Shown here: one piece after another, positions 1 through 64,000 of the stretch
Position numbering within the stretch: position 1 is the stretch's first letter
Layout: each line of letters begins with the position of its first letter
NCBI GenBank assembly: GCA_016928835.1
Contig: JAFGJW010000016.1
Span: 1 to 64,000 of the forward strand
Length of the DNA stretch: 64,000 nucleotides
Reading direction: 5' to 3'
Source: Candidatus Woesearchaeota archaeon
Lineage (GTDB): Archaea; Nanobdellota; Nanobdellia; Woesearchaeales; GW2011-AR15
Notes under the pieces: model-generated
Databases searched by the model: none
What the model was told of the DNA's origin: nothing
Seen by the model: only the letters and a program-made list of their open reading frames with translations
Made by a program: the position numbers and the translations under genes

Positions 1-73
<73 letters not shown>

Positions 74-137
74 TTATTTTAATCTTTAAAAGGAAATTTT
101 GATCATGCATTACCAAATGCCTTCTTATACTCATCAT

Positions 138-243
138 GGGCTCGTAGCTCAGTTGGCTAGAGCGCCGCCCTTGCAAGGCGGAGGCCTCGGGTTCAAATGC
201 CTCCCAGAGCTTTGCTGGGTGTGTGAAAGTCCCGACGAGTCCA
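138..243 (+). tRNA. tRNA-Ala(TGC) with a 32-nt T-loop intron
   Basis: It sits in the 16S-23S spacer, the usual place for tRNA-Ala in archaea. The acceptor GGGCTCG pairs with CGAGTCC and contains the alanine identity pair G3-U70. The anticodon stem CCGCC/GGCGG holds the loop CTTGCAA, anticodon TGC at 172-174. The T stem TCGGG (187-191) finds its partner CCCGA only at 231-235, so the T loop is interrupted. Removing 198-229 gives the normal loop TTCAAAT. The discriminator is A243 and CCA is not encoded. Confidence 0.93.
198..229 (+). other. BHB intron in the T loop of tRNA-Ala(TGC)
   Basis: The T-loop bases UUCA (192-195) pair with UGAA near the intron 3' end to make a 4-bp central helix. The flanking 3-nt bulges are AAU and AGU. 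Cutting each after its second base, as archaeal splicing endonuclease does, restores TTCAAAT. The intron interior can fold as CCCAG/CUGGG. Position is 59/60 in tRNA numbering. Confidence 0.88.
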
Positions 244-362
244 CTCCTTAATTGGTTATCACTTATTCAGATCAACAAAACTCAAGTTCATTATTTCATT
301 TAAGCAGTTCAACAATAGGATTGTTGGCCTGCTGGTCTAGATAAACTTCATGTTTATTGATG
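244..362 (+). other. 16S-23S internal transcribed spacer, distal part
   Basis: No coding sequence is visible. It contains a hairpin, CAACAAT (310-316) against ATTGTTG (320-326), extended by GCAG/CTGC across a small internal loop. A weaker TAAAC/GTTTA hairpin follows near 343-357. These probably belong to the folded pre-rRNA. Confidence 0.5.
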
Positions 363-379
363 AGACCCTGCATAAATAA
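363..379 (+). repeat. pre-23S processing stem, 5' strand
   Basis: AGACCCTGCATAAATAA is the exact reverse complement of 3341-3357. The pair encloses the 23S gene, as expected for the stem cut by the splicing endonuclease during archaeal rRNA maturation. Confidence 0.85.
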
Positions 380-380
380 A

Positions 381-3340
381 ACCGTACTACTAGGTGGATG
401 ACTTGGCTTATATTGATGATGAAGGGCGTGGCAAGCTACGAAATGTCCTGGGTAGATGCATGCAGTCTTTGATCCAGGAATTCCTCAATGCGACTTCGCC
501 TTGAAACTGTAAGGTTGAGTAACGCAGGGAAGTGAAACGTCTTAGTACCTGCCGGAAAAGAAATCAATTGAGATATTGTGATTAGCAGCGAGCGAAAGCA
601 ATTCAAGTCAAACTGAATCCTTTATCGTAAGATAAAGGAGATGTGGTGTTTTAGGACTGCTATTAAGCCCAACTAGTTGACCAGAACTTATCTGGAATGT
701 TAGGCCTTAGAGGGTGATAGCCCCTTATGGGTAGATTAGTTGGTCCTAGGCAGTATCCTGAGTAGCATCTACTGGATACTAGATGTGAAATTGGAAGGCA
801 TCAACTTCCAAACTTAAATACAATATAAGTCCGATAGCGCACTAGTACCGTGAGGGAAAGTTGAAAAGTACCCTTAACAGGGAGTTAAAAGTACCTGAAG
901 CCTAGTAGTTAAAGTTCGGTACGGCTCTTCGGAGTTGTACTGTACGTTTTGAATAATGTGCCAGGGAGTGTATTTATATGGCGAGGATAATCATAAAAAG
1001 AGAATCCAAAGCGAAAGCAAAAACCCGCAGCTTGCAAGGGGTATGGTATGAAAGTGCCATTAGTCATATGGATACGATCCGAAACCCGGTGATCTAACCC
1101 AGGGTAAGGTGAAGCCGCTGTAATAAGTGGTGGAGGCCTGAAAGGGTTCTGTGAACAAGCGTTCCTCTAACCTTGGGCTAGGGGTGAAAAGCCAATCGAA
1201 CCGGGTGATAGCTGATTCCTGCCGAAATTGGCCGCAGTCAAGTCTCGAGCAAGGTTACAAGGAAGGTAGAGACACGGATTTGAAATTTAGGGTTCGAAAG
1301 GACTCGGTTTCTTGTCCAACTCCAAATGTCCTTGTGCTGAAGAACTCGGGAAACAGGGAGTCTGGGGTAAACTTGACTTCCGAAAGGGGAACAACCCAAC
1401 CTATAGTTAAGGTCCCTAAATGTCAATTAAATGTTAAAGGTCAAAAGGTGTCAGTGGCCTAAGACAGCAAGGAGGTTGGCTTAGAAGCAGCCATCCTATA
1501 ATAAGTGCGTAACAGCTTACTTGTCAAGGTCATTGGCCCTGAAAATGGACGGGGCTAAATTGACTACCGATACTGTAGATCCCTGAAAAGGGAATGGTAG
1601 GCAGGCGTCTTTATTGGACTGAAGTGTTTCTGTAAAGAAATATTGACCAATAAGGAATGAAAATCCTGGTGGTAGTAGGAGCTAAGCAGAGTGAGAATCT
1701 CTGTCACCGAAAGGGCAAGGGTTCCTTGACAATGCAAATCAGTCAAGGGTTAATCGGACCTAACCTAATCCACAAATTGGATGATGGGAAAGGGAGACAG
1801 GTTAATATTCCTGTATTACATAAGTATGCTCGGCAACGAAAGCTCAATTACAGACTTTTCTGGTTAGACTGACGCATCTTATCTGATGCGCTAACAAAAA
1901 TAAATCAAGGGAGTATCGTAATGATGAGAACTTGATTAAGTTTGGAATGATGCTCTGTATGGAGCATTTAGTCAATACCGGGAGACCTTGAAAATGGAAT
2001 TGGGAAAGATCTTATGTAACCGTACCCAGAACCGGCACAGGTGCCCCTAGGTGAGAAGCCTAAGGTGTGAAGGAGAAACCTAAGTTGAGGGAATTCGGCA
2101 AATTAGCCCCGTAGCTTCGGTTTAAGGGGTCCCTGTAGTTGTCTTTGTATAAAGGCTATTACAGGGCGCAGTGACAAGGGGGGTCCGACTGTTTAACAAA
2201 AACTTAACCTTCTGCAAGCCTGCAAAGGTGTGTATAGGAGGTGACGCCTGGCCAGTGCCAGTACTTAAAACTCTCGTTCAAGGGAGCTAAGAGCTGGTAA
2301 ACGCCGGGAGTAACTATAACTCTCTTAAGGTAGCGAAATGCCTTGCCGTTTAATTGACGGCCCGCATGAGTGGCGGAACGAGATCCCCACTGTCCCCAAC
2401 TAGGGTCCTCTGAACTCTCTGTCTGGTGTGAAGGCCAGAGATTCCCAGTGGGACGTGAAGACCCCGTGAAACTTTACTGTAGCCTGTTGCTGTAACGTGA
2501 GTTGCATTGTGTAGAGTAGGTGGTAGTCGCTAAAGCGTAGTCGCCAGATTACGTGTAGACATCAATGAAACACCACCCTTTGTGTCTTACGCTGCTTACT
2601 TGAAAAAGAACACCAATAGGTGGACAGTTTGGCTGGGGTGGCACCCTCCTGAAACGATATCAGGAGGGCCCTAAGGTTGGCTCAAGCCGGTTGGAAATCG
2701 GCAGTAGAGTGCAAGAGCAAAAGCCAGCCTGATTGGATTTACACCTCTACTAAATCCAAAGACGAAAGTCTGGTCTAGCGAACCCTTGTACCTCCTTGAT
2801 GGGGGTCAGGGATGACAAAAAAGTTACTCCGGGGATAACAGAGTTGTCGCGCCCAAGAGCCCATATCGACGGCGCGGCTTGCTACATCGTTGTCGGCTCT
2901 TCCTATCCTGGCCGTGCAGAATAACCTTTTATTAGAAATACTGGTAAAAGGAAATGTATGCGGCCAAGGGTGGGGGTGTTCACCCATTAAAAGATGCTCA
3001 GAAACTGCAAATTTCTGGCACCTCTAATAGAGGGATCGTGAGCTGGGTTCAGAACGTTGTGAGACAGTTTGTTTAATATCTACTGGGAATGTTTGATGTT
3101 TGAGAGGAAGGATCTTTTAGTACGAGAGGAACAAAGGTTCGGTGCCTCTGGTCAACCGGTTATCCGATAGGGTAGGCCGGGCAGCTACGCACTCAGGGAT
3201 AAGAGCTGAAAGCATCTAAGCTCGAAACCCTCCTCGAAAAGAAACATCATTGAACTCCCGTAAAAGACGGGTTTGATGGAACCGGTGTGTAAGCACTAAG
3301 GTAACGAGGTGTTCAGCACGCGGTCACCAAACGTTCATAC
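381..3340 (+). rRNA. 23S rRNA
   Basis: Full-length large-subunit rRNA. Recognisable blocks include GGTGGATGACTTGGCT near the 5' end, the peptidyl-transferase region (GACGTGAAGACCCCGTG near 2453 and CGGGGATAACAG near 2830), and the sarcin-ricin loop AGTACGAGAGGA near 3119. The length of about 2.96 kb is normal, so no large rRNA intron is present. The ends are estimated from the flanking processing stem. No 5S gene follows; the next gene is protein-coding. All open frames inside are spurious. Confidence 0.95.
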
Positions 3341-3357
3341 TTATTTATGCAGGGTCT
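3341..3357 (+). repeat. pre-23S processing stem, 3' strand
   Basis: Perfect 17-bp complement of 363-379. It is followed by a T-run (3357-3363) that probably also ends transcription of the rRNA operon. Confidence 0.8.
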
Positions 3358-3533
3358 TTTTTTTATTCCGCTTTTTTTAATTTCTAGTATCAGTGCAAAT
3401 TAAATATGCTATATCATCAAAAAAAATTAAACTGGCTATTCAATAAATAGCATAATGTTTATTTATTCTAATAAAACCAAAAGCTTTTTATTTTATCTGC
3501 TATTTAGTAAAGACAAGAACAGGAGGGTTTTTT

Positions 3534-5813
3534 ATGATTAAAGATATTAAATTAAAAGTTGCTGAGGCAATTCAAGATGATGTTAATAAAGGCATAGTAA
3601 GAATTGATTCTGGATTTATGCATGAGATAGGAATAAGACCTGGAGACATAATTGAAATTGAAGGGGGAAGAAAAACAGTGGCAGTAGCTGATAGAGCATA
3701 TCCAGGAGATATAGGGCTTAATCTAATAAGAATGGATGGTATAATAAGACGTAACTCAAAATCAGGAATTGGTGAAATGGTTATTGTAAAAAAAGGTGAG
3801 GTTAAGGAAGCTAAAAAAGTTGAGATTGCTCCACAGAGAAAGGGGATTGTAATAAGAGCTAATCCGCTCATTTTTAAACATGGATTATTAGGTAGGCCAG
3901 TAACTAAAGGAGATATAGTATCACTGGGTGGAACAAGAAGCAGAAGAACAACAATGTCGCATAATCCTATGTTTGATGATTTATTTAGCATGATTGATGA
4001 GAGCCTAATGGGGTTTGGGTTTGGAGATTTAAAATTTATTGTGGTGGATATTGTGCCCAAAGGAGTCTCTGTTATAATAACTGAACAAACTGATGTAGTA
4101 TTTAACCCAGAAGCGACAGAAATGAAGGAAGAACGTGTACTTGAAGTAACATATGAAGATATTGGGGGTTTAGAGGGAGAAGTTAGGAAGATACGTGAAA
4201 TGGTAGAATTGCCTCTCAAGCATCCAGAATTATTTGAGACTCTTGGGATTGAGCCACCAAAAGGAGTACTATTACATGGCGCTCCCGGAACAGGAAAAAC
4301 CTTATTGGCTAAGGCAGTAGCTAATGAAACGGATGCAAATTTTATCACTATTAATGGACCTGAAATAATGAGTAAATACTATGGTCAGAGCGAAGAAAAT
4401 ATAAGAAAGAAATTTGAAGAAGCGGAAAAAAATGCGCCTTCTATTATATTTATTGATGAAATTGATGCAATTGCATCAAAAAGAGAAGAGTCTCATGGAG
4501 AAGTAGAGAGAAGGGTTGTTGCGCAGCTGTTGGCTATCATGGATGGCCTTAAGAGTAGAGGAAAAGTGATTGTTATTGGTGCCACTAATATACCTAACCA
4601 GCTTGACCCAGCATTAAGAAGACCTGGTAGGTTTGATCGTGAATTAGAGATTGGTGTGCCAGATAAGGATGGCAGATTGGCAGTATTACAGATCCATACA
4701 CGAAATATGCCCCTTGCTAAAAATGTAAATTTGAAGAGACTAGCAGATGTAACACATGGATTTGTGGGAGCAGATATTTCAGCATTGGCTAAAGAAGCTG
4801 CGATGACTTTATTGAGAAGGATTCTTCCAGAGCTTAAGCTGGAAGAAGAACAGCCCATACCAAAAGAAGTGCTTGAAAAATTGAGAATCACTCAGAAGGA
4901 TTTTATCGAAGCTTTGAAAGTTGTAAGACCAAGTGCAATGAGAGAGGTCCTAATAGAGGTGCCAAATGTAAAATGGAATGATGTTGGAGGATTGGAGGAA
5001 GTTAAACAGGAACTTATTGAAGCTGTTGAATGGCCGCTAAAGAATCCACAAGCATTCAAACGGCTTGGAGTTAAACCGCCAAAAGGCATATTACTATATG
5101 GTGCTCCTGGGACAGGAAAGACAATGCTGGCCAAGGCAGTAGCTAATGAATCTGAAGCTAATTTTATTCTTATTAAGGGTCCTGAATTGTTAAGCAAATG
5201 GGTAGGAGAATCTGAAAAAGCAGTCAGAGAGATTTTTAAAAAAGCTAGACAAGCATCTCCATCCATTATCTTCTTTGATGAGATAGATGCATTGGCGCCA
5301 AGAAGGAGTGCAAGCTCTGATACTAAAGTATCTGAACGGGTTGTTAATCAGTTGCTAACTGAAATAGATGGAGTTGAAGATCTGCATAATATCGTGGTGC
5401 TAGGGGCAACAAATAGACCAGATCTTGTTGACACTGCATTACTTAGACCAGGTAGATTTGACAGGATAATACTTGTGCCGGTACCAGATAAAAAAACGAG
5501 AATAGAGATATTTAAGTTGCACACAAAAAATATGCCCTTAGCAAAGACTATTTCATTAGATGAGCTTGGAGAACAAACAGAGGGTTTTGTGGGTGCAGAT
5601 ATTGAGATGGTCTGCAGAGAAGCTGCTATCCTCGCATTGAGGAAAGACATAAAAGCAGATACTGTAACAAAGACCCATTTTGAGGAAGCAATGAAAAAGG
5701 TTTCACCTTCAGTCACAAAGGAAGTAGAAGAGGCTTATAGAGAGCTACTTGAGCAATTTAGAGCAGCAAGAGGCAGAGAAATGAAGGATCAGAAGCCGAG
5801 ATATTTCGGTTAA
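3534..5813 (+). CDS. cdc48: Cdc48/VCP-like AAA+ ATPase
   Basis: This 759-residue protein has the normal archaeal Cdc48 plan: an N domain (about 1-185) and two AAA+ modules. D1 has Walker A GAPGTGKT near residue 249 and Walker [10 protein letters not shown]2 has Walker A near 523 and Walker B IIFFDEID. Both keep the second-region-of-homology arginines ([17 protein letters not shown]). The family unfolds or extracts protein substrates, often for the proteasome. The start is fixed by a strong AGGAGGG site ending a few bases upstream. The stop overlaps the stop of the convergent phosphatase gene by 4 nt. Confidence 0.97.
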
Positions 5814-6397
5814 TTTTTAAGTTTTGAGTTCCACAATTTGATAATACTGATAGAATTCTCTCTTTTTTCTAATTCAAGATATGCACAGTCCCCAAGGTAT
5901 TCAAAATCACCCGATTTAAGCACTTCTCTCACAAAACACATTATTGGTCCTCCATGAGTTACTATACTAATTGTCTTATAGTTAACAGAGAATAACTGGT
6001 CAAAATTTTTTATAATCCTTTGTTTAAATGAATCATAGTCTTCTGAATCTGTAACATTGTGACCAAAATATGTTGTTAATTTGGCTACTTCTTCAGGGAA
6101 TTTGTCTTTTGCTTCTTGTTTTGTTAATCCACTAAGTATCCCATAACAATTTCTTTCTCTGATTCCATCAACAGCTTTGTACTGGGCCTTGAGAATATCT
6201 CCTATGATTTTTGCAGTTTGCACAGCGCGTTTCTTAGGACTATGAAAAATAATTTCAATTCCTTTATCCTTTAATAAATTGGCAAGCTTTTTACTCTGCA
6301 TAATCCCTTTATCTGTAAGGTTATCATCATATTCCCCGCCATACCTGTCTTCAATATCTCCAGTGGTCTGTCCATGCCTGATTAAAAAAATCTTCAT
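5810..6397 (-). CDS. histidine phosphatase (phosphoglycerate mutase-like)
   Basis: 195 residues. The phosphohistidine motif RHGQT is at residues 7-11 and the second catalytic histidine is in THGGP near 148. The family includes cofactor-dependent phosphoglycerate mutases and many broad phosphatases. The short length and missing mutase-specific inserts favour a general phosphatase, so the substrate is unknown. It is convergent with cdc48 and downstream of gap on the same strand. Confidence 0.85.
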
Positions 6398-6437
6398 AGG
6401 AAAAAAGAAAAATATGGTTTATATAATTGTTTTGAAA

Positions 6438-7439
6438 TTAGATTCCCAGGCTTATATTAGTCAGCATAATAGATTTTTCCTGATCCTTAAAACCCATCAT
6501 TGCCCTTATTGCATCAATATTTTCTGGAATAACGTCAGATTCCTGGTGCACCGCCTGGGGGAAGAATAATTCTCCGTCATACAAGCCAATGCCTTCTTCC
6601 CATACACATATATCCATCATATCTCCTCTTTTGTAACCTAAATCACGTGCTAATTCAATCACTTCAGCTGTTGAGCCAAGCTTATGATTTGCCTTTATCA
6701 CTCTTACTCTTGGTGTTTTTTTAAACAGCTCAACAACTTCTTTTACGCTTGGTTGTTTTTTTAATACAACACTCATGTTATGCATATGCATCATTGTTGT
6801 TGGCACTATTACTGCTGTTGTAAATACTTCCATATCATATAAAACTGTCCTAACATCTGGTCCATGATGAGAAGGAAGCTCAAAACTTGGTACTATAGCA
6901 TTAATAGGGCCTCTTGTAACGGCATGAGGGTCTCCGCCCCTTCTTATCAAAGTTGCTCTTGCCTTTTTCACACCAAATGCCTTATCAAGTGCATGCAAAG
7001 TCCTGCACATTCCTGTTGTATTGCAGCTCACAACTCTTACATAATCCTTGTTAATTGCGTCTCTATAATTGCACTGAGCAACAAAGCTCAATTCAGCAGC
7101 ATCATTTTTCTCTCCTCCTTGAAGAATCGCTTTGACACCGGCTGGTTTGTAGTATTTGTCAATATTCTCTTTTCCGCATGGCTTTGGTGAACAATCTACT
7201 ATAATATCTGCTTTTTTCAGCAAATCTTTAAGATTTCCTTTCACTTTAATACCTTGATCTTTAAGCTGCGAAGGAGTCTCTATTGAATATATGTCAATGC
7301 CTCGGCTGGCAGCAATTTCCAACCTATAATTATATGTTCGGCCAGTTACTCCAACAAGCTTCATATCTTCCTGAAGAATGACTGCGTCAGCCACTCTTTT
7401 TCCAATTGTGCCATATCCTACAACACCAACATTTATCAT
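6438..7439 (-). CDS. gap: glyceraldehyde-3-phosphate dehydrogenase, archaeal type II
   Basis: 333 residues. The nucleotide-binding glycine motif is GYGTIGKR at the N terminus and the catalytic cysteine is in SCNTTGMC near residue 139. Sequence pattern is of the archaeal NAD(P)-dependent GAPDH. It acts in glycolysis or gluconeogenesis together with the aldolase and FBPase genes nearby. I start at the ATG of MINVGVVG because GAGGTG lies a few bases upstream; the longer open frame adds 13 unlikely residues. A 16-nt repeat shared with the nucleotidyltransferase promoter lies upstream at 7503-7518. Confidence 0.95.
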   Translation of the reverse strand: MINVGVVGYGTIGKRVADAVILQEDMKLVGVTGRTYNYRLEIAASRGIDIYSIETPSQLKDQGIKVKGNLKDLLKKADIIVDCSPKPCGKENIDKYYKPAGVKAILQGGEKNDAAELSFVAQCNYRDAINKDYVRVVSCNTTGMCRTLHALDKAFGVKKARATLIRRGGDPHAVTRGPINAIVPSFELPSHHGPDVRTVLYDMEVFTTAVIVPTTMMHMHNMSVVLKKQPSVKEVVELFKKTPRVRVIKANHKLGSTAEVIELARDLGYKRGDMMDICVWEEGIGLYDGELFFPQAVHQESDVIPENIDAIRAMMGFKDQEKSIMLTNISLGI

Positions 7440-7502
7440 ATGTTCCCACCTCATAAAATCATACAAGGTGTGAGCCATAACTTTTATTTAAATATTTAGA
7501 AC

Positions 7503-7518
7503 ATCATACTTTATCATA
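7503..7518. promoter_or_regulatory. putative operator upstream of gap
   Basis: ATCATACTTTATCATA occurs here and, identically, at 11119-11134 before the RHH-nucleotidyltransferase gene. It contains two TATCATA-like half units in direct repeat. It could be a regulator site or simply a shared AT-rich promoter element. Confidence 0.45.
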
Positions 7519-7566
7519 CTTTCAAAGGATATTTAAACTAATAAAAAATTTATATGCCAATATTTT

Positions 7567-8763
7567 TCATAATCCCGCTAAGCTAATCCTGTTTTCTGAC
7601 GGAAATTGTCCAATATCATAAGGAGAAATTGAGTAAGGATCATAGCCTGGGTATCCTGGTTCTGCATTAATTTGTATTTGAATGGCCCTTTTTCTTCCTA
7701 TAATTTTTGCAACATTCCTACCAAGATTTGTTCTATCCTTTCTCAGTAAAGCAAGATCACAGGGCCAGAATATAAATTCAGTTATTGGTATGCCGAAAGG
7801 CATCTGTTTTTCACACTCACCGCGGATTTTTCTATACAGGACGTCATGATTAATAACACCAAAAGTATAGTCTTCTCCTTCCAACAACAGCATATAATGT
7901 TTTTTTGTCATAAATATATATCCAGGCTCTCTATATTTGACAAAGATTCGTGGCTCATTAACCATGGGTACTGCGCCTTCATTATAATTTCCTGGCCTAA
8001 GTCCAAATCTGTCCGCTTCATCTCTTGTAAAATGCATACTACGCATCTGATCTTGGGCAAGTGGAATCTCAACAAGTCCCAATTGAGTTAAGTAATGACT
8101 ATGTGGGTCAAATGATACAACTACTCCTCCATATTGTAAATCACTTAAATATTCTCGCCATAAATTAGCATACCCAGGAGCAAAATCAAGTTCTCTTAAT
8201 CTATCTCTTACAGCACGGTAATTCTGTTTGTCCGTGAAATCTTTTAGTCTACATGGATACATTGTTGGGCCCATTACAATAAAAATACTCCAAGAACCGT
8301 TGCAAGGCCTAAATATACAATCTCTTCCTTGTGAGCCCTCTTGGAGTTCATGTTGCATAGGCAGCTCTAATTTTTCTAAAGTGCGAGCCCTTTGTGCTGA
8401 AGCTATCATATCAGTACGGCTATATGCAAGACTGCGAATCCCCTGTTTATCAAGAAGCACATTAAATCCTGTTTCAAGGTGCGCATCACCCAAAACTTCA
8501 TCAGCTTGTGTTGCATCTCTCTTTAAATATTCAATCGTTCTTTGTGTTATTCTATCAGTTGTAACACTGTCTGTTTCATAGCTTGTATCAATTCCTATAA
8601 GAACGGACAACCCAGGCAGTTGTTCCCAAATAATATCTCTGCCCATCCCTGGATATAGAAGAACTATTCTTTCTAAGCCTGATTCTGCTAGAAGACCCTT
8701 AAGCAATAAACCTACCTTTTCGACTTTTTGAGCATATGCAAAGCTTAAATCTTCCAGTGGCAT
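7567..8763 (-). CDS. uncharacterized protein, possible degenerate methyltransferase-like N terminus
   Basis: 398 residues, no family recognised. Residues about 30-60 (LLYPGMGRDIIWEQL then GIDTSYE) look like the first strand, glycine loop and acidic second strand of a Rossmann methyltransferase, but the loop is not canonical. The rest has aromatic-rich segments (GYIFMTKKHYMLLLEG, TEFIFWPCDLALL) and no signal peptide or clear membrane span. It is richer in Arg and Gln and poorer in Lys than neighbouring genes, a trait shared with four other orphan genes here. It stands alone between gap and the aldolase gene. Confidence 0.6.
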   Translation of the reverse strand: MPLEDLSFAYAQKVEKVGLLLKGLLAESGLERIVLLYPGMGRDIIWEQLPGLSVLIGIDTSYETDSVTTDRITQRTIEYLKRDATQADEVLGDAHLETGFNVLLDKQGIRSLAYSRTDMIASAQRARTLEKLELPMQHELQEGSQGRDCIFRPCNGSWSIFIVMGPTMYPCRLKDFTDKQNYRAVRDRLRELDFAPGYANLWREYLSDLQYGGVVVSFDPHSHYLTQLGLVEIPLAQDQMRSMHFTRDEADRFGLRPGNYNEGAVPMVNEPRIFVKYREPGYIFMTKKHYMLLLEGEDYTFGVINHDVLYRKIRGECEKQMPFGIPITEFIFWPCDLALLRKDRTNLGRNVAKIIGRKRAIQIQINAEPGYPGYDPYSISPYDIGQFPSENRISLAGL

Positions 8764-8823
8764 ATAAATGCGTTTTTTATCTTATATAAAAAGATTTTCA
8801 ATAGATCCTCTAATTTCACACAG

Positions 8824-9945
8824 CTACAAAAGCTTCCTAACCTCACTTGCATACCCTTCTGATTTGAATGCCTTCAGGAGTTTAATCGCATTATTGTATG
8901 CCTCACTTTCAAGAGCTAGTTCCATTCCTTTGCTCATAGCATAAATCTCATTAAAGAATTGTTTCAGCGCATATTTTGCATTCTTGCCAAAGGTCTCAAG
9001 ATCTTTTTTTTCAGGTTTTTTATAGTTTTGTAAAACCCAGTCCCAAATTTTCTGATAAAGCACAGGGTTATGCGTCTTTAATACGTCATAAAAAATATTC
9101 TGCCAATATGTGCCGACATTTCCTTTTATTATATCTCCATGCGGGAATTTTGTAGCAATTAAGTCAATTGGCGTGCCTGTTATTCCATGCTGCGCTACCC
9201 TTACATTAAATCCATTGTCCTTAAGTGCTTTGACAACAGCTTTTGTCCTCGGAATGTCAATAGAGACCTGCTCAATCAAATTACCCTGCTCATCATATAT
9301 GTTGCCATGAGTGGAGCCGTTGGCTATAGCGAGGACATGGGGTTTTACACCACTCTTTTCTAGTTCTGAGATAAAAGTAACAGCTTCTTCTGGTGAGGTT
9401 ATTACATTTCCCTGGGCATCCTTTTTTCCTATCTCGCCAACCTCAACTTCAAGCCCGAATTCCCTGCCTTGCGTATTTTGCTCAATATATCTTGCCATCT
9501 CTGTGGTACATCTTATATTTTCTCTAAGTTGCTCCTTCTCTGTTTTTGCGCTTGTGTCAAATAAATGCGAAGCATCTATAGCAAAGCTAGTGAATCCTGA
9601 GTCTATTTGGGACTTTATCAATTGCCGAGTCTCTTCAAGTTCTTCTGGTGTCCCCTTTTTTATCCCTATATGATCTGCGTGAAGAGCCCATATATCATGT
9701 TGAGCTTCTTGAGCAACTAGTTTAACTGCTTCTGCAAAAGTTTTTGGTGCATATCCAGTATACCCAACATTGATGTTACATTCAGATTTGGCAATCTCAA
9801 TGATTATTGGCGCGTCCATTTTTTTTGCTGCTTTCAGAATTCCTTTCACAATGCCCTTTGTAACTCTTGTATTGCAAGCCATTACAATTGTCGGATGATC
9901 ATGAAGTGCCTCAAAGATTTTGTTTCCTGGAATCGGTTCATACAT
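8824..9945 (-). CDS. fba: class II fructose-bisphosphate aldolase
   Basis: 373 residues. Metal-ligand and substrate motifs typical of zinc-dependent class II aldolases are present: ALHADHIG, NGSTHGN and VAQHGITGTP. It interconverts fructose-1,6-bisphosphate with dihydroxyacetone phosphate and glyceraldehyde-3-phosphate. The ATG giving MYEPIPGNK is preferred because AGGTGA lies just upstream; the in-frame GTG three codons earlier falls inside that ribosome site. The class II enzyme is bacterial-type and not the common archaeal class I aldolase. FBPase is the next gene upstream. Confidence 0.93.
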   Translation of the reverse strand: MYEPIPGNKIFEALHDHPTIVMACNTRVTKGIVKGILKAAKKMDAPIIIEIAKSECNINVGYTGYAPKTFAEAVKLVAQEAQHDIWALHADHIGIKKGTPEELEETRQLIKSQIDSGFTSFAIDASHLFDTSAKTEKEQLRENIRCTTEMARYIEQNTQGREFGLEVEVGEIGKKDAQGNVITSPEEAVTFISELEKSGVKPHVLAIANGSTHGNIYDEQGNLIEQVSIDIPRTKAVVKALKDNGFNVRVAQHGITGTPIDLIATKFPHGDIIKGNVGTYWQNIFYDVLKTHNPVLYQKIWDWVLQNYKKPEKKDLETFGKNAKYALKQFFNEIYAMSKGMELALESEAYNNAIKLLKAFKSEGYASEVRKLL

Positions 9946-10007
9946 AAATATCACCTTTTTAACTTATCTTGTTGCCCTTTTGATTTTAAATAATTACGTC
10001 TTATTAT

Positions 10008-10967
10008 TTAATATTTTGGTTCATCTTCAAAAACATGATGGGTTTCTAGGAACCTCGTTGTACCTGTCTTAGCCCTCATTACTATTGAATGTGTAATTGC
10101 ACCTTTACTGGTGAATCGTACGCCTTTTAGAATTGGTCCGTCTGTTACACCTGTTGCTGCAAACATTGCCTCTTTGCTATTGACCAAGTCTTTAAGAAAC
10201 AAAACCGCGTTTAGCTTCTCAACCCCCATCTTCTTTGCCCTTTCTTTCTCTTGCTCATTTCTGAATTGGAATCTCGCCTGCATATCTCCGCCAAGACAAT
10301 TTAAAGCTGCTGCAGCCAACACTCCCTCTGGAGCAGCGCCTATGCCCATTAGTACATCTACTCCTGAATCAGGGATGGATGGAGCAATTGCGCCTGCCAC
10401 ATCACCATCAGGAATCAATATTATCCTAGCATCGCATTTCCTTATATCAGATATAAGTCTGTTGTGCCTCTCTCGGTCAAGCACCATCACAGTCAGATCC
10501 TTAATCTGTTTATCCAATGCTGTTGCAATGTTAGTTAGATTTTCTTCTACACTCGCATCAATGTCAATCGAGCCTCTGGCATCAGGCCCAACTGCAATCT
10601 TATTCATATAAGTATCTGGCGCGTGCATCAAAGTACCGCTAGGGGCAGCTGCCAGCACAGCCATTGCATTTTGTCTGCCATACGCAACACTATTTGTGCA
10701 TTCTAGAGGATCAACTGCAAGGTCGATCTTAAACTTGCCGCCCTGCATTCCTACATTTTCTCCGATAAAGAGCATGGGAGCCTCATCCCTTTCCCCTTCA
10801 CCGATGACTATCTTGCCTTCAATATCCAGCATATTAAATGTTTTTCTCATCAGCCTTACAGCTGCTTCATCTGCCTTATGCTTATCACCTTTGCCCACCC
10901 ATCTTGCAGAAGCCATTGCAGCAGCTTCAGTTACTCGTACAAAATCTAAAGCTAAATTCCTATCCAT
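10008..10967 (-). CDS. glpX: class II fructose-1,6-bisphosphatase (GlpX type)
   Basis: 319 residues. The GlpX metal and phosphate motifs are visible: GEGERDEAP, the acidic motif DPLECTNSVAYG, and DGDVAGA. It hydrolyses fructose-1,6-bisphosphate to fructose-6-phosphate, the committing step of gluconeogenesis. GGTGAC lies just before the ATG. With fba and gap it gives a run from triose phosphates to fructose-6-phosphate, which would feed the glucan genes at 34-40 kb. It is divergent from the RHH-nucleotidyltransferase gene across a 209-nt control region. Confidence 0.94.
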   Translation of the reverse strand: MDRNLALDFVRVTEAAAMASARWVGKGDKHKADEAAVRLMRKTFNMLDIEGKIVIGEGERDEAPMLFIGENVGMQGGKFKIDLAVDPLECTNSVAYGRQNAMAVLAAAPSGTLMHAPDTYMNKIAVGPDARGSIDIDASVEENLTNIATALDKQIKDLTVMVLDRERHNRLISDIRKCDARIILIPDGDVAGAIAPSIPDSGVDVLMGIGAAPEGVLAAAALNCLGGDMQARFQFRNEQEKERAKKMGVEKLNAVLFLKDLVNSKEAMFAATGVTDGPILKGVRFTSKGAITHSIVMRAKTGTTRFLETHHVFEDEPKY

Positions 10968-11040
10968 TTTGTCACCTATCCCACTTCCTTATTTTATAAT
11001 TATTAATATATTAAAATTAAATATCCCTAAGGAAGGCACG

Positions 11041-11050
11041 ATAACCTTGG
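11041..11050. repeat. 10-bp inverted repeat arm, glpX side
   Basis: ATAACCTTGG is the exact reverse complement of 11166-11175, next to the divergent nucleotidyltransferase start. The arms lie 115 nt apart, each close to one of the two divergent genes, as expected for paired operator sites. No binding evidence exists. Confidence 0.35.
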
Positions 11051-11118
11051 GTTCTTGCCAATCAATATTGAAATTATTGTACATTCAGTAATTGAATTAA
11101 TATTTAAACATTCTTATT

Positions 11119-11134
11119 ATCATACTTTATCATA
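11119..11134. promoter_or_regulatory. putative operator upstream of the RHH-nucleotidyltransferase
   Basis: Second exact copy of the 16-nt sequence at 7503-7518. It lies about 40 nt before the start codon, where the TATA region of the promoter would be (TTTATAAATA follows at 11148-11157). Confidence 0.45.
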
Positions 11135-11165
11135 TAAAACATAACTTTTATAAATAAGTAAAATT

Positions 11166-11175
11166 CCAAGGTTAT
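11166..11175. repeat. 10-bp inverted repeat arm, nucleotidyltransferase side
   Basis: CCAAGGTTAT ends one base before the ATG at 11177 and mirrors 11041-11050. A protein bound here would block both a leaderless start and translation initiation. Confidence 0.35.
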
Positions 11176-11176
11176 T

Positions 11177-12013
11177 ATGAAAGAAAGGATCACTATAACC
11201 CTAAATAAAGAGATATTAGCAGAGCTGGACAAGAGAATCGATGGCACTAAGATTAAGAATAGGTCACATGCTATTGAACTCTTCCTTTCAAGGATATTAG
11301 GGAACAATAGACCAAAAAAAGCTGTGCTGCTGCTTGGAGGCAAGGGTACTAGGTTTAGGCCGATAACATATGAACTGCCAAAAGCCCTCCTGCCTGTGCA
11401 GGGTATGACAGTGCCTGAGCATTTGATTGCACTATTTAAAAAATATCATATCACGGACTTAATCTTTTCTGTTGGTTATAAAGCAAATAAGATAAAAGAT
11501 TATTATGGCAATGGCTCCAAATACGGTGTAAGAATTACTTATGTCGAGGAAAAAGAACCATTGGGAAGTGCAGGCGCTCTGAAATTGGCAGGTGAATTAT
11601 TGAAGGAGACTTTTATTGTTACAAACGGTGATGAACTTAAAGATATTGATCTTGAAGAGATGTATCATTTCCATAAGCAGAACAGAGCTGAAGTGACAGT
11701 GGCATTGACAACTGTAAATGATCCGAGCGCTTATGGTGTGGCAAAGTTGAAAGGGAACAGGATACTTGAATTTGTTGAAAAACCAGATAAGACAGATGCT
11801 CCCTCCAATCTCATCAACTCAGGGTTAAGCATATGGGAGCCAATGGCTCTACGGCTGATTCCTTCTGGATTCTCAATGTATGAAAAAGATGTTTTCCCAA
11901 AGCTGGCAAGAAGACAGAGACTATACGGCTACCCTTTCTCAGGACAGTGGTTTGATACCGGCACTCCTGAAAGGTATGAGAAAGCGATTAAAGAGTGGAA
12001 GGGACTTAAATAA
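11177..12013 (+). CDS. ribbon-helix-helix domain fused to sugar-phosphate nucleotidyltransferase
   Basis: 278 residues. Residues 1-45 look like a ribbon-helix-helix (CopG-like) DNA-binding domain: ITITLNKEILAELDKRI followed by RSHAIELFL. Residues 50-278 are a sugar nucleotidyltransferase with GGKGTRFRPIT, PKALLPV, the GD metal site in TNGDELKD, and EKP. That family makes activated sugars such as GDP-mannose, UDP-glucose or ADP-glucose; the exact substrate is unclear. The promoter carries repeats that the RHH part could bind, suggesting autoregulation and co-control of gap and glpX. That link is inference. Confidence 0.88.
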   Translation: MKERITITLNKEILAELDKRIDGTKIKNRSHAIELFLSRILGNNRPKKAVLLLGGKGTRFRPITYELPKALLPVQGMTVPEHLIALFKKYHITDLIFSVGYKANKIKDYYGNGSKYGVRITYVEEKEPLGSAGALKLAGELLKETFIVTNGDELKDIDLEEMYHFHKQNRAEVTVALTTVNDPSAYGVAKLKGNRILEFVEKPDKTDAPSNLINSGLSIWEPMALRLIPSGFSMYEKDVFPKLARRQRLYGYPFSGQWFDTGTPERYEKAIKEWKGLK

Positions 12014-12030
12014 AAAATATAGTATAAAAC

Positions 12031-13197
12031 TTAGATTAAATTTAAGATCTTTTCAAAACTTTTTCTGTCCTTATTATGTTTATACCTCCGAGCCAGGGGT
12101 ATCACTTTATTTTTATTAATTCTAATTCCTTTTGCTTTTATTAACCCGCTAACATATTTAGAAATCAAGAAATCACAGAATTGGGTCACATTCTTTGGGT
12201 TCTCAGTATGCCTCGCTCTTTCAAAGTCTATAAGAGTAACCTTTCTGCTTTTATCAATTAATATGTGCTTCTCAGGATGAGACATCTCGAATTTGTTAAT
12301 GGCAAGCTGGTCCATTGCAAAGCATTGCTCAAGTATATTCCATATTATATTTTTAATTAGCTTTCTAGTCTCTTTTTCAATAAAATCCAGGATAAATTGC
12401 CCCTCAACAAATTTGTAGCACAGAAAATCTTTACTAAATAAGATTAATTCAGGACCTATTCCACTCTTATTTAATATTTTAAGAAAATGCACCTCATTTT
12501 GAACAGTATTTCCTGCATCACTTGATAATTTTTTAATCTTTACAGCTACTTTTTGTGTCTTTAACTTAGCACTATAAATTAGTCCTCTTTTACCTTTATC
12601 AAATAACCTTACATTGCTTATCCCTAATCTATTTAGTCTCCTAAGCAACCTAGTTTTTTTAATTTCATATAATATAATGTCCTCAAAAAAGATATGGTTT
12701 CTTTCTAGCACTTGCTGCTCAAGTAGGTGCTTCTGAATAGTTTCAACAGTTTTGTCCTGTTTTATTAGCGATGATGATACAAGCAGGACCTTGCCATCCT
12801 GCTTCATATACGGGGCAACTGATTCAAGGAATCTTACGGTAAGCTCATATCCTTCCTTTCCCCCCATAATTGCCTTATCTTCAATTCCTACCTCTTTCTG
12901 TAGATAAGGAGGATTAAACAGAATTAGATCAAACTTAGTTTTTGGCACTTTCTCAAATAGATCAGAGACAATGAATCTTACATTCGCTATAGAAGCCTTT
13001 TTAGCCTTTTTTTTTGCATATTCTGTTGCCAGAGGGTTTATATCTATGGCGATTACTTTCTCTGCTTTTTTGGCAGCTTCCAAAGCCTGTATGCCAGAGC
13101 CAGTGCCCATGTCTAAGACTGTGGAGTCCTTTTTTGTGTATTCCTGCACGTATTTCTGCAATAAATGGGAGTCGTCAGATGGTTCGTAGACAGGCAT
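12031..13197 (-). CDS. HemK/Mtq2-like methyltransferase fused to a protein kinase-like domain
   Basis: 388 residues. Residues 1-195 are a class I SAM methyltransferase: DMGTGSGIQAL (motif I, 29-39), the acidic AIDIN, and the glutamine-methylating signature NPPY (95-98). This matches the HemK2/Mtq2 group that methylates release factor aRF1. Residues about 200-388 resemble the small archaeal Bud32/RIO-like kinases: VAVKIKK (catalytic lysine), a loop ending in HILIDKS, and the DFG-like LIDFE. The methyltransferase and kinase are normally separate proteins. The domains run in one uninterrupted frame. Confidence 0.85.
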   Translation of the reverse strand: MPVYEPSDDSHLLQKYVQEYTKKDSTVLDMGTGSGIQALEAAKKAEKVIAIDINPLATEYAKKKAKKASIANVRFIVSDLFEKVPKTKFDLILFNPPYLQKEVGIEDKAIMGGKEGYELTVRFLESVAPYMKQDGKVLLVSSSLIKQDKTVETIQKHLLEQQVLERNHIFFEDIILYEIKKTRLLRRLNRLGISNVRLFDKGKRGLIYSAKLKTQKVAVKIKKLSSDAGNTVQNEVHFLKILNKSGIGPELILFSKDFLCYKFVEGQFILDFIEKETRKLIKNIIWNILEQCFAMDQLAINKFEMSHPEKHILIDKSRKVTLIDFERARHTENPKNVTQFCDFLISKYVSGLIKAKGIRINKNKVIPLARRYKHNKDRKSFEKILNLI

Positions 13198-13363
13198 ATC
13201 TTATTGGAATCAGTATTATTTTAAATAATTTACAATGTGGCAAGCCCCCTTAAACCCCCATCCTGTTTTTAGAGGGACGAAGTCCTCCTGTGATTCATTT
13301 TATTATAAAACTCTATCAAATTTGAAAACTTTTAAATACAAACCTTAATTTTTACCTTATATT
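13198..13363 (+). other. intergenic region before a tRNA gene
   Basis: Contains a short hairpin, GAGGGAC against GTCCTC around 13273-13287, and an AT-rich TTTTAAATACA box about 30 nt upstream of the tRNA at 13364 that suits a TATA element. Nothing coding is seen. Confidence 0.4.
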
Positions 13364-13537
13364 GCCGCGGTCGCTTAGCCTGGCCATAGCGGAGATTCAT
13401 TTGAACCGCAAGATTGCTAAGGACATATCCGTCCTTTAGATTACCTTGTATGGCCTGCAAAGATCCTCTGTCCTTGCGGACACGTGAGTTCAAAGAACTG
13501 GTTGAAATAAATCAGATTGAAAATCTCACCCGCGGCG
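13364..13537 (+). tRNA. long-variable-arm tRNA (probably Ser) with a T-loop intron and at least one more intron
   Basis: The acceptor GCCGCGG (13364-13370) pairs with CCGCGGC (13530-13536). The D arm is GCT/AGC around AGCCTGG. A variable arm TGTCC/GGACA and the T stem GTGAG/CTCAC are clear. The long variable arm and discriminator G favour tRNA-Ser. The T loop holds a 29-nt intron at the same site as the others. The stretch 13391-13468 is about 60 nt longer than an anticodon arm and includes a stable hairpin, CTAAGGAC against GTCCTTTAG, so another intron must lie there. I could not fix its ends or the anticodon; GCT at 13416-13418 is one candidate. Confidence 0.7.
13495..13523 (+). other. BHB intron in the T loop of the tRNA at 13364
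   Basis: 29 nt. UUCA of the T loop (13489-13492) pairs with UGAA (13518-13521). The bulges are AAG and AAU, each cut after the second base. Removal restores TTCAAAT between GTGAG and CTCAC. The intron core folds as CUGGU/AUCAG. Confidence 0.85.
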
Positions 13538-13647
13538 CTTTCTTTTTTTACCCAATTGAATGATAACTTGACAGATAAACTGTATTATATATTTTAAAAG
13601 CTCATTTAGATAGATTAAAATACAGATTCTACAATCCATTATATCAA

Positions 13648-14286
13648 ATGAAAAAAAATAGGATATACTGTATTGGTGAGGAGATTTCACACAGCATAAG
13701 TCATGGTATTGGTACGCTACTAAGCATTGTTGCCTTGATTGTTTTTCTTGTTTTTTCAAGTAAACAAAAAGATACATTGAAAATAGTGAGCCTCAGTATT
13801 TATGGTGCAAGTTTAGTTTTATTATATCTAAGCTCCACTCTTTATCATTCACTTTCATTCACAAAATCAAAAAAGGTTTTTAAGAGAATAGATCACTCAA
13901 TGATTTATTTATTGATAGCTGGCACTTATACCCCTATTTTACTTGGGCCTTTGAAAAGTAAATTAGGTTGGATATTATTTGGAGTAATCTGGACCTTAGC
14001 AGTGATTGGATCAGTTTTCAAAAGTGTATTTTTTGGAAAAAATGAGTTCATATCAACCCTTTTATATGTACTTATGGGATGGTTAATAGTTATTGTAATC
14101 AAACAGGCTTTAATAATGCTACCGCATGGATTGTTTTTTTGGATGCTTTCTGGTGGGATTGCATATACACTTGGAGTTGTTTTTTATTTGTGGAAAAGAC
14201 CGGCCTATTCTCATTTTGTTTGGCACTTGTTTGTATTAACTGGCAGTTTTTTGCATTTTCTAGGAATATTTTTTTACATCTTGTGA
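13648..14286 (+). CDS. hemolysin III / PAQR-like membrane protein
   Basis: 212 residues with about seven hydrophobic segments. Family residues are visible: EEISHSISHGIG near the N terminus, SSTLYHS, KRIDHSMIYLLIAGTYTP, and the C-terminal HFVWHLFVL. The conserved histidines and the serine/aspartate pair match the metal site of the PAQR/HlyIII superfamily, some members of which act as hydrolases. Function in archaea is not established. It begins 111 nt after the tRNA and has no obvious operon partner. Confidence 0.85.
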   Translation: MKKNRIYCIGEEISHSISHGIGTLLSIVALIVFLVFSSKQKDTLKIVSLSIYGASLVLLYLSSTLYHSLSFTKSKKVFKRIDHSMIYLLIAGTYTPILLGPLKSKLGWILFGVIWTLAVIGSVFKSVFFGKNEFISTLLYVLMGWLIVIVIKQALIMLPHGLFFWMLSGGIAYTLGVVFYLWKRPAYSHFVWHLFVLTGSFLHFLGIFFYIL

Positions 14287-14550
14287 ACTTTAATGTATAT
14301 ATCAAATGAAGAAGGTCAAAGTTATTGGAACAGCTAGTGATTTGCCCAAGGGTCTACACATGTACCCACAGCGCTTTTCTTATTAAAAAATACAATAACT
14401 TTATAAATAGAGACTTTACACTAAGCCCTAGAAAATATTAAATTAGACAATTGGCCAAAAGAAAGAGCAGTTGGCATGTAGAGAAACTATTGAAACTTGA
14501 CTTTTTCTTTGCTATTTACGATTTAATAAATAATAGATAGAGGTATAAAT
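14287..14550 (+). other. 264-nt intergenic region with a possible gene remnant
   Basis: An open frame of 26 codons starts with ATG at 14307 (MKKVKVIGTASDLPKG) and stops before 14390. It reads like the N terminus of a soluble protein and could be a remnant or a microprotein. The remainder is AT-rich and includes the promoter of the helicase gene; nothing else is recognised. Confidence 0.3.
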
Positions 14551-15813
14551 ATGAAAAAATTTGAAGAATTGGGAATTATGAACCCAGTATTAAAAACCAT
14601 AAAAGAAGAAGGATTTGATAGTCCTACAGAGATACAAGAGAAATCAATTCCTATTGTTCTTCAAGGAAAGGACATTATAGGTGGCAGTGCTACAGGTTCA
14701 GGAAAAACACTTGCCTATGCCTGTGCAATTATCCACAAGACAGAAAAAGGACAAGGCATACAGGCAATTGTGCTTACTCCAACAAGAGAACTTGCTGAAC
14801 AGGTTTCAAAATCAATTCAGAAATTCTCAAGATACAAACACCTCAATATCACTAAGATATATGGAGGAGTGTCTATTAACCCGCAAATTGAGAATTTGAA
14901 ACATGCTGATGTGGTTGTTGGAACACCAGGCAGAGTTCTTGATCATCTATCTCGAGGCAAAATGGATTTAAGCAAAATAAAGGTAGCAGTGCTTGATGAA
15001 GCAGATAGAATGCTTGACATGGGGTTTATTGATGATGTAAGTAAGATATTAAGTCAATGCCCAAAAAAGAGGCAGACATTATTGTATTCTGCTACAATAC
15101 ACGGTGGGTTAAGCAGGCTAGCAAAAAATCACATGAATAATCCTGTTGAGATATCTGTAGATTCGTATGTTGATCCAAGTAAATTAAGCCAGGTATATTA
15201 TGAGGTGCCCTCTCACTTAAAATTCTCTCTTCTTGTTCATCTGCTCAAGAGAGAGAGTTCAGGTCTTGCCATGGTATTCTGTAATACTCAACGAGTAACA
15301 GATTTTGTTGCAAGAAATCTCCAGAATCAGAACATAAAAGCTATGGCTATACATGGAGGGCTCTCACAAGCAAGAAGAACTAAAACAATGAAAAGATTCC
15401 ATTCTGGTAAAGCAAGTGTACTTGTATGCACAGATGTAGCCTCAAGAGGCCTGCATGTCGAAGATGTGTCTCATATATACAATTATGACATCCCTACAGA
15501 GAGCAAGCAATATATTCATAGGATTGGAAGAACAGCTAGAGCCGGCAAAGAGGGAAAAGCCATAAGTATACTTACAAGACCGCAATATGATACTTTTGAC
15601 CGTGTGTTGAACGAGCTTCATATCGACATAAAAAAGGAAGATGCCCCTCGGCTTGAAAAAGTAATAGTAAGCAACATGAGAAGGGGCAATAAACACATAA
15701 CTAAAAATAGAAACGATCATAAAAGAAGATCAGCTAAAGGAAGATGGCAAGCACATAGTAATCCAAGTCCCTTTAGAAAATGGGTTTATTATTCAAGTGC
15801 TACAAGAAGCTAA
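14551..15813 (+). CDS. DEAD-box RNA helicase
   Basis: 420 residues with the complete motif set: Q motif (GFDSPTEIQ), motif I ATGSGKT, Ia PTRELA, Ib TPGR, II DEAD, III SAT, and the C-terminal VCTDVASRG and HRIGRTARAG. A basic tail of about 50 residues probably binds RNA. Such helicases unwind short RNA duplexes in ribosome assembly or RNA decay. The ATG lies 5 nt after AGAGGT. It is followed directly by tRNA-Ser(TGA). Confidence 0.95.
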   Translation: MKKFEELGIMNPVLKTIKEEGFDSPTEIQEKSIPIVLQGKDIIGGSATGSGKTLAYACAIIHKTEKGQGIQAIVLTPTRELAEQVSKSIQKFSRYKHLNITKIYGGVSINPQIENLKHADVVVGTPGRVLDHLSRGKMDLSKIKVAVLDEADRMLDMGFIDDVSKILSQCPKKRQTLLYSATIHGGLSRLAKNHMNNPVEISVDSYVDPSKLSQVYYEVPSHLKFSLLVHLLKRESSGLAMVFCNTQRVTDFVARNLQNQNIKAMAIHGGLSQARRTKTMKRFHSGKASVLVCTDVASRGLHVEDVSHIYNYDIPTESKQYIHRIGRTARAGKEGKAISILTRPQYDTFDRVLNELHIDIKKEDAPRLEKVIVSNMRRGNKHITKNRNDHKRRSAKGRWQAHSNPSPFRKWVYYSSATRS

Positions 15814-15859
15814 TTCTGCCAATAAACTTTATATAGGAGCAAGAGTTCCTTTTAATTAA

Positions 15860-15987
15860 GCCGGCGTGGCACAATCTGGCTACTGCGCTGGCCTTGAGAG
15901 CCAGTATCCGAAAGGATGTCCCGGTTCAAATGATAATTAGGTATTTTGTATAAAAATCCTGTTTTCACGAAAGTCCGGGCGCCGGCG
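15860..15987 (+). tRNA. tRNA-Ser(TGA) with a 43-nt T-loop intron
   Basis: Acceptor GCCGGCG/CGCCGGC with discriminator G. The anticodon stem CTGGC/GCCAG encloses CTTGAGA, anticodon TGA at 15895-15897. The variable arm ATCC-GAAA-GGAT is typical of serine. The T stem CCCGG (15920-15924) pairs with CCGGG (15975-15979) only after removing 15931-15973, giving loop TTCAAAT. Confidence 0.93.
15931..15973 (+). other. BHB intron in the T loop of tRNA-Ser(TGA)
   Basis: 43 nt at tRNA position 59/60. The central helix UUCA/CGAA has three pairs and one A-C mismatch. Bulges are AAU and AGU with canonical cut positions. The intron interior can fold through AUUUU/AAAAU. Confidence 0.82.
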
Positions 15988-15994
15988 TTTTTAG

Positions 15995-16570
15995 TTATAT
16001 TAAATTATAAGCAGCATATATTAATTCAAAGAACAATCTGTATATAAAGACATTCAGAATCAGATGCGTTATTCTATATACAATATTTGAGATCTTGTCC
16101 GGATCAAAGAAGAAATGATTAAAAAAGAAAGCTACAACATTTTTCACTATAATCGCAATAACGAAAGCTGTACCAAAGTTGAAGTCGAATCTTGTCATAT
16201 AACCTGCAAAAAATCCGCAGAAAGTAGTATATATAATATCTAAATAAGCTCTTAGTTTGGCTATACTGTTTGCCAGATAGCTCCAAGCAGTTATTACCAA
16301 TCCTGCAAGTGCGCCCAAAGAAGGACCATACAGATAAGCAATCAAAATAGTGCTTGCAGTTGCTGTCTCCAGCGTTACACCATTTACAAACTTTGTTATC
16401 CTAGCAGTATAGAGGGACATTGGGAAGAATATTACCAGTAGCAATATGCCTTTAACAAAATCTGAAAGAAGGAAGAGAAGCAGTATAAAAATAATCCCTA
16501 TGAGAAGAAATCGCCAGGTAAGATATTTCTTAATCGTCTTTTGTATCTTGTTTTCTTCCTGTTTTTTCAT
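15995..16570 (-). CDS. uncharacterized multi-spanning membrane protein
   Basis: 191 residues with a charged N terminus (about 16 residues) and five or six hydrophobic segments. A conserved-looking cytoplasmic or lumenal loop carries NHFFFDPDKISNIVYR. The size and the glycine-rich segment LIAYLYGPSLGALAGLVI resemble small substrate-binding membrane subunits of ECF type, but no family signature is certain. The stop lies 8 nt from the tRNA-Ser end on the opposite strand. Confidence 0.7.
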   Translation of the reverse strand: MKKQEENKIQKTIKKYLTWRFLLIGIIFILLLFLLSDFVKGILLLVIFFPMSLYTARITKFVNGVTLETATASTILIAYLYGPSLGALAGLVITAWSYLANSIAKLRAYLDIIYTTFCGFFAGYMTRFDFNFGTAFVIAIIVKNVVAFFFNHFFFDPDKISNIVYRITHLILNVFIYRLFFELIYAAYNLI

Positions 16571-16672
16571 AAAATCAATGAATTCATATTATTGCATTAA
16601 ATAAAAATATTTCTATTGTATCCCTATAATCAAAACTTTTATAAATCATATTTCAATTTTCAGTCAAATATA

Positions 16673-17509
16673 ATGAATAAAGGAACAAGAGACTATTCTA
16701 TTGAGGAATTGAAGAAAATTGCCAGCAAGATAAGAGTTGATATTGTCAAGATGACTGCAGCTGCTGGCTCTGGACATCCAGGCGGGAGCTTATCATCTGC
16801 TGAGATATTTGCTGCGCTTTATTTCAAAGTACTAAAACATGATCCACTGAACCCTAAATGGCAAGATAGGGACAGGTTTGTACTGAGCAAAGGCCATGCA
16901 TGCCCGGGACTCTATGCCGCGCTTGCAGAGTCAGGATATTTTCCTAAAAATGAGCTATTAACCCTTCGCAAGATAGGCTCTAGACTGCAGGGGCACCCCG
17001 ATATGAAGAGACTTCCTGGAATAGAGATATCAACAGGCAGCCTGGGCCAAGGATTGTCTGTAGCTTCAGGAATGGCATTAGGCTTTAGAATTGATAAGAG
17101 ACCGAACAGAGTATATTGTCTTATGGGTGACGGCGAGACACAGGAAGGTCAGATATGGGAGGCGGCCTTAACTGCAGCGCACTATAAGCTTGACAACCTC
17201 TGCGGGATTGTTGATGTAAACAATCTCCAGATTGATGGATGCACTGATGATGTGAAATGTCTGAAGCCTTATAAAGAAAAGTGGCAGGCATTTGGCTGGG
17301 CAGCAACTGAAATAAATGGAAATAATGTTAAAGAGATTATTGATGCTTTTCAGAAAGCTCAAGAAATTAAAAATATGCCGTATGTAATCATTGCTCATAC
17401 CATAAAGGGCAAAGGTGTGTCTTTTATGGAAAATAAGGCGGAATGGCATGGCAAGGCGCCAAGTCAAGAACAGGAGAAAGCAGCACTTGGAGAATTGGAG
17501 AAACAATGA
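16673..17509 (+). CDS. transketolase, N-terminal (thiamine diphosphate) subunit
   Basis: 278 residues. [14 protein letters not shown] and the thiamine diphosphate/metal motif [13 protein letters not shown] are present, as are the transketolase [10 protein letters not shown] and GHPD motifs. The enzyme moves two-carbon units among sugar phosphates. I start at 16673 because a TATA box (TTTTATAAATC, about 16638) sits some 30 nt upstream, giving a near-leaderless mRNA; the longer frame adds 19 unlikely residues. The C-terminal subunit follows with an ATGA overlap, so the two are translationally coupled. Confidence 0.94.
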
Positions 17510-18471
17510 TAAATCCCAACCTTTTCAATAATCCGGAAAAGAAATCCACTAGAGACGGTTTTGGCCATGCATTAGTTGAGCTCGGCAGCGAAAATCCAAA
17601 TATTATCGTTCTCAGTGCAGATTTGGCTGGCTCAACCCGAGCTGACTGGTTTCAAAAAAAGCATCCAAATAGATTTATTCAGGTTGGTGTTTCAGAACAG
17701 GATCTGCTGGGTGAGTCAGCTGGCCTAAGTCTTGTGGGTAAAATACCTTTCGCTACTACTTTTTCGATATTTAGCTCTGGCAGAGCATGGGACCAGCTGC
17801 GTAATACTATATGTTATCCTGGTCTTAATGTTAAAATAGGTGCTACGCATTCTGGCATAAGTGTAGGAGAGGACGGAGCATCACACCAGGCAACAGAAGA
17901 TATTGCCATAGTGCGAGTTATACCAAACATCACCTTGATTGTGCCCTGTGATTATTATGAGGCTAAAAAGGCTACGAAAGCAGCTGCAAAAATAAACGGG
18001 CCAGTCTATTTAAGACTTGGCAGAAGCAATCAACCTATTGTATCTAGCGAAAATAGCCCATTTAAACCAGGCGAGATAAATGTGCTTAAAACCGGCAAGG
18101 ATGTATCCATTATTGCATGCGGAATTATGGTATATGAAGCTCTAGTTGCAGCAAAGCAGCTTGAAAATGAAGACATAAGTGCTGCTGTGCTGAATTGTCA
18201 TACAATAAAACCATTGGATAAAAAAAAAATTATCCAATTTGCTAAGGCAACAGGCGCTATAGTTTCAGCTGAAGAGCACCAAATCAGCGGGGGGCTTGGC
18301 AGTGCTGTTGCTGAAGTTGTGTCACAAAACCAGCCAGTCCCCATGGAAATCATTGGACTCAGAGACAGATTTGGCCAGTCTGGAAAAACTGAAGAGTTGT
18401 TTATTGAATATGGACTGACAGCAAAAAATATTATCTCTGCAGTTCATAAGGTAATTAAAAGAAAAAGATAG
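17506..18471 (+). CDS. transketolase, C-terminal (pyrimidine-binding) subunit
   Basis: 321 residues forming the other half of a split transketolase. It has the glutamate-containing cofactor site [14 protein letters not shown], the [16 protein letters not shown] loop, and a C-terminal domain. The start ATG overlaps the upstream stop (ATGA at 17506-17509). Splitting into two genes is common in archaea and some bacteria. A perfect hairpin terminator follows at 18481-18510. Confidence 0.94.
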
Positions 18472-18480
18472 TATTTTTAT

Positions 18481-18510
18481 ATATCTGTATGTTTTTTTAT
18501 ATACAGATAT
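18481..18510 (+). terminator. hairpin terminator after transketolase
   Basis: ATATCTGTAT (18481-18490) and ATACAGATAT (18501-18510) form a perfect 10-bp stem around a T-rich loop. A T6 run follows at 18513-18518. Confidence 0.7.
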
Positions 18511-18559
18511 ACTTTTTTGTAACAACAAAAATATATCTTAAGATGCTATTCTACATATG

Positions 18560-18847
18560 ATGAAAGCTAGGATAAGCAAAGAAAAACTGCTAAAATACCT
18601 ATCAACCACTGCAAAGGCATTAGACATAGCAAAAAAAGCACTAGATGAAAAAAGGCTAGAGGACGCAGAAGATTTCCTTGATATGGCATCAAGGTATTAC
18701 TCAGATGCACTCTACTATCACAAGAAAGGCGAATATGTTACTGCTTTTGCAGCTGTCAATTATGCGCATGGATGGCTGGATGCTGGTGCTAGAATTGGCT
18801 TGTTTAAGGTTAAGGATAGTAAATTGTTTACTGTGGATGATGATTAA
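18560..18847 (+). CDS. DUF357 family small helical protein
   Basis: 95 residues, all helical, with the pattern typical of archaeal DUF357 proteins: DAEDFLDMASRYYSDALYYHKKGEYVTAFAAVNYAHGWLDAG split by short turns. The tandem helices look like a TPR-like or HEPN-like bundle. Function is unknown. Either of two adjacent ATG codons could start it; the second (18560) is chosen. Confidence 0.8.
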   Translation: MKARISKEKLLKYLSTTAKALDIAKKALDEKRLEDAEDFLDMASRYYSDALYYHKKGEYVTAFAAVNYAHGWLDAGARIGLFKVKDSKLFTVDDD

Positions 18848-18861
18848 AGGTTCTTTTAGTT

Positions 18862-20096
18862 CTACCAGGATCTAATCCTACACGGGAGTACATGAGTTCT
18901 TTCCAGACAGTGTACCTCTTCTGGTTTCATTTTGCTATACCCACTCGTTTGCCGGGGAAGGATTCCACCAAGGCTAGGACAACTAGATTCCAAATGCCGG
19001 TTTAAATAATAGTCGCAGGCAGCCATGTAACGCGGGTACTCCTCCGCACCATTTAAACCTCCTTCAGCGTGATTCCAAAGTCCTACTGCTGCATATTCTA
19101 CTGTAAAAAATGCCAGTGCTGTTTTCCCCTCTGCTCCTATTAAGCCTAATCGTTCTAATGCGACTGTTGCACTTAAATACTCTATGAAATGCTCATTTAC
19201 AAGCATTGCTACTTCTATACTTGGATTCTGCTTTTCTTCCTGCTGATACTCTCCTCTGGCATCTAATAGCTGAGCAGACATGCTGTACGCACCTTCCAAC
19301 GCTATAGTATCCATTTCTTCGAACGGATTCGTGGTAATTGACGCAACAAGCCTCCTTAATCTATCCAACTCTAGAACCAATTCCTTTGCCCTTTCGGTTG
19401 TATATTGACCTAATTGTGTGCTGCCATAAAATTCTGCGTATTTATCGCTTGCATATTTTCGAAATCTCCTTGCTTCTTCTGCAAGGTTAGGGTTTTTTGT
19501 ATCAATTATATCATGAGTATCTTCTGTAAACAGCCCCTCTTTAATTGCTAACTTGATATACTCTCTTGCAGTGCGTCCCCACCTTCTATGAAATGGACTA
19601 CCTATAACATCGTCTTCTCGTGTTTTTGGGTATAGAGTCATAATAAATGCATCAAGTGCACCATAAAAAATTGTTGCAGCTACAAAAAATGTGCGTGTTT
19701 CTGGGCCAAGCACTCCCCTTCCAACGTAATTTAAAATTACTTCACGTGGATGAGGATTCTTTTCTTGTTTTCTAATATCATAAGAGTACCAGGTTTCAGC
19801 TAAATCACAAAGAGATCTATTAAAGAATTGTAATGCTCTGCGGACTTCTGCATATCTAAGTGTCTGATCAACAAATTCATGGGTGTAAAGTTGTCTCCTA
19901 ATGCCTTCGTCAAGCAATTGTCTATGTGTTGGCATGCCCTACTTACAAACCCTACGACATTATTAGCGTCAGAAGGATAATATGTATCAACTTCCTCTGT
20001 CTTCCCTACAAGACCTCTTTGGCTGCCTACCCATAATGCTCCTATTAAAAAACTGTCCGAAAATTCTGCCAATGAATCTGAGATGTTTCTTGTCAT
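18862..20096 (-). pseudogene. orphan helical protein, probably one gene split by a frameshift
   Basis: Two overlapping open frames: 19800-20096 (98 residues, good GGTGAGG site before its ATG) and 18862-19935 (357 residues). The second lacks a clear ribosome site; its ATG comes one codon after an in-frame TAG. The 136-nt overlap is far larger than any other in the window. The simplest reading is a single protein of about 410 residues with a one-base indel near 19935-19960. The long part is helix-rich, with Arg-, Tyr- and Gln-rich composition like the other orphans. No family is recognised. Two real overlapping genes remain possible. Confidence 0.5.
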
Positions 20097-20177
20097 TTAC
20101 CTCACCAGTACAATTTTTAGTCACTAGTAGGTGGTTATATATAAATCTTTTGTTTGTGAGCGAGAAAAAAATAGTCC

Positions 20178-20624
20178 CTACATTTTTCCTTTCCATAGAT
20201 GGAAAACCAGTAAGACTACACCAACACTAATACAGCTGTCAGCCACGTTAAATACAGGCCAAATCCTGAAATCAAGAAAATCTACGACAAAACCAAAAGC
20301 TATTCTGTCTACTAAATTGCCAATTACGCCAGCAAGAATGAACGCACTAACAAGCTTGGGTCTTGGCAACTTATTATAATAATAGACAAAAAAGCCAATC
20401 ACAATCAATGAGATTAAGATAAATAAAAAATTCATGCTCTTGAACATGCCGAAGCTAGCGCCCGTATTATAGACCAAAGTAAGATGAAAAATATTTTTTA
20501 TTATGGGAATGCTTTGATTTAATGCAACAAATTTTCTTGCCAAGAACTTAGTTGATTGGTCTAATATCACCACAAGAAAAACAGTTACAATGAACAACAT
20601 ATCCTTCTTTTTTATTTTTTTCAT
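20178..20624 (-). CDS. lspA: signal peptidase II (LspA-like)
   Basis: 148 residues with four membrane segments. All five LspA signature blocks are visible: DQSTK, NTGASFG, GVIGNLVDR (first catalytic Asp), VVDFLDF, and FNVADS (second catalytic Asp). LspA cleaves lipoprotein signal peptides after cysteine lipidation in bacteria. It is rare in archaea, and no lipoprotein diacylglyceryl transferase is visible in this window. It is followed on the same strand by the frameshifted orphan. Confidence 0.92.
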   Translation of the reverse strand: MKKIKKKDMLFIVTVFLVVILDQSTKFLARKFVALNQSIPIIKNIFHLTLVYNTGASFGMFKSMNFLFILISLIVIGFFVYYYNKLPRPKLVSAFILAGVIGNLVDRIAFGFVVDFLDFRIWPVFNVADSCISVGVVLLVFHLWKGKM

Positions 20625-20751
20625 AGGAATAATCTTGAAGCTAAATTATAAAAATTTTATCTTTTGCCAATAACTTCATCTTTTTCATTAACTCTTAATA
20701 TCCGGTATAATGGAATATTTATTAATTAATTCCAACTCACTAGAAAAATAT

Positions 20752-21231
20752 TCACCAGGTGTTCTTTTTCTGATATTCCTGCTCGGCAAGTCTCTCGATA
20801 TTCGCTAATCTCTGGCTGATATTTTCTATAGTTGCTCTTAAATAATCAATCTTTGTCGAGATTAGTTCAATATCCTTGCTTAACCTATCCTCTTCGCTCT
20901 TAAAAGCATGCTGTCTTGCTTGTTGAACAGGCTGGTGAATTTGCGGATAATGCTGCTGGACATTTTGGCCAGAATATCCAAACGCGCTTGTTTGTGAGTT
21001 ATTCTGTTGCACAGGATCAAAGGTCGGAGACGGCGCCTCCATATTAAAGTCATGATGGTTGAAGCTGCCTGCAGCGGTATTTTCTTGTAACGGGTTAAAA
21101 CTGCTATCTGCTCGCTGGTGCGCAAAAGGTTCTGATTTCTCAAGAGGGGGCATGTCAAAATTCTGCTTACCCAAAGCTGCTAATGGATCTTCTTTTTTCT
21201 TGAAAAAAGGCAGTTTATCAAAAATCCCCAT
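20752..21231 (-). CDS. uncharacterized protein with disordered linker and C-terminal coiled coil
   Basis: 159 residues. The N terminus MGIFDKLPFFKKKEDP is a short basic/hydrophobic patch. Residues 30-110 are low complexity, rich in Gln, Asn, Pro and His. The last 50 residues (DIELISTKIDYLRATIENI onward) form a regular coiled coil. It might act as an adaptor or scaffold, but no family is recognised. Divergent from the histone gene. Confidence 0.7.
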   Translation of the reverse strand: MGIFDKLPFFKKKEDPLAALGKQNFDMPPLEKSEPFAHQRADSSFNPLQENTAAGSFNHHDFNMEAPSPTFDPVQQNNSQTSAFGYSGQNVQQHYPQIHQPVQQARQHAFKSEEDRLSKDIELISTKIDYLRATIENISQRLANIERLAEQEYQKKNTW

Positions 21232-21360
21232 ATGTATGCACCAATATGTTACCTAGCATATTAGCTTTAATAAATTTTGCTTTTTTAGAACCAAAAAATA
21301 TATAAAGGAGGTTCCTACAATAGATACTAAGCACACAAAGACTTTGGGGATTTCTTAAAA

Positions 21361-21585
21361 ATGGGGAGAAAATATTCTACTATTTTGCCGCAGGCACCTG
21401 TAGCAAGACTTATTCAAAAGGCTGGTGCAACAAGAGTAAGTGACGATGCTGCTATGGAATTAGTTGATATTCTTTCTGAGTATGGCACAGAAATCAGTAA
21501 ATATGCAGTAAAGATTGCAGAGCACTCAGGCAGGAAAACAGTCAGGGCGGGAGATGTTAAGCTAGCAGCAGAAAAGATGAAATAA
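21361..21585 (+). CDS. archaeal histone
   Basis: 74 residues with a single histone fold: LPQAPVARLIQKAGATRVSD (helix 1 to loop 1), a central helix ending in YAVKIAEHSGRKTV, and RAGDVKLAAEKM. It lacks tails. Archaeal histones form dimers that polymerise along DNA. The start follows a GATTTCTTAAAA leader with the TATA box TATATAAAG near 21298. Confidence 0.96.
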   Translation: MGRKYSTILPQAPVARLIQKAGATRVSDDAAMELVDILSEYGTEISKYAVKIAEHSGRKTVRAGDVKLAAEKMK

Positions 21586-21591
21586 TTGAGA

Positions 21592-21645
21592 TGGACTCGT
21601 CGGGAATTGAACCCGAACAACCTTTTGTACTCTTCGAGACAAAAG
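21592..21645 (-). tRNA. orphan tRNA 3' half (T arm, 3' acceptor, discriminator)
   Basis: Read on the minus strand, the sequence ends with T stem TCGGG, loop TTCAATT, CCCGA, acceptor strand CGAGTCC and A. This is nearly the same 3' half as tRNA-Ala(TGC), but without an intron. No GGACTCG or GGGCTCG acceptor partner occurs upstream before the next tRNA. The preceding bases form a stem CTTTTGT/ACAAAAG around CTCGAAGAGT instead of a normal anticodon arm. It may be the 3' half of a split (trans-spliced) tRNA or a decayed tRNA. Confidence 0.55.
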
Positions 21646-21699
21646 CTTGACCAAAACTAGGTTTTCCATAAAAAGGAAAACAAAGTGAATCGTTGAATA

Positions 21700-21815
21700 T
21701 GGACAAGGGGGGAGAGTCACTATTCGTTCCTGCCATCTCGGCAAGCCGAAATAGATTTGAACCCCCAGCAATCCGCTAGCCAAGCAGACATTCTACCGAG
21801 TTGAATTACTTGCCC
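21700..21815 (-). tRNA. tRNA-Ala(GGC) with a 42-nt T-loop intron
   Basis: On the minus strand the acceptor GGGCAAG pairs with CTTGTCC, including the alanine G3-U70 pair. The D arm is ATTC/GAAT. The anticodon stem TCTGC/GCGGA surrounds TTGGCTA, anticodon GGC. T stem GGGGG pairs with CCCCC only after removing 21714-21755. U37 in the anticodon loop is unusual, since a purine is normal there. Confidence 0.88.
21714..21755 (-). other. BHB intron in the T loop of tRNA-Ala(GGC)
   Basis: 42 nt. UUCA of the T loop pairs with UGAC (three pairs and a U-C mismatch beside the 3' bulge). Bulges are AAU and UCU with canonical cuts. The interior contains a strong CGGCUUGCCG hairpin core. Confidence 0.8.
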
Positions 21816-21948
21816 ATAAGGTAACTTCGAAGTTTTTTATTCTGTAAAAAATAGCTGTATTTAAATTTATATGTTTTTTATTTTTTCTCGTCGATTATTT
21901 AATAAAATGATAAGCTTTAAATAGTGCCTCTATTGTACTTTATCAGCT

Positions 21949-22443
21949 ATGGGTGGAAAGCTTATTATTAGAGAGATAAGGGCTGATGATGCTCTCAGAG
22001 TCAAGAGATTAATAGACGAGGTCTTTAACAGGCATGATAAGACCAATGCAAAAGATGACATTAGGTTCCATTTCAAATGCCAAGAATTTAGAATATCCAA
22101 TGGAGATTTATATTGGCTGGCAGAAATAAATGACAGGATAGTGGGCATCACAGGATTGACACAAACAACGAAGGGTGTTTTCTGGCTAGCATGGCTTGGT
22201 GTCAAGAAGCGAATGCAGGGCCAAGGTATTGGAAAACAGCTACTAAAGTATGCAATTAGAGAAGCTAAAAAACGAAATGCAAAAAAATTCTGTATTAGAT
22301 GCGGCTCACTTCCAATGTTCAGCAAAGCTAATTCTCTTTACAAAAAATGCGGATTTGAGGAACAGTTTAGGATTAGGGATTATTGGGCTAGAGGCGATGA
22401 CCTTATAGTGGTTTCACAGGCAATAGACAAAATTCTTATTTAG
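21949..22443 (+). CDS. GNAT family N-acetyltransferase
   Basis: 164 residues. The acetyl-CoA binding motif is LGVKKRMQGQGIGKQLLKYA (R/Q-x-x-G-x-G/A type), followed by the C-terminal LYKKCGFEEQFRIRDYW typical of RimI-like enzymes. The substrate (protein N terminus, amine or small molecule) cannot be told. It is followed by the EamA gene on the same strand, which has its own promoter. Confidence 0.88.
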   Translation: MGGKLIIREIRADDALRVKRLIDEVFNRHDKTNAKDDIRFHFKCQEFRISNGDLYWLAEINDRIVGITGLTQTTKGVFWLAWLGVKKRMQGQGIGKQLLKYAIREAKKRNAKKFCIRCGSLPMFSKANSLYKKCGFEEQFRIRDYWARGDDLIVVSQAIDKILI

Positions 22444-22492
22444 CAATAATTCATTGATAATATTTATATACCAAATAAACTTATACTACCAG

Positions 22493-23347
22493 ATGTTATC
22501 ATGGTTCTCATTATTGCTAATAAGCACCTTTCTTGCAGCCATCACAGCCATATTTCAAAAAGTAATACTAGATAATAAGGCTGATCCAATATTCTTTTCA
22601 TCATATTGGCAACTTATTACAGCTTTTATCAGTGTAATTAGTGTTTTATTATTCGGCTTTGAAGCTGATTCGATTAAAATTCTTGTCTTTGCTTTTATTT
22701 GTACCGGCTTGTTTTATGGGCTTGGTACCTACCTCTTCTTTATAGGGTTAAAAAACGCAGAGGCTTCAATGGCATCTATAATGAATCAAGTTAGAGTCAT
22801 CTGGGTTTTAATAGGTAGTTTTATTTTTTTTAAAGAACAAATTACATTAAATAAGCTTGGTGGAGTAAGTTTAATAATTGCTGGAATTTTTATTGTGTTC
22901 CACAAGGGCTTATCTTTAAGATTGAAAAGACCGCAGAGATTAATATTATTATCTACGCTATTTTTTTCATTGGGGATGCTTGCTGATAAGTATTTCATAA
23001 ATTTCTTCAATTCATATACATACCTGGTCATAGATTTTTTGGCGCCCTCATTATTTATAATAATTATATCACCACAAATAATAAAAGACTACAAAAACAT
23101 AAAACCATTTTCAAAAAATAATATCTTAACAGTTCTTGTTGCTTGTGTTTTTTTTGGTTCCATACTAGCTATGCTAACTGCATACAAGCTGGGTGCTGAA
23201 GTATCAATAGCTGTTCCCATTTTTCAGTCAGCAGTTGTTCTGGTTGTCCTGCTCAGCGCAGTATTCTTAGGAGAAAGAGATAATCTATTTAGAAAAATGA
23301 TTGGGTCATTGGTCACAGTATTTGGAGTTTGTTTATTATCTCTTTAA
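22493..23347 (+). CDS. EamA/DMT family transporter
   Basis: 284 residues with ten predicted membrane helices arranged as two five-helix repeats, the drug/metabolite transporter plan. The first half contains the typical ASMASIMNQVRVIWVLIGSF segment and the second ends with AVFLGERDN. Substrate unknown. The start is set by a TATA box (ATATTTATATA, about 22460) roughly 30 nt upstream, giving a leaderless ATG; the longer frame is rejected. Confidence 0.87.
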   Translation: MLSWFSLLLISTFLAAITAIFQKVILDNKADPIFFSSYWQLITAFISVISVLLFGFEADSIKILVFAFICTGLFYGLGTYLFFIGLKNAEASMASIMNQVRVIWVLIGSFIFFKEQITLNKLGGVSLIIAGIFIVFHKGLSLRLKRPQRLILLSTLFFSLGMLADKYFINFFNSYTYLVIDFLAPSLFIIIISPQIIKDYKNIKPFSKNNILTVLVACVFFGSILAMLTAYKLGAEVSIAVPIFQSAVVLVVLLSAVFLGERDNLFRKMIGSLVTVFGVCLLSL

Positions 23348-23465
23348 ATATAGAAAGAAAACATTGGTAACCCTTTTCTCATTTAAAAATTTTTATAGAA
23401 TTGATTATATTTCTTTTACAGCAATAATCTTTATAAATAAAAACAAATCTTCCTACAATCTTAGT

Positions 23466-24539
23466 ATGGATGAATTTGTTAAACTAGTTCTTGAAGACGG
23501 CACTGAGTATCTTGGAAAATCCTTTGGAGCGAGCCAAAATGCATCTGGAGAAGTTGTCTTCACCACTGGAATGGTTGGCTATCCTGAAACTATGACTGAT
23601 CCATCTTATAAAGGACAGATTCTTGTGCTTACTTACCCTTTAATAGGCAACTATGGTGTTCCTGAAAACATAGTTATTGATGAATTATCAATGAACTTGG
23701 AATCAGAAAAAATACAAGTTTCAGCATTGGCAGTATCTGATTATTCAGCTCAATGTAGCCACTGGAATGCAAAAATGTCTCTTGCCCAATGGTTGCAGCA
23801 AAACAGTATCCCTGGAATTTATGGGATTGATACACGTTCTTTAACAAAGAAACTTCGAGATAAAGGGGTAATGCTTGGTAAAATAATAGGCAAAGGCAAC
23901 ATCAGATTTTATGATCCGAACAAGAGCAATCTTGTTAGTCAAGTATCTACAGGCAAAGTAAAAATTTATGGCAAAGGCACCACAAAAATTTTGTTAATTG
24001 ACTGCGGCGCTAAACATAATATTATTCGCTCTCTGCTTAAGCGCGATGTTACAGTAATAAGAACGCCCTGGAATCATAATATCTTCAATATGAATTTTGA
24101 CGGGATTGTCATTTCAAATGGTCCGGGAGATCCCAAAATGTGTAGGCCAGCCATACAAAATATAAAAAAGGCCCTAAGTCATAGAATTCCCGTCTTTGGT
24201 ATATGCCTTGGAAACCAGATTTTGGCTTTAGCAGCGGGAGCCAACACATACAAACTTAAATACGGGCACAGGAGCCAGAATCAACCATGCACTGACAATA
24301 AAACAGGCAGATGTTACATTACAAGCCAAAATCATGGTTATGCTACAGATACAAAAAGTTTACCAGGTGGGTGGAATGAATGGTTCTTTAATTCAAATGA
24401 TAAGACCAATGAGGGCATAATCCACAAAAGTGGTATTTTCAGAAGTGTTCAATTTCACCCTGAAGCTAGTCCTGGCCCTCTTGACACAGGCTTTCTATTT
24501 GATGAATTTATAGAGGTTATAAGGCAAAATGGGAGATAA
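23466..24539 (+). CDS. carA: carbamoyl-phosphate synthase small subunit
   Basis: 357 residues. The N-terminal domain begins VKLVLEDGTEYLGKSFGA and the C-terminal class I glutamine amidotransferase has the nucleophile in FGICLGNQ and the dyad in FHPEASPGP. It supplies ammonia from glutamine to CarB for pyrimidine and arginine synthesis. The start is set by a TATA box (CTTTATAAATA near 23430). It overlaps the mazG-like gene by 11 nt, so the operon is carA-mazG-carB, interrupted by a homing endonuclease gene. One cytosolic histidine after the switch region reads QNHGYA, as in functional homologs. Confidence 0.95.
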   Translation: MDEFVKLVLEDGTEYLGKSFGASQNASGEVVFTTGMVGYPETMTDPSYKGQILVLTYPLIGNYGVPENIVIDELSMNLESEKIQVSALAVSDYSAQCSHWNAKMSLAQWLQQNSIPGIYGIDTRSLTKKLRDKGVMLGKIIGKGNIRFYDPNKSNLVSQVSTGKVKIYGKGTTKILLIDCGAKHNIIRSLLKRDVTVIRTPWNHNIFNMNFDGIVISNGPGDPKMCRPAIQNIKKALSHRIPVFGICLGNQILALAAGANTYKLKYGHRSQNQPCTDNKTGRCYITSQNHGYATDTKSLPGGWNEWFFNSNDKTNEGIIHKSGIFRSVQFHPEASPGPLDTGFLFDEFIEVIRQNGR

Positions 24540-24900
24540 GCTGAATGAACTGATAAAATTGATTGATCAAAGCATGGAATGTGATCCGTGGATGAAAAAA
24601 ACTGGTTTAAAAGGCTATGGCAAGGAAATTATTGGCGAAGCTAATGAATTGCTTGAGGCAATAAACAATGAGGACATTGCTCATATCAAAGAAGAGCTGG
24701 CTGATATTCTAAGGGAGGTTATTATAATTAGCAGATTTGCTAAAGATGAATTCAATTTTGATGATATAATTGCTGAGATTGTTGAAAAAATTAATAGGAG
24801 GCAACCTTATGTTCTAGAAGGAAAAAAGGTTTCAATAGAACAAGCACTTGAAATATGGAAACAGGCAAAAATAAAAGAGAAAAATGAAAAAAAACATTAA
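24529..24900 (+). CDS. MazG-like nucleotide pyrophosphohydrolase
   Basis: 123 residues. The MazG metal site is present: GEANELLEAI (E-x-x-E type) and EELADILREVI with the paired acidic residues, followed by INRRQPYV. MazG enzymes hydrolyse nucleoside triphosphates to monophosphates and pyrophosphate. It sits between carA and carB, overlapping carA by 11 nt and containing the ATG of the carB stub, so it is translationally coupled into pyrimidine synthesis. Confidence 0.88.
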   Translation: MGDKLNELIKLIDQSMECDPWMKKTGLKGYGKEIIGEANELLEAINNEDIAHIKEELADILREVIIISRFAKDEFNFDDIIAEIVEKINRRQPYVLEGKKVSIEQALEIWKQAKIKEKNEKKH

Positions 24901-24949
24901 AAAAGTGCTTATACTCGGAAGCGGAGTCTTGAAGATAGCTGGGAAATGA
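24884..24949 (+). pseudogene. 5' stub of carB, intronless, cut off before the homing endonuclease gene
   Basis: 21 codons starting at an ATG inside mazG. The peptide ends VLILGSGVLKIAG then Lys-stop, while CarB proteins continue KIGEAGEFDYSG. It is a second, diverged copy of the carB start found at 26263. Unlike that copy, its GGAGTCTTGAAGATAG is continuous, with no intron between the glycine-serine-glycine and KI codons. The stop TGA overlaps the endonuclease ATG (ATGA at 24946-24949), so the stub may now act as a leader that couples endonuclease translation to the operon. Confidence 0.8.
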
Positions 24950-26259
24950 TATACATGAACACTACCTTATTCACTGGACATTTCCACGTAGGATATTTAA
25001 ATGAATCCTTCTTAAATTCAAATATGTGTAGCTCCAATTTACCTAATGATTTTTCAAATTTTGTTATTACAAAAGATAGGGATTTAGGTATGAATAACAA
25101 AGAAAAATCAGATAAAAGTTGGATAGAGCTAGAGTTAAACTTTTGGGATTTGTCTAAGGATATAAGATTAAATCTTGATTCAGAATTTTGCAAAAAACTT
25201 TTTGATAGTTGCAAGCTAGATTTTCATTCACTGGCAGAGCAATTAAATGTTACTTATCCCTTTTTGAATCATTTAAGACGAAACATGTATTCTATTCCTC
25301 TAAGCAAAATTCTAAAACTGTCAAAATTGTCAAATATGCCTTTAAACAAAATTCAGGATAATATATCCTCTATTAGAGCGAGAGGAGGCACAGAAATTAA
25401 CATACCCTTACCAATAAAAGCTAATAAAACAATTGCTTCTCTCGTAGGTCATGTTTTTGGAGACGGATACATTGGTAAGACTAGAAAATATTTTGAGTAT
25501 TGTAATTTCAACCCAAAATTAATTGAACAAGTTAAAAAACAGATTCTTGAGTCTTTTGGCTTATATCCTATGTCAGAAAGAAAAGATAGGATAGGTTATC
25601 CTACTATTGTAGGAGAGATATTAAGAATATTTGGAGCCCCAGAGGCCCCTAAAATTTATAGTCCTAATCTTGTCCCAAAGTGGATTCTTCAATCCAAAGA
25701 ACATCAAAAATCTTTTCTGAGAGCGTTTTTTGACGACGATGGTTCAGTTATGTATAGTAAAAATTACAATGCTAAGGGTATAAACCTTAATGTTATAAGG
25801 CATATTAATCAAAAAGAAGAATTACTGACTTTATTGAATCAAATTAAAGTAATGCTAAGTAATTTTGAGATATATTCTGGGAATCCAATAATCTCAAAAA
25901 CCTATAAGAAACAAGACGGAATACATATTATTGGTTATATTAATATTACGGATTATCAAAGTATTATTAATTTCAACAAGTTTATTGGTCTTACATTTGG
26001 AGAAAAATATAAAAAATTAATTAAGATTGTAAACAGAAAAAATTATTACAATAAAAAAAATGAAATAAATATCAATAACGAGATTCTTACTCTTTTATTA
26101 AAGAAAAATTATTCTACTGCTGAAATTGCCAATGTGATACAAAAATCAAAAACTAAAACATTGAAAAAAATGAATCTTCTAAAAAAAAAGAATTTAGTAG
26201 AAATATGTGGCAAAGTTGCAGCTAATAGATCCTATCTATGGAAAATTAAAGGGAGATAA
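24946..26259 (+). CDS. LAGLIDADG homing endonuclease
   Basis: 437 residues. Two LAGLIDADG-type helices are visible: LVGHVFGDGY (166-175) and FLRAFFDDDGSV (about 257-268), each with the metal-binding acidic residues, so the protein can act as a monomer. Helix-turn-helix-like segments lie before (LAEQLNVTYPFLNHLRRN) and after (AEIANVIQKSKTKTLKKM) the catalytic part. The first 48 residues are less convincing; ATG at 25090 is an alternative start. It is inserted in the carB 5' region and flanked by the two carB starts. These enzymes cut a long target in an empty allele and so copy themselves. Confidence 0.93.
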   Translation: MIYMNTTLFTGHFHVGYLNESFLNSNMCSSNLPNDFSNFVITKDRDLGMNNKEKSDKSWIELELNFWDLSKDIRLNLDSEFCKKLFDSCKLDFHSLAEQLNVTYPFLNHLRRNMYSIPLSKILKLSKLSNMPLNKIQDNISSIRARGGTEINIPLPIKANKTIASLVGHVFGDGYIGKTRKYFEYCNFNPKLIEQVKKQILESFGLYPMSERKDRIGYPTIVGEILRIFGAPEAPKIYSPNLVPKWILQSKEHQKSFLRAFFDDDGSVMYSKNYNAKGINLNVIRHINQKEELLTLLNQIKVMLSNFEIYSGNPIISKTYKKQDGIHIIGYINITDYQSIINFNKFIGLTFGEKYKKLIKIVNRKNYYNKKNEININNEILTLLLKKNYSTAEIANVIQKSKTKTLKKMNLLKKKNLVEICGKVAANRSYLWKIKGR

Positions 26260-26262
26260 AAT

Positions 26263-29200
26263 GTGAAAAAAGAAATGTTACCTAAGAAGATTATGATTCT
26301 TGGTAGCGGTGCATATTAGTCTAGCAAAGCTAGCTAAGCAGAGTGAAGATCGGAGAAGCAGGCGAGACCTTTTAAAGGCGCTTATTCGATTACTCCGGTT
26401 CTCAAGCTATCAAGGCTCTCAAAGAGGAAGGGATAGAGACAATTCTCGTTAACCCAAACATTGCAACTATACAGACCTCTGAACACCTTGCTGATAAAGT
26501 ATATTTTCTGCCTGTTAGCCCTTATTTTGTAACCAAAGTTATTGAAAAGGAGCAACCAGATGGAATCCTTTTATCTTTTGGGGGGCAGACTGCGCTTAAC
26601 TGCGGTGTGGAATTATATAAAGGAGGTATTCTCAATAGGTATGAAATTCAGGTTCTGGGAACATCTGTACAGACAATAATCAACACAGAAGATAGGGATC
26701 TGTTTGTAAAGGAGTTATCAAAAATAGGAGTACTGAGTCCTAGAAGCACTGCTGCGCGTTGTGTTAAGGGCGCAGTTAAAGCAGCTGAGAGCATCGGCTA
26801 TCCAGTAATGCTCAGAGGCGCTTATTCACTTGGAGGCAAAGGCTCTGGTGTAGCTTATAACAGAAAAAAACTACTGGGAATGGCAAAAAGAGCATTTTCT
26901 TCACTTCCTCAGATATTGATAGAAGAATATCTAGGTGGCTGGAAGGAGATAGAGTATGAAGTTGTAAGGGATAAAGATGATAATTGCATTACTGTATGCA
27001 ATATGGAAAATATGGACCCAATGGGTATTCACACCGGAGAAAGCATTGTTGTAGCTCCTTCGCAAACTCTTACAAACTCAGAATACCATAAGCTCAGAGA
27101 GATATCAATAAAAGTAATAAGACATCTTGGAATAGTAGGGGAATGTAATATACAATTTGCTCTTGAACCAAATTCTGAGGAGTATAGGGTCATCGAAGTT
27201 AATGCACGCTTATCAAGGTCAAGTGCATTAGCATCAAAAGCAACTGGGTATCCACTTGCATATATAGCTGCTAAACTTGCACTTGGTTACTCATTGCCAG
27301 AATTAGAAAATAGTATAACAAAAATTACGAAAGCTTGTTTTGAGCCTGCCTTGGATTATATTGTTGTTAAAATACCCCGGTGGGATTTGCAGAAATTTAA
27401 GAGGGTAAGTAAAAAGATAGGCAGTGAGATGAAATCTGTAGGTGAAGTAATGTCAATAGCCAGAAAATTTGAGGAGGGGCTTCAGAAAGCTATTAGGATG
27501 CTTGATATAGGAAAGCAAGGTATTATAGACAATAATATTAATTTCAGGAAAATAGATGAATCTCTTAAGGCACCAACAGATAAACGGTTATTTGCAGTAG
27601 CTACTGCACTTAGAAATGGTATTACTATAGATGAGATTCATAATTTAACTAAGATTGACAAATGGTTCCTTTACAAAATAAACAATATTGTCCAAGTATA
27701 TAATGAATTAATAAATCAGCCGCTAGATAATCAATTGCTTCACGAAGCCAAGCAGCTGGGATTCTCAGACCAGCAGATTGCTGACATTAAAAAGTGTGAG
27801 GAACTGGACATAAGAAGATTAAGAAAAAGATGTAATGTCTTGCCTGTAATAAAACAGATTGATACTCTAGCTGCAGAGTATCCTGCAGCAACAAATTATT
27901 TGTACCTAACATACAATGGTACTGAAAATGACGTACAATTAGATAATAGAAAAGCTGTTCTTGTACTTGGTTCAGGTGCATATAGAATTGGCTCAAGTGT
28001 TGAATTTGATTGGTGCTGTGTAAATACTGTACGTACATTAAGAAAATTAAATTATAGGACATTAATGCTGAACTACAATCCTGAAACAGTGAGCACAGAC
28101 TATGATGAATGCGATAGCCTCTATTTTGATGAATTGAGTTTTGAGAGAGTGCTTGATATCTATGATTTTGAGAATCCTCTGGGCATTATTGTCTCTATGG
28201 GGGGCCAGATCCCAAACAATTTGGCAATAAGACTTCATGAGTCCGGTGTATACATATTAGGTACTCATGCTGAGAAAATTGATATGGCTGAGAATAGGCA
28301 TAAATTTTCCATGTTGCTCGACAAGCTCAATATTGATCAGCCTTCGTGGAAAGAATTGACCAATATTAAAGACATTGAAAAATTTTCTGACTTGGTTGGG
28401 TATCCAATTTTGATAAGGCCAAGTTATGTTTTATCAGGAGCTGCAATGAGTGTTGTTGAAAATAAGAAGTATCTGTATGATTTCTTGAAAAAAGCTGCAT
28501 CTGTCTCAAAAAAATATCCAGTTGTTGTATCAAAGTTCATAGAAAATGCAAAGGAAATAGAAATGGATGCTGTTGCAAAGGATGGCGAGATTATTGTTTA
28601 CGCGATCTCTGAACATATAGAAAATGCAGGAGTCCACAGTGGAGATGCCACAATGGTTCTTCCAGCTCAGAGATTGTATGTTGAGACTATAAGAAAAATA
28701 AAAAGAATCGGAAAACAGATTTCTAAAGCACTAGATATCAATGGTCCTTTTAACATTCAGTTCGTGGCGACACGCAATGAGATCAAGGTAATAGAATGCA
28801 ACCTTAGAGTATCCAGAAGTTTTCCATTTGTATCAAAAGTTTTTAAGATAAACTTTATAGAGCTTGCTACAAAAATCATAATGAAACAGCATGTTGAAAA
28901 GCCAGAAAAGTCCCATTTTGAGCTCGACTACGTGGGTGTAAAAGCTCCACAATTCTCATTTTCAAGACTAAAAGGGGCAGATCCCACCTCTTTTGTTGAG
29001 ATGGCTTCAACTGGTGAGGTTGCTTGTCTAGGTGATAATTTTTCTGATGCTTTTTTAAAGGCATTATTGTCAACAGGATTTAAGATACCGAAAAAAACCA
29101 TTCTCTTATCGACTGGGCCAGTTGAAAGCAAAGCTGACTTTCTGGCAAGTACAAGAAAATTACACAATAGGGGATATGAGTTCTATGCTACAAGAGGGAC

Positions 29201-29495
29201 TGCAATATTTATGAAGAATAATAAAATCCCTGTAAAAGTCCTAAGGTGGCCCCTGGAAAGAGAAGAGCCGAATGTGGTAACCTACCTAAGAGAAGGCAGA
29301 ATAGATTTTGTCGTGAATATTCCAAAAAATTATCACGAGGAAGAGCTTACTAATGATTATGTTATTAGAAGAACTTCGGTGGACTATAATGTTCCTTTGA
29401 TAACCAATCTTCAGCTCGCAAAATGCTTTGTAGATGCAATTACTTCGTATAAAGTAGAGGATCTTGAAATAAAGAGCTGGGATGAATACAGTTAA
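26263..29495 (+). CDS. carB: carbamoyl-phosphate synthase large subunit, interrupted by two micro-introns
   Basis: With 26315-26343 and 26367-26384 removed, the frame runs from GTG at 26263 to the stop at 29495 and gives 1061 residues, the normal CarB length. The spliced N terminus reads KKIMILGSGALKIGEAGEF then DYSGSQAIKALKEEG, as in other CarB proteins. The two ATP-grasp halves follow (PVMLRGAYSLGGKGSG; YPILIRPSYVLSGAAM) with a C-terminal regulatory domain. The GTG lies 4 nt after the endonuclease stop, with GGGAG upstream. Unspliced translation stops at TAG 26317-26319. Starting at an internal GTG (26607) would lose about 100 essential residues. If splicing does not happen the gene is broken. 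Confidence 0.85.
26315..26343 (+). other. carB micro-intron 1 (29 nt, BHB)
   Basis: Its position is fixed by comparison: the upstream stub has GSGVLKI uninterrupted, and removing these 29 nt gives GSGALKI. UGC before the 5' bulge AUA pairs with GCA before the 3' bulge AGU, with one G-G mismatch. The cuts fall after the second base of each bulge. The interior folds as UUAG-CUAGC against GCUAG-CUAA around AAA. It introduces a frameshift and an in-frame TAG if retained. Confidence 0.8.
26367..26384 (+). other. carB micro-intron 2 (18 nt, BHB)
   Basis: Only 18 nt, yet it makes a full BHB: central helix GGCG/CGCU (four pairs including G-U), 5' bulge AGA, 3' bulge UAU, and inner hairpin CCUU/AAGG. 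Cutting after the second base of each bulge joins GAG to TTC and restores the invariant GEAGEFDYSG. Retained, it adds an in-frame TAA. Confidence 0.82.
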
Positions 29496-29556
29496 ATGAA
29501 TTTTTGCAAAAACCATATATAAAATTTTTAAATTTTGCCTCTTTCCTTTCTTATAT

Positions 29557-29656
29557 GGGGTTGTGGTCTAACTTGGCTATGATATCGCGTTCGGGACGCG
29601 GTGGCTCTGGGTTCGAACAGGAGGGGAATTCTTCTAAGAAAATCCCAGCAACCCCA
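29557..29656 (+). tRNA. tRNA-Pro(CGG) with a 25-nt T-loop intron
   Basis: Acceptor GGGGTTG/CAACCCC with discriminator A. The anticodon stem TCGCG/CGCGG encloses TTCGGGA, anticodon CGG at 29592-29594. T stem CTGGG (29607-29611) pairs with CCCAG (29644-29648) after removal of 29618-29642; the mature loop is TTCGAAT. A TATA-like AAATTTTTAAATTTT lies about 30 nt upstream. Confidence 0.92.
29618..29642 (+). other. BHB intron in the T loop of tRNA-Pro(CGG)
   Basis: 25 nt, the shortest of the T-loop introns. UUCG of the loop pairs with AGAA (three pairs plus a G-A mismatch). Bulges are AAC and AAU with canonical cuts. The interior is very short, containing GAAUUC. Confidence 0.8.
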
Positions 29657-29693
29657 TAATTATAAAAACTACATTATTGTTCTATAAGAATAT

Positions 29694-29766
29694 GGGCTTG
29701 TAGCTCAGCAGCTAGAGTGTCCCCCTCGCACGGGGAAGGCCGCGGGTGCGATTCCCGCCAAGTCCA
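29694..29766 (+). tRNA. tRNA-Ala(CGC), intronless, with an altered elbow
   Basis: Acceptor GGGCTTG/CAAGTCC keeps the G3-U70 alanine pair. Anticodon stem TCCCC/GGGGA encloses CTCGCAC, anticodon CGC at 29727-29729. The T stem is GCGGG/CCCGC, but the T loop reads TGCGATT, so the invariant U55 is replaced by G. The D loop AGCAGCTA also lacks the invariant GG pair that contacts the T loop. It is the only complete tRNA here without a T-loop intron. Confidence 0.9.
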
Positions 29767-29792
29767 CAGTAATTAGAAAAAATCTTAAATAA

Positions 29793-30740
29793 TCAATCCC
29801 TATCAAAGAAGACCACATTATACTCAGGTAGATCTTCATTATCCGACTGGTCAACAGTTGCAGCCTTTTTCTCAATATTTGTTATAGTAGAATCTTGCAC
29901 AATTTCTTCTTTAATTTTTCTATTAGTTCTTCTTTGACTAGGTATTGTCTTTGCTTGCTCAGTTTTTCTCTCTTCAACCTGATTCTCTGCTTTTTGTACC
30001 TTCTGTTTTTTCCTCTTTTTTTCTTTTCTGCTGCTTCCCAATACCTCAGAGATATGGAAATCACTAACCTCATTATCCCCAATCTCAATGGCAAATCTAC
30101 AAACATCTTCACAGTTTTGGAGTAATTTGCGGGGATTATAGTGTGATAACTCAAAAATCTTCCTAATACTCATGTTGCTTAAAAACTGACTGTCCCCTAT
30201 CCTCTTCCTAATAAACTCAACAGCCTCATCCTTACTTAACCTGATAGTCCTTATTACGTTGCCTTCAAGAAGTTCTTCAATTTCATCAGGCAACCGTATT
30301 GCTGAATAATCATGGTTGACAAAAATAACAGACTTAATTGCTCCCGTCCTATAATGCTTCAATATTGATTTCGCATCACTTACCTTCATAAATCCTGCTT
30401 CATCAATTAACAGTATTACATTATATGGATTCATTCCTATCATGTTTCTTATAAATGAATTTGCTCCTGCAAGAAGTTTTTTCACATCAAACTTTTTATG
30501 AGCCCTGTTAAAATTATAATAAATTATCTTATTCTTCCCTCGAAAATTATTAATAATAGACTTGAGTATTGTAGTTTTACCAGTACCATAGGCTCCTTCG
30601 ATAAACATCATCTGGCCGTTATCAATTTTTCTTGTTATATAATCTAAATCATAAGCAATAACCTCTTCATTGTATTCTGAAGGTTTTATACTAAAGGGGT
30701 TATCAAAAAACCCAACTTTTCTATACCAAGGTTTGCTCAT
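29793..30740 (-). CDS. AAA+ ATPase with basic, disordered C terminus (ExeA/Orc-like)
   Basis: 315 residues. Walker A GAYGTGKTT near residue 49 and Walker B VILLIDEA near 111 are intact, followed by a sensor-1-like FVNHD and an arginine-bearing region. The fold resembles the ExeA/Cdc6-like subgroup. From about residue 235 the chain becomes lysine- and glutamate-rich (EKKRKKQKVQKAE) and likely unstructured. Its start overlaps the stop of the upstream paralog by 4 nt. Both begin with PWY-K, so the pair arose by duplication. Function unknown; DNA or chromosome handling is a guess. Confidence 0.8.
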   Translation of the reverse strand: MSKPWYRKVGFFDNPFSIKPSEYNEEVIAYDLDYITRKIDNGQMMFIEGAYGTGKTTILKSIINNFRGKNKIIYYNFNRAHKKFDVKKLLAGANSFIRNMIGMNPYNVILLIDEAGFMKVSDAKSILKHYRTGAIKSVIFVNHDYSAIRLPDEIEELLEGNVIRTIRLSKDEAVEFIRKRIGDSQFLSNMSIRKIFELSHYNPRKLLQNCEDVCRFAIEIGDNEVSDFHISEVLGSSRKEKKRKKQKVQKAENQVEERKTEQAKTIPSQRRTNRKIKEEIVQDSTITNIEKKAATVDQSDNEDLPEYNVVFFDRD

Positions 30741-31456
30741 TTTTTCTCACCTAAAACCTCATCAATATCAATCTGCTGTACCCGGCCTCTGCTTTTCTTA
30801 ACAGCATGCTCAGCCACCCTCTCACAGATTTCAAGCAGTTTAAAAGGATTTTTATCAGACAAGGAAAATAACTTAGTAATCTGTTCGCCAGTTAAGAACT
30901 CTTCATCTTCAACGCGGCATTGAATCAAATTAATGGCGTCATCCTCATCTAGATCATTAATTTTAACTATTCGGCTTCCAATCCTGTCCTTAAGGCTTGG
31001 AGAGAATTTGCAGTTGCGCAAATTATCTGTTGTAAATATGATAGATCTAATATAGCCTTGGTCATAATAATACTTAATCCTATCATTATTTTGTTTACTA
31101 AGATTCTGAACATTATCTAACAATAGTATCATATTACGCGGTTTTTTATTAAAAAGTCTGCCAATAATTCCATATTTCTCTTGTAATACTTTTGTAATAT
31201 TAAGATTCTTGTCAAGAAGCTCACAGTCCACATGTACTACTCTTCTTCTCCCACCAAATTTCTTTGCAGCATACATCAGAAGACTAGTCTTGCCAAACCC
31301 ATCTTTACCAATAATAACAAGCATATTGCCAGAACTAATTCGGTAATCGATTTCTTCTAGTATAGCATCTACATTAACTAAACATTCTGTAAACTTCTTT
31401 GGATTTGTTGTAAAGGGATTCTCTTCATAGTCTAGTTTTTCGTACCATGGAACCAT
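30737..31456 (-). CDS. AAA+ ATPase paralog with altered Walker B
   Basis: 239 residues, related to the downstream gene over its length (PWYEKLDYEENPFTTNP; C-terminal NPFKLLEICERVAEHAV against NPRKLLQNCEDVCRFAI). Walker A is GKDGFGKTS. Walker B reads MILLLDNV, with Asn where the catalytic Glu should be, so hydrolysis may be weak. The partner is intact, suggesting a mixed complex with one active and one regulatory subunit. GGTGAAAA precedes the ATG. It is divergent from the aIF6 gene. Confidence 0.8.
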   Translation of the reverse strand: MVPWYEKLDYEENPFTTNPKKFTECLVNVDAILEEIDYRISSGNMLVIIGKDGFGKTSLLMYAAKKFGGRRRVVHVDCELLDKNLNITKVLQEKYGIIGRLFNKKPRNMILLLDNVQNLSKQNNDRIKYYYDQGYIRSIIFTTDNLRNCKFSPSLKDRIGSRIVKINDLDEDDAINLIQCRVEDEEFLTGEQITKLFSLSDKNPFKLLEICERVAEHAVKKSRGRVQQIDIDEVLGEKK

Positions 31457-31609
31457 ATTTTCACCTACCTATAAAACCCTCACCCACTGTGTGTACTCAA
31501 AAATAGTAATAATATTTAAATGTTATTGTTTTAGTAGTTTGGTAAAGATTGTAAAAATATCAAAACAAACACCATACTTTTATAAAATCTGTTTGTTTTC
31601 TGATATACT

Positions 31610-32284
31610 ATGCATATCCTAAAGACAAATATATTTGGCAACCCAAATGTTGGGCTGTTTGGATATGCTAACAACAATTTTTGCCTCTTGCCTTTTGGAG
31701 CATCAAAGAAATTAAAAAATGAGATTTTTGAGGCTCTGCGTGTTCCATGCTACGAAATATCAATTGCAGGTACAAATCTCATTGGTGTGTTTGTAACCGG
31801 AAACAGGAATTCCATATTAGTACCTCAGATTGCATTTGAACACGAAATAAACAAATTAAAGAAGCTGAAAATGAATTTTTCTATAGTCACTTCTAAACTA
31901 ACTGCCTTAGGCAACAACATACTCTGTAATGATGCCGGGTGCATTGTGAATAGCGAGTATAATTCAGAAGAAATTAACCAAATTCAAAAAGCCTTAAAAG
32001 TCCATGTCAAGAGAGGAAAAATAGCGGATCTCAATACTATTGGCTCACTTGCCTCAATGAATAACAAAGGCTGTCTCATGGGCAATATGATTATGGAAAG
32101 GGAAAGGAAATCGATTGAGCAGCACTTAAATACTACATGCACTCTTGGCACTGTTAATTTTGGGTCAAATTATATACGTTCTGGCATCATATGCAATGAT
32201 CGTGGTTTTGTCATTGGAAATTTAACAAGTGGCCCTGAGATAGCAAATGCGGACCAGGCACTTGGATTTATAACGGGGGTGTGA
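31610..32284 (+). CDS. translation initiation factor aIF6
   Basis: 224 residues with the five-fold repeated pattern of the eIF6 pentein fold (GNPNVGLFGYANN, GTNLIGVFVTGN, LGNNILCNDAGCIV, GCLMGNMI, and SGIICNDRGFVIG). aIF6 binds the large subunit and prevents premature joining. The start follows a TATA box (CTTTTATAAAA near 31580). It leads a block with prs, prefoldin alpha and aIF1A. Confidence 0.95.
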   Translation: MHILKTNIFGNPNVGLFGYANNNFCLLPFGASKKLKNEIFEALRVPCYEISIAGTNLIGVFVTGNRNSILVPQIAFEHEINKLKKLKMNFSIVTSKLTALGNNILCNDAGCIVNSEYNSEEINQIQKALKVHVKRGKIADLNTIGSLASMNNKGCLMGNMIMERERKSIEQHLNTTCTLGTVNFGSNYIRSGIICNDRGFVIGNLTSGPEIANADQALGFITGV

Positions 32285-32287
32285 TGA

Positions 32288-33238
32288 ATGCGAAAACTAA
32301 AATTATTCACAGGTTCGGTTAACAATGAACTTGCTGAGAAGATATCAATGAGACTTGGTGTGCCTCTGTCGCCTTTAGAAATAAAAAGATTTAAGGATAC
32401 AGAGACTTATGTGAAGATAAAAGAAAAAGTGCGAGGAGAAGATGTTTTTATTATCCAGTCAACTAGTCCGCCGGTTAATGAAAATCTTATGGAGCTGTTA
32501 ATAATTCTTGATGCTATGAAAAGGTCATCTGCAGGAAGAATAAATGTGGTGATACCTTATTATGGATATGGCAGACAGGACAGGAAAGCTACTGCACGAG
32601 AGCCTATTACTGCTAAACTTGTTGCAAATCTTATTACTGCTGCTGGAGCTGACAGAGTGGTAACAGTTGATTTGCACACTGACCAGATACAGGGCTTTTT
32701 TGATATACCTGTGGATCATTTTGTTGCTTATCCACTTTTTGCTGATTATTTTAAAGATAAGAAAATAAAAAACATTGTAGCGGTGGCGCCGGATACAGGA
32801 TTTGCTAAAAAAACCAGAAGGTTTGCAAAGTTGATGGAAATTCCCATGGCAATAATTGACAAGAGGAGACCAGCTCATAATAGGGCAGAGGTATGTTTTG
32901 TAATAGGAGATGTTAAGAACAAAACCGCCATATTAATAGACGACATTATTGATACAGGAGGCACAATCTCAGCTGCAGCAGACGCACTGATACAGAAAGG
33001 AGCTGACAAAGTCTATATCTGTGCTACCCATGCAGTTTTGTCAGGAGATGCAGTTAAAAAGCTTGAAGTATGCAAAGCCAAAGAAATCATTTTGACTGAC
33101 ACGATTCCGCTAGCTTCCAACAAAGTTTTAAAAAAGATGAAGATTATTTCTGTTGCTTCCTTAATGGCCCAAGTGATTGAGAGGATTCATTCAAATGAGA
33201 GTTTAGGTAAGCTTTTCTATTGGGAGGCGCTTGTATAA
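32288..33238 (+). CDS. prs: ribose-phosphate pyrophosphokinase
   Basis: 316 residues. The N-terminal GSVNNELAEKI, the ATP-site loop YGYGRQDRK, and the PRPP loop LIDDIIDTGGTI are present. It makes PRPP from ribose-5-phosphate and ATP, feeding purine and pyrimidine synthesis, so it links metabolically to carAB and pyrC here. It starts 3 nt after aIF6, and its TAA overlaps the ATG of the prefoldin gene. Confidence 0.96.
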   Translation: MRKLKLFTGSVNNELAEKISMRLGVPLSPLEIKRFKDTETYVKIKEKVRGEDVFIIQSTSPPVNENLMELLIILDAMKRSSAGRINVVIPYYGYGRQDRKATAREPITAKLVANLITAAGADRVVTVDLHTDQIQGFFDIPVDHFVAYPLFADYFKDKKIKNIVAVAPDTGFAKKTRRFAKLMEIPMAIIDKRRPAHNRAEVCFVIGDVKNKTAILIDDIIDTGGTISAAADALIQKGADKVYICATHAVLSGDAVKKLEVCKAKEIILTDTIPLASNKVLKKMKIISVASLMAQVIERIHSNESLGKLFYWEALV

Positions 33239-33630
33239 TGAACCACAATAAAGAAAGTGTACTAGAGTTGCAAAATAATGATGATAAGATAAAACAAATA
33301 CAAAAGCATATTGAAACTCTAGACGGACAACTGCAGGAAGTGCTGACTATGGAAAATATCATCAATGAATTCAATGAGACCAAGGCAGGCTCGCAGCTAA
33401 GGATCCCTATAGCAGATGGTATCTTCGTTAAGGCGAGATTAGATGATAATGAAGATATACTCGTTAATGTTGGCTCTAGTGTTGCTGTTAAAAAGACGAT
33501 ACCAGAAGTGCAGGAAATGATACTTAAGCAGAAAGAAGAGCTTACAGCATATAGAGCCAATATACTTGTCCAATTACAGCAACTGATTGCCAGGTCTGAA
33601 GAATTACAGAACAAATTAAAAAAGCAATAA
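33238..33630 (+). CDS. pfdA: prefoldin alpha subunit
   Basis: 130 residues, two long coiled-coil arms joined by a beta-hairpin region (LRIPIADGIFVKARLDDNED and VNVGSSVAVKKT). Prefoldin captures unfolded chains and passes them to the thermosome. The ATG overlaps the prs stop (TAATG), indicating translational coupling. Confidence 0.9.
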   Translation: MNHNKESVLELQNNDDKIKQIQKHIETLDGQLQEVLTMENIINEFNETKAGSQLRIPIADGIFVKARLDDNEDILVNVGSSVAVKKTIPEVQEMILKQKEELTAYRANILVQLQQLIARSEELQNKLKKQ

Positions 33631-33661
33631 TTTTTATATTAATAACTTCTTCCAGAATTCT

Positions 33662-34009
33662 ATGGGTAAGAAAGAGAGAGAAGAACAGGCGCGAAAAGAT
33701 GCAATAGAAGAAGAGATTCGAAGGGTGAAATTACCCAGAGGAATTCAAACATTAGGCATCTTGGATGCCCGATTAGGCGGCTCAAGGTCTAGAGTAAGGT
33801 GCCTTGATGGGAAGACTCGTGTATGTCGAATACCTGGAAGACTAAAAAGAAGGCTATGGGTGAGAGAGGGAGATATTGTTCTTATAGAGCCTTGGGAATT
33901 GAATCCAGAAGACCGAGGTGATATTTTGTTCAAATATAGTAAAGCACAGGTGCAATTATTGAAAAGAAAGGGCTATTTGGAAAAGCTGGATGAGTTTGAT
34001 GAGTTTTAA
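33662..34009 (+). CDS. translation initiation factor aIF1A
   Basis: 115 residues. The OB-fold core is clear: GGSRSRVRCLDGKTRVCRIPG followed by RLWVREGDIVLIEPWE, the usual eIF1A pattern. It binds the A-site region of the small subunit during initiation. The acidic C terminus (LDEFDEF) is also typical. Closing gene of the aIF6-prs-pfdA block. Confidence 0.95.
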   Translation: MGKKEREEQARKDAIEEEIRRVKLPRGIQTLGILDARLGGSRSRVRCLDGKTRVCRIPGRLKRRLWVREGDIVLIEPWELNPEDRGDILFKYSKAQVQLLKRKGYLEKLDEFDEF

Positions 34010-34084
34010 TTTTCTCAGAATCAGATTTTTTGACACTACTTTAAAATAAAAAAATATATAAATCTTATTTTAATAATATCTAAT

Positions 34085-34681
34085 ATGTCGAAAGAGCATC
34101 ATATTCTACTTGCTTTGTCAATCATAAATTTATCATTACTGGCAGCATCACTAAGTTTTGAGCAAGGCACATCTCTTATAATTCAGGCATTTTTATTACT
34201 TATCTTAGTACTAGTCTTTTTTGCATCGCTGCTGAACCAAAATAGGCATGATAAGTTAAGATATTTTTTATGGCTTTTTTTCTTTTCAATATCTGTGCTA
34301 AACATTCCACTGCTGTATTTTGAATCAAATAATATTATAGGACTTGGGACAGCATTATTAAGCATATTCGGGTTTAATTATACTATTAACTCCGTTGGTA
34401 CACACAGGGAAATCCAGAAAAAACTTTACGAATATAGTCCAAAAGAAAAATCCAAGATGCTAGACAAGGAGCTTAGGGGAATGACTCTTGAAGAGCCTAA
34501 AGTTGAAATTATTTATTATGGTCTTGAAAACGGGCAATATATGGCTTCCAAAGCAAGTAAGAAGTACCACAAAAAAGATTGTAGGTATGCCAAGGGGATT
34601 TCTGAAAAAAACAAGATTCTATTTTCCGATAGTAATCAAGCTGAAAAAGAGGGGTATACAAAGTGCAGTTGTATCAATTAA
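34085..34681 (+). CDS. membrane protein with C-terminal Ada-like metal-binding domain
   Basis: 198 residues. Four hydrophobic segments fill residues 5-100. The C-terminal 45 residues read YMASKASKKYHKKDCRYAKG and end YTKCSCIN. This is the pattern of the Ada N-terminal domain (zinc site with four cysteines), although here only one Cys lies in the first cluster with the nearby His. In Ada the domain repairs methylphosphotriesters, but a stand-alone membrane form is of unknown role. TATA box AAAAAATATATAAATC lies about 25 nt upstream, so the mRNA is probably leaderless. Confidence 0.75.
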   Translation: MSKEHHILLALSIINLSLLAASLSFEQGTSLIIQAFLLLILVLVFFASLLNQNRHDKLRYFLWLFFFSISVLNIPLLYFESNNIIGLGTALLSIFGFNYTINSVGTHREIQKKLYEYSPKEKSKMLDKELRGMTLEEPKVEIIYYGLENGQYMASKASKKYHKKDCRYAKGISEKNKILFSDSNQAEKEGYTKCSCIN

Positions 34682-34693
34682 TACTTATTGCTA

Positions 34694-36490
34694 TTATCGT
34701 ATGTGTTTCTGGATAGCCATACTATGTGCCATAATGTAATTTTCTACAAGAATTTTCCAATCAGCTGTTGAGGCCAGTCTCTTTGCTTTAAGCTTGTTTT
34801 CGATCCGCTCCTGTTTTGAGAGTTGAGTGAATTTATACATGATTCCTGACAGCTCCTCAACAACCTCTTCATCATTTTTATTAAGCCGTTTAATAACATA
34901 TATGCCTTCAGCCCCATCTTTGTCTTTTTTCTCTTTATTAATATATTGCCCAAATCCAGCAAGATCGGTAGTTACAGATGCAATACCGAACGCACCTGTT
35001 TCAAGCGGTGTATATCCCCATGGTTCATAATATGAAGGGAAAACACCAAGATGCGTCGCCATTACAGCCTCGTCATACGTAAGATCTAGAAGCTGGTCTG
35101 CACCTGTTAAATACATTGGATAATACACTACTTTTACTTTATCTTCTTCCTTGTTATTAAGTTTATTTTGAGCTAGCCCATTGATAATCAAATCTTTTTC
35201 CTCATTAAAAAGGTCATGTGTCGAAACAGGAGGCAGCCCTTCCTTCTTGAGCCTCATCGACCTTCTTATTGTTTCCTGATAAAGAGACTGGCCCAACAAA
35301 GTCTCATTTGATAATGTCTCTTCAGCAAGCAACAAGTATATAATCCTATCAATTATCTCCTTTTTTGAATCTTCCAGGCCGTCTTTGATATCATGAAAAT
35401 AGGATTTGTCTTGGAGTATTGATAACTTTATATTTTTGCCTTGACCAACAACCCAGTAAAAGGCCACAATAGTCTTATCGCTCATTTTATCAACAAGCAT
35501 CTTATTAAGCCGGGCAAGTGCTTTTGTGAACACATCAAGTCCCTTATCCCTGTACTCATACCTCCCACTTATAAAAAAGAAAAGCGTATTATCCAGGTCA
35601 AATGCATAATAGGGGAAAAAATAGTACAGAACAAATTCTTTCATCTTGGTTTTGTGGAGTTTATGCTTCACTGATGCATCATCAAAAGTAGGGTATGTTT
35701 CAATGTCTAGGCCATTTGGAAGCAGTATGTCTGGTGCTTTACCTAGAAAATACTTTGCCTCGATACCTGTAATCTCTGAAACTGTTGTAAAGACATCAGC
35801 ATTTTTCGCACATGCCTTTTCCATAAGATGCTTTGCCTGAATATTAAATTGATATGCTTTTTCGTCAGGATTAATCTTATCAAGAACACCATACAGGTCG
35901 ACATTGTTCCCAGCAAGTGTCCTTCCCAATACAGTTGCATGAGTAGTGAAGACAGTACCTATCTTGGAATTCATTGATTTAAGATATAGCAAGGCACCTC
36001 CTGAAAGCCATTCATGGCAATGCACGACAAGTCTGCTGCTATCCATCTTTCTGGTTATATCATCAAGCATAAAACCCACTGCTGTTGACCACACAATCGG
36101 CTCATCAAAATCGTGGTACGAGGTATTCAAAGAATCTATTCCGAATTTCTCCCAAAGTTCTTTTTTAATATCATTTGTTCTTTGGGCAAAATTCCTGTAG
36201 TCTATAAGGATACAATTAGGCTCCCCTTCGACCAGCCAGGTGCCAAAGTGACACAAAATGCCCTTTTGGGCCATACTCTCGCATATCTCCTTCCAAAAGG
36301 TTGTTGGCGTTTTCTCCTTAAATTCTCCCTTTGTAACATTTGGATTAAAGTAGGGTCCAATCACAAAATAAGTATCTTTATAATGTCGCAACATTGGGAT
36401 AACTTTTGATTTCACAACTGTATATATACCACCTACCTTGTTGCATACTTCCCAAGATACTTCAAAAGCATAATCAGCTTTTCTGTCCAT
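34694..36490 (-). CDS. glycogen synthase, GT3 family
   Basis: 598 residues. The N-terminal signature FEVSWEVCNKVGGIYTVVKSK is that of eukaryote-type GT3 glycogen synthases. The paired glutamates of the C-terminal donor site appear in FPSYYEPWGYTPLE. It extends alpha-1,4-glucan from UDP- or ADP-glucose. ATG at 36490 is preferred to the upstream TTG because it follows the previous stop directly. It is the last gene of a five-gene glucan operon. Confidence 0.92.
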   Translation of the reverse strand: MDRKADYAFEVSWEVCNKVGGIYTVVKSKVIPMLRHYKDTYFVIGPYFNPNVTKGEFKEKTPTTFWKEICESMAQKGILCHFGTWLVEGEPNCILIDYRNFAQRTNDIKKELWEKFGIDSLNTSYHDFDEPIVWSTAVGFMLDDITRKMDSSRLVVHCHEWLSGGALLYLKSMNSKIGTVFTTHATVLGRTLAGNNVDLYGVLDKINPDEKAYQFNIQAKHLMEKACAKNADVFTTVSEITGIEAKYFLGKAPDILLPNGLDIETYPTFDDASVKHKLHKTKMKEFVLYYFFPYYAFDLDNTLFFFISGRYEYRDKGLDVFTKALARLNKMLVDKMSDKTIVAFYWVVGQGKNIKLSILQDKSYFHDIKDGLEDSKKEIIDRIIYLLLAEETLSNETLLGQSLYQETIRRSMRLKKEGLPPVSTHDLFNEEKDLIINGLAQNKLNNKEEDKVKVVYYPMYLTGADQLLDLTYDEAVMATHLGVFPSYYEPWGYTPLETGAFGIASVTTDLAGFGQYINKEKKDKDGAEGIYVIKRLNKNDEEVVEELSGIMYKFTQLSKQERIENKLKAKRLASTADWKILVENYIMAHSMAIQKHIR

Positions 36491-36491
36491 A

Positions 36492-36959
36492 TTAACCAAT
36501 TCCAAATATTTTTGCAGCTATCACTCCTACAATCATGCCTATTGCCATGCCAAACCAAAACTCCTTTGCCATACACCAAATAATGTGAGGGCAGCTTTTC
36601 TTATCTCTTTTCTCAATCTCTTCCTTAATTCTAGTTTCTTTGAGATCTTGTTGAGGCTTTTCATTTTCATCAACTTTCTTTTCACCTCTTTGTTTGGTAA
36701 GATTATTAATTCTATCCTCAATCACTTCAATAGTTTTTTCCCTGGACTTAACTCTCTCGAGCGAATCCGCAAGCTCCTCATCATTTATAGTATGCCTAAT
36801 CCAATTCACAAAATGATTGTGCTGCTCTCCAACATAATGCCTAAAGACATCATCGCTAATAATTCTCATTTCCTCAAGGAGTTCTTTAACGCTTTTGAGT
36901 CTTTTATTGCCAATCTTAAAATAATGGGTCTCAACCACATCATCTAGATATTTTGACAT
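36492..36959 (-). CDS. DUF5752-like protein with C-terminal membrane anchor
   Basis: 155 residues. Residues about 25-70 (ISDDVFRHYVGEQHNHFVNW then IRHTINDEELADSLE) match the small helical module of the next gene upstream (DWVFRHHVNSARNDFYTW). A charged coiled linker follows, then a C-terminal membrane span FGMAIGMIVGVIAAKIF. The start is the ATG after GGTGAAAA, dropping five residues of the longest frame. It lies between the GH57 and glycogen synthase genes. A role in tethering or regulating the glucan enzymes is inference. Confidence 0.75.
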   Translation of the reverse strand: MSKYLDDVVETHYFKIGNKRLKSVKELLEEMRIISDDVFRHYVGEQHNHFVNWIRHTINDEELADSLERVKSREKTIEVIEDRINNLTKQRGEKKVDENEKPQQDLKETRIKEEIEKRDKKSCPHIIWCMAKEFWFGMAIGMIVGVIAAKIFGIG

Positions 36960-36970
36960 TTTTTCACCTC

Positions 36971-37276
36971 TCACACATATTTATCAACAAGATATCTAAG
37001 GATCTTATATTCCATCTCCTTGGAATCATTAGCAGTAGATATATCCTGTGCTAATGTACTTTCTCTTAAGACTTCTTTTATCCAAGTGTAAAAATCATTC
37101 CTGGCACTATTCACATGGTGTCTGAAAACCCAGTCATTCATATTTTCAAGAGCATTTACTAGTTCCTTAATATTCTTTAAGGGGACTCCTGTTATAAGAA
37201 TAAAATAATTTTCTGGTCTTGCATTTATAATCTTTTTAGAACTGGATTTTTTGCTCTTTTTTCTCTTAAACGGCAA
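36971..37276 (-). CDS. DUF5752-like small protein
   Basis: 101 residues. A basic N terminus (KRKKSKKSSSKK) is followed by the helical module with VFRHHVNSARNDFYTWIKEV. The same module occurs in the next gene and, in databases as I recall, near trehalose or glycogen enzymes. Function unknown. Part of the glucan operon. Confidence 0.75.
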   Translation of the reverse strand: MPFKRKKSKKSSSKKIINARPENYFILITGVPLKNIKELVNALENMNDWVFRHHVNSARNDFYTWIKEVLRESTLAQDISTANDSKEMEYKILRYLVDKYV

Positions 37277-37301
37277 ACTAATTCACCTCTTTATTTGACA
37301 A

Positions 37302-38522
37302 TCAGCTTTTTGCTAATAAAATGCTTGGTTTTTCAGTAAACCCACCTCGGTTTTCATTATTAATCATTCTAACTAAATCGTTCAAAATATTCATAAAAGA
37401 GATATATGAATCATATGGACTATCATAAGGATTAAAGTATTTGTGTACATCACCATCTGCAAACCATTTTGTGCACATATAATAAAAGTGGTCACTTGTC
37501 TGAAGTTTTCTCCATTTTTCTATTATCTGAGGATCATTTGTAGACTTGACAGCCTTCTCCAAAACATATAGCTCCCTTAGGGCATTCTCCTGCATCTTGT
37601 TCCCCATCCATGCGCTCAAATCTCTCTCTATATCGGCCCAGCTAACTGGGCTGTGAATATCAAGCTCTGCAACAGGCTCAACATCTGCAAAATCAGAAGG
37701 GAATTTGAAACTGATATTCCTCTTCAGCAGATCAAAAGGCAGACTTTTCATGAAATTAAATATACCTGTATCCTCCCATTGATGCTCCCCAAAGGTCTCA
37801 TAATCCATGAACAGGTTAATAACATGCCCCTGTGTGGCACTTACCCATGCAGCAAATTTTTCTGATGTCAAGGGCCATTCTTCCCACCCCCTATTTGAAA
37901 ATCTAAATGCAATATCATCGCTAAGTTTATAATTCTTAAGCAACAGCCTGATATTCTCAGCAGTCTTTGCTATATAAATATAATTTGGTGATCTCCATCC
38001 AAGTATATGGTCAGCCCCTTCTGCCAAAATCACCTTATAGCCCATTTTCTCGACAACATGGGCAAGTTCATTATTAAAAATCAGCTCAGTATTTCTAAAA
38101 ACAATAGGGCTCTGCTTGAACAGCGACATTATCTTCAGCTTATGATGCTCAACCTGCTCCCTAAATTCTTCCTTTGAATACAAGAAAGACAGAGTATGAT
38201 AATAGGTCTCAGAAAGAAACTCAATACATCCTGTCTTATTGAGCTGCTTAAAGCTCTCGAGCACTTCTGGAGTATACTTTTCAAACTGCTCAAGTGCCGT
38301 TCCCGTGATAGAGTATGCCACCTTAAATCTGCCCTGGGTCTCCTTTATCAACTTGAGAATAAGATTATTAATTGGCAGATAGCATTTCTTTGCCACTTTC
38401 CTCATAATCCTCTCATTTTTTAAATCGTCAAAATAATTGCTGTTACTGCCAATATCAAATATGCTGTACCTTCTCAACCTGAATGGTTGATGTACTTGAA
38501 AATAAAAACACACATTCTCCAT
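37302..38522 (-). CDS. glycoside hydrolase family 57 (alpha-amylase/glucanotransferase)
   Basis: 406 residues. The GH57 N-terminal motif FYFQVHQPFRL is present. The nucleophile region reads FRNTELIFNNE and the acid/base aspartate region reads MDYETFGEHQW. GH57 enzymes cleave or rearrange alpha-glucans. The length is near the small, single-domain group. It lies between a GT4 glycosyltransferase and the DUF5752 genes, so it likely trims or branches the same polymer. Confidence 0.92.
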   Translation of the reverse strand: MENVCFYFQVHQPFRLRRYSIFDIGSNSNYFDDLKNERIMRKVAKKCYLPINNLILKLIKETQGRFKVAYSITGTALEQFEKYTPEVLESFKQLNKTGCIEFLSETYYHTLSFLYSKEEFREQVEHHKLKIMSLFKQSPIVFRNTELIFNNELAHVVEKMGYKVILAEGADHILGWRSPNYIYIAKTAENIRLLLKNYKLSDDIAFRFSNRGWEEWPLTSEKFAAWVSATQGHVINLFMDYETFGEHQWEDTGIFNFMKSLPFDLLKRNISFKFPSDFADVEPVAELDIHSPVSWADIERDLSAWMGNKMQENALRELYVLEKAVKSTNDPQIIEKWRKLQTSDHFYYMCTKWFADGDVHKYFNPYDSPYDSYISFMNILNDLVRMINNENRGGFTEKPSILLAKS

Positions 38523-38532
38523 TTTACTTTTC

Positions 38533-39765
38533 CTATATACCTACTGTCTGCAGACTTGAATAGATATTCATGCAGGTCTGTGCTGCAGTGTCCCATGAAA
38601 ATCTTTGTATCTCTTCGCTGCCCTCGCTCACCAATGTATCGTTCAAGCTCGGATAATTCAAAACACCAAGTATTTTATTTGTCATCTCGTTGATGTCCCA
38701 GAAATCAACCTTAAGCGCATTTTTTAAAACTTCAGATACGCCCGATTGTTTAGAAATTATCACCGGTGTTTTATTGTTCAATGCCTCTAATGGAGTTATG
38801 CCAAATGGTTCGCTAACAGAGGGCATTACATATAGGTCAGCAAGCTGGTATGCTTTCTTAACTTCCTTAGGAGAAAGATGCCCGGTAAATAACACTTTAT
38901 GGCCAATTCCAAGCTCTGCTGCTCTATTAATCATTCTTCCATACATATCACCGCTTCCAGCCACAACAAACTTAACATTTGGATCAAATTGCAGCACCCT
39001 GTGGGCCGCTTCTATAAAATAATCCGGTCCTTTCTGTAATGTAATTCTGCCTAGGAATAGCACAGTTTTTTCACTTTCACCAATATCTCTCTTGATTTGC
39101 ATATCTTTATTTGGCTCAATTGCATTATAGACAACCTCAACTTTATCCGGCTCTATAGCATAATGGTTTATTATCTTATTCTTTGTGTAGTTGCTAACAG
39201 CTATTATCTTATCAGCAGCATGCAGACCCTCTCTTTCTATGTTATATACATATTGGTTTGGGTTGCCACCAGTTCTGTCAAACTCTGTGGCATGAACATG
39301 CACCACAAGGGGTTTATTAGAAACCTGCTTTGCTTTCAAACCTGCCCTAAATGTCATCCAGTCATGCGCATGAATAATATCAAAATCCTCAAAACTTGCT
39401 ATGATTTTGGCTTTTTCCGAATATTTTTCAACCTCATCAAAGAGATCTCTTCCATATATCTCCTCATTAAAACCAGGACCCAATTTTTGTTTCAATTTTT
39501 TTAGCTCATTATTATACTCTTCCTGCGATTGATATGCAAACAAAGGAGAATTAATAAGTCTCAATTTTAGTTTAGGATTATCAATATAAAGCCTGTCAGC
39601 AACTATAAGGTCAACATGGCTTCCCTGTTCAGCTGCCCCCCTTGGAACAACAAAGATCACATTAACTCCGTTGTTTGTAAGGCCTTTTGTTAGACCATAA
39701 CATGCTGTCCCAAGACCTCCCCTGCTAAATGGCGGGAATTCCCAGCCGAACATCAAAACCTTCAT
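38533..39765 (-). CDS. GT4 glycosyltransferase (starch/glycogen synthase-like)
   Basis: 410 residues. N-terminal GWEFPPFSRGGLGTACYGL binds the acceptor and donor phosphates; DIIHAHDW and the C-terminal PSVSEPFGITPLEAL (E-x7-E) are standard GT4 marks. This is the first gene of the glucan operon and is divergent from the ArsR-like regulator. The intergenic 39766-40044 is AT-rich and holds both promoters; no repeat stands out in it. Confidence 0.92.
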   Translation of the reverse strand: MKVLMFGWEFPPFSRGGLGTACYGLTKGLTNNGVNVIFVVPRGAAEQGSHVDLIVADRLYIDNPKLKLRLINSPLFAYQSQEEYNNELKKLKQKLGPGFNEEIYGRDLFDEVEKYSEKAKIIASFEDFDIIHAHDWMTFRAGLKAKQVSNKPLVVHVHATEFDRTGGNPNQYVYNIEREGLHAADKIIAVSNYTKNKIINHYAIEPDKVEVVYNAIEPNKDMQIKRDIGESEKTVLFLGRITLQKGPDYFIEAAHRVLQFDPNVKFVVAGSGDMYGRMINRAAELGIGHKVLFTGHLSPKEVKKAYQLADLYVMPSVSEPFGITPLEALNNKTPVIISKQSGVSEVLKNALKVDFWDINEMTNKILGVLNYPSLNDTLVSEGSEEIQRFSWDTAAQTCMNIYSSLQTVGI

Positions 39766-40044
39766 TTAACAGCCTCTAAGAAAGGGCTTAAGAATGATTT
39801 AGGACAATTTTTTATTTTCAAAAACATTTTTTAGTACTCACACCCCTTTCTCAGTTTATAAAATAGTTGCATTTTACAATATTTACAAACCTATTAACTA
39901 TGTTAAAACAATATTACCTATATATATCTTTCTAATTCACACAGACCACATTTCAAGACATACAATTGTTAAAATACTTATTTAACTATCTAAGTTATAT
40001 AACTAATAGAAAAATTTAAATACTTGCATATTTATATTTAATTT

Positions 40045-40704
40045 ATGGAGCTGGGAAAGGTATTTCTTGAGTCACGATGGAAACTGCTAAATGAGCTATC
40101 AGATAAACCTCTTTCACCTACTGAATTATCAAAAAAGATAGGTTCAACAATTGCAAATGTCAGCACACAATTAAGGCTTTTGGAAGCATTGGACTTTATA
40201 ACAAAATCAAGAGAAAAGAGTTACTCAGTTGGCAAACCAGCTGTACTCTACTCGCTAAAAAAAGAGTTTGCATATTTAACAATAGTCAGCAATTCACTTG
40301 TAGGCAAAAGGCTGATCAAATTGGATTATTTTCATAATATTGTGTTAAATATTTGGTTTATTAATGATTATAAGGTGCATTACTATTTACAAAAATTCTT
40401 TTTCCAATTTGAGCATATATTAACTGGATGTGATGCCTTCGGGTATCTAGATATGAATCCAACAGAGCTGGAAATTTTGATACTATGTTCAAATCCTAAT
40501 GAACATCAAAACCTATTTGCTGATGCAAGGATTGAAAAGCAGGGAGAAGAAGCAAAGAAAATCAAGGCAAGCATCCATTCTATAGAAGACATAAAGAGGG
40601 GGCTAGAGAACAGAGATAAATATTTCACCTCATTAATCAATCAAGTCGTTATATTAAGAGACATAAAAGGAGATTTGATAAAAATTAAGAAAGAGGGAAT
40701 ATGA
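40045..40704 (+). CDS. winged-helix transcriptional regulator
   Basis: 219 residues. Residues 1-80 form an ArsR-type winged helix (LSPTELSKKIGSTIANVSTQ as the recognition part, then a wing with KSYSVGKPAVLYSL). The C-terminal domain, residues 90-219, has no clear family. It may bind a ligand or partner. It overlaps the next gene by 4 nt. A TATA box (CATATTTATATTTAA near 40028) ends close to the ATG, so transcription begins at or just before it. Confidence 0.8.
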   Translation: MELGKVFLESRWKLLNELSDKPLSPTELSKKIGSTIANVSTQLRLLEALDFITKSREKSYSVGKPAVLYSLKKEFAYLTIVSNSLVGKRLIKLDYFHNIVLNIWFINDYKVHYYLQKFFFQFEHILTGCDAFGYLDMNPTELEILILCSNPNEHQNLFADARIEKQGEEAKKIKASIHSIEDIKRGLENRDKYFTSLINQVVILRDIKGDLIKIKKEGI

Positions 40705-40997
40705 ATATATTGAAAAACCTAATAAAACATCTCAATGAAGAAGAACTAGGATATCTGCAAAAGGACTTATATGATGGAAACATAAGCTTTCTTATAAAGC
40801 AAAGGCTCAATAAAATAGAAAAAAATAAAAAGGAGGATATCCATGTATGTCCTGTATGTGGTATCTTGTTGGATACTGCTAATACAAAATACACACTGAT
40901 ATTCGGGCCTTCAGATTTCAAAAAAAAGGCTTCATTTTGCGGAAAGGACTGCTTGGGTTTTTTTTTATCAGAACATCTGCAAGTAAAGAGGTGTTGA
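40701..40997 (+). CDS. small zinc-binding protein
   Basis: 98 residues. Four cysteines form a plausible zinc site, CPVC near residue 50 and FCGKDC near 78. The spacing resembles TRASH or MYM-type fingers. The N-terminal half is helical. It overlaps the regulator and is followed by a coiled-coil protein, so the three probably act together. Confidence 0.7.
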   Translation: MNILKNLIKHLNEEELGYLQKDLYDGNISFLIKQRLNKIEKNKKEDIHVCPVCGILLDTANTKYTLIFGPSDFKKKASFCGKDCLGFFLSEHLQVKRC

Positions 40998-40999
40998 TA

Positions 41000-41275
41000 G
41001 TGGTTGTACAAGAATTGTCAAAATTATTGGAAAAGAGAAGAGATGAGCTAATTGCTCTTCTTGAGCATGATGCTAATATTGAGCTCGAGAAACAACACCA
41101 GATATACGGAGCAATTAATGAAATTGAAATATTTCTGCAGACTTTGAACTATTATAGAGATAAAGAAATCAAAGCTGAAGTAGGCGACATTCAGCTTGTA
41201 GCCCCTCCAGAAAAGCAAGGGTTATTTACCAGAATATTTGAAAAGGTTAAGGAGAGGATATTTAGAAACAGATAG
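41000..41275 (+). CDS. small helical protein
   Basis: 91 residues from GTG at 41000, chosen because GAGGTG lies six bases upstream; the longer frame reads back into the previous gene. Mostly helical (KLLEKRRDELIALLEHDANI), with a short basic C terminus. No family recognised. Third gene of the regulator operon. Confidence 0.6.
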   Translation: MVVQELSKLLEKRRDELIALLEHDANIELEKQHQIYGAINEIEIFLQTLNYYRDKEIKAEVGDIQLVAPPEKQGLFTRIFEKVKERIFRNR

Positions 41276-41344
41276 TTGTTGCTTTTCTAAACAAAAAATT
41301 TATAATCTCTTTCTTTGTTAAATACTTTTTATGAGGGGGAATTA

Positions 41345-44065
41345 ATGACCTTTTATAACAAAGATATAAAGGATATATACAAACTTATCCAGTCGTCAGG
41401 ACAGGGGCTTTCTACAACAGAGGCAAAAAGAAGGCTTGAGATTCACGGTTATAATGAGCTTGAAGAAAAGAAAAAAATATCAAAGATTGCACTTTTCTTA
41501 TCACAGTTTAAAGATCCATTAGTTCTGGTACTAATAGGTGCAGCATTTATTTCTGTTATTATTGGTTATATCCAATATTTTAAGCACGGCGGTGATCTTG
41601 TTGAGCATCTAGTTGAAGCAGGTGTAATAGGAATAATCCTATTGGTTAACGCTGTGCTTGGCTTTGTTCAGGAATATAATGCTGAAAAAGCTATTGAAGC
41701 ACTGAAAAAGATGGCTTCACTTAAGGCAAATGTAATTAGGGATGGAGAGCAAAAGATTATAGATGCACGTGAATTAGTGCCTGGAGACATAATAATTCTA
41801 ACAGAAGGGGAAAAGATTCCAGCCGACTCAAGACTAATTGAAGTGATTTCTTTGCAGACACAGGAAGCTGCACTGACAGGCGAGTCTCTGCCTGTCAAAA
41901 AGGAGACTATTGCTTATAGAAAAGAGCTGGAAATAGGTGACAGGAAGAATATGGTTTTTTCAGGCACAGTAATAACCTCGGGAAAGGGTAAAGCTATTGT
42001 AGTTAAGACAGGAATGCAGACTGAGATCGGCAGGATTGCAACACTTCTTCAGGAATCTGAGAAAGAATTAACTCCATTGCAGAGAAAACTTGAGCAATTG
42101 GGCAAATTTCTTGGGGTACTCACTCTAATAATATGTTTTATAGTATTCGGCACAGGCTTGTTGAGAGGAGCCAATATTGTTGACATGTTTATCTATGCTG
42201 TTGGACTCGCAGTTGCTGCTATACCCGAAGGGCTTCCAGCAGTTGTGACAATCTCCCTGTCACTTGGCGTCAAAAAGATGATAAAGCGTAATGTCCTAAT
42301 CAGAAAATTGCCATCTGTTGAGACGCTTGGCTGCACTACAGTAATATGCAGTGATAAAACTGGCACTTTGACGCATAATGAGATGACTGTTAAAAAAATC
42401 TTTGTTGATGATGAAACACTGGAGGTAGAGGGCTCTGGTTACAACCCTCAAGGCAGTTTTTCAAAGCACACTGAAGATTTAGAGCTGCTGCTGCAGATAG
42501 GGGTGCTTAATAATGATGCAAAACTCGAAGAATCAGATGAAGAAAATAAGATAATTGGTGACCCGACGGAGGGTGCTCTGTTGGTAAGCGGTGCAAAAGC
42601 AGGACTTGAAAAGCAGATACTTGACAACAAACATAAGAGGATAGATGAGATACCATTTGACAGCAAAAGAAAAATGATGACAACTGTGCATCATATTGAA
42701 GCCAAAAAATATGCTTATGTTAAAGGAGCACCAGACATATTGCTGGAGAAATGCAGCAGATATATTCTGCATGGCAACGTAAAAAAATTAACTAGTCCAC
42801 TAAGAAAAAAAATACTTAAGATTAATGATGATTTTGCGTCAAATGCTTTGAGGGTGTTAGGCTTTGCATACAAAGAGATAAGGGACAAAAAAAAGGACGA
42901 CTGGGAAAAGAATCTTATTTTTGTCGGTCTGCAGGGCATGATTGATCCTCCAAGAAATGAGGTCAAGGAAGCAATACAAAAATGCAAAAGCGCTGGAATT
43001 AAGGTTGTTATGATTACAGGAGATTTTATTGGAACTGCAAAAGCAATAGGAAAAGAACTGGGAATTGAAGGCAAGGCAGTAGCCGGTGCTGATCTGGATT
43101 CAATTGATCTTAAACAGGAGGTTGAGAATATCGGCATATATGCAAGGGTTAATCCTGAAGACAAGATGTTGATTGTTGAAGCACTTAAGAACAAAGGACA
43201 TGTTGTTGCTATGACAGGCGACGGTGTAAATGATGCTCCAGCTTTGAAAAAGGCCGATCTAGGCATAGCAATGGGAATTACTGGAACAGATGTGGCAAAA
43301 GAAGCATCAGATATGATACTAACTGATGATAATTTTACCAGTATAGTAAATGCAGTTGAAGAAGGCAGAGGCATATATGACAATATCAGGAAATTTGTTG
43401 TTTATTTGTTATCGAGTAATATAGGAGAAATTTTTGTAGTTTTCTCATCTTTATTACTAGGGTTACCCCTTCCTGTAATAGTAACCCAGCTATTATGGAT
43501 CAATCTTGTGACAGACGGCCTACCAGCCACTGCATTAAGTGTCGACCCATCTGAACAGGGGATTATGAGGCTAAAACCCAGGAAGAAAGAAAGCCAGATT
43601 GTTGACACAAAGGTCGGTATTGTTATGTTTCTCATAGGAATCTTGATGATGCTATCCACTGTCGGATTGTTCTACTATTCATTAACCAGCAGAGGATGGA
43701 AACCAGGTATCGATATTATACTAAAAGGGCCAAATAAGAGCCCAGCTTGGCTCATTGATGCATATATATATTCATCAACTATCGCTTTTACTACCTTAAT
43801 GATGCTTCAAATGTTCAATGTCTTGAATGCAAAAAGCCAGAGAGAATCTTTGTTCAGAGTCGGACCTTTTAACAACAAGTTCCTCCTATATGCAATCATA
43901 TCATCAATAGCGCTTCAGGCATTGGTAATCTACACTCCTCTAAATCGATTGTTCAATACAGTGGCAATTGGTGTCTATGAATGGGTTCTAATTGTACTGG
44001 TATCATCATCGGTACTTATATTTGGCGAGCTGTTTAAACTAGTTGGTCTGAAACAAAGAGAATAA
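41345..44065 (+). CDS. P-type Ca2+-transporting ATPase
   Basis: 906 residues. The phosphorylation site SDKTGTLT is near residue 336, the actuator motif is LTGESLPV, and the hinge motif is TGDGVNDAPAL. The M4 motif IPEGLP is that of SERCA/PMCA-type calcium pumps. The second ion-site helix (M6) reads LLWINLVTDGLPA, also calcium-like. About ten membrane helices. It exports Ca2+ or Mn2+ using ATP. GAGGGG is six bases before the chosen ATG. Confidence 0.93.
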   Translation: MTFYNKDIKDIYKLIQSSGQGLSTTEAKRRLEIHGYNELEEKKKISKIALFLSQFKDPLVLVLIGAAFISVIIGYIQYFKHGGDLVEHLVEAGVIGIILLVNAVLGFVQEYNAEKAIEALKKMASLKANVIRDGEQKIIDARELVPGDIIILTEGEKIPADSRLIEVISLQTQEAALTGESLPVKKETIAYRKELEIGDRKNMVFSGTVITSGKGKAIVVKTGMQTEIGRIATLLQESEKELTPLQRKLEQLGKFLGVLTLIICFIVFGTGLLRGANIVDMFIYAVGLAVAAIPEGLPAVVTISLSLGVKKMIKRNVLIRKLPSVETLGCTTVICSDKTGTLTHNEMTVKKIFVDDETLEVEGSGYNPQGSFSKHTEDLELLLQIGVLNNDAKLEESDEENKIIGDPTEGALLVSGAKAGLEKQILDNKHKRIDEIPFDSKRKMMTTVHHIEAKKYAYVKGAPDILLEKCSRYILHGNVKKLTSPLRKKILKINDDFASNALRVLGFAYKEIRDKKKDDWEKNLIFVGLQGMIDPPRNEVKEAIQKCKSAGIKVVMITGDFIGTAKAIGKELGIEGKAVAGADLDSIDLKQEVENIGIYARVNPEDKMLIVEALKNKGHVVAMTGDGVNDAPALKKADLGIAMGITGTDVAKEASDMILTDDNFTSIVNAVEEGRGIYDNIRKFVVYLLSSNIGEIFVVFSSLLLGLPLPVIVTQLLWINLVTDGLPATALSVDPSEQGIMRLKPRKKESQIVDTKVGIVMFLIGILMMLSTVGLFYYSLTSRGWKPGIDIILKGPNKSPAWLIDAYIYSSTIAFTTLMMLQMFNVLNAKSQRESLFRVGPFNNKFLLYAIISSIALQALVIYTPLNRLFNTVAIGVYEWVLIVLVSSSVLIFGELFKLVGLKQRE

Positions 44066-44107
44066 CATGCTAAAACAATATAAATAAATCTGATTTCTTT
44101 GGCATAC

Positions 44108-45733
44108 ATGTCAGACTATTTTTCACACATTGTCAAGATTCTGAAAGAACGCAGAGTAGTGAAGCAAGATATGAACGCACTTAAAAATAAGCTAGCCCTT
44201 AAGTATAAGCTCAGGAGAGTGCCAACAGACATTGAGATTCTATTGAATTGCAGTAATGAGGAGTATAAGGAAATCAAAGGCAAAATAAAAACAAAACCCA
44301 CACGTACAGGCTCTGGTGTAGCTGTTATTGCTATCATGACTAAGCCATTTGAATGCCCTCATGGAAAATGTATAATGTGTCCTGGAGGAGTGGGCAGTGG
44401 GTTTGGCGATGTTCCTCAGTCCTATACTGGTAGAGAGCCGGCTACAATGCGAGGTATCCGTAACAGATATGACCCATATCTCCAGATTTTTAACAGGCTG
44501 GAGCAGTATATCATACTAGGTCACAATCCTGAAAAGATTGAGTTAATTGTTATGGGCGGCACATTTCCTTCGTTTCCTTCTGAATATAAGGAGGAATTTA
44601 TTAAGTATTCTTTTAAGGCAATGAATGATTTTTCTTTAATGTTCTATAAAGGAGGCTTAGATCTTATTAAATTTAAGGAGTTCTTTGAGATGCCCGGCGA
44701 TATTTATGATAAAGACAGGACGGCCAGGATACAGAAAAAATTGCTTGAATTGAAAGGAGAATGTGTTTTGGAAAAAGAGCAGTTGAAAAATGAGAAAGCA
44801 AAGATAAGGTGTGTTGCACTTTGCATTGAGACTAGGCCAGACTATTGTAAAAAGGAGCATATTGCAGAGATGTTAAGATTTGGATGCACAAGGGTTGAGC
44901 TAGGAGTTCAGTCTGTTTATGATGATGTTCTGGATAAAATTGAGAGGGGGCATACTGTTGAAGACAGCATAGAGGCAACTAAGCTGCTAAAGGAAGCTTT
45001 TCTTAAGGTTGGGTATCATATGATGCCAGGGCTCCCAGGAGTTGATTTAACGATGGATTTAGATTCCCTGAAGGAGATTATCTCAAATCCTAAGTTTAGG
45101 CCTGATGCTTTGAAGATATATCCCTGCATGGTTATGAAAGGGACCAGGCTATATGACCTGTACAAGAAAGGAGAATACAAGCCCATGTCAACTGATGAAG
45201 CAGTTAAACTGATAACTGAATTTAAGAGGCATGTTCCAGAATGGATGCGTATAATGAGGGTGCAAAGGGATATCCCAACCAAGGTTACTGAGGCGGGAGT
45301 TGATTTGACCAATCTTAGACAGCTTGTACATGAGAAGGGAGCAAAGTGCAGATGCATCAGGTGCAGAGAGCCGCGCGGCAAAAGGATTAAGGTTAGTGAT
45401 GTTGAATATAAGGTTCAGGAATATGGTGCTTCTCGAGGCACGGAATTCTTTATTTCTGCAGAACAGGATGATGTTTTGCTTGGTTTTTGCAGGCTCAGGG
45501 TGGGGGAGAGAGTTGGAATCAGGGAATTGCATGTATATGGCACTGCTTTAGGCATAGGAGAGGAGGGAAATGTTCAGCATAAAGGCATAGGTAAAGAATT
45601 GTTGAGGAGAGCTGAGAAGATTGGTTTTAAGTACAGTAACAAGATTTTTGTTATTTCCGGTGTTGGTGCAAGAGAGTATTATAAAAAGTTGGGATATGGA
45701 AGAGATGGTGTTTATATGGTTAAAATCCTTTGA
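44108..45733 (+). CDS. elp3: Elp3-family radical SAM acetyltransferase
   Basis: 541 residues. A radical SAM cluster site lies in FECPHGKCIMCPGGVG, with the usual archaeal Elp3 spacing. The C-terminal GNAT domain has QHKGIGKELL for acetyl-CoA. Elp3 makes carboxymethyl uridine at tRNA position 34. The TATA box (ATATAAATAA near 44080) sits some 28 nt before the ATG at 44108, so a leaderless start is chosen over the upstream TTG. Confidence 0.94.
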   Translation: MSDYFSHIVKILKERRVVKQDMNALKNKLALKYKLRRVPTDIEILLNCSNEEYKEIKGKIKTKPTRTGSGVAVIAIMTKPFECPHGKCIMCPGGVGSGFGDVPQSYTGREPATMRGIRNRYDPYLQIFNRLEQYIILGHNPEKIELIVMGGTFPSFPSEYKEEFIKYSFKAMNDFSLMFYKGGLDLIKFKEFFEMPGDIYDKDRTARIQKKLLELKGECVLEKEQLKNEKAKIRCVALCIETRPDYCKKEHIAEMLRFGCTRVELGVQSVYDDVLDKIERGHTVEDSIEATKLLKEAFLKVGYHMMPGLPGVDLTMDLDSLKEIISNPKFRPDALKIYPCMVMKGTRLYDLYKKGEYKPMSTDEAVKLITEFKRHVPEWMRIMRVQRDIPTKVTEAGVDLTNLRQLVHEKGAKCRCIRCREPRGKRIKVSDVEYKVQEYGASRGTEFFISAEQDDVLLGFCRLRVGERVGIRELHVYGTALGIGEEGNVQHKGIGKELLRRAEKIGFKYSNKIFVISGVGAREYYKKLGYGRDGVYMVKIL

Positions 45734-45793
45734 GCATTTCTAAATGATAACATTTAAATATTATGTATTATTTGCCCACTAAGGGGTGTAATC

Positions 45794-47185
45794 ATGAGTC
45801 TTATGCAAATTTTGGGGCAGATTCCTTGCTTAGAACTTTCTGGAGAGGCTCCTTCCGGAAAGTGTCATGCTATTCATTTGAATTTGGATGATCTAAGTAG
45901 ACAACTTAGTATAGATATAGGTACCATCCCCCAGAATTTCCAGGGCACCACCCGAGATTTTGTAGCCTATTTGCCAGATGATTTATTATCTCTATACCGT
46001 GCAATGAGGTATTTGGATAGGCATCGAACTGAAATGGGCTACCATGTAAATAACTACTTTTTTTGTTTATATGGAGGTCAGGACGAAATCAACAGCTTTG
46101 GGCAAAGTGGAAGTGCAACAACAATCCACTGGCGTCGATTGGGAGACTCTGATCCGGGACCAATTCTTTTTCTGGACTACTTGTCTGGAATTGGCCTTCC
46201 TCATTGGCTTTTTCGTGAGGATCATAGTTGGTTTATCAAGGAGCAAGGATGGGACATGAGTAGAACCAGGTGGCAAATTGGTGCTCCATGGGCAGATCCT
46301 TGGGATCATTATAATGGTATCAGAGATTGGGTTATCAACCAATATATTTATAATGAACGACTATCAATAGACAGCATAGGAGAAATACTTTCTGATATTC
46401 TCGGCGTACAACTTTCATATGATCAGATTACTAACCTTGTTAGAGAGAGATGTGACCAAGTAATCAATTGGCCTGGGTTTGCAGAATCTGTTATAGCATA
46501 TTCCAGAGAACATATTGGAGAATTGAGACAAATCAGGCCAGAAATCAATCCTGGATTTACACGGACCGCTATAAGTGCATACTTAAGAGCTCATGAAGAG
46601 CAACAAGAATCTCAAGACCTAGCTGACATATATGCTCAGCGAACAAGAAGCAAGACTCTTGGCTTAGTAGCACAAGAAAATCCAAATGAATTCGCTGTAG
46701 GTGATATAAGGTATCTAAAAGGAAAAGATGTGACTAGAGAGGAATTATATGAGCTCGCAGAGGCTTTGAATGAACATTCATCAAAACCAGGATTTTTTGA
46801 TAGGCATTTTGGTGCTCCAGGACAAGAGTTCCAAGATGCACTTCGATGCCTTGTAGATTACTGTAATCTAAATTATTCTGTACAGATAGTTAGTGATACA
46901 GTCGCACTTATGCGGGCATACTGCGAAGCAACAAAAGGACAAGATCGTTGTAGGGAGATTGCTTTATCATCGGTTGAGACACTTAAACTTATGCAGACTC
47001 ATCACTTACAATTAGATGATGTTTTGGCAGATATTGAGAAAGAGTGTCAGTCTTATGTAGTAAGTATGGTCAATTGTCAGCAGACTATGGACTTTGGACT
47101 TCGACCCTTTACTCCTTTTAGAATAACATCACAAAGAATAGCTGCAGCACTTTCTAGAAAGTATTGTTCATCTCCCGACAAATAG
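45794..47185 (+). CDS. uncharacterized protein (orphan)
   Basis: 463 residues, no recognised family and no signal peptide or membrane span. The first third is aromatic-rich and beta-like (NYFFCLYGGQDEINSF, LDYLSGIGLPHWLFREDHSW); the rest is helical. Histidines and acidic residues in GLPHWLFREDHSW and WADPWDHYNG might form a metal site, but this is only suggestive. Arg and Gln are frequent and Lys scarce compared with neighbours, and CGA/CGT codons occur where neighbours favour AGA/AGG. GGGGTG precedes the ATG. It stands alone and its end overlaps the DUF655 gene. Confidence 0.6.
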   Translation: MSLMQILGQIPCLELSGEAPSGKCHAIHLNLDDLSRQLSIDIGTIPQNFQGTTRDFVAYLPDDLLSLYRAMRYLDRHRTEMGYHVNNYFFCLYGGQDEINSFGQSGSATTIHWRRLGDSDPGPILFLDYLSGIGLPHWLFREDHSWFIKEQGWDMSRTRWQIGAPWADPWDHYNGIRDWVINQYIYNERLSIDSIGEILSDILGVQLSYDQITNLVRERCDQVINWPGFAESVIAYSREHIGELRQIRPEINPGFTRTAISAYLRAHEEQQESQDLADIYAQRTRSKTLGLVAQENPNEFAVGDIRYLKGKDVTREELYELAEALNEHSSKPGFFDRHFGAPGQEFQDALRCLVDYCNLNYSVQIVSDTVALMRAYCEATKGQDRCREIALSSVETLKLMQTHHLQLDDVLADIEKECQSYVVSMVNCQQTMDFGLRPFTPFRITSQRIAAALSRKYCSSPDK

Positions 47186-47719
47186 GCTGTACTTCTCTTC
47201 TCCTCTTATCTCGGCAACCAGTCTTTTTATTACTATCTTTTTAGGATCAGGGATTAACTTGACTCTCTTTTTTATGTCTTCAAATGATTCAAAGGGCTTT
47301 TCTTTTCTTTCTTCTATGATCTCCCACATATGCTTTTTGCCCAAACCAGGAAGCAATTCTAGTGTATGCATCCTTGTAGTTAAAGGTGGCGCCTTATTGA
47401 AAAAATCAACAAATCTTTGAGGATTTTTATCAATATTCTCCTTTACAATATACTCAATCTCAGCGCTTGCTGTTGCTGTTAGCTTTTTTGGATCCAATTT
47501 TCCATTAACATGATGTATTTTATCTCTCTTGCCCTCACCAATATATATCTCCTCGTGGGGATTAAGCACCATGCCTTTTTTAGGAACCACCTCAAGCAAT
47601 GTAAAAAACTCTTTTCCAAGAGCCTGTACAATAGCTGTTTTCTTATATCCAGGCGTGTCGTCAAAAGGATACCCGTGAGGCAGGTAATCCAAAACTATTG
47701 CAAATTCTTCTTTTTTCAT
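47168..47719 (-). CDS. DUF655 family putative RNA-binding protein
   Basis: 183 residues. N-terminal OB-like domain (AIVLDYLPHGYP, EIYIGEGKRDKIHHVNG) and C-terminal helix-hairpin-helix (LELLPGLGKKHMWEIIEERK). In archaea this gene usually lies downstream of eL21 and rpoF, as here. Function is unknown; association with translation or rRNA modification is assumed from context. Confidence 0.88.
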   Translation of the reverse strand: MKKEEFAIVLDYLPHGYPFDDTPGYKKTAIVQALGKEFFTLLEVVPKKGMVLNPHEEIYIGEGKRDKIHHVNGKLDPKKLTATASAEIEYIVKENIDKNPQRFVDFFNKAPPLTTRMHTLELLPGLGKKHMWEIIEERKEKPFESFEDIKKRVKLIPDPKKIVIKRLVAEIRGEEKYSLFVGR

Positions 47720-47753
47720 TGTAATTCAGTAAGAATTTAAAAGTATATAAATT

Positions 47754-48104
47754 TTATGATGTATTTCTAAATTTATTAATAGAGTTCACAATTTTTTTAT
47801 AATTTTCCTTGCTGATTGAAACATTGTATTTGTTTAAAGTAAGTTTAACTTCGTCCACTGTCTCTGGTAGAATATCTACTAGTTTATTGACATGAACATC
47901 CTTAAGCCTCGGTACATTTAGTTCATTGAGCTCTTTCCTCAATGCATCAGCATCACCCTGTTTAAGAACAAGAAAATTTTTAAGATATTCCCCGGTCTTT
48001 GCACTTCTTATATTTGCCTCTTCCTCTCTTTTTCTTATCTTCTTTAGCTCTTTATTTAGATCATACATATTGATTGGCTCATCTGAAATAATTTTTGGGT
48101 TCAT
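47754..48104 (-). CDS. rpoF: RNA polymerase subunit Rpo4 (RpoF)
   Basis: 116 residues with the archaeal RpoF/Rpb4 pattern: LNKELKKIRKREEEANIRSA and LPETVDEVKLTLNKYNVSIS. It forms the stalk with Rpo7. It overlaps the eL21 stop by 4 nt and precedes DUF655. Confidence 0.88.
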   Translation of the reverse strand: MNPKIISDEPINMYDLNKELKKIRKREEEANIRSAKTGEYLKNFLVLKQGDADALRKELNELNVPRLKDVHVNKLVDILPETVDEVKLTLNKYNVSISKENYKKIVNSINKFRNTS

Positions 48105-48391
48105 TTTACTTTTTTCAAATGCAATGGATGCACGATTAATGTCTTTTCTTTGTCATGATCATTAATTTTGACAATATAACATTCGCCTTTCTTCCCTGTG
48201 ACAATTGCTCTTTTTCCATGAAACCTAGGAAAATACATACCCTTATGGAATGAAGGGTCTGCTTTTAGGACAACATTGTCTCCAGGTTCCAGTTCTTGAA
48301 AAAACTTTGAGATAGATATCTTCCCTTTCTCTCTGTAATTCTTACTGAGTTTCTGTCTTGTCTTACTCCTAAAACTTCCATGTCTTTGCAT
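48101..48391 (-). CDS. rpl21e: ribosomal protein eL21
   Basis: 96 residues. The basic N terminus HGSFRSKTRQKLSKNYREKG and the SH3-like core (GDNVVLKADPSFHKGMYFPR, then GKRAIVTGKKG) are typical of L21e. First gene of the eL21-rpoF-DUF655 operon. Confidence 0.94.
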   Translation of the reverse strand: MQRHGSFRSKTRQKLSKNYREKGKISISKFFQELEPGDNVVLKADPSFHKGMYFPRFHGKRAIVTGKKGECYIVKINDHDKEKTLIVHPLHLKKVK

Positions 48392-48539
48392 AAAGTGAAG
48401 GAAAAAGACATAGTTTATAAAGGTTACTGAATAAGAGCAGGATTTATAATAAATAGCAAGACTTATATATTTGAATTATTTATTAAGCATAGATGGATAC
48501 TTATGTTGTTTCATTTAATCATATCTTCTTTTTTATTTA

Positions 48540-48566
48540 GGGTTCGGCATAATTTCTGCCAAACCC
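48540..48566 (+). other. hairpin upstream of pheS
   Basis: GGGTTCGGCA and TGCCAAACCC form a 9-bp stem with one C-A mismatch around a 7-nt loop. It is more GC-rich than the surrounding intergenic DNA. It may be a terminator, a leader structure or a small RNA. Confidence 0.35.
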
Positions 48567-48635
48567 TCATTCGATTAATGCGTTTTTTATGTTTACCAAA
48601 AATATTAAATAGCCCATTATATTCAAATGATAATC

Positions 48636-50171
48636 ATGGACATTGAAAAGCTCGCACTGAAGCTTCATCCGCTAGAGAGAAGAGTGCTTCCCCTCCTTAA
48701 ATCAGAAAGCAGATTTGAAGACATTGTTAAAAAAAGCAGATTAAAAGAAGTTGAAGTAATGAGAGCTTTGCAGTGGCTACAGAACAAAAAAATCATAGAG
48801 CTCAAAGAAGAGAAGAAAGAACTGATAATCCTAGATAAAAATGGTATAAAATACAAAGAGAAAGGATTGCCTGAAAAATTGTTTCTCAAAGAAATTGAAG
48901 ACAAACCTTTATCATTATCAAAAATTCAGTCAAAGACAAAACTGGACAAGAATGAAATCAGTATTTCACTGGGCATTTTGAGGAGAAAGGCTGCTATCAT
49001 TATAAAGAAGGATAAAGAGCTTGTATTGAGTATAAGTCCAAATGGAAAGAGATTTCTAGCCAGAGAATCATTAGAAGAAAAATTCTTAAAAAACAAGTTT
49101 CCCATGAAAATCGGCAGTTTAAAACCTGAGGAAAAACATGCTTTTGAAGAACTCGACAAAAGAAGAGAGATAGTTAAAAAAGAAACAAAGAAGTTAAAAT
49201 ATGCCAAATTAAGCAAGCTCGGAAAAAAAATCATTAAGTTAGACATTAAGACAGGCAATGTCATCGAAGCACTAAGTCCACAGCTCCTTAAATCAAAAAA
49301 ATGGAAAAAAAAAAGATTTAGGAGATTTGATGTTGAGATAAATGTTCCTGAGATTCATGGTGGTAGAAGGCATTTTACAAATGATGTTGTTGAATATATT
49401 AAAAAAATATGGCTAGAGCTTGGTTTTGTAGAAATGCAGGGCAATCTTGTTCAAAGCTCATTTTGGGATTTGGATGCATTATTTGTTCCGCAGGACCATC
49501 CAGCAAGAGAGATGCAAGATACATTCTATATCAATAAGCCTGCCAAAGGCAGCCTTCCATACAAACAGACAGTCAATAATATAAAAGCAACCCATGAAAA
49601 TGGCTGGACAACTGGAAGCAAAGGATGGAAATGCAGATGGAGCACAGCAAAAGCAAAGGAAAACCTGCTTAGGACGCATACAACTGCGCTTAGTGCAAAG
49701 ACAATAGCAAACTTGAAAAAAGAAGATCTGCCTGCAAAATTTTTTGCTGTCGGTAAAGTATTTAGGAATGAAACCCTTGACTGGAAGCACCTTTTTGAGT
49801 TCTATCAAGTAGAAGGCATAGTTGTGGACCCTGACGTTAATCTAAAGCATCTTATTGGATATTTAAGGGGCTTTTTCAAGAAAATGGGATTTCCAGATGT
49901 TAGGGTGAGGCCGGCTCATTTTCCATATACAGAGCCGAGTGCAGAAGTAGAGGTATTTGACCCTGTCAGAAAAGAATGGATTGAGTTTGGCGGCTCTGGA
50001 ATATTTAGACCTGAGGTGACAAAACCATTAATGGGCTTTGAATGCCCTGTACTTGCCTGGGGATTAACACTTGAACGCTCTATTCAGAAATACTATAATA
50101 TTAATGATATAAGGGAGCTGTACAAAAATGATATTAAGCAACTGAGAGAGATAAAACTATGGTTAAAATAA
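48636..50171 (+). CDS. pheS: phenylalanyl-tRNA synthetase alpha subunit
   Basis: 511 residues. An N-terminal helical/winged-helix tRNA-binding region (1-200) precedes the class II catalytic core. Motif 2 is in KVFRNETLDWKHLFEF and motif 3 in FGGSGIFRPEV; the C-terminal end is LAWGLTLERSI. ATG at 48636 is chosen over the one three codons upstream because homologs start MDIEKLA; both are possible. Followed by two zinc-ribbon genes, a small frame and pheT. Confidence 0.95.
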   Translation: MDIEKLALKLHPLERRVLPLLKSESRFEDIVKKSRLKEVEVMRALQWLQNKKIIELKEEKKELIILDKNGIKYKEKGLPEKLFLKEIEDKPLSLSKIQSKTKLDKNEISISLGILRRKAAIIIKKDKELVLSISPNGKRFLARESLEEKFLKNKFPMKIGSLKPEEKHAFEELDKRREIVKKETKKLKYAKLSKLGKKIIKLDIKTGNVIEALSPQLLKSKKWKKKRFRRFDVEINVPEIHGGRRHFTNDVVEYIKKIWLELGFVEMQGNLVQSSFWDLDALFVPQDHPAREMQDTFYINKPAKGSLPYKQTVNNIKATHENGWTTGSKGWKCRWSTAKAKENLLRTHTTALSAKTIANLKKEDLPAKFFAVGKVFRNETLDWKHLFEFYQVEGIVVDPDVNLKHLIGYLRGFFKKMGFPDVRVRPAHFPYTEPSAEVEVFDPVRKEWIEFGGSGIFRPEVTKPLMGFECPVLAWGLTLERSIQKYYNINDIRELYKNDIKQLREIKLWLK

Positions 50172-50344
50172 GAATTTGCCCAAAATGCAAAAGTGCTTCT
50201 ATTAGAGAAGAATCTACAAGAGGTATGAATTTCATAGCTGGTATTCAGCCGTTATATATATGCAAGAAATGCGGGTACACGGGTGCAATATTCCCAGAAA
50301 TAGATGAAAAGGAGTTGTATAATATAAAAAATGAAAAAGACTAA
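50159..50344 (+). CDS. zinc-ribbon protein
   Basis: 61 residues. Two CxxC knuckles (CPKCKSASI and CKKCGYTGAIFPEID) form a compact zinc ribbon. It overlaps pheS by 13 nt. The next gene is similar (both end FPEVD/FPEID-E), so they are probably paralogs. Small ribbons of this kind occur in archaeal transcription or translation factors; function unknown. Confidence 0.75.
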   Translation: MVKIRICPKCKSASIREESTRGMNFIAGIQPLYICKKCGYTGAIFPEIDEKELYNIKNEKD

Positions 50345-50558
50345 AATATGTCCAATGTGCGGCCATGATGATATATTGGCCCTTAATGAAAAATTTTTAT
50401 TATTTTTTACTAAACAAACCAATATAAGCAAATGCAGGAAATGCGGGCACCAGTCATCTGATTTCCCAGAAGTTGATGAGCATGAGATAGAGGAGTATAG
50501 AAAAAGGCTCGCATCCAGCCTGGAGAACTTCGAATATCTTTATGAGGAAGATAAATAG
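50331..50558 (+). CDS. zinc-ribbon protein, paralog of the preceding gene
   Basis: 75 residues. Knuckles CPMCGHDD and CRKCGHQSSDFPEVDE, then a short acidic helical tail. Overlaps the preceding gene by 14 nt. The similarity in order, length and FPE-D-E ending indicates local duplication. Confidence 0.75.
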   Translation: MKKTKICPMCGHDDILALNEKFLLFFTKQTNISKCRKCGHQSSDFPEVDEHEIEEYRKRLASSLENFEYLYEEDK

Positions 50559-50565
50559 AGAGGAT

Positions 50566-50694
50566 ATGGAGCTGGCTGAAAGAATAAGAGAAAGCCTTTT
50601 AAAGAAGAACGTTGGTGACTTCCAGGAATTGTACACAAAAAAGATAAAAAAAGGATCTGAAAAAATAGAAAAGAGAATAAAATGCCGACAATAA
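50566..50694 (+). CDS. possible 42-residue helical protein
   Basis: From ATG 50566, preceded by AGAGAGG, the frame gives a charged helix (MELAERIRESLLKKNVGDFQ onward) and ends by overlapping the pheT start by 13 nt. The overlap pattern is the same as that of its neighbours, which supports a real coupled gene. An ATG at 50542 would add eight residues. No family recognised. Confidence 0.45.
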   Translation: MELAERIRESLLKKNVGDFQELYTKKIKKGSEKIEKRIKCRQ

Positions 50695-52985
50695 ATGTAA
50701 ATAGAAAAGTTCTGGATAAAATTCTTGGCAGGAAATTAACCGAGGATAAATTGAAAGACAGAATTTCTATGCTGGGCACGGCGCTGGAATCAATGGATGA
50801 TGAAGAGATACTTGTTGAAATCTTCCCCAATAGGCCGGATATGCTTTCTGAGCAGGGTTTCGGACGTGCCCTAAGCTCTTTTATTGGTTTAAAAAAAGGT
50901 CTCAGGAAATACAAAGTAGAGGCCTCAGGAGAAAAATGTATCATTGGCAAAGAAATGAAGGATGTGAGGCCGTATACCGCATGCGCTATTGTAAAGAATC
51001 TTAACCTTGATGATGAGAAGATAAAGGAAATAATAGAGGTGCAGGAGAAACTCCATATTACTTTCTGCAGAAAAAGGAAAAAGGCAGCAATAGGAATATA
51101 CCCATTTGAAAAAATAAAACCTCCGATATATTTTAAAGCGGATGTCCCTGAAAGGATTGTTTTTAGGCCTTTAGAATTTGCTAGGGAGTTGGATGCAAAG
51201 CAATTACTTAAAATTCATCCGACTGGCAGAGAATATGCGCACCTGGTTGAGAAGCTCGATAAATATGCTTATTTCATAGACTCAAAGAGAGAAATATTAA
51301 GCTTAACACCAATAATTAACTCGCATTTGACCGGAAAGATTACAGATAGAACAAAAGAAGCATTTATCGAAGTGAGCGGATTTGACTTTAATGTTTGCAG
51401 TATGGTACTAAATATTCTTGTATGCGCAATAGCAGACATGGGTGGGCATATATTTTCAATGGAGCTAGTATACCCTGATAAGACAATTGTTACACCTAAC
51501 CTAGAGCCAGCAAAAATGCATATTGACCTAGATTATGTCAATAAAAAGCTTGGCTTGAAAATCAATGAATCCCAGCTTAAAGAATTGCTTGAAAAGATGG
51601 GATATGATTATAAAGGAAAAACAGCTTATGTTCCTGCATATAGAGCAGATGTAATACACCCGATTGACATTGTAGAAGATATTGCAATAGCCTATGGATA
51701 TGAGAATTTCAACCCTGAGATTCCAGTTAAAGCCACTATTGGGGAGGAAAATGATTTTGAGAAGTTCAAGTCCAAGATAGCGCATCTTATGATAGGACTT
51801 GGATTTCTTGAGACAAGCTCATACCATCTTTCTAATAAATTAAACCAGTGTATTAAGATGGGAGTGGAGCTTGACGTGGTTGAATTGGAGAATGCACTGA
51901 CTCAGGATTATGACGCTCTGAGAGCATGGCTGCTTCCAAACCTGCTTCAAATACTAGGAGAGAACAAGCACAACGAATACCCTCAGGACCTATTCGAAGC
52001 AGGTATTGTATTTGCCAAGGATAAAAAGTCTGAAACAGGTATAGAAGAAAAGACACAGCTGGCATGCCTGCTTTGTTCAAAAGAAGCTGACTTTACTAGG
52101 ATAAGACAGGTTCTTGATTATATTATGCGGGCTCTTGACTTGAAATACAGTATAAAAGAAACAGAGCATAATTTATTCATACCCGGAAGAGCTGGAAAAG
52201 TTATTATTGGCAATAAGGAGACGGCAGCTATAGGAGAAGTCCATCCACAAGTACTTGAGAATTTTGATCTGGAAATGCCAGTAGCTGCCTTTGAATTGAA
52301 TCTAAGCGAGGTATTTTCAATACTGACTGAACCTAAAGTGATGTACAAACAAAAAGGCTTGCTGCAAATAAGTACAGATATTTTGGAAAAACATCCCAAT
52401 CTGATGTTAGCATCAAAACTTATAGAACATACAAAAATCCTTAAAACTTCACAAGAACTTGAATTAAGAAAGCAGAAGCTTGCAGACAAGTGGAAAAGTG
52501 AAAAAGATATCGAGTCACATAAAGAGTTAAGAGCCTATAAGGATTTCCACTATAAGCTCGGTTTGAAAGATTCAGCAGTTGCAGCTGAATCATTAATTAA
52601 GAGATATCTGAGCAAAGGTAAGTTTCCAAATATCAATTCTGCTGTAGATGCAGGCAACATTGTGTCTGTTGAATATATGACTTCTATTGGCATGTTTGAC
52701 TATGATAAAGTAAAAGGAGATATTAAGGTTAGAATGTCTGGAGAAGGGGATAAGTATCTGCCTTATGGCCAAAAGGCAGAACAGAAGATTGCTCCTGGCA
52801 GAATTGTTCTTGAGGATGAGGAGAAGATATTTGCGGTTGTTGGCTATAAGGATTCAAAAAAGACTTCTATAGATTTGAGTACAAAGAATATTTTGGTGGT
52901 TACATGGGGAGACAGAGAAAGAGATGCAGAGAAGATGGCTAAAGTGATGGATGAGATAGAAGGGATGGTTGGATTACTTAATTAA
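50682..52985 (+). CDS. pheT: phenylalanyl-tRNA synthetase beta subunit fused to a second B3/4-type domain
   Basis: 767 residues, about 200 longer than normal archaeal PheT. Residues 1-550 have the expected B1, B3/4, B5 and catalytic-like domains (FPNRPDMLSEQGFGRALSSF near the N terminus). Residues about 560-767 are a separate module: SHKELRAYKDFHYKLGLKDS, INSAVDAGNIVSVEYM, LPYGQKAEQKIAPGRIVLED, and NILVVTWGD. This matches the stand-alone B3/4 (COG3382-type) proteins, thought to edit or bind misactivated amino acids. The fusion is in one continuous frame. Confidence 0.88.
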   Translation: MPTINVNRKVLDKILGRKLTEDKLKDRISMLGTALESMDDEEILVEIFPNRPDMLSEQGFGRALSSFIGLKKGLRKYKVEASGEKCIIGKEMKDVRPYTACAIVKNLNLDDEKIKEIIEVQEKLHITFCRKRKKAAIGIYPFEKIKPPIYFKADVPERIVFRPLEFARELDAKQLLKIHPTGREYAHLVEKLDKYAYFIDSKREILSLTPIINSHLTGKITDRTKEAFIEVSGFDFNVCSMVLNILVCAIADMGGHIFSMELVYPDKTIVTPNLEPAKMHIDLDYVNKKLGLKINESQLKELLEKMGYDYKGKTAYVPAYRADVIHPIDIVEDIAIAYGYENFNPEIPVKATIGEENDFEKFKSKIAHLMIGLGFLETSSYHLSNKLNQCIKMGVELDVVELENALTQDYDALRAWLLPNLLQILGENKHNEYPQDLFEAGIVFAKDKKSETGIEEKTQLACLLCSKEADFTRIRQVLDYIMRALDLKYSIKETEHNLFIPGRAGKVIIGNKETAAIGEVHPQVLENFDLEMPVAAFELNLSEVFSILTEPKVMYKQKGLLQISTDILEKHPNLMLASKLIEHTKILKTSQELELRKQKLADKWKSEKDIESHKELRAYKDFHYKLGLKDSAVAAESLIKRYLSKGKFPNINSAVDAGNIVSVEYMTSIGMFDYDKVKGDIKVRMSGEGDKYLPYGQKAEQKIAPGRIVLEDEEKIFAVVGYKDSKKTSIDLSTKNILVVTWGDRERDAEKMAKVMDEIEGMVGLLN

Positions 52986-53051
52986 GGTTTTTTTTGGTTA
53001 ATTACCCTAAACCAGAAAATTGATTAATAAGTTGATTTTTCGCTCGATTGC

Positions 53052-54431
53052 ATGGGGAATATTGAATCTATGCTAGAACTAGAAAGATTTCCTTGTAGTC
53101 TGAAACATCTTACACCTGAAGAGGAACATATTCCTGAACGGATCAGAAGTCGGTGGAGATCTTCTAGTGAACCGATTAAACTAGGTTATTATTCAAAGTT
53201 AATAGTAACAAATTGTGTTTTTAGTGATATTTATTATCATGAAAAGAATTTGCCAACGTATAGATCAGCACGGTCAAGATATATGCTGCAAACAGGGTTG
53301 AGTGCTAGCCAGATGGATCAGATTGAGCGCGGTGTTATTGATTCAATTTATAATCAAGCTAAGCAATTTTGTTCAGATAAAAGAAGAAGACACCCCGCCC
53401 AGTTAGCAATGTTTTATTATGCTTTAGTATGTGGGATGGACCCTTTTAAAGCAGCAGGTTTTGCACAAATGAGTAATCAATGGAGTGATAGATTTGATAC
53501 TCCTGGTCTTGGGCACTATATTGAGAAATGGGGAATTCCCTTATTTGGAAGACTCAACAATGAGCAATTATACAGAATAGTGCATGAAGAATTTCAAGCA
53601 TTTATCCACGAAATTGAACCACAAGTTGGTAGGATGGTTGATAGAAGAGCAGAACAATGCATACTTGATTCAAGAAGAACAAAACGCTTTATGGAACAGG
53701 TGTCTGCATATGGACATGAGAGAGAAACTGGAGTAGATTTGGGAGCAGGCACAGGTATTCTAGGATTAACCTTTCTTAATATGGGTGGTAAAAAATTATA
53801 TGCTGTTGAGAAAGAGGAACTTTTATGCCAATTTATGAAAAGAGTTGCTAACCGACTTGGTTTTTCTTCTCGTTTTCAGATTCTTACTACAGATGCAACG
53901 ACTGTTAATCTATCGGAGAAGGCAGATTATGTCATCGCAGAATTGATACACACAGCAGGTTCTCAGGAACCTTTAGTTGCGGCTATTCTTAATAGCAGAC
54001 AATATATAACGTCTTCAACTAGATTTCTGCCTTCCAAAATAGTTACTGATGTCCTAATTAAGTCCGGACTCCCTATTTTGGGACGCGCCACTTATGATGT
54101 TCTGGATTTAACTTCAGTTGATTGTCTTGATAAAGAAGTTATAGTTGATGTTCCAATTACCCAATCTGGAACCTTAACAACGATTGAATATCATTCCGTT
54201 GTATATCCAGGTGAGTTAAGCACAGAAGACCACTATGTTTCACACACGTTGGGGGTCTTAAGTGACTTAGGAAGTTGGACAATATCATCTCAATTGCAGT
54301 CAGGAGGATATAGACGTCATACTGTTTTTGTTCAACCAGGAGACACAGTAAGATTAAGAATTAATTCCAGATATGGACAGCCTATACCAAAATGCGAAGT
54401 TCTAGATCTTATTAGACCAGATTCAATATAA
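53052..54431 (+). CDS. PRMT-like methyltransferase with novel N-terminal domain
   Basis: 459 residues. Residues 1-210 are helical and unrecognised. Residues about 225-345 carry a SAM fold: VDLGAGTGILGL (motif I near 227), AVEKEE (acidic second strand), and the acidic post-II loop ADYVIAELIHTAG. The order and the C-terminal beta-rich part (STEDHYVSHTLGVLSDLG, then RHTVFVQPGDTVRLRI) recall protein arginine methyltransferases, but the double-E loop is replaced by a single E. Arg-rich and Lys-poor like the other orphans. No ribosome site; an AT-rich promoter lies upstream. Confidence 0.65.
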   Translation: MGNIESMLELERFPCSLKHLTPEEEHIPERIRSRWRSSSEPIKLGYYSKLIVTNCVFSDIYYHEKNLPTYRSARSRYMLQTGLSASQMDQIERGVIDSIYNQAKQFCSDKRRRHPAQLAMFYYALVCGMDPFKAAGFAQMSNQWSDRFDTPGLGHYIEKWGIPLFGRLNNEQLYRIVHEEFQAFIHEIEPQVGRMVDRRAEQCILDSRRTKRFMEQVSAYGHERETGVDLGAGTGILGLTFLNMGGKKLYAVEKEELLCQFMKRVANRLGFSSRFQILTTDATTVNLSEKADYVIAELIHTAGSQEPLVAAILNSRQYITSSTRFLPSKIVTDVLIKSGLPILGRATYDVLDLTSVDCLDKEVIVDVPITQSGTLTTIEYHSVVYPGELSTEDHYVSHTLGVLSDLGSWTISSQLQSGGYRRHTVFVQPGDTVRLRINSRYGQPIPKCEVLDLIRPDSI

Positions 54432-54456
54432 TATAAGTGGAAGTTTTTATCCTATC

Positions 54457-55242
54457 TTAACCAATATAATTAGTCTCTTTGTATTGCCGTAATTTCTTTA
54501 GATATTTTGACTCTGGCACCTTTTTAAGTGCATCAATATCCTTAAACTGGGATTCAACAGCTTCTATTTCTTTTTGAAGGTTTTTCATATTGAGATTTAA
54601 AGAGAACTTCTTGTCAAGTATCTTAATTAGTTTCTCAGCTTCTTTTAAGCCGATATACATAGGATGGCCGTATGTTTCAGCAAGCAGGCAAATCGCATCT
54701 ATTCCTCTCATGCCAGCCAATCCTAGCAGCAATCCAGAGACACCTATTATTGGACCAACAACGCCATAAACCTTTGGATTAATGTTCGCACTATTTTTAT
54801 ACCTTTTTATTATGCTCTTTGAATTGGCAGTGCAATAGACTTTGGGCTCTTTAGGCACTGTTCTCAATCCAATACCTCCTAGAGTAATAATTTCATATCC
54901 TTTGGCTTCTTGAAAAATATCTAAAACTTTTTCACAGAATTCATAGCACGATTCTTCATCTATGGGCTGAACATCTCCAATAAGAAACAACAAATCCTTT
55001 TTCTTCAGCTTAGCATATCTCAACTCTATTTTGGGCAGCTCAACCATACTCTGCTCATTGACAAACACAGAGTGAGGCAGTCTGTGAGAAAAAAAGCTGT
55101 ACAGCTGTTTTGATTTCAATTGCTCCTGCATAAAATCAACGGCAATCTTGCCGACATTGCCAATTCCAGGCAACCCAGCTATCAAGATAGGTGAATTTAC
55201 CTTCTTTATCTGCAAATGCTTCTCAACGTTCCACAAACTCAT
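54457..55242 (-). CDS. PAC2-family proteasome assembly chaperone-like protein
   Basis: 261 residues. PAC2 pattern: ILIAGLPGIGNVGKIAVDFM, the LLFLIGDVQPIDEESCYEF strand-loop, and ITLGGIGLRTVPKEP. Homologs help assemble proteasomes or related complexes. The start at 55242 is 33 nt after a TATA box (AAATTATATAAAC), consistent with a near-leaderless mRNA; the longer frame is rejected. A C-terminal helical tail of 50 residues is charged. Confidence 0.85.
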   Translation of the reverse strand: MSLWNVEKHLQIKKVNSPILIAGLPGIGNVGKIAVDFMQEQLKSKQLYSFFSHRLPHSVFVNEQSMVELPKIELRYAKLKKKDLLFLIGDVQPIDEESCYEFCEKVLDIFQEAKGYEIITLGGIGLRTVPKEPKVYCTANSKSIIKRYKNSANINPKVYGVVGPIIGVSGLLLGLAGMRGIDAICLLAETYGHPMYIGLKEAEKLIKILDKKFSLNLNMKNLQKEIEAVESQFKDIDALKKVPESKYLKKLRQYKETNYIG

Positions 55243-55333
55243 TTTATGCAGTTGAAGATAGCCCTGTTTATATAATTTATGCAAATATGAAATCTAACAT
55301 TTTCAATGTGTTTTTAATTAAATTTAAATATAA

Positions 55334-56836
55334 ATGCGTATGACACAGGGCAAAATGACAACAATTGTTAGAGACTTGCGAGAAAAAATTCAGAATGCTT
55401 CTTCAACAATTACTTTAGACGATCTGCTTCTTACAAATTTTCCAGAATTGAGACAACAAAGTGGAGAACATTATATCAGCTATGAAGCTCTGGCTGATAT
55501 TATTAAGTTGGACACTGAAATTACAGATCAAGACTTAGAAAAGTTCAAACGAGCTTATAATTATGCTCAGGAACGTCACAAAGATGATAGGAGAAAATCT
55601 GAGGGTGTTCCATTTTATTATCATCTTGATAGAGTGCTATTAATGCTTTCCTTATTTGGGATAAAGAGAGAAGGAGTGGATATCCTAACAGCAGCTGTTC
55701 TTCATGATGTCCTGGATAATGTGAAAGAGAATGGCCAACGTTCCGAGATTGAGACTAAAATAAAGCAAGACTTTGGACCAGAGACATATTCTTTGATTGA
55801 AGCTATGTCAGATTCACACAAAACCAGCAACTATTTACAAAAGAGAGCAGTAAAAAGAGAACACCTAAGCCATATGTTTTACCATACTACCAACACATGG
55901 AACTGGATAATCCATATTCTTGACAGGATTGATAATCTAAGAGATGCAAGACAAGCTTATTCCTTTTCCACATTGCGAATGAAGCTTGAGGAGTGCTGGT
56001 TGTACTACCTTCCTATGGCTTATTCGCTGAGCCCAGTTTTGGGACAGATTATGGAACATCAACTTCATGGATTTGAGGACATATTCAGGCCAGAGGTTCT
56101 TATGCAATGTGATGATGGAGCAGTTCTTTATCAACCTCCCGCATATAAAGCTTATAAAGCACTTTCAGAAGCAATTCAATTTGAAGATGAGGGAGTTATC
56201 TTGGAACCTTCTGCATCTCAGGCTGGAAAAGCAGTCTCAGATACAATTCAATTATCTTATAGTTTATATCCCCGTTTGCCAGAACCTGAGACCGCACGCA
56301 GAATAAAAAAACCAATACAGAATACGTGTTGCGCAGCTTTTGATGAAGACAAATCAGCTTATGTTGTCCGTCTTGTCCACTTGCTGCATCATCAAGAAAG
56401 GCTTTCAGTTGCGTATATAGAAGAGTTATACCTTAGCATGCAGCCAAATGAGGAGCCAATGCAGGCAACTGATGAGCTTATCGGAGATATGGCAAGAATA
56501 ATAGACAGATTATTTCCACAATTGGAAAAATCTACTATGCAACAGGACTTATACACATCAGATAAAGGAAATCTAGTATATAGAATAACTATCGAGAATG
56601 CAGAGGGAATCAAAGAAATATTAAATATTGTAGAACAACAAGTATTTGCACAGGATGGTATTAGGATTGCATATTGGTATGGTCCAAAAGACTATACAGA
56701 ATCTACATCGCCACCTATTTGCAGAGGTGATGCATTGTATTATGTCCCGCAAGATGACAAAGGAAAAACTCAACTGTTAAGGGTTGTGTTTATACACCAA
56801 AACCCTGAATATGATTACAGATCAAGTTTTGGCTAG
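55334..56836 (+). CDS. SpoT/RelA HD-domain-like protein
   Basis: 500 residues. Residues about 75-215 follow the HD hydrolase domain of bacterial RelA/SpoT: YAQERHKDDRRKSEGVPFYY then H, AAVLHDVLDNV, a helix ending FGPETYSLIEAMS, and ILDRIDNLRDAR. The metal-binding H and HD are kept. The catalytic ED pair after HD (HDVVED in SpoT) reads HDVLDN, so activity may differ. There is no synthetase domain; residues 230-500 are unrecognised. Family members degrade (p)ppGpp, which is not established in archaea. It stands alone with its own promoter. Confidence 0.75.
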   Translation: MRMTQGKMTTIVRDLREKIQNASSTITLDDLLLTNFPELRQQSGEHYISYEALADIIKLDTEITDQDLEKFKRAYNYAQERHKDDRRKSEGVPFYYHLDRVLLMLSLFGIKREGVDILTAAVLHDVLDNVKENGQRSEIETKIKQDFGPETYSLIEAMSDSHKTSNYLQKRAVKREHLSHMFYHTTNTWNWIIHILDRIDNLRDARQAYSFSTLRMKLEECWLYYLPMAYSLSPVLGQIMEHQLHGFEDIFRPEVLMQCDDGAVLYQPPAYKAYKALSEAIQFEDEGVILEPSASQAGKAVSDTIQLSYSLYPRLPEPETARRIKKPIQNTCCAAFDEDKSAYVVRLVHLLHHQERLSVAYIEELYLSMQPNEEPMQATDELIGDMARIIDRLFPQLEKSTMQQDLYTSDKGNLVYRITIENAEGIKEILNIVEQQVFAQDGIRIAYWYGPKDYTESTSPPICRGDALYYVPQDDKGKTQLLRVVFIHQNPEYDYRSSFG

Positions 56837-56893
56837 TTTTTCTTAATCATATTCTGCAAAACAATTTTAAACTTGAACACTTTTGTAATTGAA

Positions 56894-57781
56894 ATGACTA
56901 AAAAACACACAGTAGGCGGCCAGGCAATTGTTGAAGGGGTTCTGATGAAAAATTCTAAAAGTTTAGTAATGGCTGTAAGAAAAAAAAACAATGAGATAAA
57001 AACAAAAAAGAGAAAGATACAAAATAAGAAATATCCGCCAGTTATTAGGGGGTTAGTAAATCTAATTGATATGCTTAAATATGGATTTGATGCAATCATA
57101 TGGTCAAGCAAAGAATATTATGAAGACGAGGAGCAAATAAGCAAGGCTGAAATCTTCACAACCGTAGCGTTATCAGCTGTATTTTCTATCGTACTGTTTG
57201 TTGCAGCCCCTTATTACATTACAATTTTAATGAGATTCAGTGAACTTCTTTCTCCTCTTGTCTTTAATCTTGTTGACTCCCTTGTTAAGATAGTCTTTTT
57301 TATCGTGTTTTTAGTAATTATCTCTTCAATGAAAGATATACGAAGGACTTTTGAATACCATGGAGCAGAACACAAAGTAGTTAATTGCTATGAACACGGG
57401 GAAAAGCTTACTGTAAAGAATGTAAAAAAATACAGCACGCTTCACCCGAGATGCGGCACTGCCTTCATTATGATTATTTTTTTAGTCAGCATTCTCGTTT
57501 TCTCTTTCTATCCCTTAATAATAACAGCCATATGGCCTGATTTCATTCTGGTGAAATCTATACCAAGAAGAATGGTGCTCTTCACATTAAGAATAATCTC
57601 AATTCCATTAATAGCTGGAATTTCATATGAATTTTTAAAATTCACAGCTGATAAAAAAGATGAAAGGGTTTTTGCCTCTCTAATTCTCCCCGGCCTGCTT
57701 TTGCAGAAACTTACAACAAGAGAACCAGACAATCGGCAGATAGAGGTCGCAGTAAAGGCACTGAAAGAGCTTATTTCCTAA
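56894..57781 (+). CDS. DUF1385 membrane protein
   Basis: 295 residues. N-terminal GGQAIVEGVLMK, a central EYHGAEHKVVNCYEH with several histidines and glutamates, and LHPRCGTAF are DUF1385 hallmarks. Four or five membrane segments. In bacteria the family is linked to cell division or envelope metabolism without a defined reaction; the invariant His/Glu/Cys suggest a metal-dependent activity. The stop overlaps the convergent coiled-coil gene by 11 nt. Confidence 0.85.
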   Translation: MTKKHTVGGQAIVEGVLMKNSKSLVMAVRKKNNEIKTKKRKIQNKKYPPVIRGLVNLIDMLKYGFDAIIWSSKEYYEDEEQISKAEIFTTVALSAVFSIVLFVAAPYYITILMRFSELLSPLVFNLVDSLVKIVFFIVFLVIISSMKDIRRTFEYHGAEHKVVNCYEHGEKLTVKNVKKYSTLHPRCGTAFIMIIFLVSILVFSFYPLIITAIWPDFILVKSIPRRMVLFTLRIISIPLIAGISYEFLKFTADKKDERVFASLILPGLLLQKLTTREPDNRQIEVAVKALKELIS

Positions 57782-58154
57782 GCACAAGTATATTCTGAAT
57801 AATCATCTTGAATTCATCCTTTGATATTTTATCTTCAAAACTAAACATAGCTACCCTTTTATTCAGTTTTTCAAAATCATCCCTTGTTCCAAGCGACTTA
57901 AAAAATTCTATCTGTCTAAGAAAATAGTTTGCAGAAGTCATAAAATCTTTTCTCATCTCATTCAGCTCATCTTTTAATAGCTTAATCTGTTCCAATACAT
58001 GTTCCGCTCCTGAGAGCCATTCTTTTTCCCTGGAATCAAGAAACCTTTCTATGTCATCTGCAGACATCTCGATATCATTGACACGATTGAAGGAATCTTT
58101 TACAATCTTGTCATACTCATTGCTTATACTTGGCTTGGTTGCTGTCTGCTTCAT
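57771..58154 (-). CDS. small coiled-coil protein
   Basis: 127 residues with a long coiled coil (about 45-95, EHVLEQIKLLKDELNEMRKD). No family recognised. It is convergent and overlapping with the DUF1385 gene and divergent from the large HhH protein. Confidence 0.65.
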   Translation of the reverse strand: MKQTATKPSISNEYDKIVKDSFNRVNDIEMSADDIERFLDSREKEWLSGAEHVLEQIKLLKDELNEMRKDFMTSANYFLRQIEFFKSLGTRDDFEKLNKRVAMFSFEDKISKDEFKMIIQNILVLRK

Positions 58155-58268
58155 ATATTAAAATAAATTGTTCTTGTATATATTTTTTATTGCAGCTATT
58201 AGCCATTGTTACTATTAATTAAATACAACAAAATTATATATACTGATATGATTAATCTTAATATCAAA

Positions 58269-60443
58269 ATGGCAAAAGATACTACTAATAAGAATATTCT
58301 GAAGGAACTACCGAGTCCTCCAGAACTTAATCAAGACAGTTCTCCTGAGCAAAAAGCACCTACAAAAGGGTTTTTCGGCAAGCTCTTTCAGAAGAAACCA
58401 AAACAGGACAAGATAGTGAAAGAATACAATGATTTCATAAGCGATACAGAAGAAGACACACCTATCCCAGAGACCCCTTTACTTACTGATGAAAAGGATA
58501 TTGAACTTGATATTCCAGAGCCGCCAAAAGAGATGGAAGAGATGCCTGCTAAGAAAAAAGTGGCTGAACAAGAAGAAGATTCACTTGAAGGTCTTGATAT
58601 ACCTGAGTTGCCCGACCTAAAAGAGTTTAAGGAAGATATGAAATTTGATGAAAAACCAGAAGATATTAAACCACAAGCGGCTTTGCCAGAACCTCCAAAA
58701 TTTGCTGTTCAGGAAGATACGAAAACATCTGGCAAAAATAAAAAGGGCAAAGCAGATAAAAAGGGCCGAGAAAAATCTGATATTAAGGATATGCCCAAAC
58801 CACCTAAGGAGCCTATTGATACGAAGCAAAAGTTTGAACTTGGCAATATTATCCCAGAACCTCCAAAGTTCATGGGCAAAGAGGTCTCAAAACCGGAACT
58901 TCCCGCACGAGAACCTGTTGATTTTGAGGAAATGCCTGAATTCCATTTCAATGAACTGCCTTCAAAGGAAGATGAGCCAGAAGCATTAAAGAAAATTGAA
59001 GAGGAAAAGGTTAATATAGAATTGCCAGAAATAGATGAGAAAGAGCTGGAAAATTTGGAAAAAGGCTTTGATGTTAAGGAAAAAGAAGAAACAAAATTAG
59101 AACAAATAGATAAAAAAGAAGAAGAAGAACCAAAGAAAATAATTGAAGAGAAACAAGAAGAACCTTATGTACCAGCAGCCCTGAATGAAGTGAAGGGTAT
59201 AGGGCCAAAGACAGAACAGGCTCTTAAAAAAATTAAAATCAAAACTGTTGACGAGCTTGCCGAAGCAGATCATAAGCATGTGGCAGACAAGCTAAAAATA
59301 TCAGAAAAAAAAGCAAAAAAGATAATTAAACATGCTAAAAAAATATCAAAAAAGAAAAGAGCGAGCAGACCACAAGAAGAGCAGAAGAGCGGAATCAGTG
59401 CATTGATCGAAGAGCTTGAAAAAGAAAAAGATGAGCTGCAGCAGCTAAAGAGAAAACTACCAGGCAAAGTAATTAAGATTAGAGGCCATGAGGACATACT
59501 TAATCTTCTTGAGAAACTGGAAAAGAAAAAGCTTGAATTAATTGAATATGAGACAAAGCTGAAAGAGAAGGAAGAGACACTTGAAACCCATAAAGAAACA
59601 CATAAAAGAGATGCTGAATATATAGACAAATTAAAAAGAAGACTAGATCATGATATCAGGGAAAGAACACAATACTTGGTTAATCTAGAAAAGGAATTCT
59701 TCAACCGCGGCCAGGAGCTGGCTAAGAGGCAGTCGGACACAGAGTTGAAAGAAGAACAGCTTAAAGAAAGAGGAGAAATGCTTCAGGATAAGGAGGCCAA
59801 TCTGAAAAAGCTTGAGCATGGTTTGGAGGATAAAGAGATTACAGTAAAGGCTAAAGAAGACAAAGTGAAGAATATATTGAAAGAGATGGACAAGCAAAGC
59901 ACTATGCTGAGACAAAAAGAAGAGGCACTAGAAAAGAGAGAGCTGGAATATCTAAAGAAGCTCGAGACATTGGAGGGCCACGAGAAAACAGTCAAGGAAG
60001 AACTTGAGCAGAAGAAGAAGGATCTTGAACACAAGGAGAAAAAATATTCTAAGAAGCTGAAAGAGGCAGAAAAAACAGAATTCCTCAAAGAAGAATTAGA
60101 GGACGAAAGAGACAAATTAGAAGATGATGAATTTAAGCAATACCTCCATGAAAAGCTTGGTCTAATCAAAGAGACTGGAGTAACAGTTGGTGATGTTGAG
60201 ACAACTCAACACCTTCACGTCCCAAAAGACAGTGAGTCTAGCGATGAAAATGTCAGTTCACTGATACACAAGTGCAGACATCTTGTTAAGATAGGAAGAA
60301 TAAATGAAGCAAAGTTACTATATAATAAAGTAAGAGATAAGTTCTACAACCTTAGATTGGGCTCAGATCCAGAGAAAGAGACAGTATATAATGAGATAAG
60401 GGGACTTTATGACGAGATAAATTTGGCAGATTTGGGAAAATAA
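58269..60443 (+). CDS. large HhH/coiled-coil protein
   Basis: 724 residues. Residues 1-280 are low complexity with repeated proline-leucine units such as LPEPPKF, IPEPPKF and DIPELPD. A helix-hairpin-helix pair is near residues 304-360 (LNEVKGIGPKTEQALKKI, DELAEADHKHVADKLKI). Residues 375-640 are a nearly continuous charged coiled coil. The C-terminal 80 residues are helical. The HhH suggests contact with DNA or RNA and the rest suggests a structural scaffold, perhaps in the envelope or nucleoid. Upstream ATG at 58248 is possible. The SpoIIM gene follows 7 nt downstream. Confidence 0.75.
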   Translation: MAKDTTNKNILKELPSPPELNQDSSPEQKAPTKGFFGKLFQKKPKQDKIVKEYNDFISDTEEDTPIPETPLLTDEKDIELDIPEPPKEMEEMPAKKKVAEQEEDSLEGLDIPELPDLKEFKEDMKFDEKPEDIKPQAALPEPPKFAVQEDTKTSGKNKKGKADKKGREKSDIKDMPKPPKEPIDTKQKFELGNIIPEPPKFMGKEVSKPELPAREPVDFEEMPEFHFNELPSKEDEPEALKKIEEEKVNIELPEIDEKELENLEKGFDVKEKEETKLEQIDKKEEEEPKKIIEEKQEEPYVPAALNEVKGIGPKTEQALKKIKIKTVDELAEADHKHVADKLKISEKKAKKIIKHAKKISKKKRASRPQEEQKSGISALIEELEKEKDELQQLKRKLPGKVIKIRGHEDILNLLEKLEKKKLELIEYETKLKEKEETLETHKETHKRDAEYIDKLKRRLDHDIRERTQYLVNLEKEFFNRGQELAKRQSDTELKEEQLKERGEMLQDKEANLKKLEHGLEDKEITVKAKEDKVKNILKEMDKQSTMLRQKEEALEKRELEYLKKLETLEGHEKTVKEELEQKKKDLEHKEKKYSKKLKEAEKTEFLKEELEDERDKLEDDEFKQYLHEKLGLIKETGVTVGDVETTQHLHVPKDSESSDENVSSLIHKCRHLVKIGRINEAKLLYNKVRDKFYNLRLGSDPEKETVYNEIRGLYDEINLADLGK

Positions 60444-60450
60444 TATTAAA

Positions 60451-61293
60451 ATGGTCCTTGAACAGTTTCTCCCTGCAGAGGTTGTTGAGAAAAGGCCTCT
60501 GCTCTCTTTTGTTCTTGGGTTTGTATATTCACTTGTCAGTATTTTTGTTGCTTCGCTAATCTTCAAATCAAGCTGTGGCCAGTTTGCAGTAGCATTCGCT
60601 GCTCTGCTCCTGTTTCCCATTATTAATAGGATACTGCTCATTGAAGAGAAACAGGCATCGCACGAGAAGAAAATCTCTTTTAGGACGATACTCAGAGACC
60701 ATTCGGATGTGTTTGAGGTCTTTTTGTTTATGTTTTTTGGCATATTTACTGCTTTTGTACTAGTGAGCCTCTTTGTTAAGTCTGATTCACTCGTCACACT
60801 ATTTAATCCGCAATTAAGGAGAGTAGGTATTTTAGGTAATGTTTTTGCAGACCATGAACTATTCTGGAGAATCTATCTCAATAACCTACTTGTATTGATA
60901 GTCTGTTTTCTTTTGTCAATATTCTATGGGGCTGGTTCAATTGTGTTCTTAGCGTGGAATGCCTCTGTATGGGGAGTATTCTTTGGCTATAGTGCAAGAT
61001 ACGCATTTGCTAAGCTGAGTCCTATTGTTGGCTTTATAACTTATACTCTTCCCTATGTTCCTCATATGATAACAGAAGCAACCAGCTATTTGTTCGGCGC
61101 ATTTTCAGGAGGGATATTCAGCAGGGCTCTAAGCACAGAGCTGCTGCATGGCGATTACACTTTCAGCAAAAAGAAATTTATCATAGCAGATAGGAAGATA
61201 TTCCAAGACTCTATCATGTTCCTGTTCCTAAGCTTTCTCATGGTAACTGTAGCTGCTATCCTAGAAGTCTATGTGTTTCCACTCATAATCTAA
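60451..61293 (+). CDS. SpoIIM-like membrane protein
   Basis: 280 residues with about seven membrane helices. The C-terminal half has the stage II sporulation M pattern: LSIFYGAGSIVFLAWNASVW then GVFFGY, and a YTLPYVPHMITEATSYLF helix. In bacteria these proteins help shape membranes; the archaeal role is unknown. It starts 7 nt after the large HhH protein and probably shares its mRNA. Confidence 0.85.
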   Translation: MVLEQFLPAEVVEKRPLLSFVLGFVYSLVSIFVASLIFKSSCGQFAVAFAALLLFPIINRILLIEEKQASHEKKISFRTILRDHSDVFEVFLFMFFGIFTAFVLVSLFVKSDSLVTLFNPQLRRVGILGNVFADHELFWRIYLNNLLVLIVCFLLSIFYGAGSIVFLAWNASVWGVFFGYSARYAFAKLSPIVGFITYTLPYVPHMITEATSYLFGAFSGGIFSRALSTELLHGDYTFSKKKFIIADRKIFQDSIMFLFLSFLMVTVAAILEVYVFPLII

Positions 61294-61299
61294 GATATA

Positions 61300-61770
61300 T
61301 TACAACTTCCCACCACAACTGCTGCAGAACCTATGATGTCCGTGTACAGGGCTACCACAATTAGGACAGAATTTCTTAGCATGCTGAGTTTGATGCATTG
61401 TATGATGTTCGGACGGTTGTGAATGACCCTGATGGGTATAGTGTGTTGTCTGATGCGGATGTGTCTGGTATTGGGAAGGATGAGTAGCTCTCTCAAATGC
61501 ACCGCCTTGTTGAACTTGTTGTGGCTGTGCTGACTGCTGCATTCTACTATATTCTCTCTGGGCCCTTCTCCTCTCCACTTCTTCATCTGTATTTCTCCTC
61601 ATCACTCTAACTTTAATTATGCCATATATTATCATAAGAACCCCAACAATCAGCGTAATTATAAAAAAATTAGTATTCTGTTTCCTAAGGAATGCAAGGA
61701 AGAAAGAAATTACTGAAACTAACAAACCGACACCAATGAACACTACTCCCGGAATCTCTCCCACACTCAT
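61300..61770 (-). CDS. membrane protein with His-rich linker and zinc ribbon
   Basis: 156 residues. Two membrane segments near the N terminus (VVFIGVGLLVSVISFFLAFL, TLIVGVLMIIYGIIKV), a Gln/His-rich linker (TTHYTHQGHSQPSEHH), and a C-terminal zinc ribbon FCPNCGSPVHGHHRFCSSCG. The start 61770 is preferred to 61806 because the TATA box TTTTATATAATG overlaps the upstream ATGs. The His-rich linker may bind metal. Confidence 0.65.
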   Translation of the reverse strand: MSVGEIPGVVFIGVGLLVSVISFFLAFLRKQNTNFFIITLIVGVLMIIYGIIKVRVMRRNTDEEVERRRAQREYSRMQQSAQPQQVQQGGAFERATHPSQYQTHPHQTTHYTHQGHSQPSEHHTMHQTQHAKKFCPNCGSPVHGHHRFCSSCGGKL

Positions 61771-61898
61771 CACCAATCTAATGGTTGTAGATAATACTTT
61801 CATCATTATATAAATTTTTTTATTTAGAAAGTTTTTAAATTTGTTGGTTTTCCCATTTTTCAGTTAATTTTATAAAAAATACTGCTTTTGCATTAAAT

Positions 61899-63251
61899 AT
61901 GGTCTTAGAGAAGTTGGGAGAATCCTTGAAAACAAGTCTAGAAAAGATAGCCAAGAGCATAATTGTAGATGATTCTTTAATTAACGACTTAGTGAAAGAT
62001 ATTCAGAGAGCATTATTACAATCAGATGTTCATGTACAGCTTGTTTTTGATCTCTCTAACAGGATAAAACAGAGAATCAAAGAGGAGAAAACTCCACCGG
62101 GTTTGACAAAAAAAGAACATCTAATCAAAATCGTCTATGAAGAATTAGTTATTCTTCTAGGTGGAGAAGGCGCAAAAATCAGCGTTGATAAAAGACCTTT
62201 TAAGATAATGCTTGTCGGCCTTTTTGGGAGCGGAAAGACAACAACAGCAGGTAAGTTGGCAAAATTCTTCCAGAAGAGGGCACTGAAAATTGCCATGATT
62301 CAATTGGACATATGGAGGCCTGCGGCATTAAAACAATTGCAGCAATTAGGCAAAAAATTAAATGTGCCAGTTTTTGGTGAAGAAAAAGTAAAAGATCCCA
62401 TAAAGATATACAAGAAATATGAGGCACAGCTAAAAAAGTATGATCTAATCATTTTTGACACAGCTGGTAGAGATGCACTTTCTGCAGAGCTCATCACCGA
62501 ACTGAACAACATAAATAGAGCTGTAAAACCTACTGAAACTTTGCTCGTATTAAGCGGAGACATCGGACAGGCAGCTGAAAAACAGGCCAAAGCATTTCAC
62601 GAGACAGTTAACATTACAGGCATAATCATAACGAAACTTGAAGGAACAGCTAAGGGAGGAGGCTCGTTAATTGCCTGTTCTGTTACCAACGCCCCGGTCA
62701 AATTTATAGGGGTCGGCGAGCAGCTTTCTGATCTTGAGGAATTCAAGCCTGAGAATTTTGTTTCAAGGCTGCTGGGCATGGGGGATATTGAAACTTTGCT
62801 TGAGAAGGCAAAAGAGGCAATAGATGAAGACAAAGCAGAAGACCTCGGGAAGAAATTTCTCAAAGGTGATTTTACTCTAATTGACTTATATGAACAGATG
62901 GAAGCAATGAAGAGGATGGGTCCCCTGTCAAAGGTTATGGAACTAGTTCCAGGCATGGGCCAGTTGAAGCTACCAAAAGACATGATTAATGTCCAGGAGG
63001 AAAAGCTCAAAAAATGGAGATTTATCATGGACAGTATGACAAAGGTAGAGCTTGAAGACCCTGAAATAGTATCAGGAGCGAGAGCAGAAAGAATTGCAAA
63101 GGGTTCTGGCACAAAAATAAGTGAAGTCAGAGAATTAATTAAACAATATAGGCAAACTAAAAAACTGATGAAAATGTTCAAAGGCGATAGTCTTAAAGAT
63201 ATGGAAAAGATGATGAAAAAACTTGGCAAATCCAACATGAAATTCTTCTAA
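61899..63251 (+). CDS. srp54: signal recognition particle protein SRP54
   Basis: 450 residues. N domain (1-95), then G domain with G1 GLFGSGKTTTAGKLA near 107, DTAGRD, TKLEGTAKGGG and GVGEQ, then the methionine-rich M domain (295-450) with ELVPGMGQL and SGARAERIAKGSGT. It targets nascent membrane and secreted proteins to the SRP receptor. It is followed after one base by pyrC. Confidence 0.97.
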   Translation: MVLEKLGESLKTSLEKIAKSIIVDDSLINDLVKDIQRALLQSDVHVQLVFDLSNRIKQRIKEEKTPPGLTKKEHLIKIVYEELVILLGGEGAKISVDKRPFKIMLVGLFGSGKTTTAGKLAKFFQKRALKIAMIQLDIWRPAALKQLQQLGKKLNVPVFGEEKVKDPIKIYKKYEAQLKKYDLIIFDTAGRDALSAELITELNNINRAVKPTETLLVLSGDIGQAAEKQAKAFHETVNITGIIITKLEGTAKGGGSLIACSVTNAPVKFIGVGEQLSDLEEFKPENFVSRLLGMGDIETLLEKAKEAIDEDKAEDLGKKFLKGDFTLIDLYEQMEAMKRMGPLSKVMELVPGMGQLKLPKDMINVQEEKLKKWRFIMDSMTKVELEDPEIVSGARAERIAKGSGTKISEVRELIKQYRQTKKLMKMFKGDSLKDMEKMMKKLGKSNMKFF

Positions 63252-63252
63252 A

Positions 63253-64000
63253 ATGTCTCTCTTAATTACAAACTGTAAGACCATTGATGGTAACAAGACA
63301 AACTTAAGAAATATTGTGATAGATAAAGGCAAAATTATTAAGATATCTAACGGAATATGCGAAACAGAAAAAAGGTTGGATGCTGAGCACAATTATTGTA
63401 TTCCGGGATGCATTGATGTCCATGTTCATATGCGTGAACCAGGTGAGGAATGCAAAGAGGATTGGCTTACTGGAAGTATGGCTGCAGCACATGGAGGTGT
63501 AACCACTGTTTTAGATATGCCAAACAACAAAAGACCTGTAACAAGCAAGGAAGAACTGGTAAAAAAGTCAAGGATTGCCTCATCAAAATCACTAGTTAAT
63601 TTCGGTCTCTACTTTGGCATATCAGAAGATAATTTAGATAGGTTATATAATGTAAAGGATTTAGTCTGCGGATATAAACTGTATATGACCTCCAGCGGAA
63701 TCAGTCTGGATAAAAAAAGACTATGTGAAAGAGCATTCAAGGAGGTGGCAAAAACTTCTAGAATATTGGTGATACATGCAGAAAACTCTATTATCAACAA
63801 AAGGTATTTAGCTGCAAATAAGCACAGGACAGATAATCTTTGCTACGCAGACTCAAGACCAAATAAATCTGAGGAAGAAGCTATCAGGTTCTGCATTAAC
63901 ATGGCAAAAAAGTACAGAACTAAGGTCCATATAACCCATTTGTCAACAAAAGAAGGATTGAAATTAATAAAAGAAGCCAAAGAGGCTGGTGTTGATATAA
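63253..64000 (+). CDS. pyrC: dihydroorotase, partial at window end
   Basis: 249 complete codons are visible and the frame is still open at the end. Metal-ligand motif DVHVHMREPG near residue 54, GGVTTVLDMPN, a candidate bridging lysine in GYKLYMTSSG, and HAEN and HITHLST histidines fit type I dihydroorotases. It closes carbamoyl-aspartate to dihydroorotate, in the same pathway as carAB. ATG 63253 lies just after the SRP54 stop, so the two genes are coupled. Confidence 0.92.
   Translation, partial: MSLLITNCKTIDGNKTNLRNIVIDKGKIIKISNGICETEKRLDAEHNYCIPGCIDVHVHMREPGEECKEDWLTGSMAAAHGGVTTVLDMPNNKRPVTSKEELVKKSRIASSKSLVNFGLYFGISEDNLDRLYNVKDLVCGYKLYMTSSGISLDKKRLCERAFKEVAKTSRILVIHAENSIINKRYLAANKHRTDNLCYADSRPNKSEEEAIRFCINMAKKYRTKVHITHLSTKEGLKLIKEAKEAGVDI

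Follow-up and report, generated by a model that had tools for sequence, protein, structure and literature searches.

The window analysed here (64,000 nucleotides, positions 1 to 64,000 of contig JAFGJW010000016.1, assembly GCA_016928835.1 of Candidatus Woesearchaeota archaeon) carries on its plus strand, in this order, carA (23301..24539; Pfam CPSase_sm_chain and GATase), a gene of the MazG family (24529..24900; Pfam MazG, E=6e-17), a stub of a former carB 5' end (24884..24949), a free-standing homing endonuclease gene (HEG) of the LAGLIDADG type, and carB, which encodes the large subunit of carbamoyl-phosphate synthase. The stub consists of 21 codons (MKKNIKKVLILGSGVLKIAGK, followed by a stop) and overlaps the 3' end of the MazG-like gene. 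The HEG (24946..26259; Pfam LAGLIDADG_3, E=7e-8) codes for a protein of 437 amino acids assigned below to family A, and its stop codon lies 3 nt 5' of the carB start. Rfam matches in the window are limited to rRNA and tRNA. At 29556-29659, there is also a tRNA gene that ARAGORN missed; by eye, it is a tRNA-Pro with the anticodon CGG, and its T loop seems to contain an intron of about 25 nt (CTGGGTTCGAA...CCCAG) at a non-canonical position. Such an intron is compatible with a genome that has active bulge-helix-bulge (BHB) splicing.

Translation indicates that carB of the window is open from end to end only after removal of two short inserts, 26315-26343 (29 nt) and 26367-26384 (18 nt), in exact agreement with a sequence-only reading of this DNA; without such removal, stop codons are present in all three frames. 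Exon 1 (26263..26314) opens with a GTG start codon at 26263 and ends at the first base of a Leu codon, and is followed by the first insert (ATTAGTCTAGCAAAGCTAGCTAAGCAGAG), which causes a frameshift and contains an in-frame stop. Exon 2 (26344..26366) supplies the remaining bases of the Leu codon and then encodes KIGEAGE, and the second insert (ACCTTTTAAAGGCGCTTA) brings an in-frame TAA. Exon 3 (26385..29495) encodes FDYSGSQ and the remainder of the protein up to the stop codon. Once both inserts are removed, the frame is continuous with the 962-aa ORF at 26607-29495, and the rest of the gene is open for approximately 1,040 codons. That each excision restores a CarB motif, as that reading had also stated, is borne out by the translation and by 40 distinct intronless relatives, none of which has an insert at either site and in all of which the GSG.. 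motif is uninterrupted.

With the boundaries fixed by the reading frame, both inserts can be laid out as BHB elements, that is, four 5'-exon bases, a bulge NN^N, an intron hairpin, four intron bases, and a second bulge NN^N. In micro-intron 1, the central helix (26309-26312/26338-26341, GUGC/GCAG) has three of four base pairs, the bulges are AU^A (26313-26315) and AG^U (26342-26344), and the inner stem is UUAGU...CUAA. In micro-intron 2, the central helix (26361-26364/26379-26382, GGCG/CGCU) is complete, with AG^A (26365-26367) and UA^U (26383-26385) as bulges and CCUU/AAGG as the inner stem. Both boundaries fit the 3-nt bulges cut after the second base that the sequence-only reading described, and the complete central helix with its CCUU/AAGG hairpin that it assigned to the 18-nt intron is present as well, but this completeness does not extend to micro-intron 1; three of four pairs is the usual state at this site (6 of 7 cases, see below). 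Around micro-intron 2, an additional outer helix pairs the two exons (26351..26397; CGGAG at 26351-26355 with CUCCG at 26393-26397) and is built from synonymous codon choice. The genome of the window encodes the splicing endonuclease EndA (PF01974, 1.7e-28) and the RNA ligase RtcB (PF01139, 2e-174).

An N-terminal CarB query finds carB-like matches in 105 of 353 genomes of the window's order, and most of these genes read without interruption. Besides carB of the window, 17 genes are interrupted, so that 23 inserts, all of 17-36 nt, are found in 18 genes, with a patchy distribution within the order. The inserts occupy the two sites seen in the window, with the exception of L080, a divergent CarB with an offset of one base. 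At site 1 (A|LKI), seven genes including that of the window are interrupted (29-36 nt; the others are L034, L068, L076, L077, L078 and L082), and at site 2 (AGE|FDYSG) 15, again including the window (17-32 nt); both sites are occupied in the window, L076, L077, L078 and L082. Two of the interrupted genes are damaged in exon 3, downstream of the introns, L074 (G145) by a nonsense codon (IQTS*GMADK) and L082 (G150) by a frame-breaking deletion (VIE...NCGV), which reflects either decay or error in assembly of these metagenomic genomes.

Inserts of the same kind are widespread in other archaea. A pattern scan of genome contigs returns at least 118 stretches, a few chance matches among them, and at least 109 loci were accepted, all with at least three of four central and at least three inner pairs. 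Subtraction of three Woesearchaeota leaves at least 106 carB loci of other archaea with inserts of 17-29 nt at exactly site 2. Among the matches listed with titles, the carriers outside Woesearchaeota are Nitrososphaerota, including Nitrosopumilus, Nitrosarchaeum, Nitrosotalea, Nitrososphaera and Nitrosocosmicus, with isolates and complete chromosomes among them; Nitrosopumilus salaria BD31 (L145) and Nitrosotalea devanaterra (L168) are two named carriers. Within 220 genomes of the phylum of one Nitrosopumilus, about 20 possess the insert and 13 close relatives lack it, so that its presence is patchy even among close Nitrosopumilus-like species; in a more distant member of this survey (L246), the insert measures 19 nt and its central helix, GCGG/CCGC, is entirely different. 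Excision of the inserts from Woesearchaeota and from other archaea restores GE|FDYSG or A-(L/I)-KI. In view of these numbers, the sequence-only description of such introns as very rare does not hold for carB. Nor does the 18-nt intron set a record for small size, given that two of the carB inserts found here are 17 nt long and that the BHB introns of cbf5 measure 16-44 bp (PMC2738675).

The structure of the inserts is conserved far beyond chance, while they differ in sequence throughout. With the requirement of at least three central and at least three contiguous inner pairs, and shuffled insert bases as the null, 21 of the 23 woesearchaeal inserts have the BHB form against 0.16 expected; in the other two, the inner stem is bulged or mismatched. 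Across 89 distinct introns and seven helix positions, 604 of 623 cells contain standard pairs (mean 472 and maximum 486 in 1000 shuffles), and several types of standard pair occur at each of the seven positions, that is, compensatory changes are seen in both helices. The central helices include GGCG/CGCN, GGTG/CACN, GTGC/GCAN, GCGC/GCGA, GCGG/CCGC and CTGA/TCAG. The outer helix at site 2 is CGGAG/CUCCG in most intron carriers and ACUAUAG/CUAUAGU in L073 and L075; it is found only in intron carriers, and the exon-exon duplex energies at this site are greater in intron-bearing than in intronless genes (Mann-Whitney U, p=7e-8), whereas the same test for an outer exon helix at site 1 is not significant (p=0.36). 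Each of the 129 inserts (23 from Woesearchaeota and 106 from other archaea) breaks the frame, contains a stop codon or does both, so that removal or bypass of the insert is needed in every case. The identification of both inserts of the window as BHB micro-introns in the carB pre-mRNA is strongly supported by comparative sequence analysis, namely by the recurrence of inserts at identical sites in independent genomes, by the compensatory changes, by boundaries fixed by the frame, and by the presence of EndA and RtcB genes; from this we infer that they are spliced.

Thus far the BHB interpretation of the sequence-only reading stands, but that reading overlooked the LAGLIDADG HEG between the stub and carB, which is the likely reason for the inserts. 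An HEG lies directly 5' of carB, overlapping its start or almost touching it, in 14 of the 18 intron-bearing woesearchaeal genes. The same HMMs detect no HEG 5' of 38 intronless carB genes (Fisher p=5e-10 compared with 14 of 18), and among approximately 39 intronless genes a single one is preceded by an HEG and has an altered target motif; the counts of intronless genes lacking an HEG refer to those loci that were retrieved with about 1-1.5 kb of sequence on the 5' side. Two unrelated HEG families are involved, family A (LAGLIDADG; the window and seven other loci) and family B (HNH_repeat, PF18780; six loci), and their lineages correspond to intron sites: family A accompanies site 2 in 8 of 8 cases (one shifted by 1 nt), B1 accompanies site 1 in 4 of 4, and B2 accompanies site 2 in 2 of 2. 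All eight close family-A homologues in 338 genomes adjoin an intron-bearing carB. Of the family-B homologues, one in G041 ends at a contig edge, and one in G171 (L310) adjoins the intronless carB mentioned above, in which the target reads GALSIGQGGE (GALSIGQGGEFDYSG) and departs from the usual motif, as if this gene had become immune by mutation. Conversely, four intron-bearing woesearchaeal genes (L065, L071, L078 and L082) have no HEG, and none was seen near carB in Nitrososphaerota. Introns without an HEG are common and an HEG without an intron is almost absent, which is the pattern predicted by an immunity function of the intron.

Unrelated free-standing HEGs have in common a leader that is detectable by blastn at the DNA level (24958..25095 in the window, and L034, L069, L072, L074, L284, L314 and others). 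It contains CACTGGACA and TATTTAAA, followed by GCACACGCARAACTGCCAAATTATGATTTT...AAAATCAATTAYGCAGTTTCGCTT, an imperfect inverted repeat; this promoter-like leader is perhaps a shared promoter and structured 5' UTR of the HEGs. Rfam searches of the HEG loci give no matches, and no HEG was found in viral contigs. The association extends to at least one other gene: in G293, a distant homologue of family A lies directly 5' of a cysS gene (L282, ~2960-3330, HEG-oriented) in which a 31-nt insert splits the motif CGP|TVYDYPHIGN. The layout of this insert is BHB-like, and the predicted minimum-energy fold shows it too. Other homologues of the HEG superfamily are found 5' of topA, rtcA, hjc and a radical-SAM gene (genes named by eye from their translations) without an evident intron, so that such HEGs do not always live with a micro-intron, and the pairing that is frequent at carB does not hold throughout the superfamily. 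In three genomes of the order (L312, L313 and L314), HNH_repeat-like HEG homologues are located between the C-terminal end of an apparent mcm and an rpa-like gene. Elsewhere in the genome of the window (~2700-3800 of L094, from G000:C16, minus strand), a LAGLIDADG HEG lies beside a tRNA-like sequence (GCCGGAG...CTCCGGCA) and is flanked on its other side by a second partial copy of the 3' half of that sequence, possibly the same style of insertion in a tRNA gene.

Signs of movement are present at the locus itself. The stub at 24884-24949, from which the sequence-only reading drew support for the first intron boundary, is a genuine, diverged native carB start without intron 1. A second native stub lies 5' of the HEG in L069, and no carB stub can be recognised at the other 12 of the 14 loci with an HEG. 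Native stubs in the window and in L069 are expected if a cassette consisting of the HEG and a donor 5' end was copied in. The HEG of the window forms a group with its counterparts in G145 (family f10) and G342 (f15), and two other members of the genus of G145 possess a different family-A lineage; the resolution of the HEG and carB trees is too poor to prove horizontal transfer by themselves. A single large intron extending from the stub, which ends at the same motif, to exon 3 was considered and rejected: carB starts anew downstream of the HEG, the stub is missing 6 nt and thereafter reaches a stop, and no recognisable stub exists at 12 of the 14 HEG loci. Intron carriers of the two phyla also share codons around site 2, with an identity of 0.58-0.59 within 8 codons and approximately 0.40, the background level, outside; this sharing could reflect co-conversion or the constraint imposed by the outer helix, each explaining part of it.

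For the observations made at these loci (the inserts, the restored frame, the BHB geometry with its covariation, the HEG association and the stubs), the reading that we consider very probable is that micro-introns spliced by EndA and a ligase give carB immunity to the HEG next to it, with which they are co-inherited as a cassette. In the carB pre-mRNA, EndA would cleave each 3-nt bulge behind its second base, and the RNA ligase RtcB would join the exons, which would restore the conserved motif. The DNA of this invariant motif is the predicted target of the HEG; an insert there would abolish the cut site, and splicing would spare the host any cost. Through double-strand-break repair, the HEG may then spread along with the intron and a new 5' end of carB, the entering cassette replacing the 5' end of the recipient carB and at times leaving a stub, as in the window. 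Where the HEG decays, the intron would stay, as in Nitrososphaerota.

Among the rival explanations, it is unlikely, although less so than for the others, that the introns are ancient and vertically inherited, as in cbf5, and that HEGs are found beside carB for unrelated reasons. The wide occurrence of the site-2 intron without an HEG in Nitrososphaerota, the four HEG-less woesearchaeal genes and the persistence of BHB mRNA introns in cbf5 without an HEG (PMC2738675) are all in line with such a history, but the excess of HEGs at intron-bearing over intronless carB (14/18 against 0/38), the site-specific pairing of HEG lineages with introns, the stubs, and the patchy presence of introns within one order and among close Nitrosopumilus-like species argue against it. 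Translational bypassing, in which ribosomes would hop over the inserts as in T4 gene 60 and no splicing would occur, has very little probability. It draws on the organisation of a protective insert next to an HEG, which is the same as in T4, and on the fact that the inserts form hairpins and start near stop codons. However, matched take-off and landing codons, a feature of gene 60 bypassing (PMC5009743), are found in none of the site-2 inserts of Woesearchaeota, in 0 of 7 at site 1 and in 0 of 106 from other archaea; carB of the window would need two hops 23 nt apart; and the conserved 3-nt bulges and outer exon helices would be left unexplained. A bypass element was rejected on account of the missing landing codons, and only a functional analogy to T4 remains.

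Initiation at an internal start such as the GTG at 26607, with the insert-bearing 5' end as a non-coding leader, is very improbable. It would make use of the open 962-aa frame but would sacrifice the near-invariant GSG.. motif, whose coding sequence is kept in intron carriers both before and after the inserts. Sequencing or assembly errors, or a decaying pseudogene, might be suspected in a draft genome of 20 contigs, with additional carB damage in two relatives. Nevertheless, the rest of carB in the window is open, and inserts at the same site with compensatory changes are present in well over 100 assemblies that are independent of one another, some of them from isolates or complete chromosomes; the comparison with CarB of relatives, which the sequence-only reading had recommended, rules out assembly error through this recurrence, and error or decay was rejected as a general explanation, its residual probability being negligible.

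The closest known counterparts of the carB micro-introns are the short BHB introns (16-44 bp) in the cbf5 pre-mRNA of Crenarchaeota (Watanabe 2002; Yokobori 2009, PMC2738675), outside which no BHB mRNA intron had been confirmed as of 2009 and for which a link to endonucleases, with the introns as deletion derivatives, was only speculated (PMC2738675). Both sets are short BHB introns that interrupt an essential motif of a protein-coding gene, are cut by EndA (predicted for carB) and show patchy gain and loss; unlike cbf5, carB has its introns in Woesearchaeota and Nitrososphaerota, at two sites per gene, and with a free-standing HEG alongside. In phage T4, the HEG mobA split the topoisomerase gene, and the 50-nt bypassed insert of gene 60 is thought to protect against the nuclease (PMC5009743, PMC2988022). 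The arrangement at carB is similar in that a free-standing HEG has entered a conserved gene and adjoins a short, putatively protective, non-coding insert, and reading is restored at expression, but it differs in being located on an archaeal chromosome, in employing LAGLIDADG or HNH_repeat nucleases and predicted EndA splicing instead of hopping, and in recurring across a whole order. In archaeal rRNA introns of the I-DmoI type, which are also of the BHB kind, the HEG is encoded inside the intron. These elements share with carB the combination of BHB splicing (predicted for carB) and LAGLIDADG homing, whereas the carB HEG (24946-26259) lies outside the intron, 5' of the host gene, and the introns are only 17-36 nt long.

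No report of carB introns was found in the literature searched, which covered few subscription journals, and the coupling of BHB mRNA introns to external homing endonucleases, as deduced from the genomic data, appears to be new. With moderate confidence, these loci may represent a general bipartite mobile element of archaea, in which a free-standing HEG is combined with a minimal BHB intron that serves as an immunity tag; such an element would enter invariant motifs of essential protein genes (two sites in carB, one in cysS), cross archaeal phyla and leave HEG-less micro-introns fixed in major groups, e.g., ammonia-oxidising archaea. In practical terms, carB is probably mis-annotated as truncated or as a pseudogene in many archaeal genomes. 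Introns of 17-36 nt are found again and again in one essential enzyme gene in two phyla of archaea, with many ammonia oxidisers among the carriers. Some of these are in culture, so that laboratory strains and existing RNA-seq data would allow direct tests of how short archaeal introns arise and what becomes of them. The link to the HEG would provide a concrete reason for intron gain, namely immunity to a selfish nuclease, with splicing in the role that ribosome hopping has in T4.

Follow-up and report, generated by a model that had tools for sequence, protein, structure and literature searches.

The locus at 55334-56836 (+) raises the question of what an archaeal protein related to the alarmone hydrolases, small enzymes that degrade the starvation signal ppGpp, would do once the acidic pair of its active site is changed. 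It lies in the window, which is the whole stretch of 64,000 nucleotides analysed here. A sequence-only reading had described the product as a SpoT-like HD protein that may hydrolyse another nucleotide, such as NADPH, or serve as a sensor or an antitoxin-like protein. The features of the gene are listed in Table 1.

Table 1. Features of the gene for the 500-aa HD protein, with window coordinates.
Feature	Position	Strand	Basis
Complete gene, 500-aa HD protein	55334..56836	+	ORF, coding preference, HD_4 match
N-terminal extension, residues 1-65	55334..55528	+	No significant family match (Pfam scan)
SAH/MESH1-type HD domain, residues 66-235	55529..56038	+	HD_4, predicted fold, Foldseek to MESH1
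H97, metal ligand (= H53 of RelSeq, Rel from S. equisimilis)	55622..55624	+	His in 95/95 aligned HD domains
HDVLDN, residues 124-129; D128 and N129 replace ED	55703..55720	+	Glu at the D128 site in 94/95 others
Stretch with 6-residue insertion after HDVLDN	55721..55771	+	Spacer measurement; common only to the G014 protein
DRIDNLRD, residues 197-204: metal ligand D197, N201, SAH-type base-binding loop	55922..55945	+	Alignment
C-terminal 265 residues without known relatives	56039..56833	+	Genome search, Pfam, model

The gene and the relationships of its HD domain

The open reading frame of 500 codons is a genuine gene. The chance of an open run of this length at this base composition is ~6e-16, and codon preference is gene-like in its own frame alone, at 0.225 bits per codon (remaining five frames: -0.2 to -0.4). 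The predicted product is a protein of 500 aa (58 kDa, pI 5.3), in which residues 74-210 match the Pfam family HD_4 (PF13328) with 40.9 bits (E 2e-10), exceeding the cut-off of 27.2. The same region also aligns with the N-terminal, hydrolase end of TIGR00691, a model of RelA/SpoT (6e-10). A Pfam scan of the full protein gave no other family over its cut-off; weak matches to FBA_2, HrcA and DUF6042 (E 0.004-0.16) fall below theirs and were taken as chance.

By sequence, the closest solved structures are small alarmone hydrolases (SAHs), Drosophila MESH1 and Rel catalytic domains. An AlphaFold2 model that drew on 33 HD-region relatives is mostly confident over the HD domain, with a pLDDT of about 85 and blocks of 68-96 between residues 51 and 250. 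When the predicted fold was compared with the PDB using Foldseek, the top 30 matches were all Rel and MESH1/SAH structures; the MESH1 structures 9chy and 5vxa match with a target TM of 0.74 and an rmsd of 3.7 A. Taken together, the HD_4 and TIGR00691 profiles, the sequence matches to solved structures and the Foldseek matches link the protein firmly to RelA/SpoT/MESH1. The comparison with RelA/SpoT and MESH1 structures that the sequence-only reading had proposed thus returned Rel and MESH1/SAH as the best matches, and neither profiles nor fold point to a general HD family lacking a RelA/SpoT link, the outcome that would have told against it.

The closer statement that the HD region follows SpoT was not upheld. 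Identity to the RelA/SpoT homologue (RSH) encoded in the same genome (L002:118-2031) is ~29%, the 500-aa HD protein falls outside the long-RSH clade in a tree of HD domains (support 99/85), and its base-binding loop is of the SAH/MESH1 type, as described below. The tree included no MESH1 row, and because the branch leading to the protein is very long (3.1 changes per column), its exact position is not fixed. The HD domain is homologous to those of the long RSHs (Rel/SpoT), from which the protein differs in having Asp at both the T151-type and the H147-type residue and in having no SYN, TGS or ACT domain; only the HD part of the HD-SYN-TGS-ACT architecture was found in the Pfam scan. The HD domain of E. 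coli RelA belongs to the same superfamily. RelA is, however, a full-length RSH whose HD domain is divergent and inactive (PMC3153485), whereas the 500-aa HD protein retains the metal ligands and carries no synthetase.

Greater likeness is seen with the SAHs, represented by the RelH/SAH proteins of Corynebacterium (7qoc), Leptospira (7qoe) and P. aeruginosa (6yvc), and with MESH1 (3nr1, 5vxa, 9chy). These resemble the 500-aa HD protein in their HD fold (target TM of about 0.65-0.77), the metal ligands, N201, a DRIDNL(R)-type loop and the lack of a synthetase, but they are proteins of about 180-230 aa without the N- and C-terminal extensions (65 and 265 aa), the DN in place of ED, or the 6-residue insertion after the motif. 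The 500-aa HD protein is thus not a small single-domain SAH; it represents a diverged form of SAH, not a novel type of system.

The C-terminal 265 residues match no Pfam family and have no relative in the 353 genomes of the order, in line with the earlier remark that this region was unfamiliar. They are modelled at low confidence as helices (about 294-393) followed by strands (402-488). Profile comparison ruled out a degenerate synthetase (P 0.32) and a degenerate ACT domain (P 0.051) in this region, so that the claim that no synthetase is attached, which the HD_4-only Pfam result also bears out, is sustained.

The active site and a second protein with Asp for Glu

The 500-aa HD protein was aligned with 95 other HD domains, archaeal and viral, from 46 full-length-sized RSHs and 49 shorter proteins. 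It keeps the metal ligands of the family (H97, H124, D125 and D197) together with N201 and R87. The motif reads H124-D125-V-L-D128-N129, with D128 and N129 at the position of the ED pair expected of an active alarmone hydrolase, exactly as the sequence-only reading had it. The first of these acids is Glu in 94 of the 95 compared domains. The second is mostly Asp, with Glu or Met in some RSHs and Asn in a few proteins; the RSH of this genome and the RSHs of family f1 read HDVVEES, HDVVEET or HDVIEES, with Glu as the second acid.

The loop around N201 reads DRIDNLRD, versus DRLHNMRT in nearly all RSHs, and in the alignment Asp at the His position and at the Thr position of this loop occurs only in shorter, SAH-type proteins; we therefore regard the HD domain as being of SAH/MESH1 type and not of SpoT type. 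The spacer from D125 to F147 has 22 residues, compared with 16 in 82 of the 95 domains measured.

The single other domain with Asp for Glu belongs to a 365-aa protein of genome G014 (L010:973-2070, -), which lies in another Woesearchaeales family than the source genome. Its motif reads HDVLDK, and its spacer from the Asp of HD to Phe-Gly is also 22 residues, a length that only these two have among the proteins measured (the longest other is 18). Both proteins thus have Asp in place of Glu, a changed second acid (Lys in G014) and the long spacer, and both are low in lysine, lack a synthetase and have long extensions, although their C termini give no confident alignment. A rare residue and a rare spacer are unlikely to have come together by chance in both proteins, so the two may form a divergent subfamily; a clade of the two is neither shown nor rejected by the tree (AU p 0.45). 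No third protein of comparable score emerged when profiles were run against IMG/VR and against overlapping sets of genomes (353 from the order, 371 from the phylum, 378 from the class), and no close relatives of the 500-aa HD protein turned up in GTDB genomes or IMG/VR when the protein itself or a two-row alignment served as the query.

An identical HD gene with identical visible neighbours is present in G126 (L112/L113; G126:C23 and G014:C1). The two metagenome-assembled genomes (MAGs) therefore share one sequence, and G014 and G126 were rejected as independent occurrences; as the genomes are assigned to two different families, a misbinned contig in one of them is suggested. Near the G014 HD gene lies a gene for a lysine-poor protein of 415 aa (L110:10176-11423, -). 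It contains a stretch like a degenerate RelA/SpoT synthetase, with VEVQV for EVQIRT and KFDTEV for YxSLHT (profile P 0.032), an assignment that is suggestive but unproven.

Alarmone genes of the lineage and possible roles of the protein

The premise that (p)ppGpp metabolism is not a standard archaeal trait is fair for archaea in general (PMC3153485, PMC8646023) but fails for this lineage. The search for synthetases that had been advised found two in the same genome: a 637-aa RSH (L002:118-2031, -) that combines HD, synthetase, TGS and ACT domains and whose synthetase motifs (GYQSLHT, EVQART) are intact, and a second, separate synthetase of 338 aa. Both genes are on contig C8, not on the contig of the 500-aa HD protein, and the genome belongs to the Woesearchaeota, the group from which the named close relatives of its RSH come. 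RSH-sized HD proteins (open frames of at least 560 aa) are encoded in about 80 of the 353 genomes of the order and in 8 of the 10 genomes of the source genome's family, and RelA/SpoT has been reported in 41.7% of Woesearchaeota, with a predicted bacterial acquisition (PMC8407392). The occurrence of the gene in an archaeon is thus not surprising here.

The reading that we favour, at a probability of about 0.45, is that the 500-aa HD protein is a lineage-specific derivative of an SAH, catalytically impaired, that would bind Mn2+ and a 3'-phosphorylated nucleotide and act as a receptor or a slow hydrolase. The HD pocket would hold one Mn2+ and a purine nucleotide phosphorylated at the ribose 3' (or 2') position, which would be cleaved slowly or not at all. 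The protein could then serve as a nucleotide receptor or buffer, and the bound state might be relayed to the unique C-terminal 265 residues. The presence of both a full RSH and a second synthetase gene in the same genome, whose products should make (p)ppGpp, makes that nucleotide a plausible ligand. The retention of H97, H124, D125, D197, N201 and R87 with an SAH-type base loop argues for this reading. So does the near-invariance of the Glu (94/95), the sole exception to which, in G014, shares the insertion and has Lys as its second acid. In human MESH1 a Lys at this same second position (D66K) gives a protein that is called catalytically inactive and was crystallised with NADPH bound (5VXA; PMC9894426) and with PAPS bound (9chy); a P. 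aeruginosa SAH mutant, E74Q, has also been crystallised (6z3o).

Other features of the site count against impairment. The change of E to D retains a carboxylate, so activity may be kept; D129N alone need not abolish it, as the RSH of this genome and several related ones carry E, M or N there; and dead enzymes often lose the metal site, which this protein has not done. As the protein is a single sequence with no close relatives, conservation of the ED change within its lineage cannot be shown. A broader proposal, which we consider rather unlikely, is that Woesearchaeales have a family of naturally 'trapped' SAHs that act as receptors, either of (p)ppGpp or of some other 3'-phosphonucleotide, and signal through lineage-specific partner domains. 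The changes of E to D and of D to N or K, with the 6-residue insertion, would then be an evolved counterpart of engineered substrate-trapping changes. With its pocket kept and its catalytic Glu dropped, the 500-aa HD protein is a candidate receptor of the alarmone signal, if that signal is made, and with the G014 protein makes up the two known candidates.

The main rival to an impaired, nucleotide-binding protein is a Mn2+-dependent phosphohydrolase that is active, with Asp doing the work of Glu and with a shifted substrate, for example (p)ppApp, NADPH, CoA, PAPS or another 3'-phosphonucleotide; we hold this to be a serious though tentative alternative. Every other pocket residue is intact, the second acid is already variable among RSHs of the order, and the 6-residue insertion next to the active site could reposition residues. 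SAHs are moreover promiscuous, acting on alarmones and NADPH (PMC9765508), and, in the case of MESH1, on CoA (PMC13221220). Such activity is harder to reconcile with a Glu that is otherwise invariant (94/95), with the alteration of both acids together in both odd proteins, and with the inactivation of MESH1 by substitution at the second position (PMC9894426). Were the protein an active hydrolase instead, Asp would be able to replace an invariant Glu in the SAH/RSH enzyme family.

Less probable is a fast-evolving gene whose alarmone-related function is lost or being lost and whose HD fold persists only as a scaffold. The great length of the branch, a C terminus without relatives, the absence of the gene from its otherwise conserved neighbourhood in a relative (G002) and its place among ~90 lysine-poor proteins, many of them without relatives, would all fit this; drift, however, would not preserve all metal and base-contact positions, and the frame is intact through 500 codons. 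Least probable is an antitoxin of SAH type directed against a toxic alarmone synthetase, on the model of bacterial SAHs that are self-resistance genes next to such synthetases (PMC9765508). The earlier suggestion of an antitoxin-like role finds no positional support: no synthetase gene is adjacent, as it would be in a toxSAS pair, the two synthetase genes being on contig C8, and PADLOC gave no match for the protein. The residue pair needed for hydrolysis is also changed.

Gene neighbourhood and lysine-poor proteins

The genes flanking the HD gene, identified by eye from their sequences, encode a PAC2-family protein, on the opposite strand, and a DUF1385-type membrane protein; a methyltransferase-like gene is a further neighbour, and no synthetase gene is near. 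Genome G002, from the same family, retains the linkage of pheS, pheT and the PAC2 gene but lacks the HD gene and the methyltransferase-like gene there, so that the latter two look like lineage-specific gains. No support was found for the HD gene having come from a plasmid or a virus. The methyltransferase-like gene (53052-54431, +), which is not beside pheT in G002, is also lysine-poor; its weak PADLOC match to mad2 of MADS (3e-9, residues 193-299) probably reflects only the methyltransferase fold.

By composition, the 500-aa HD protein is one of ~90 lysine-poor proteins of the genome, defined as soluble, of 200 aa or more and with lysine below arginine. The group has 4.2% K and 7.1% R, versus 10.7% K and 4.5% R in other genes, and its codon usage is host-like. 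Across 400 kb sampled from a relative, only 3 of 20 lysine-poor proteins have a homologue here, versus 117 of 184 ordinary ones, and the group appears to be a separate pool of proteins specific to the lineage. Five are encoded in the window, at 7567-8763 (-), 18862-19935 (-), 45794-47185 (+), 53052-54431 (+) and 55334-56836 (+), and about 85 more elsewhere in the genome; those scanned from the window mostly have no Pfam match, and a few of the group are recognisable enzymes. On contig C19 of G000, at about 50659-59115 (L104), several lysine-poor genes stand in a row and by eye resemble those for purine-synthesis enzymes, namely PurF-like (with MSGI instead of MCGI), PurL, PurQ, PurM and PurB, possibly a transferred operon.

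Elsewhere in the window, a 437-aa open reading frame at 24946-26259, by eye homing endonuclease-like, lies between two carbamoyl-phosphate synthase genes (23301-24539 and 26607-29495). The downstream large-subunit frame appears N-terminally cut, and the 437-aa frame is possibly an intein or intron-type insertion.
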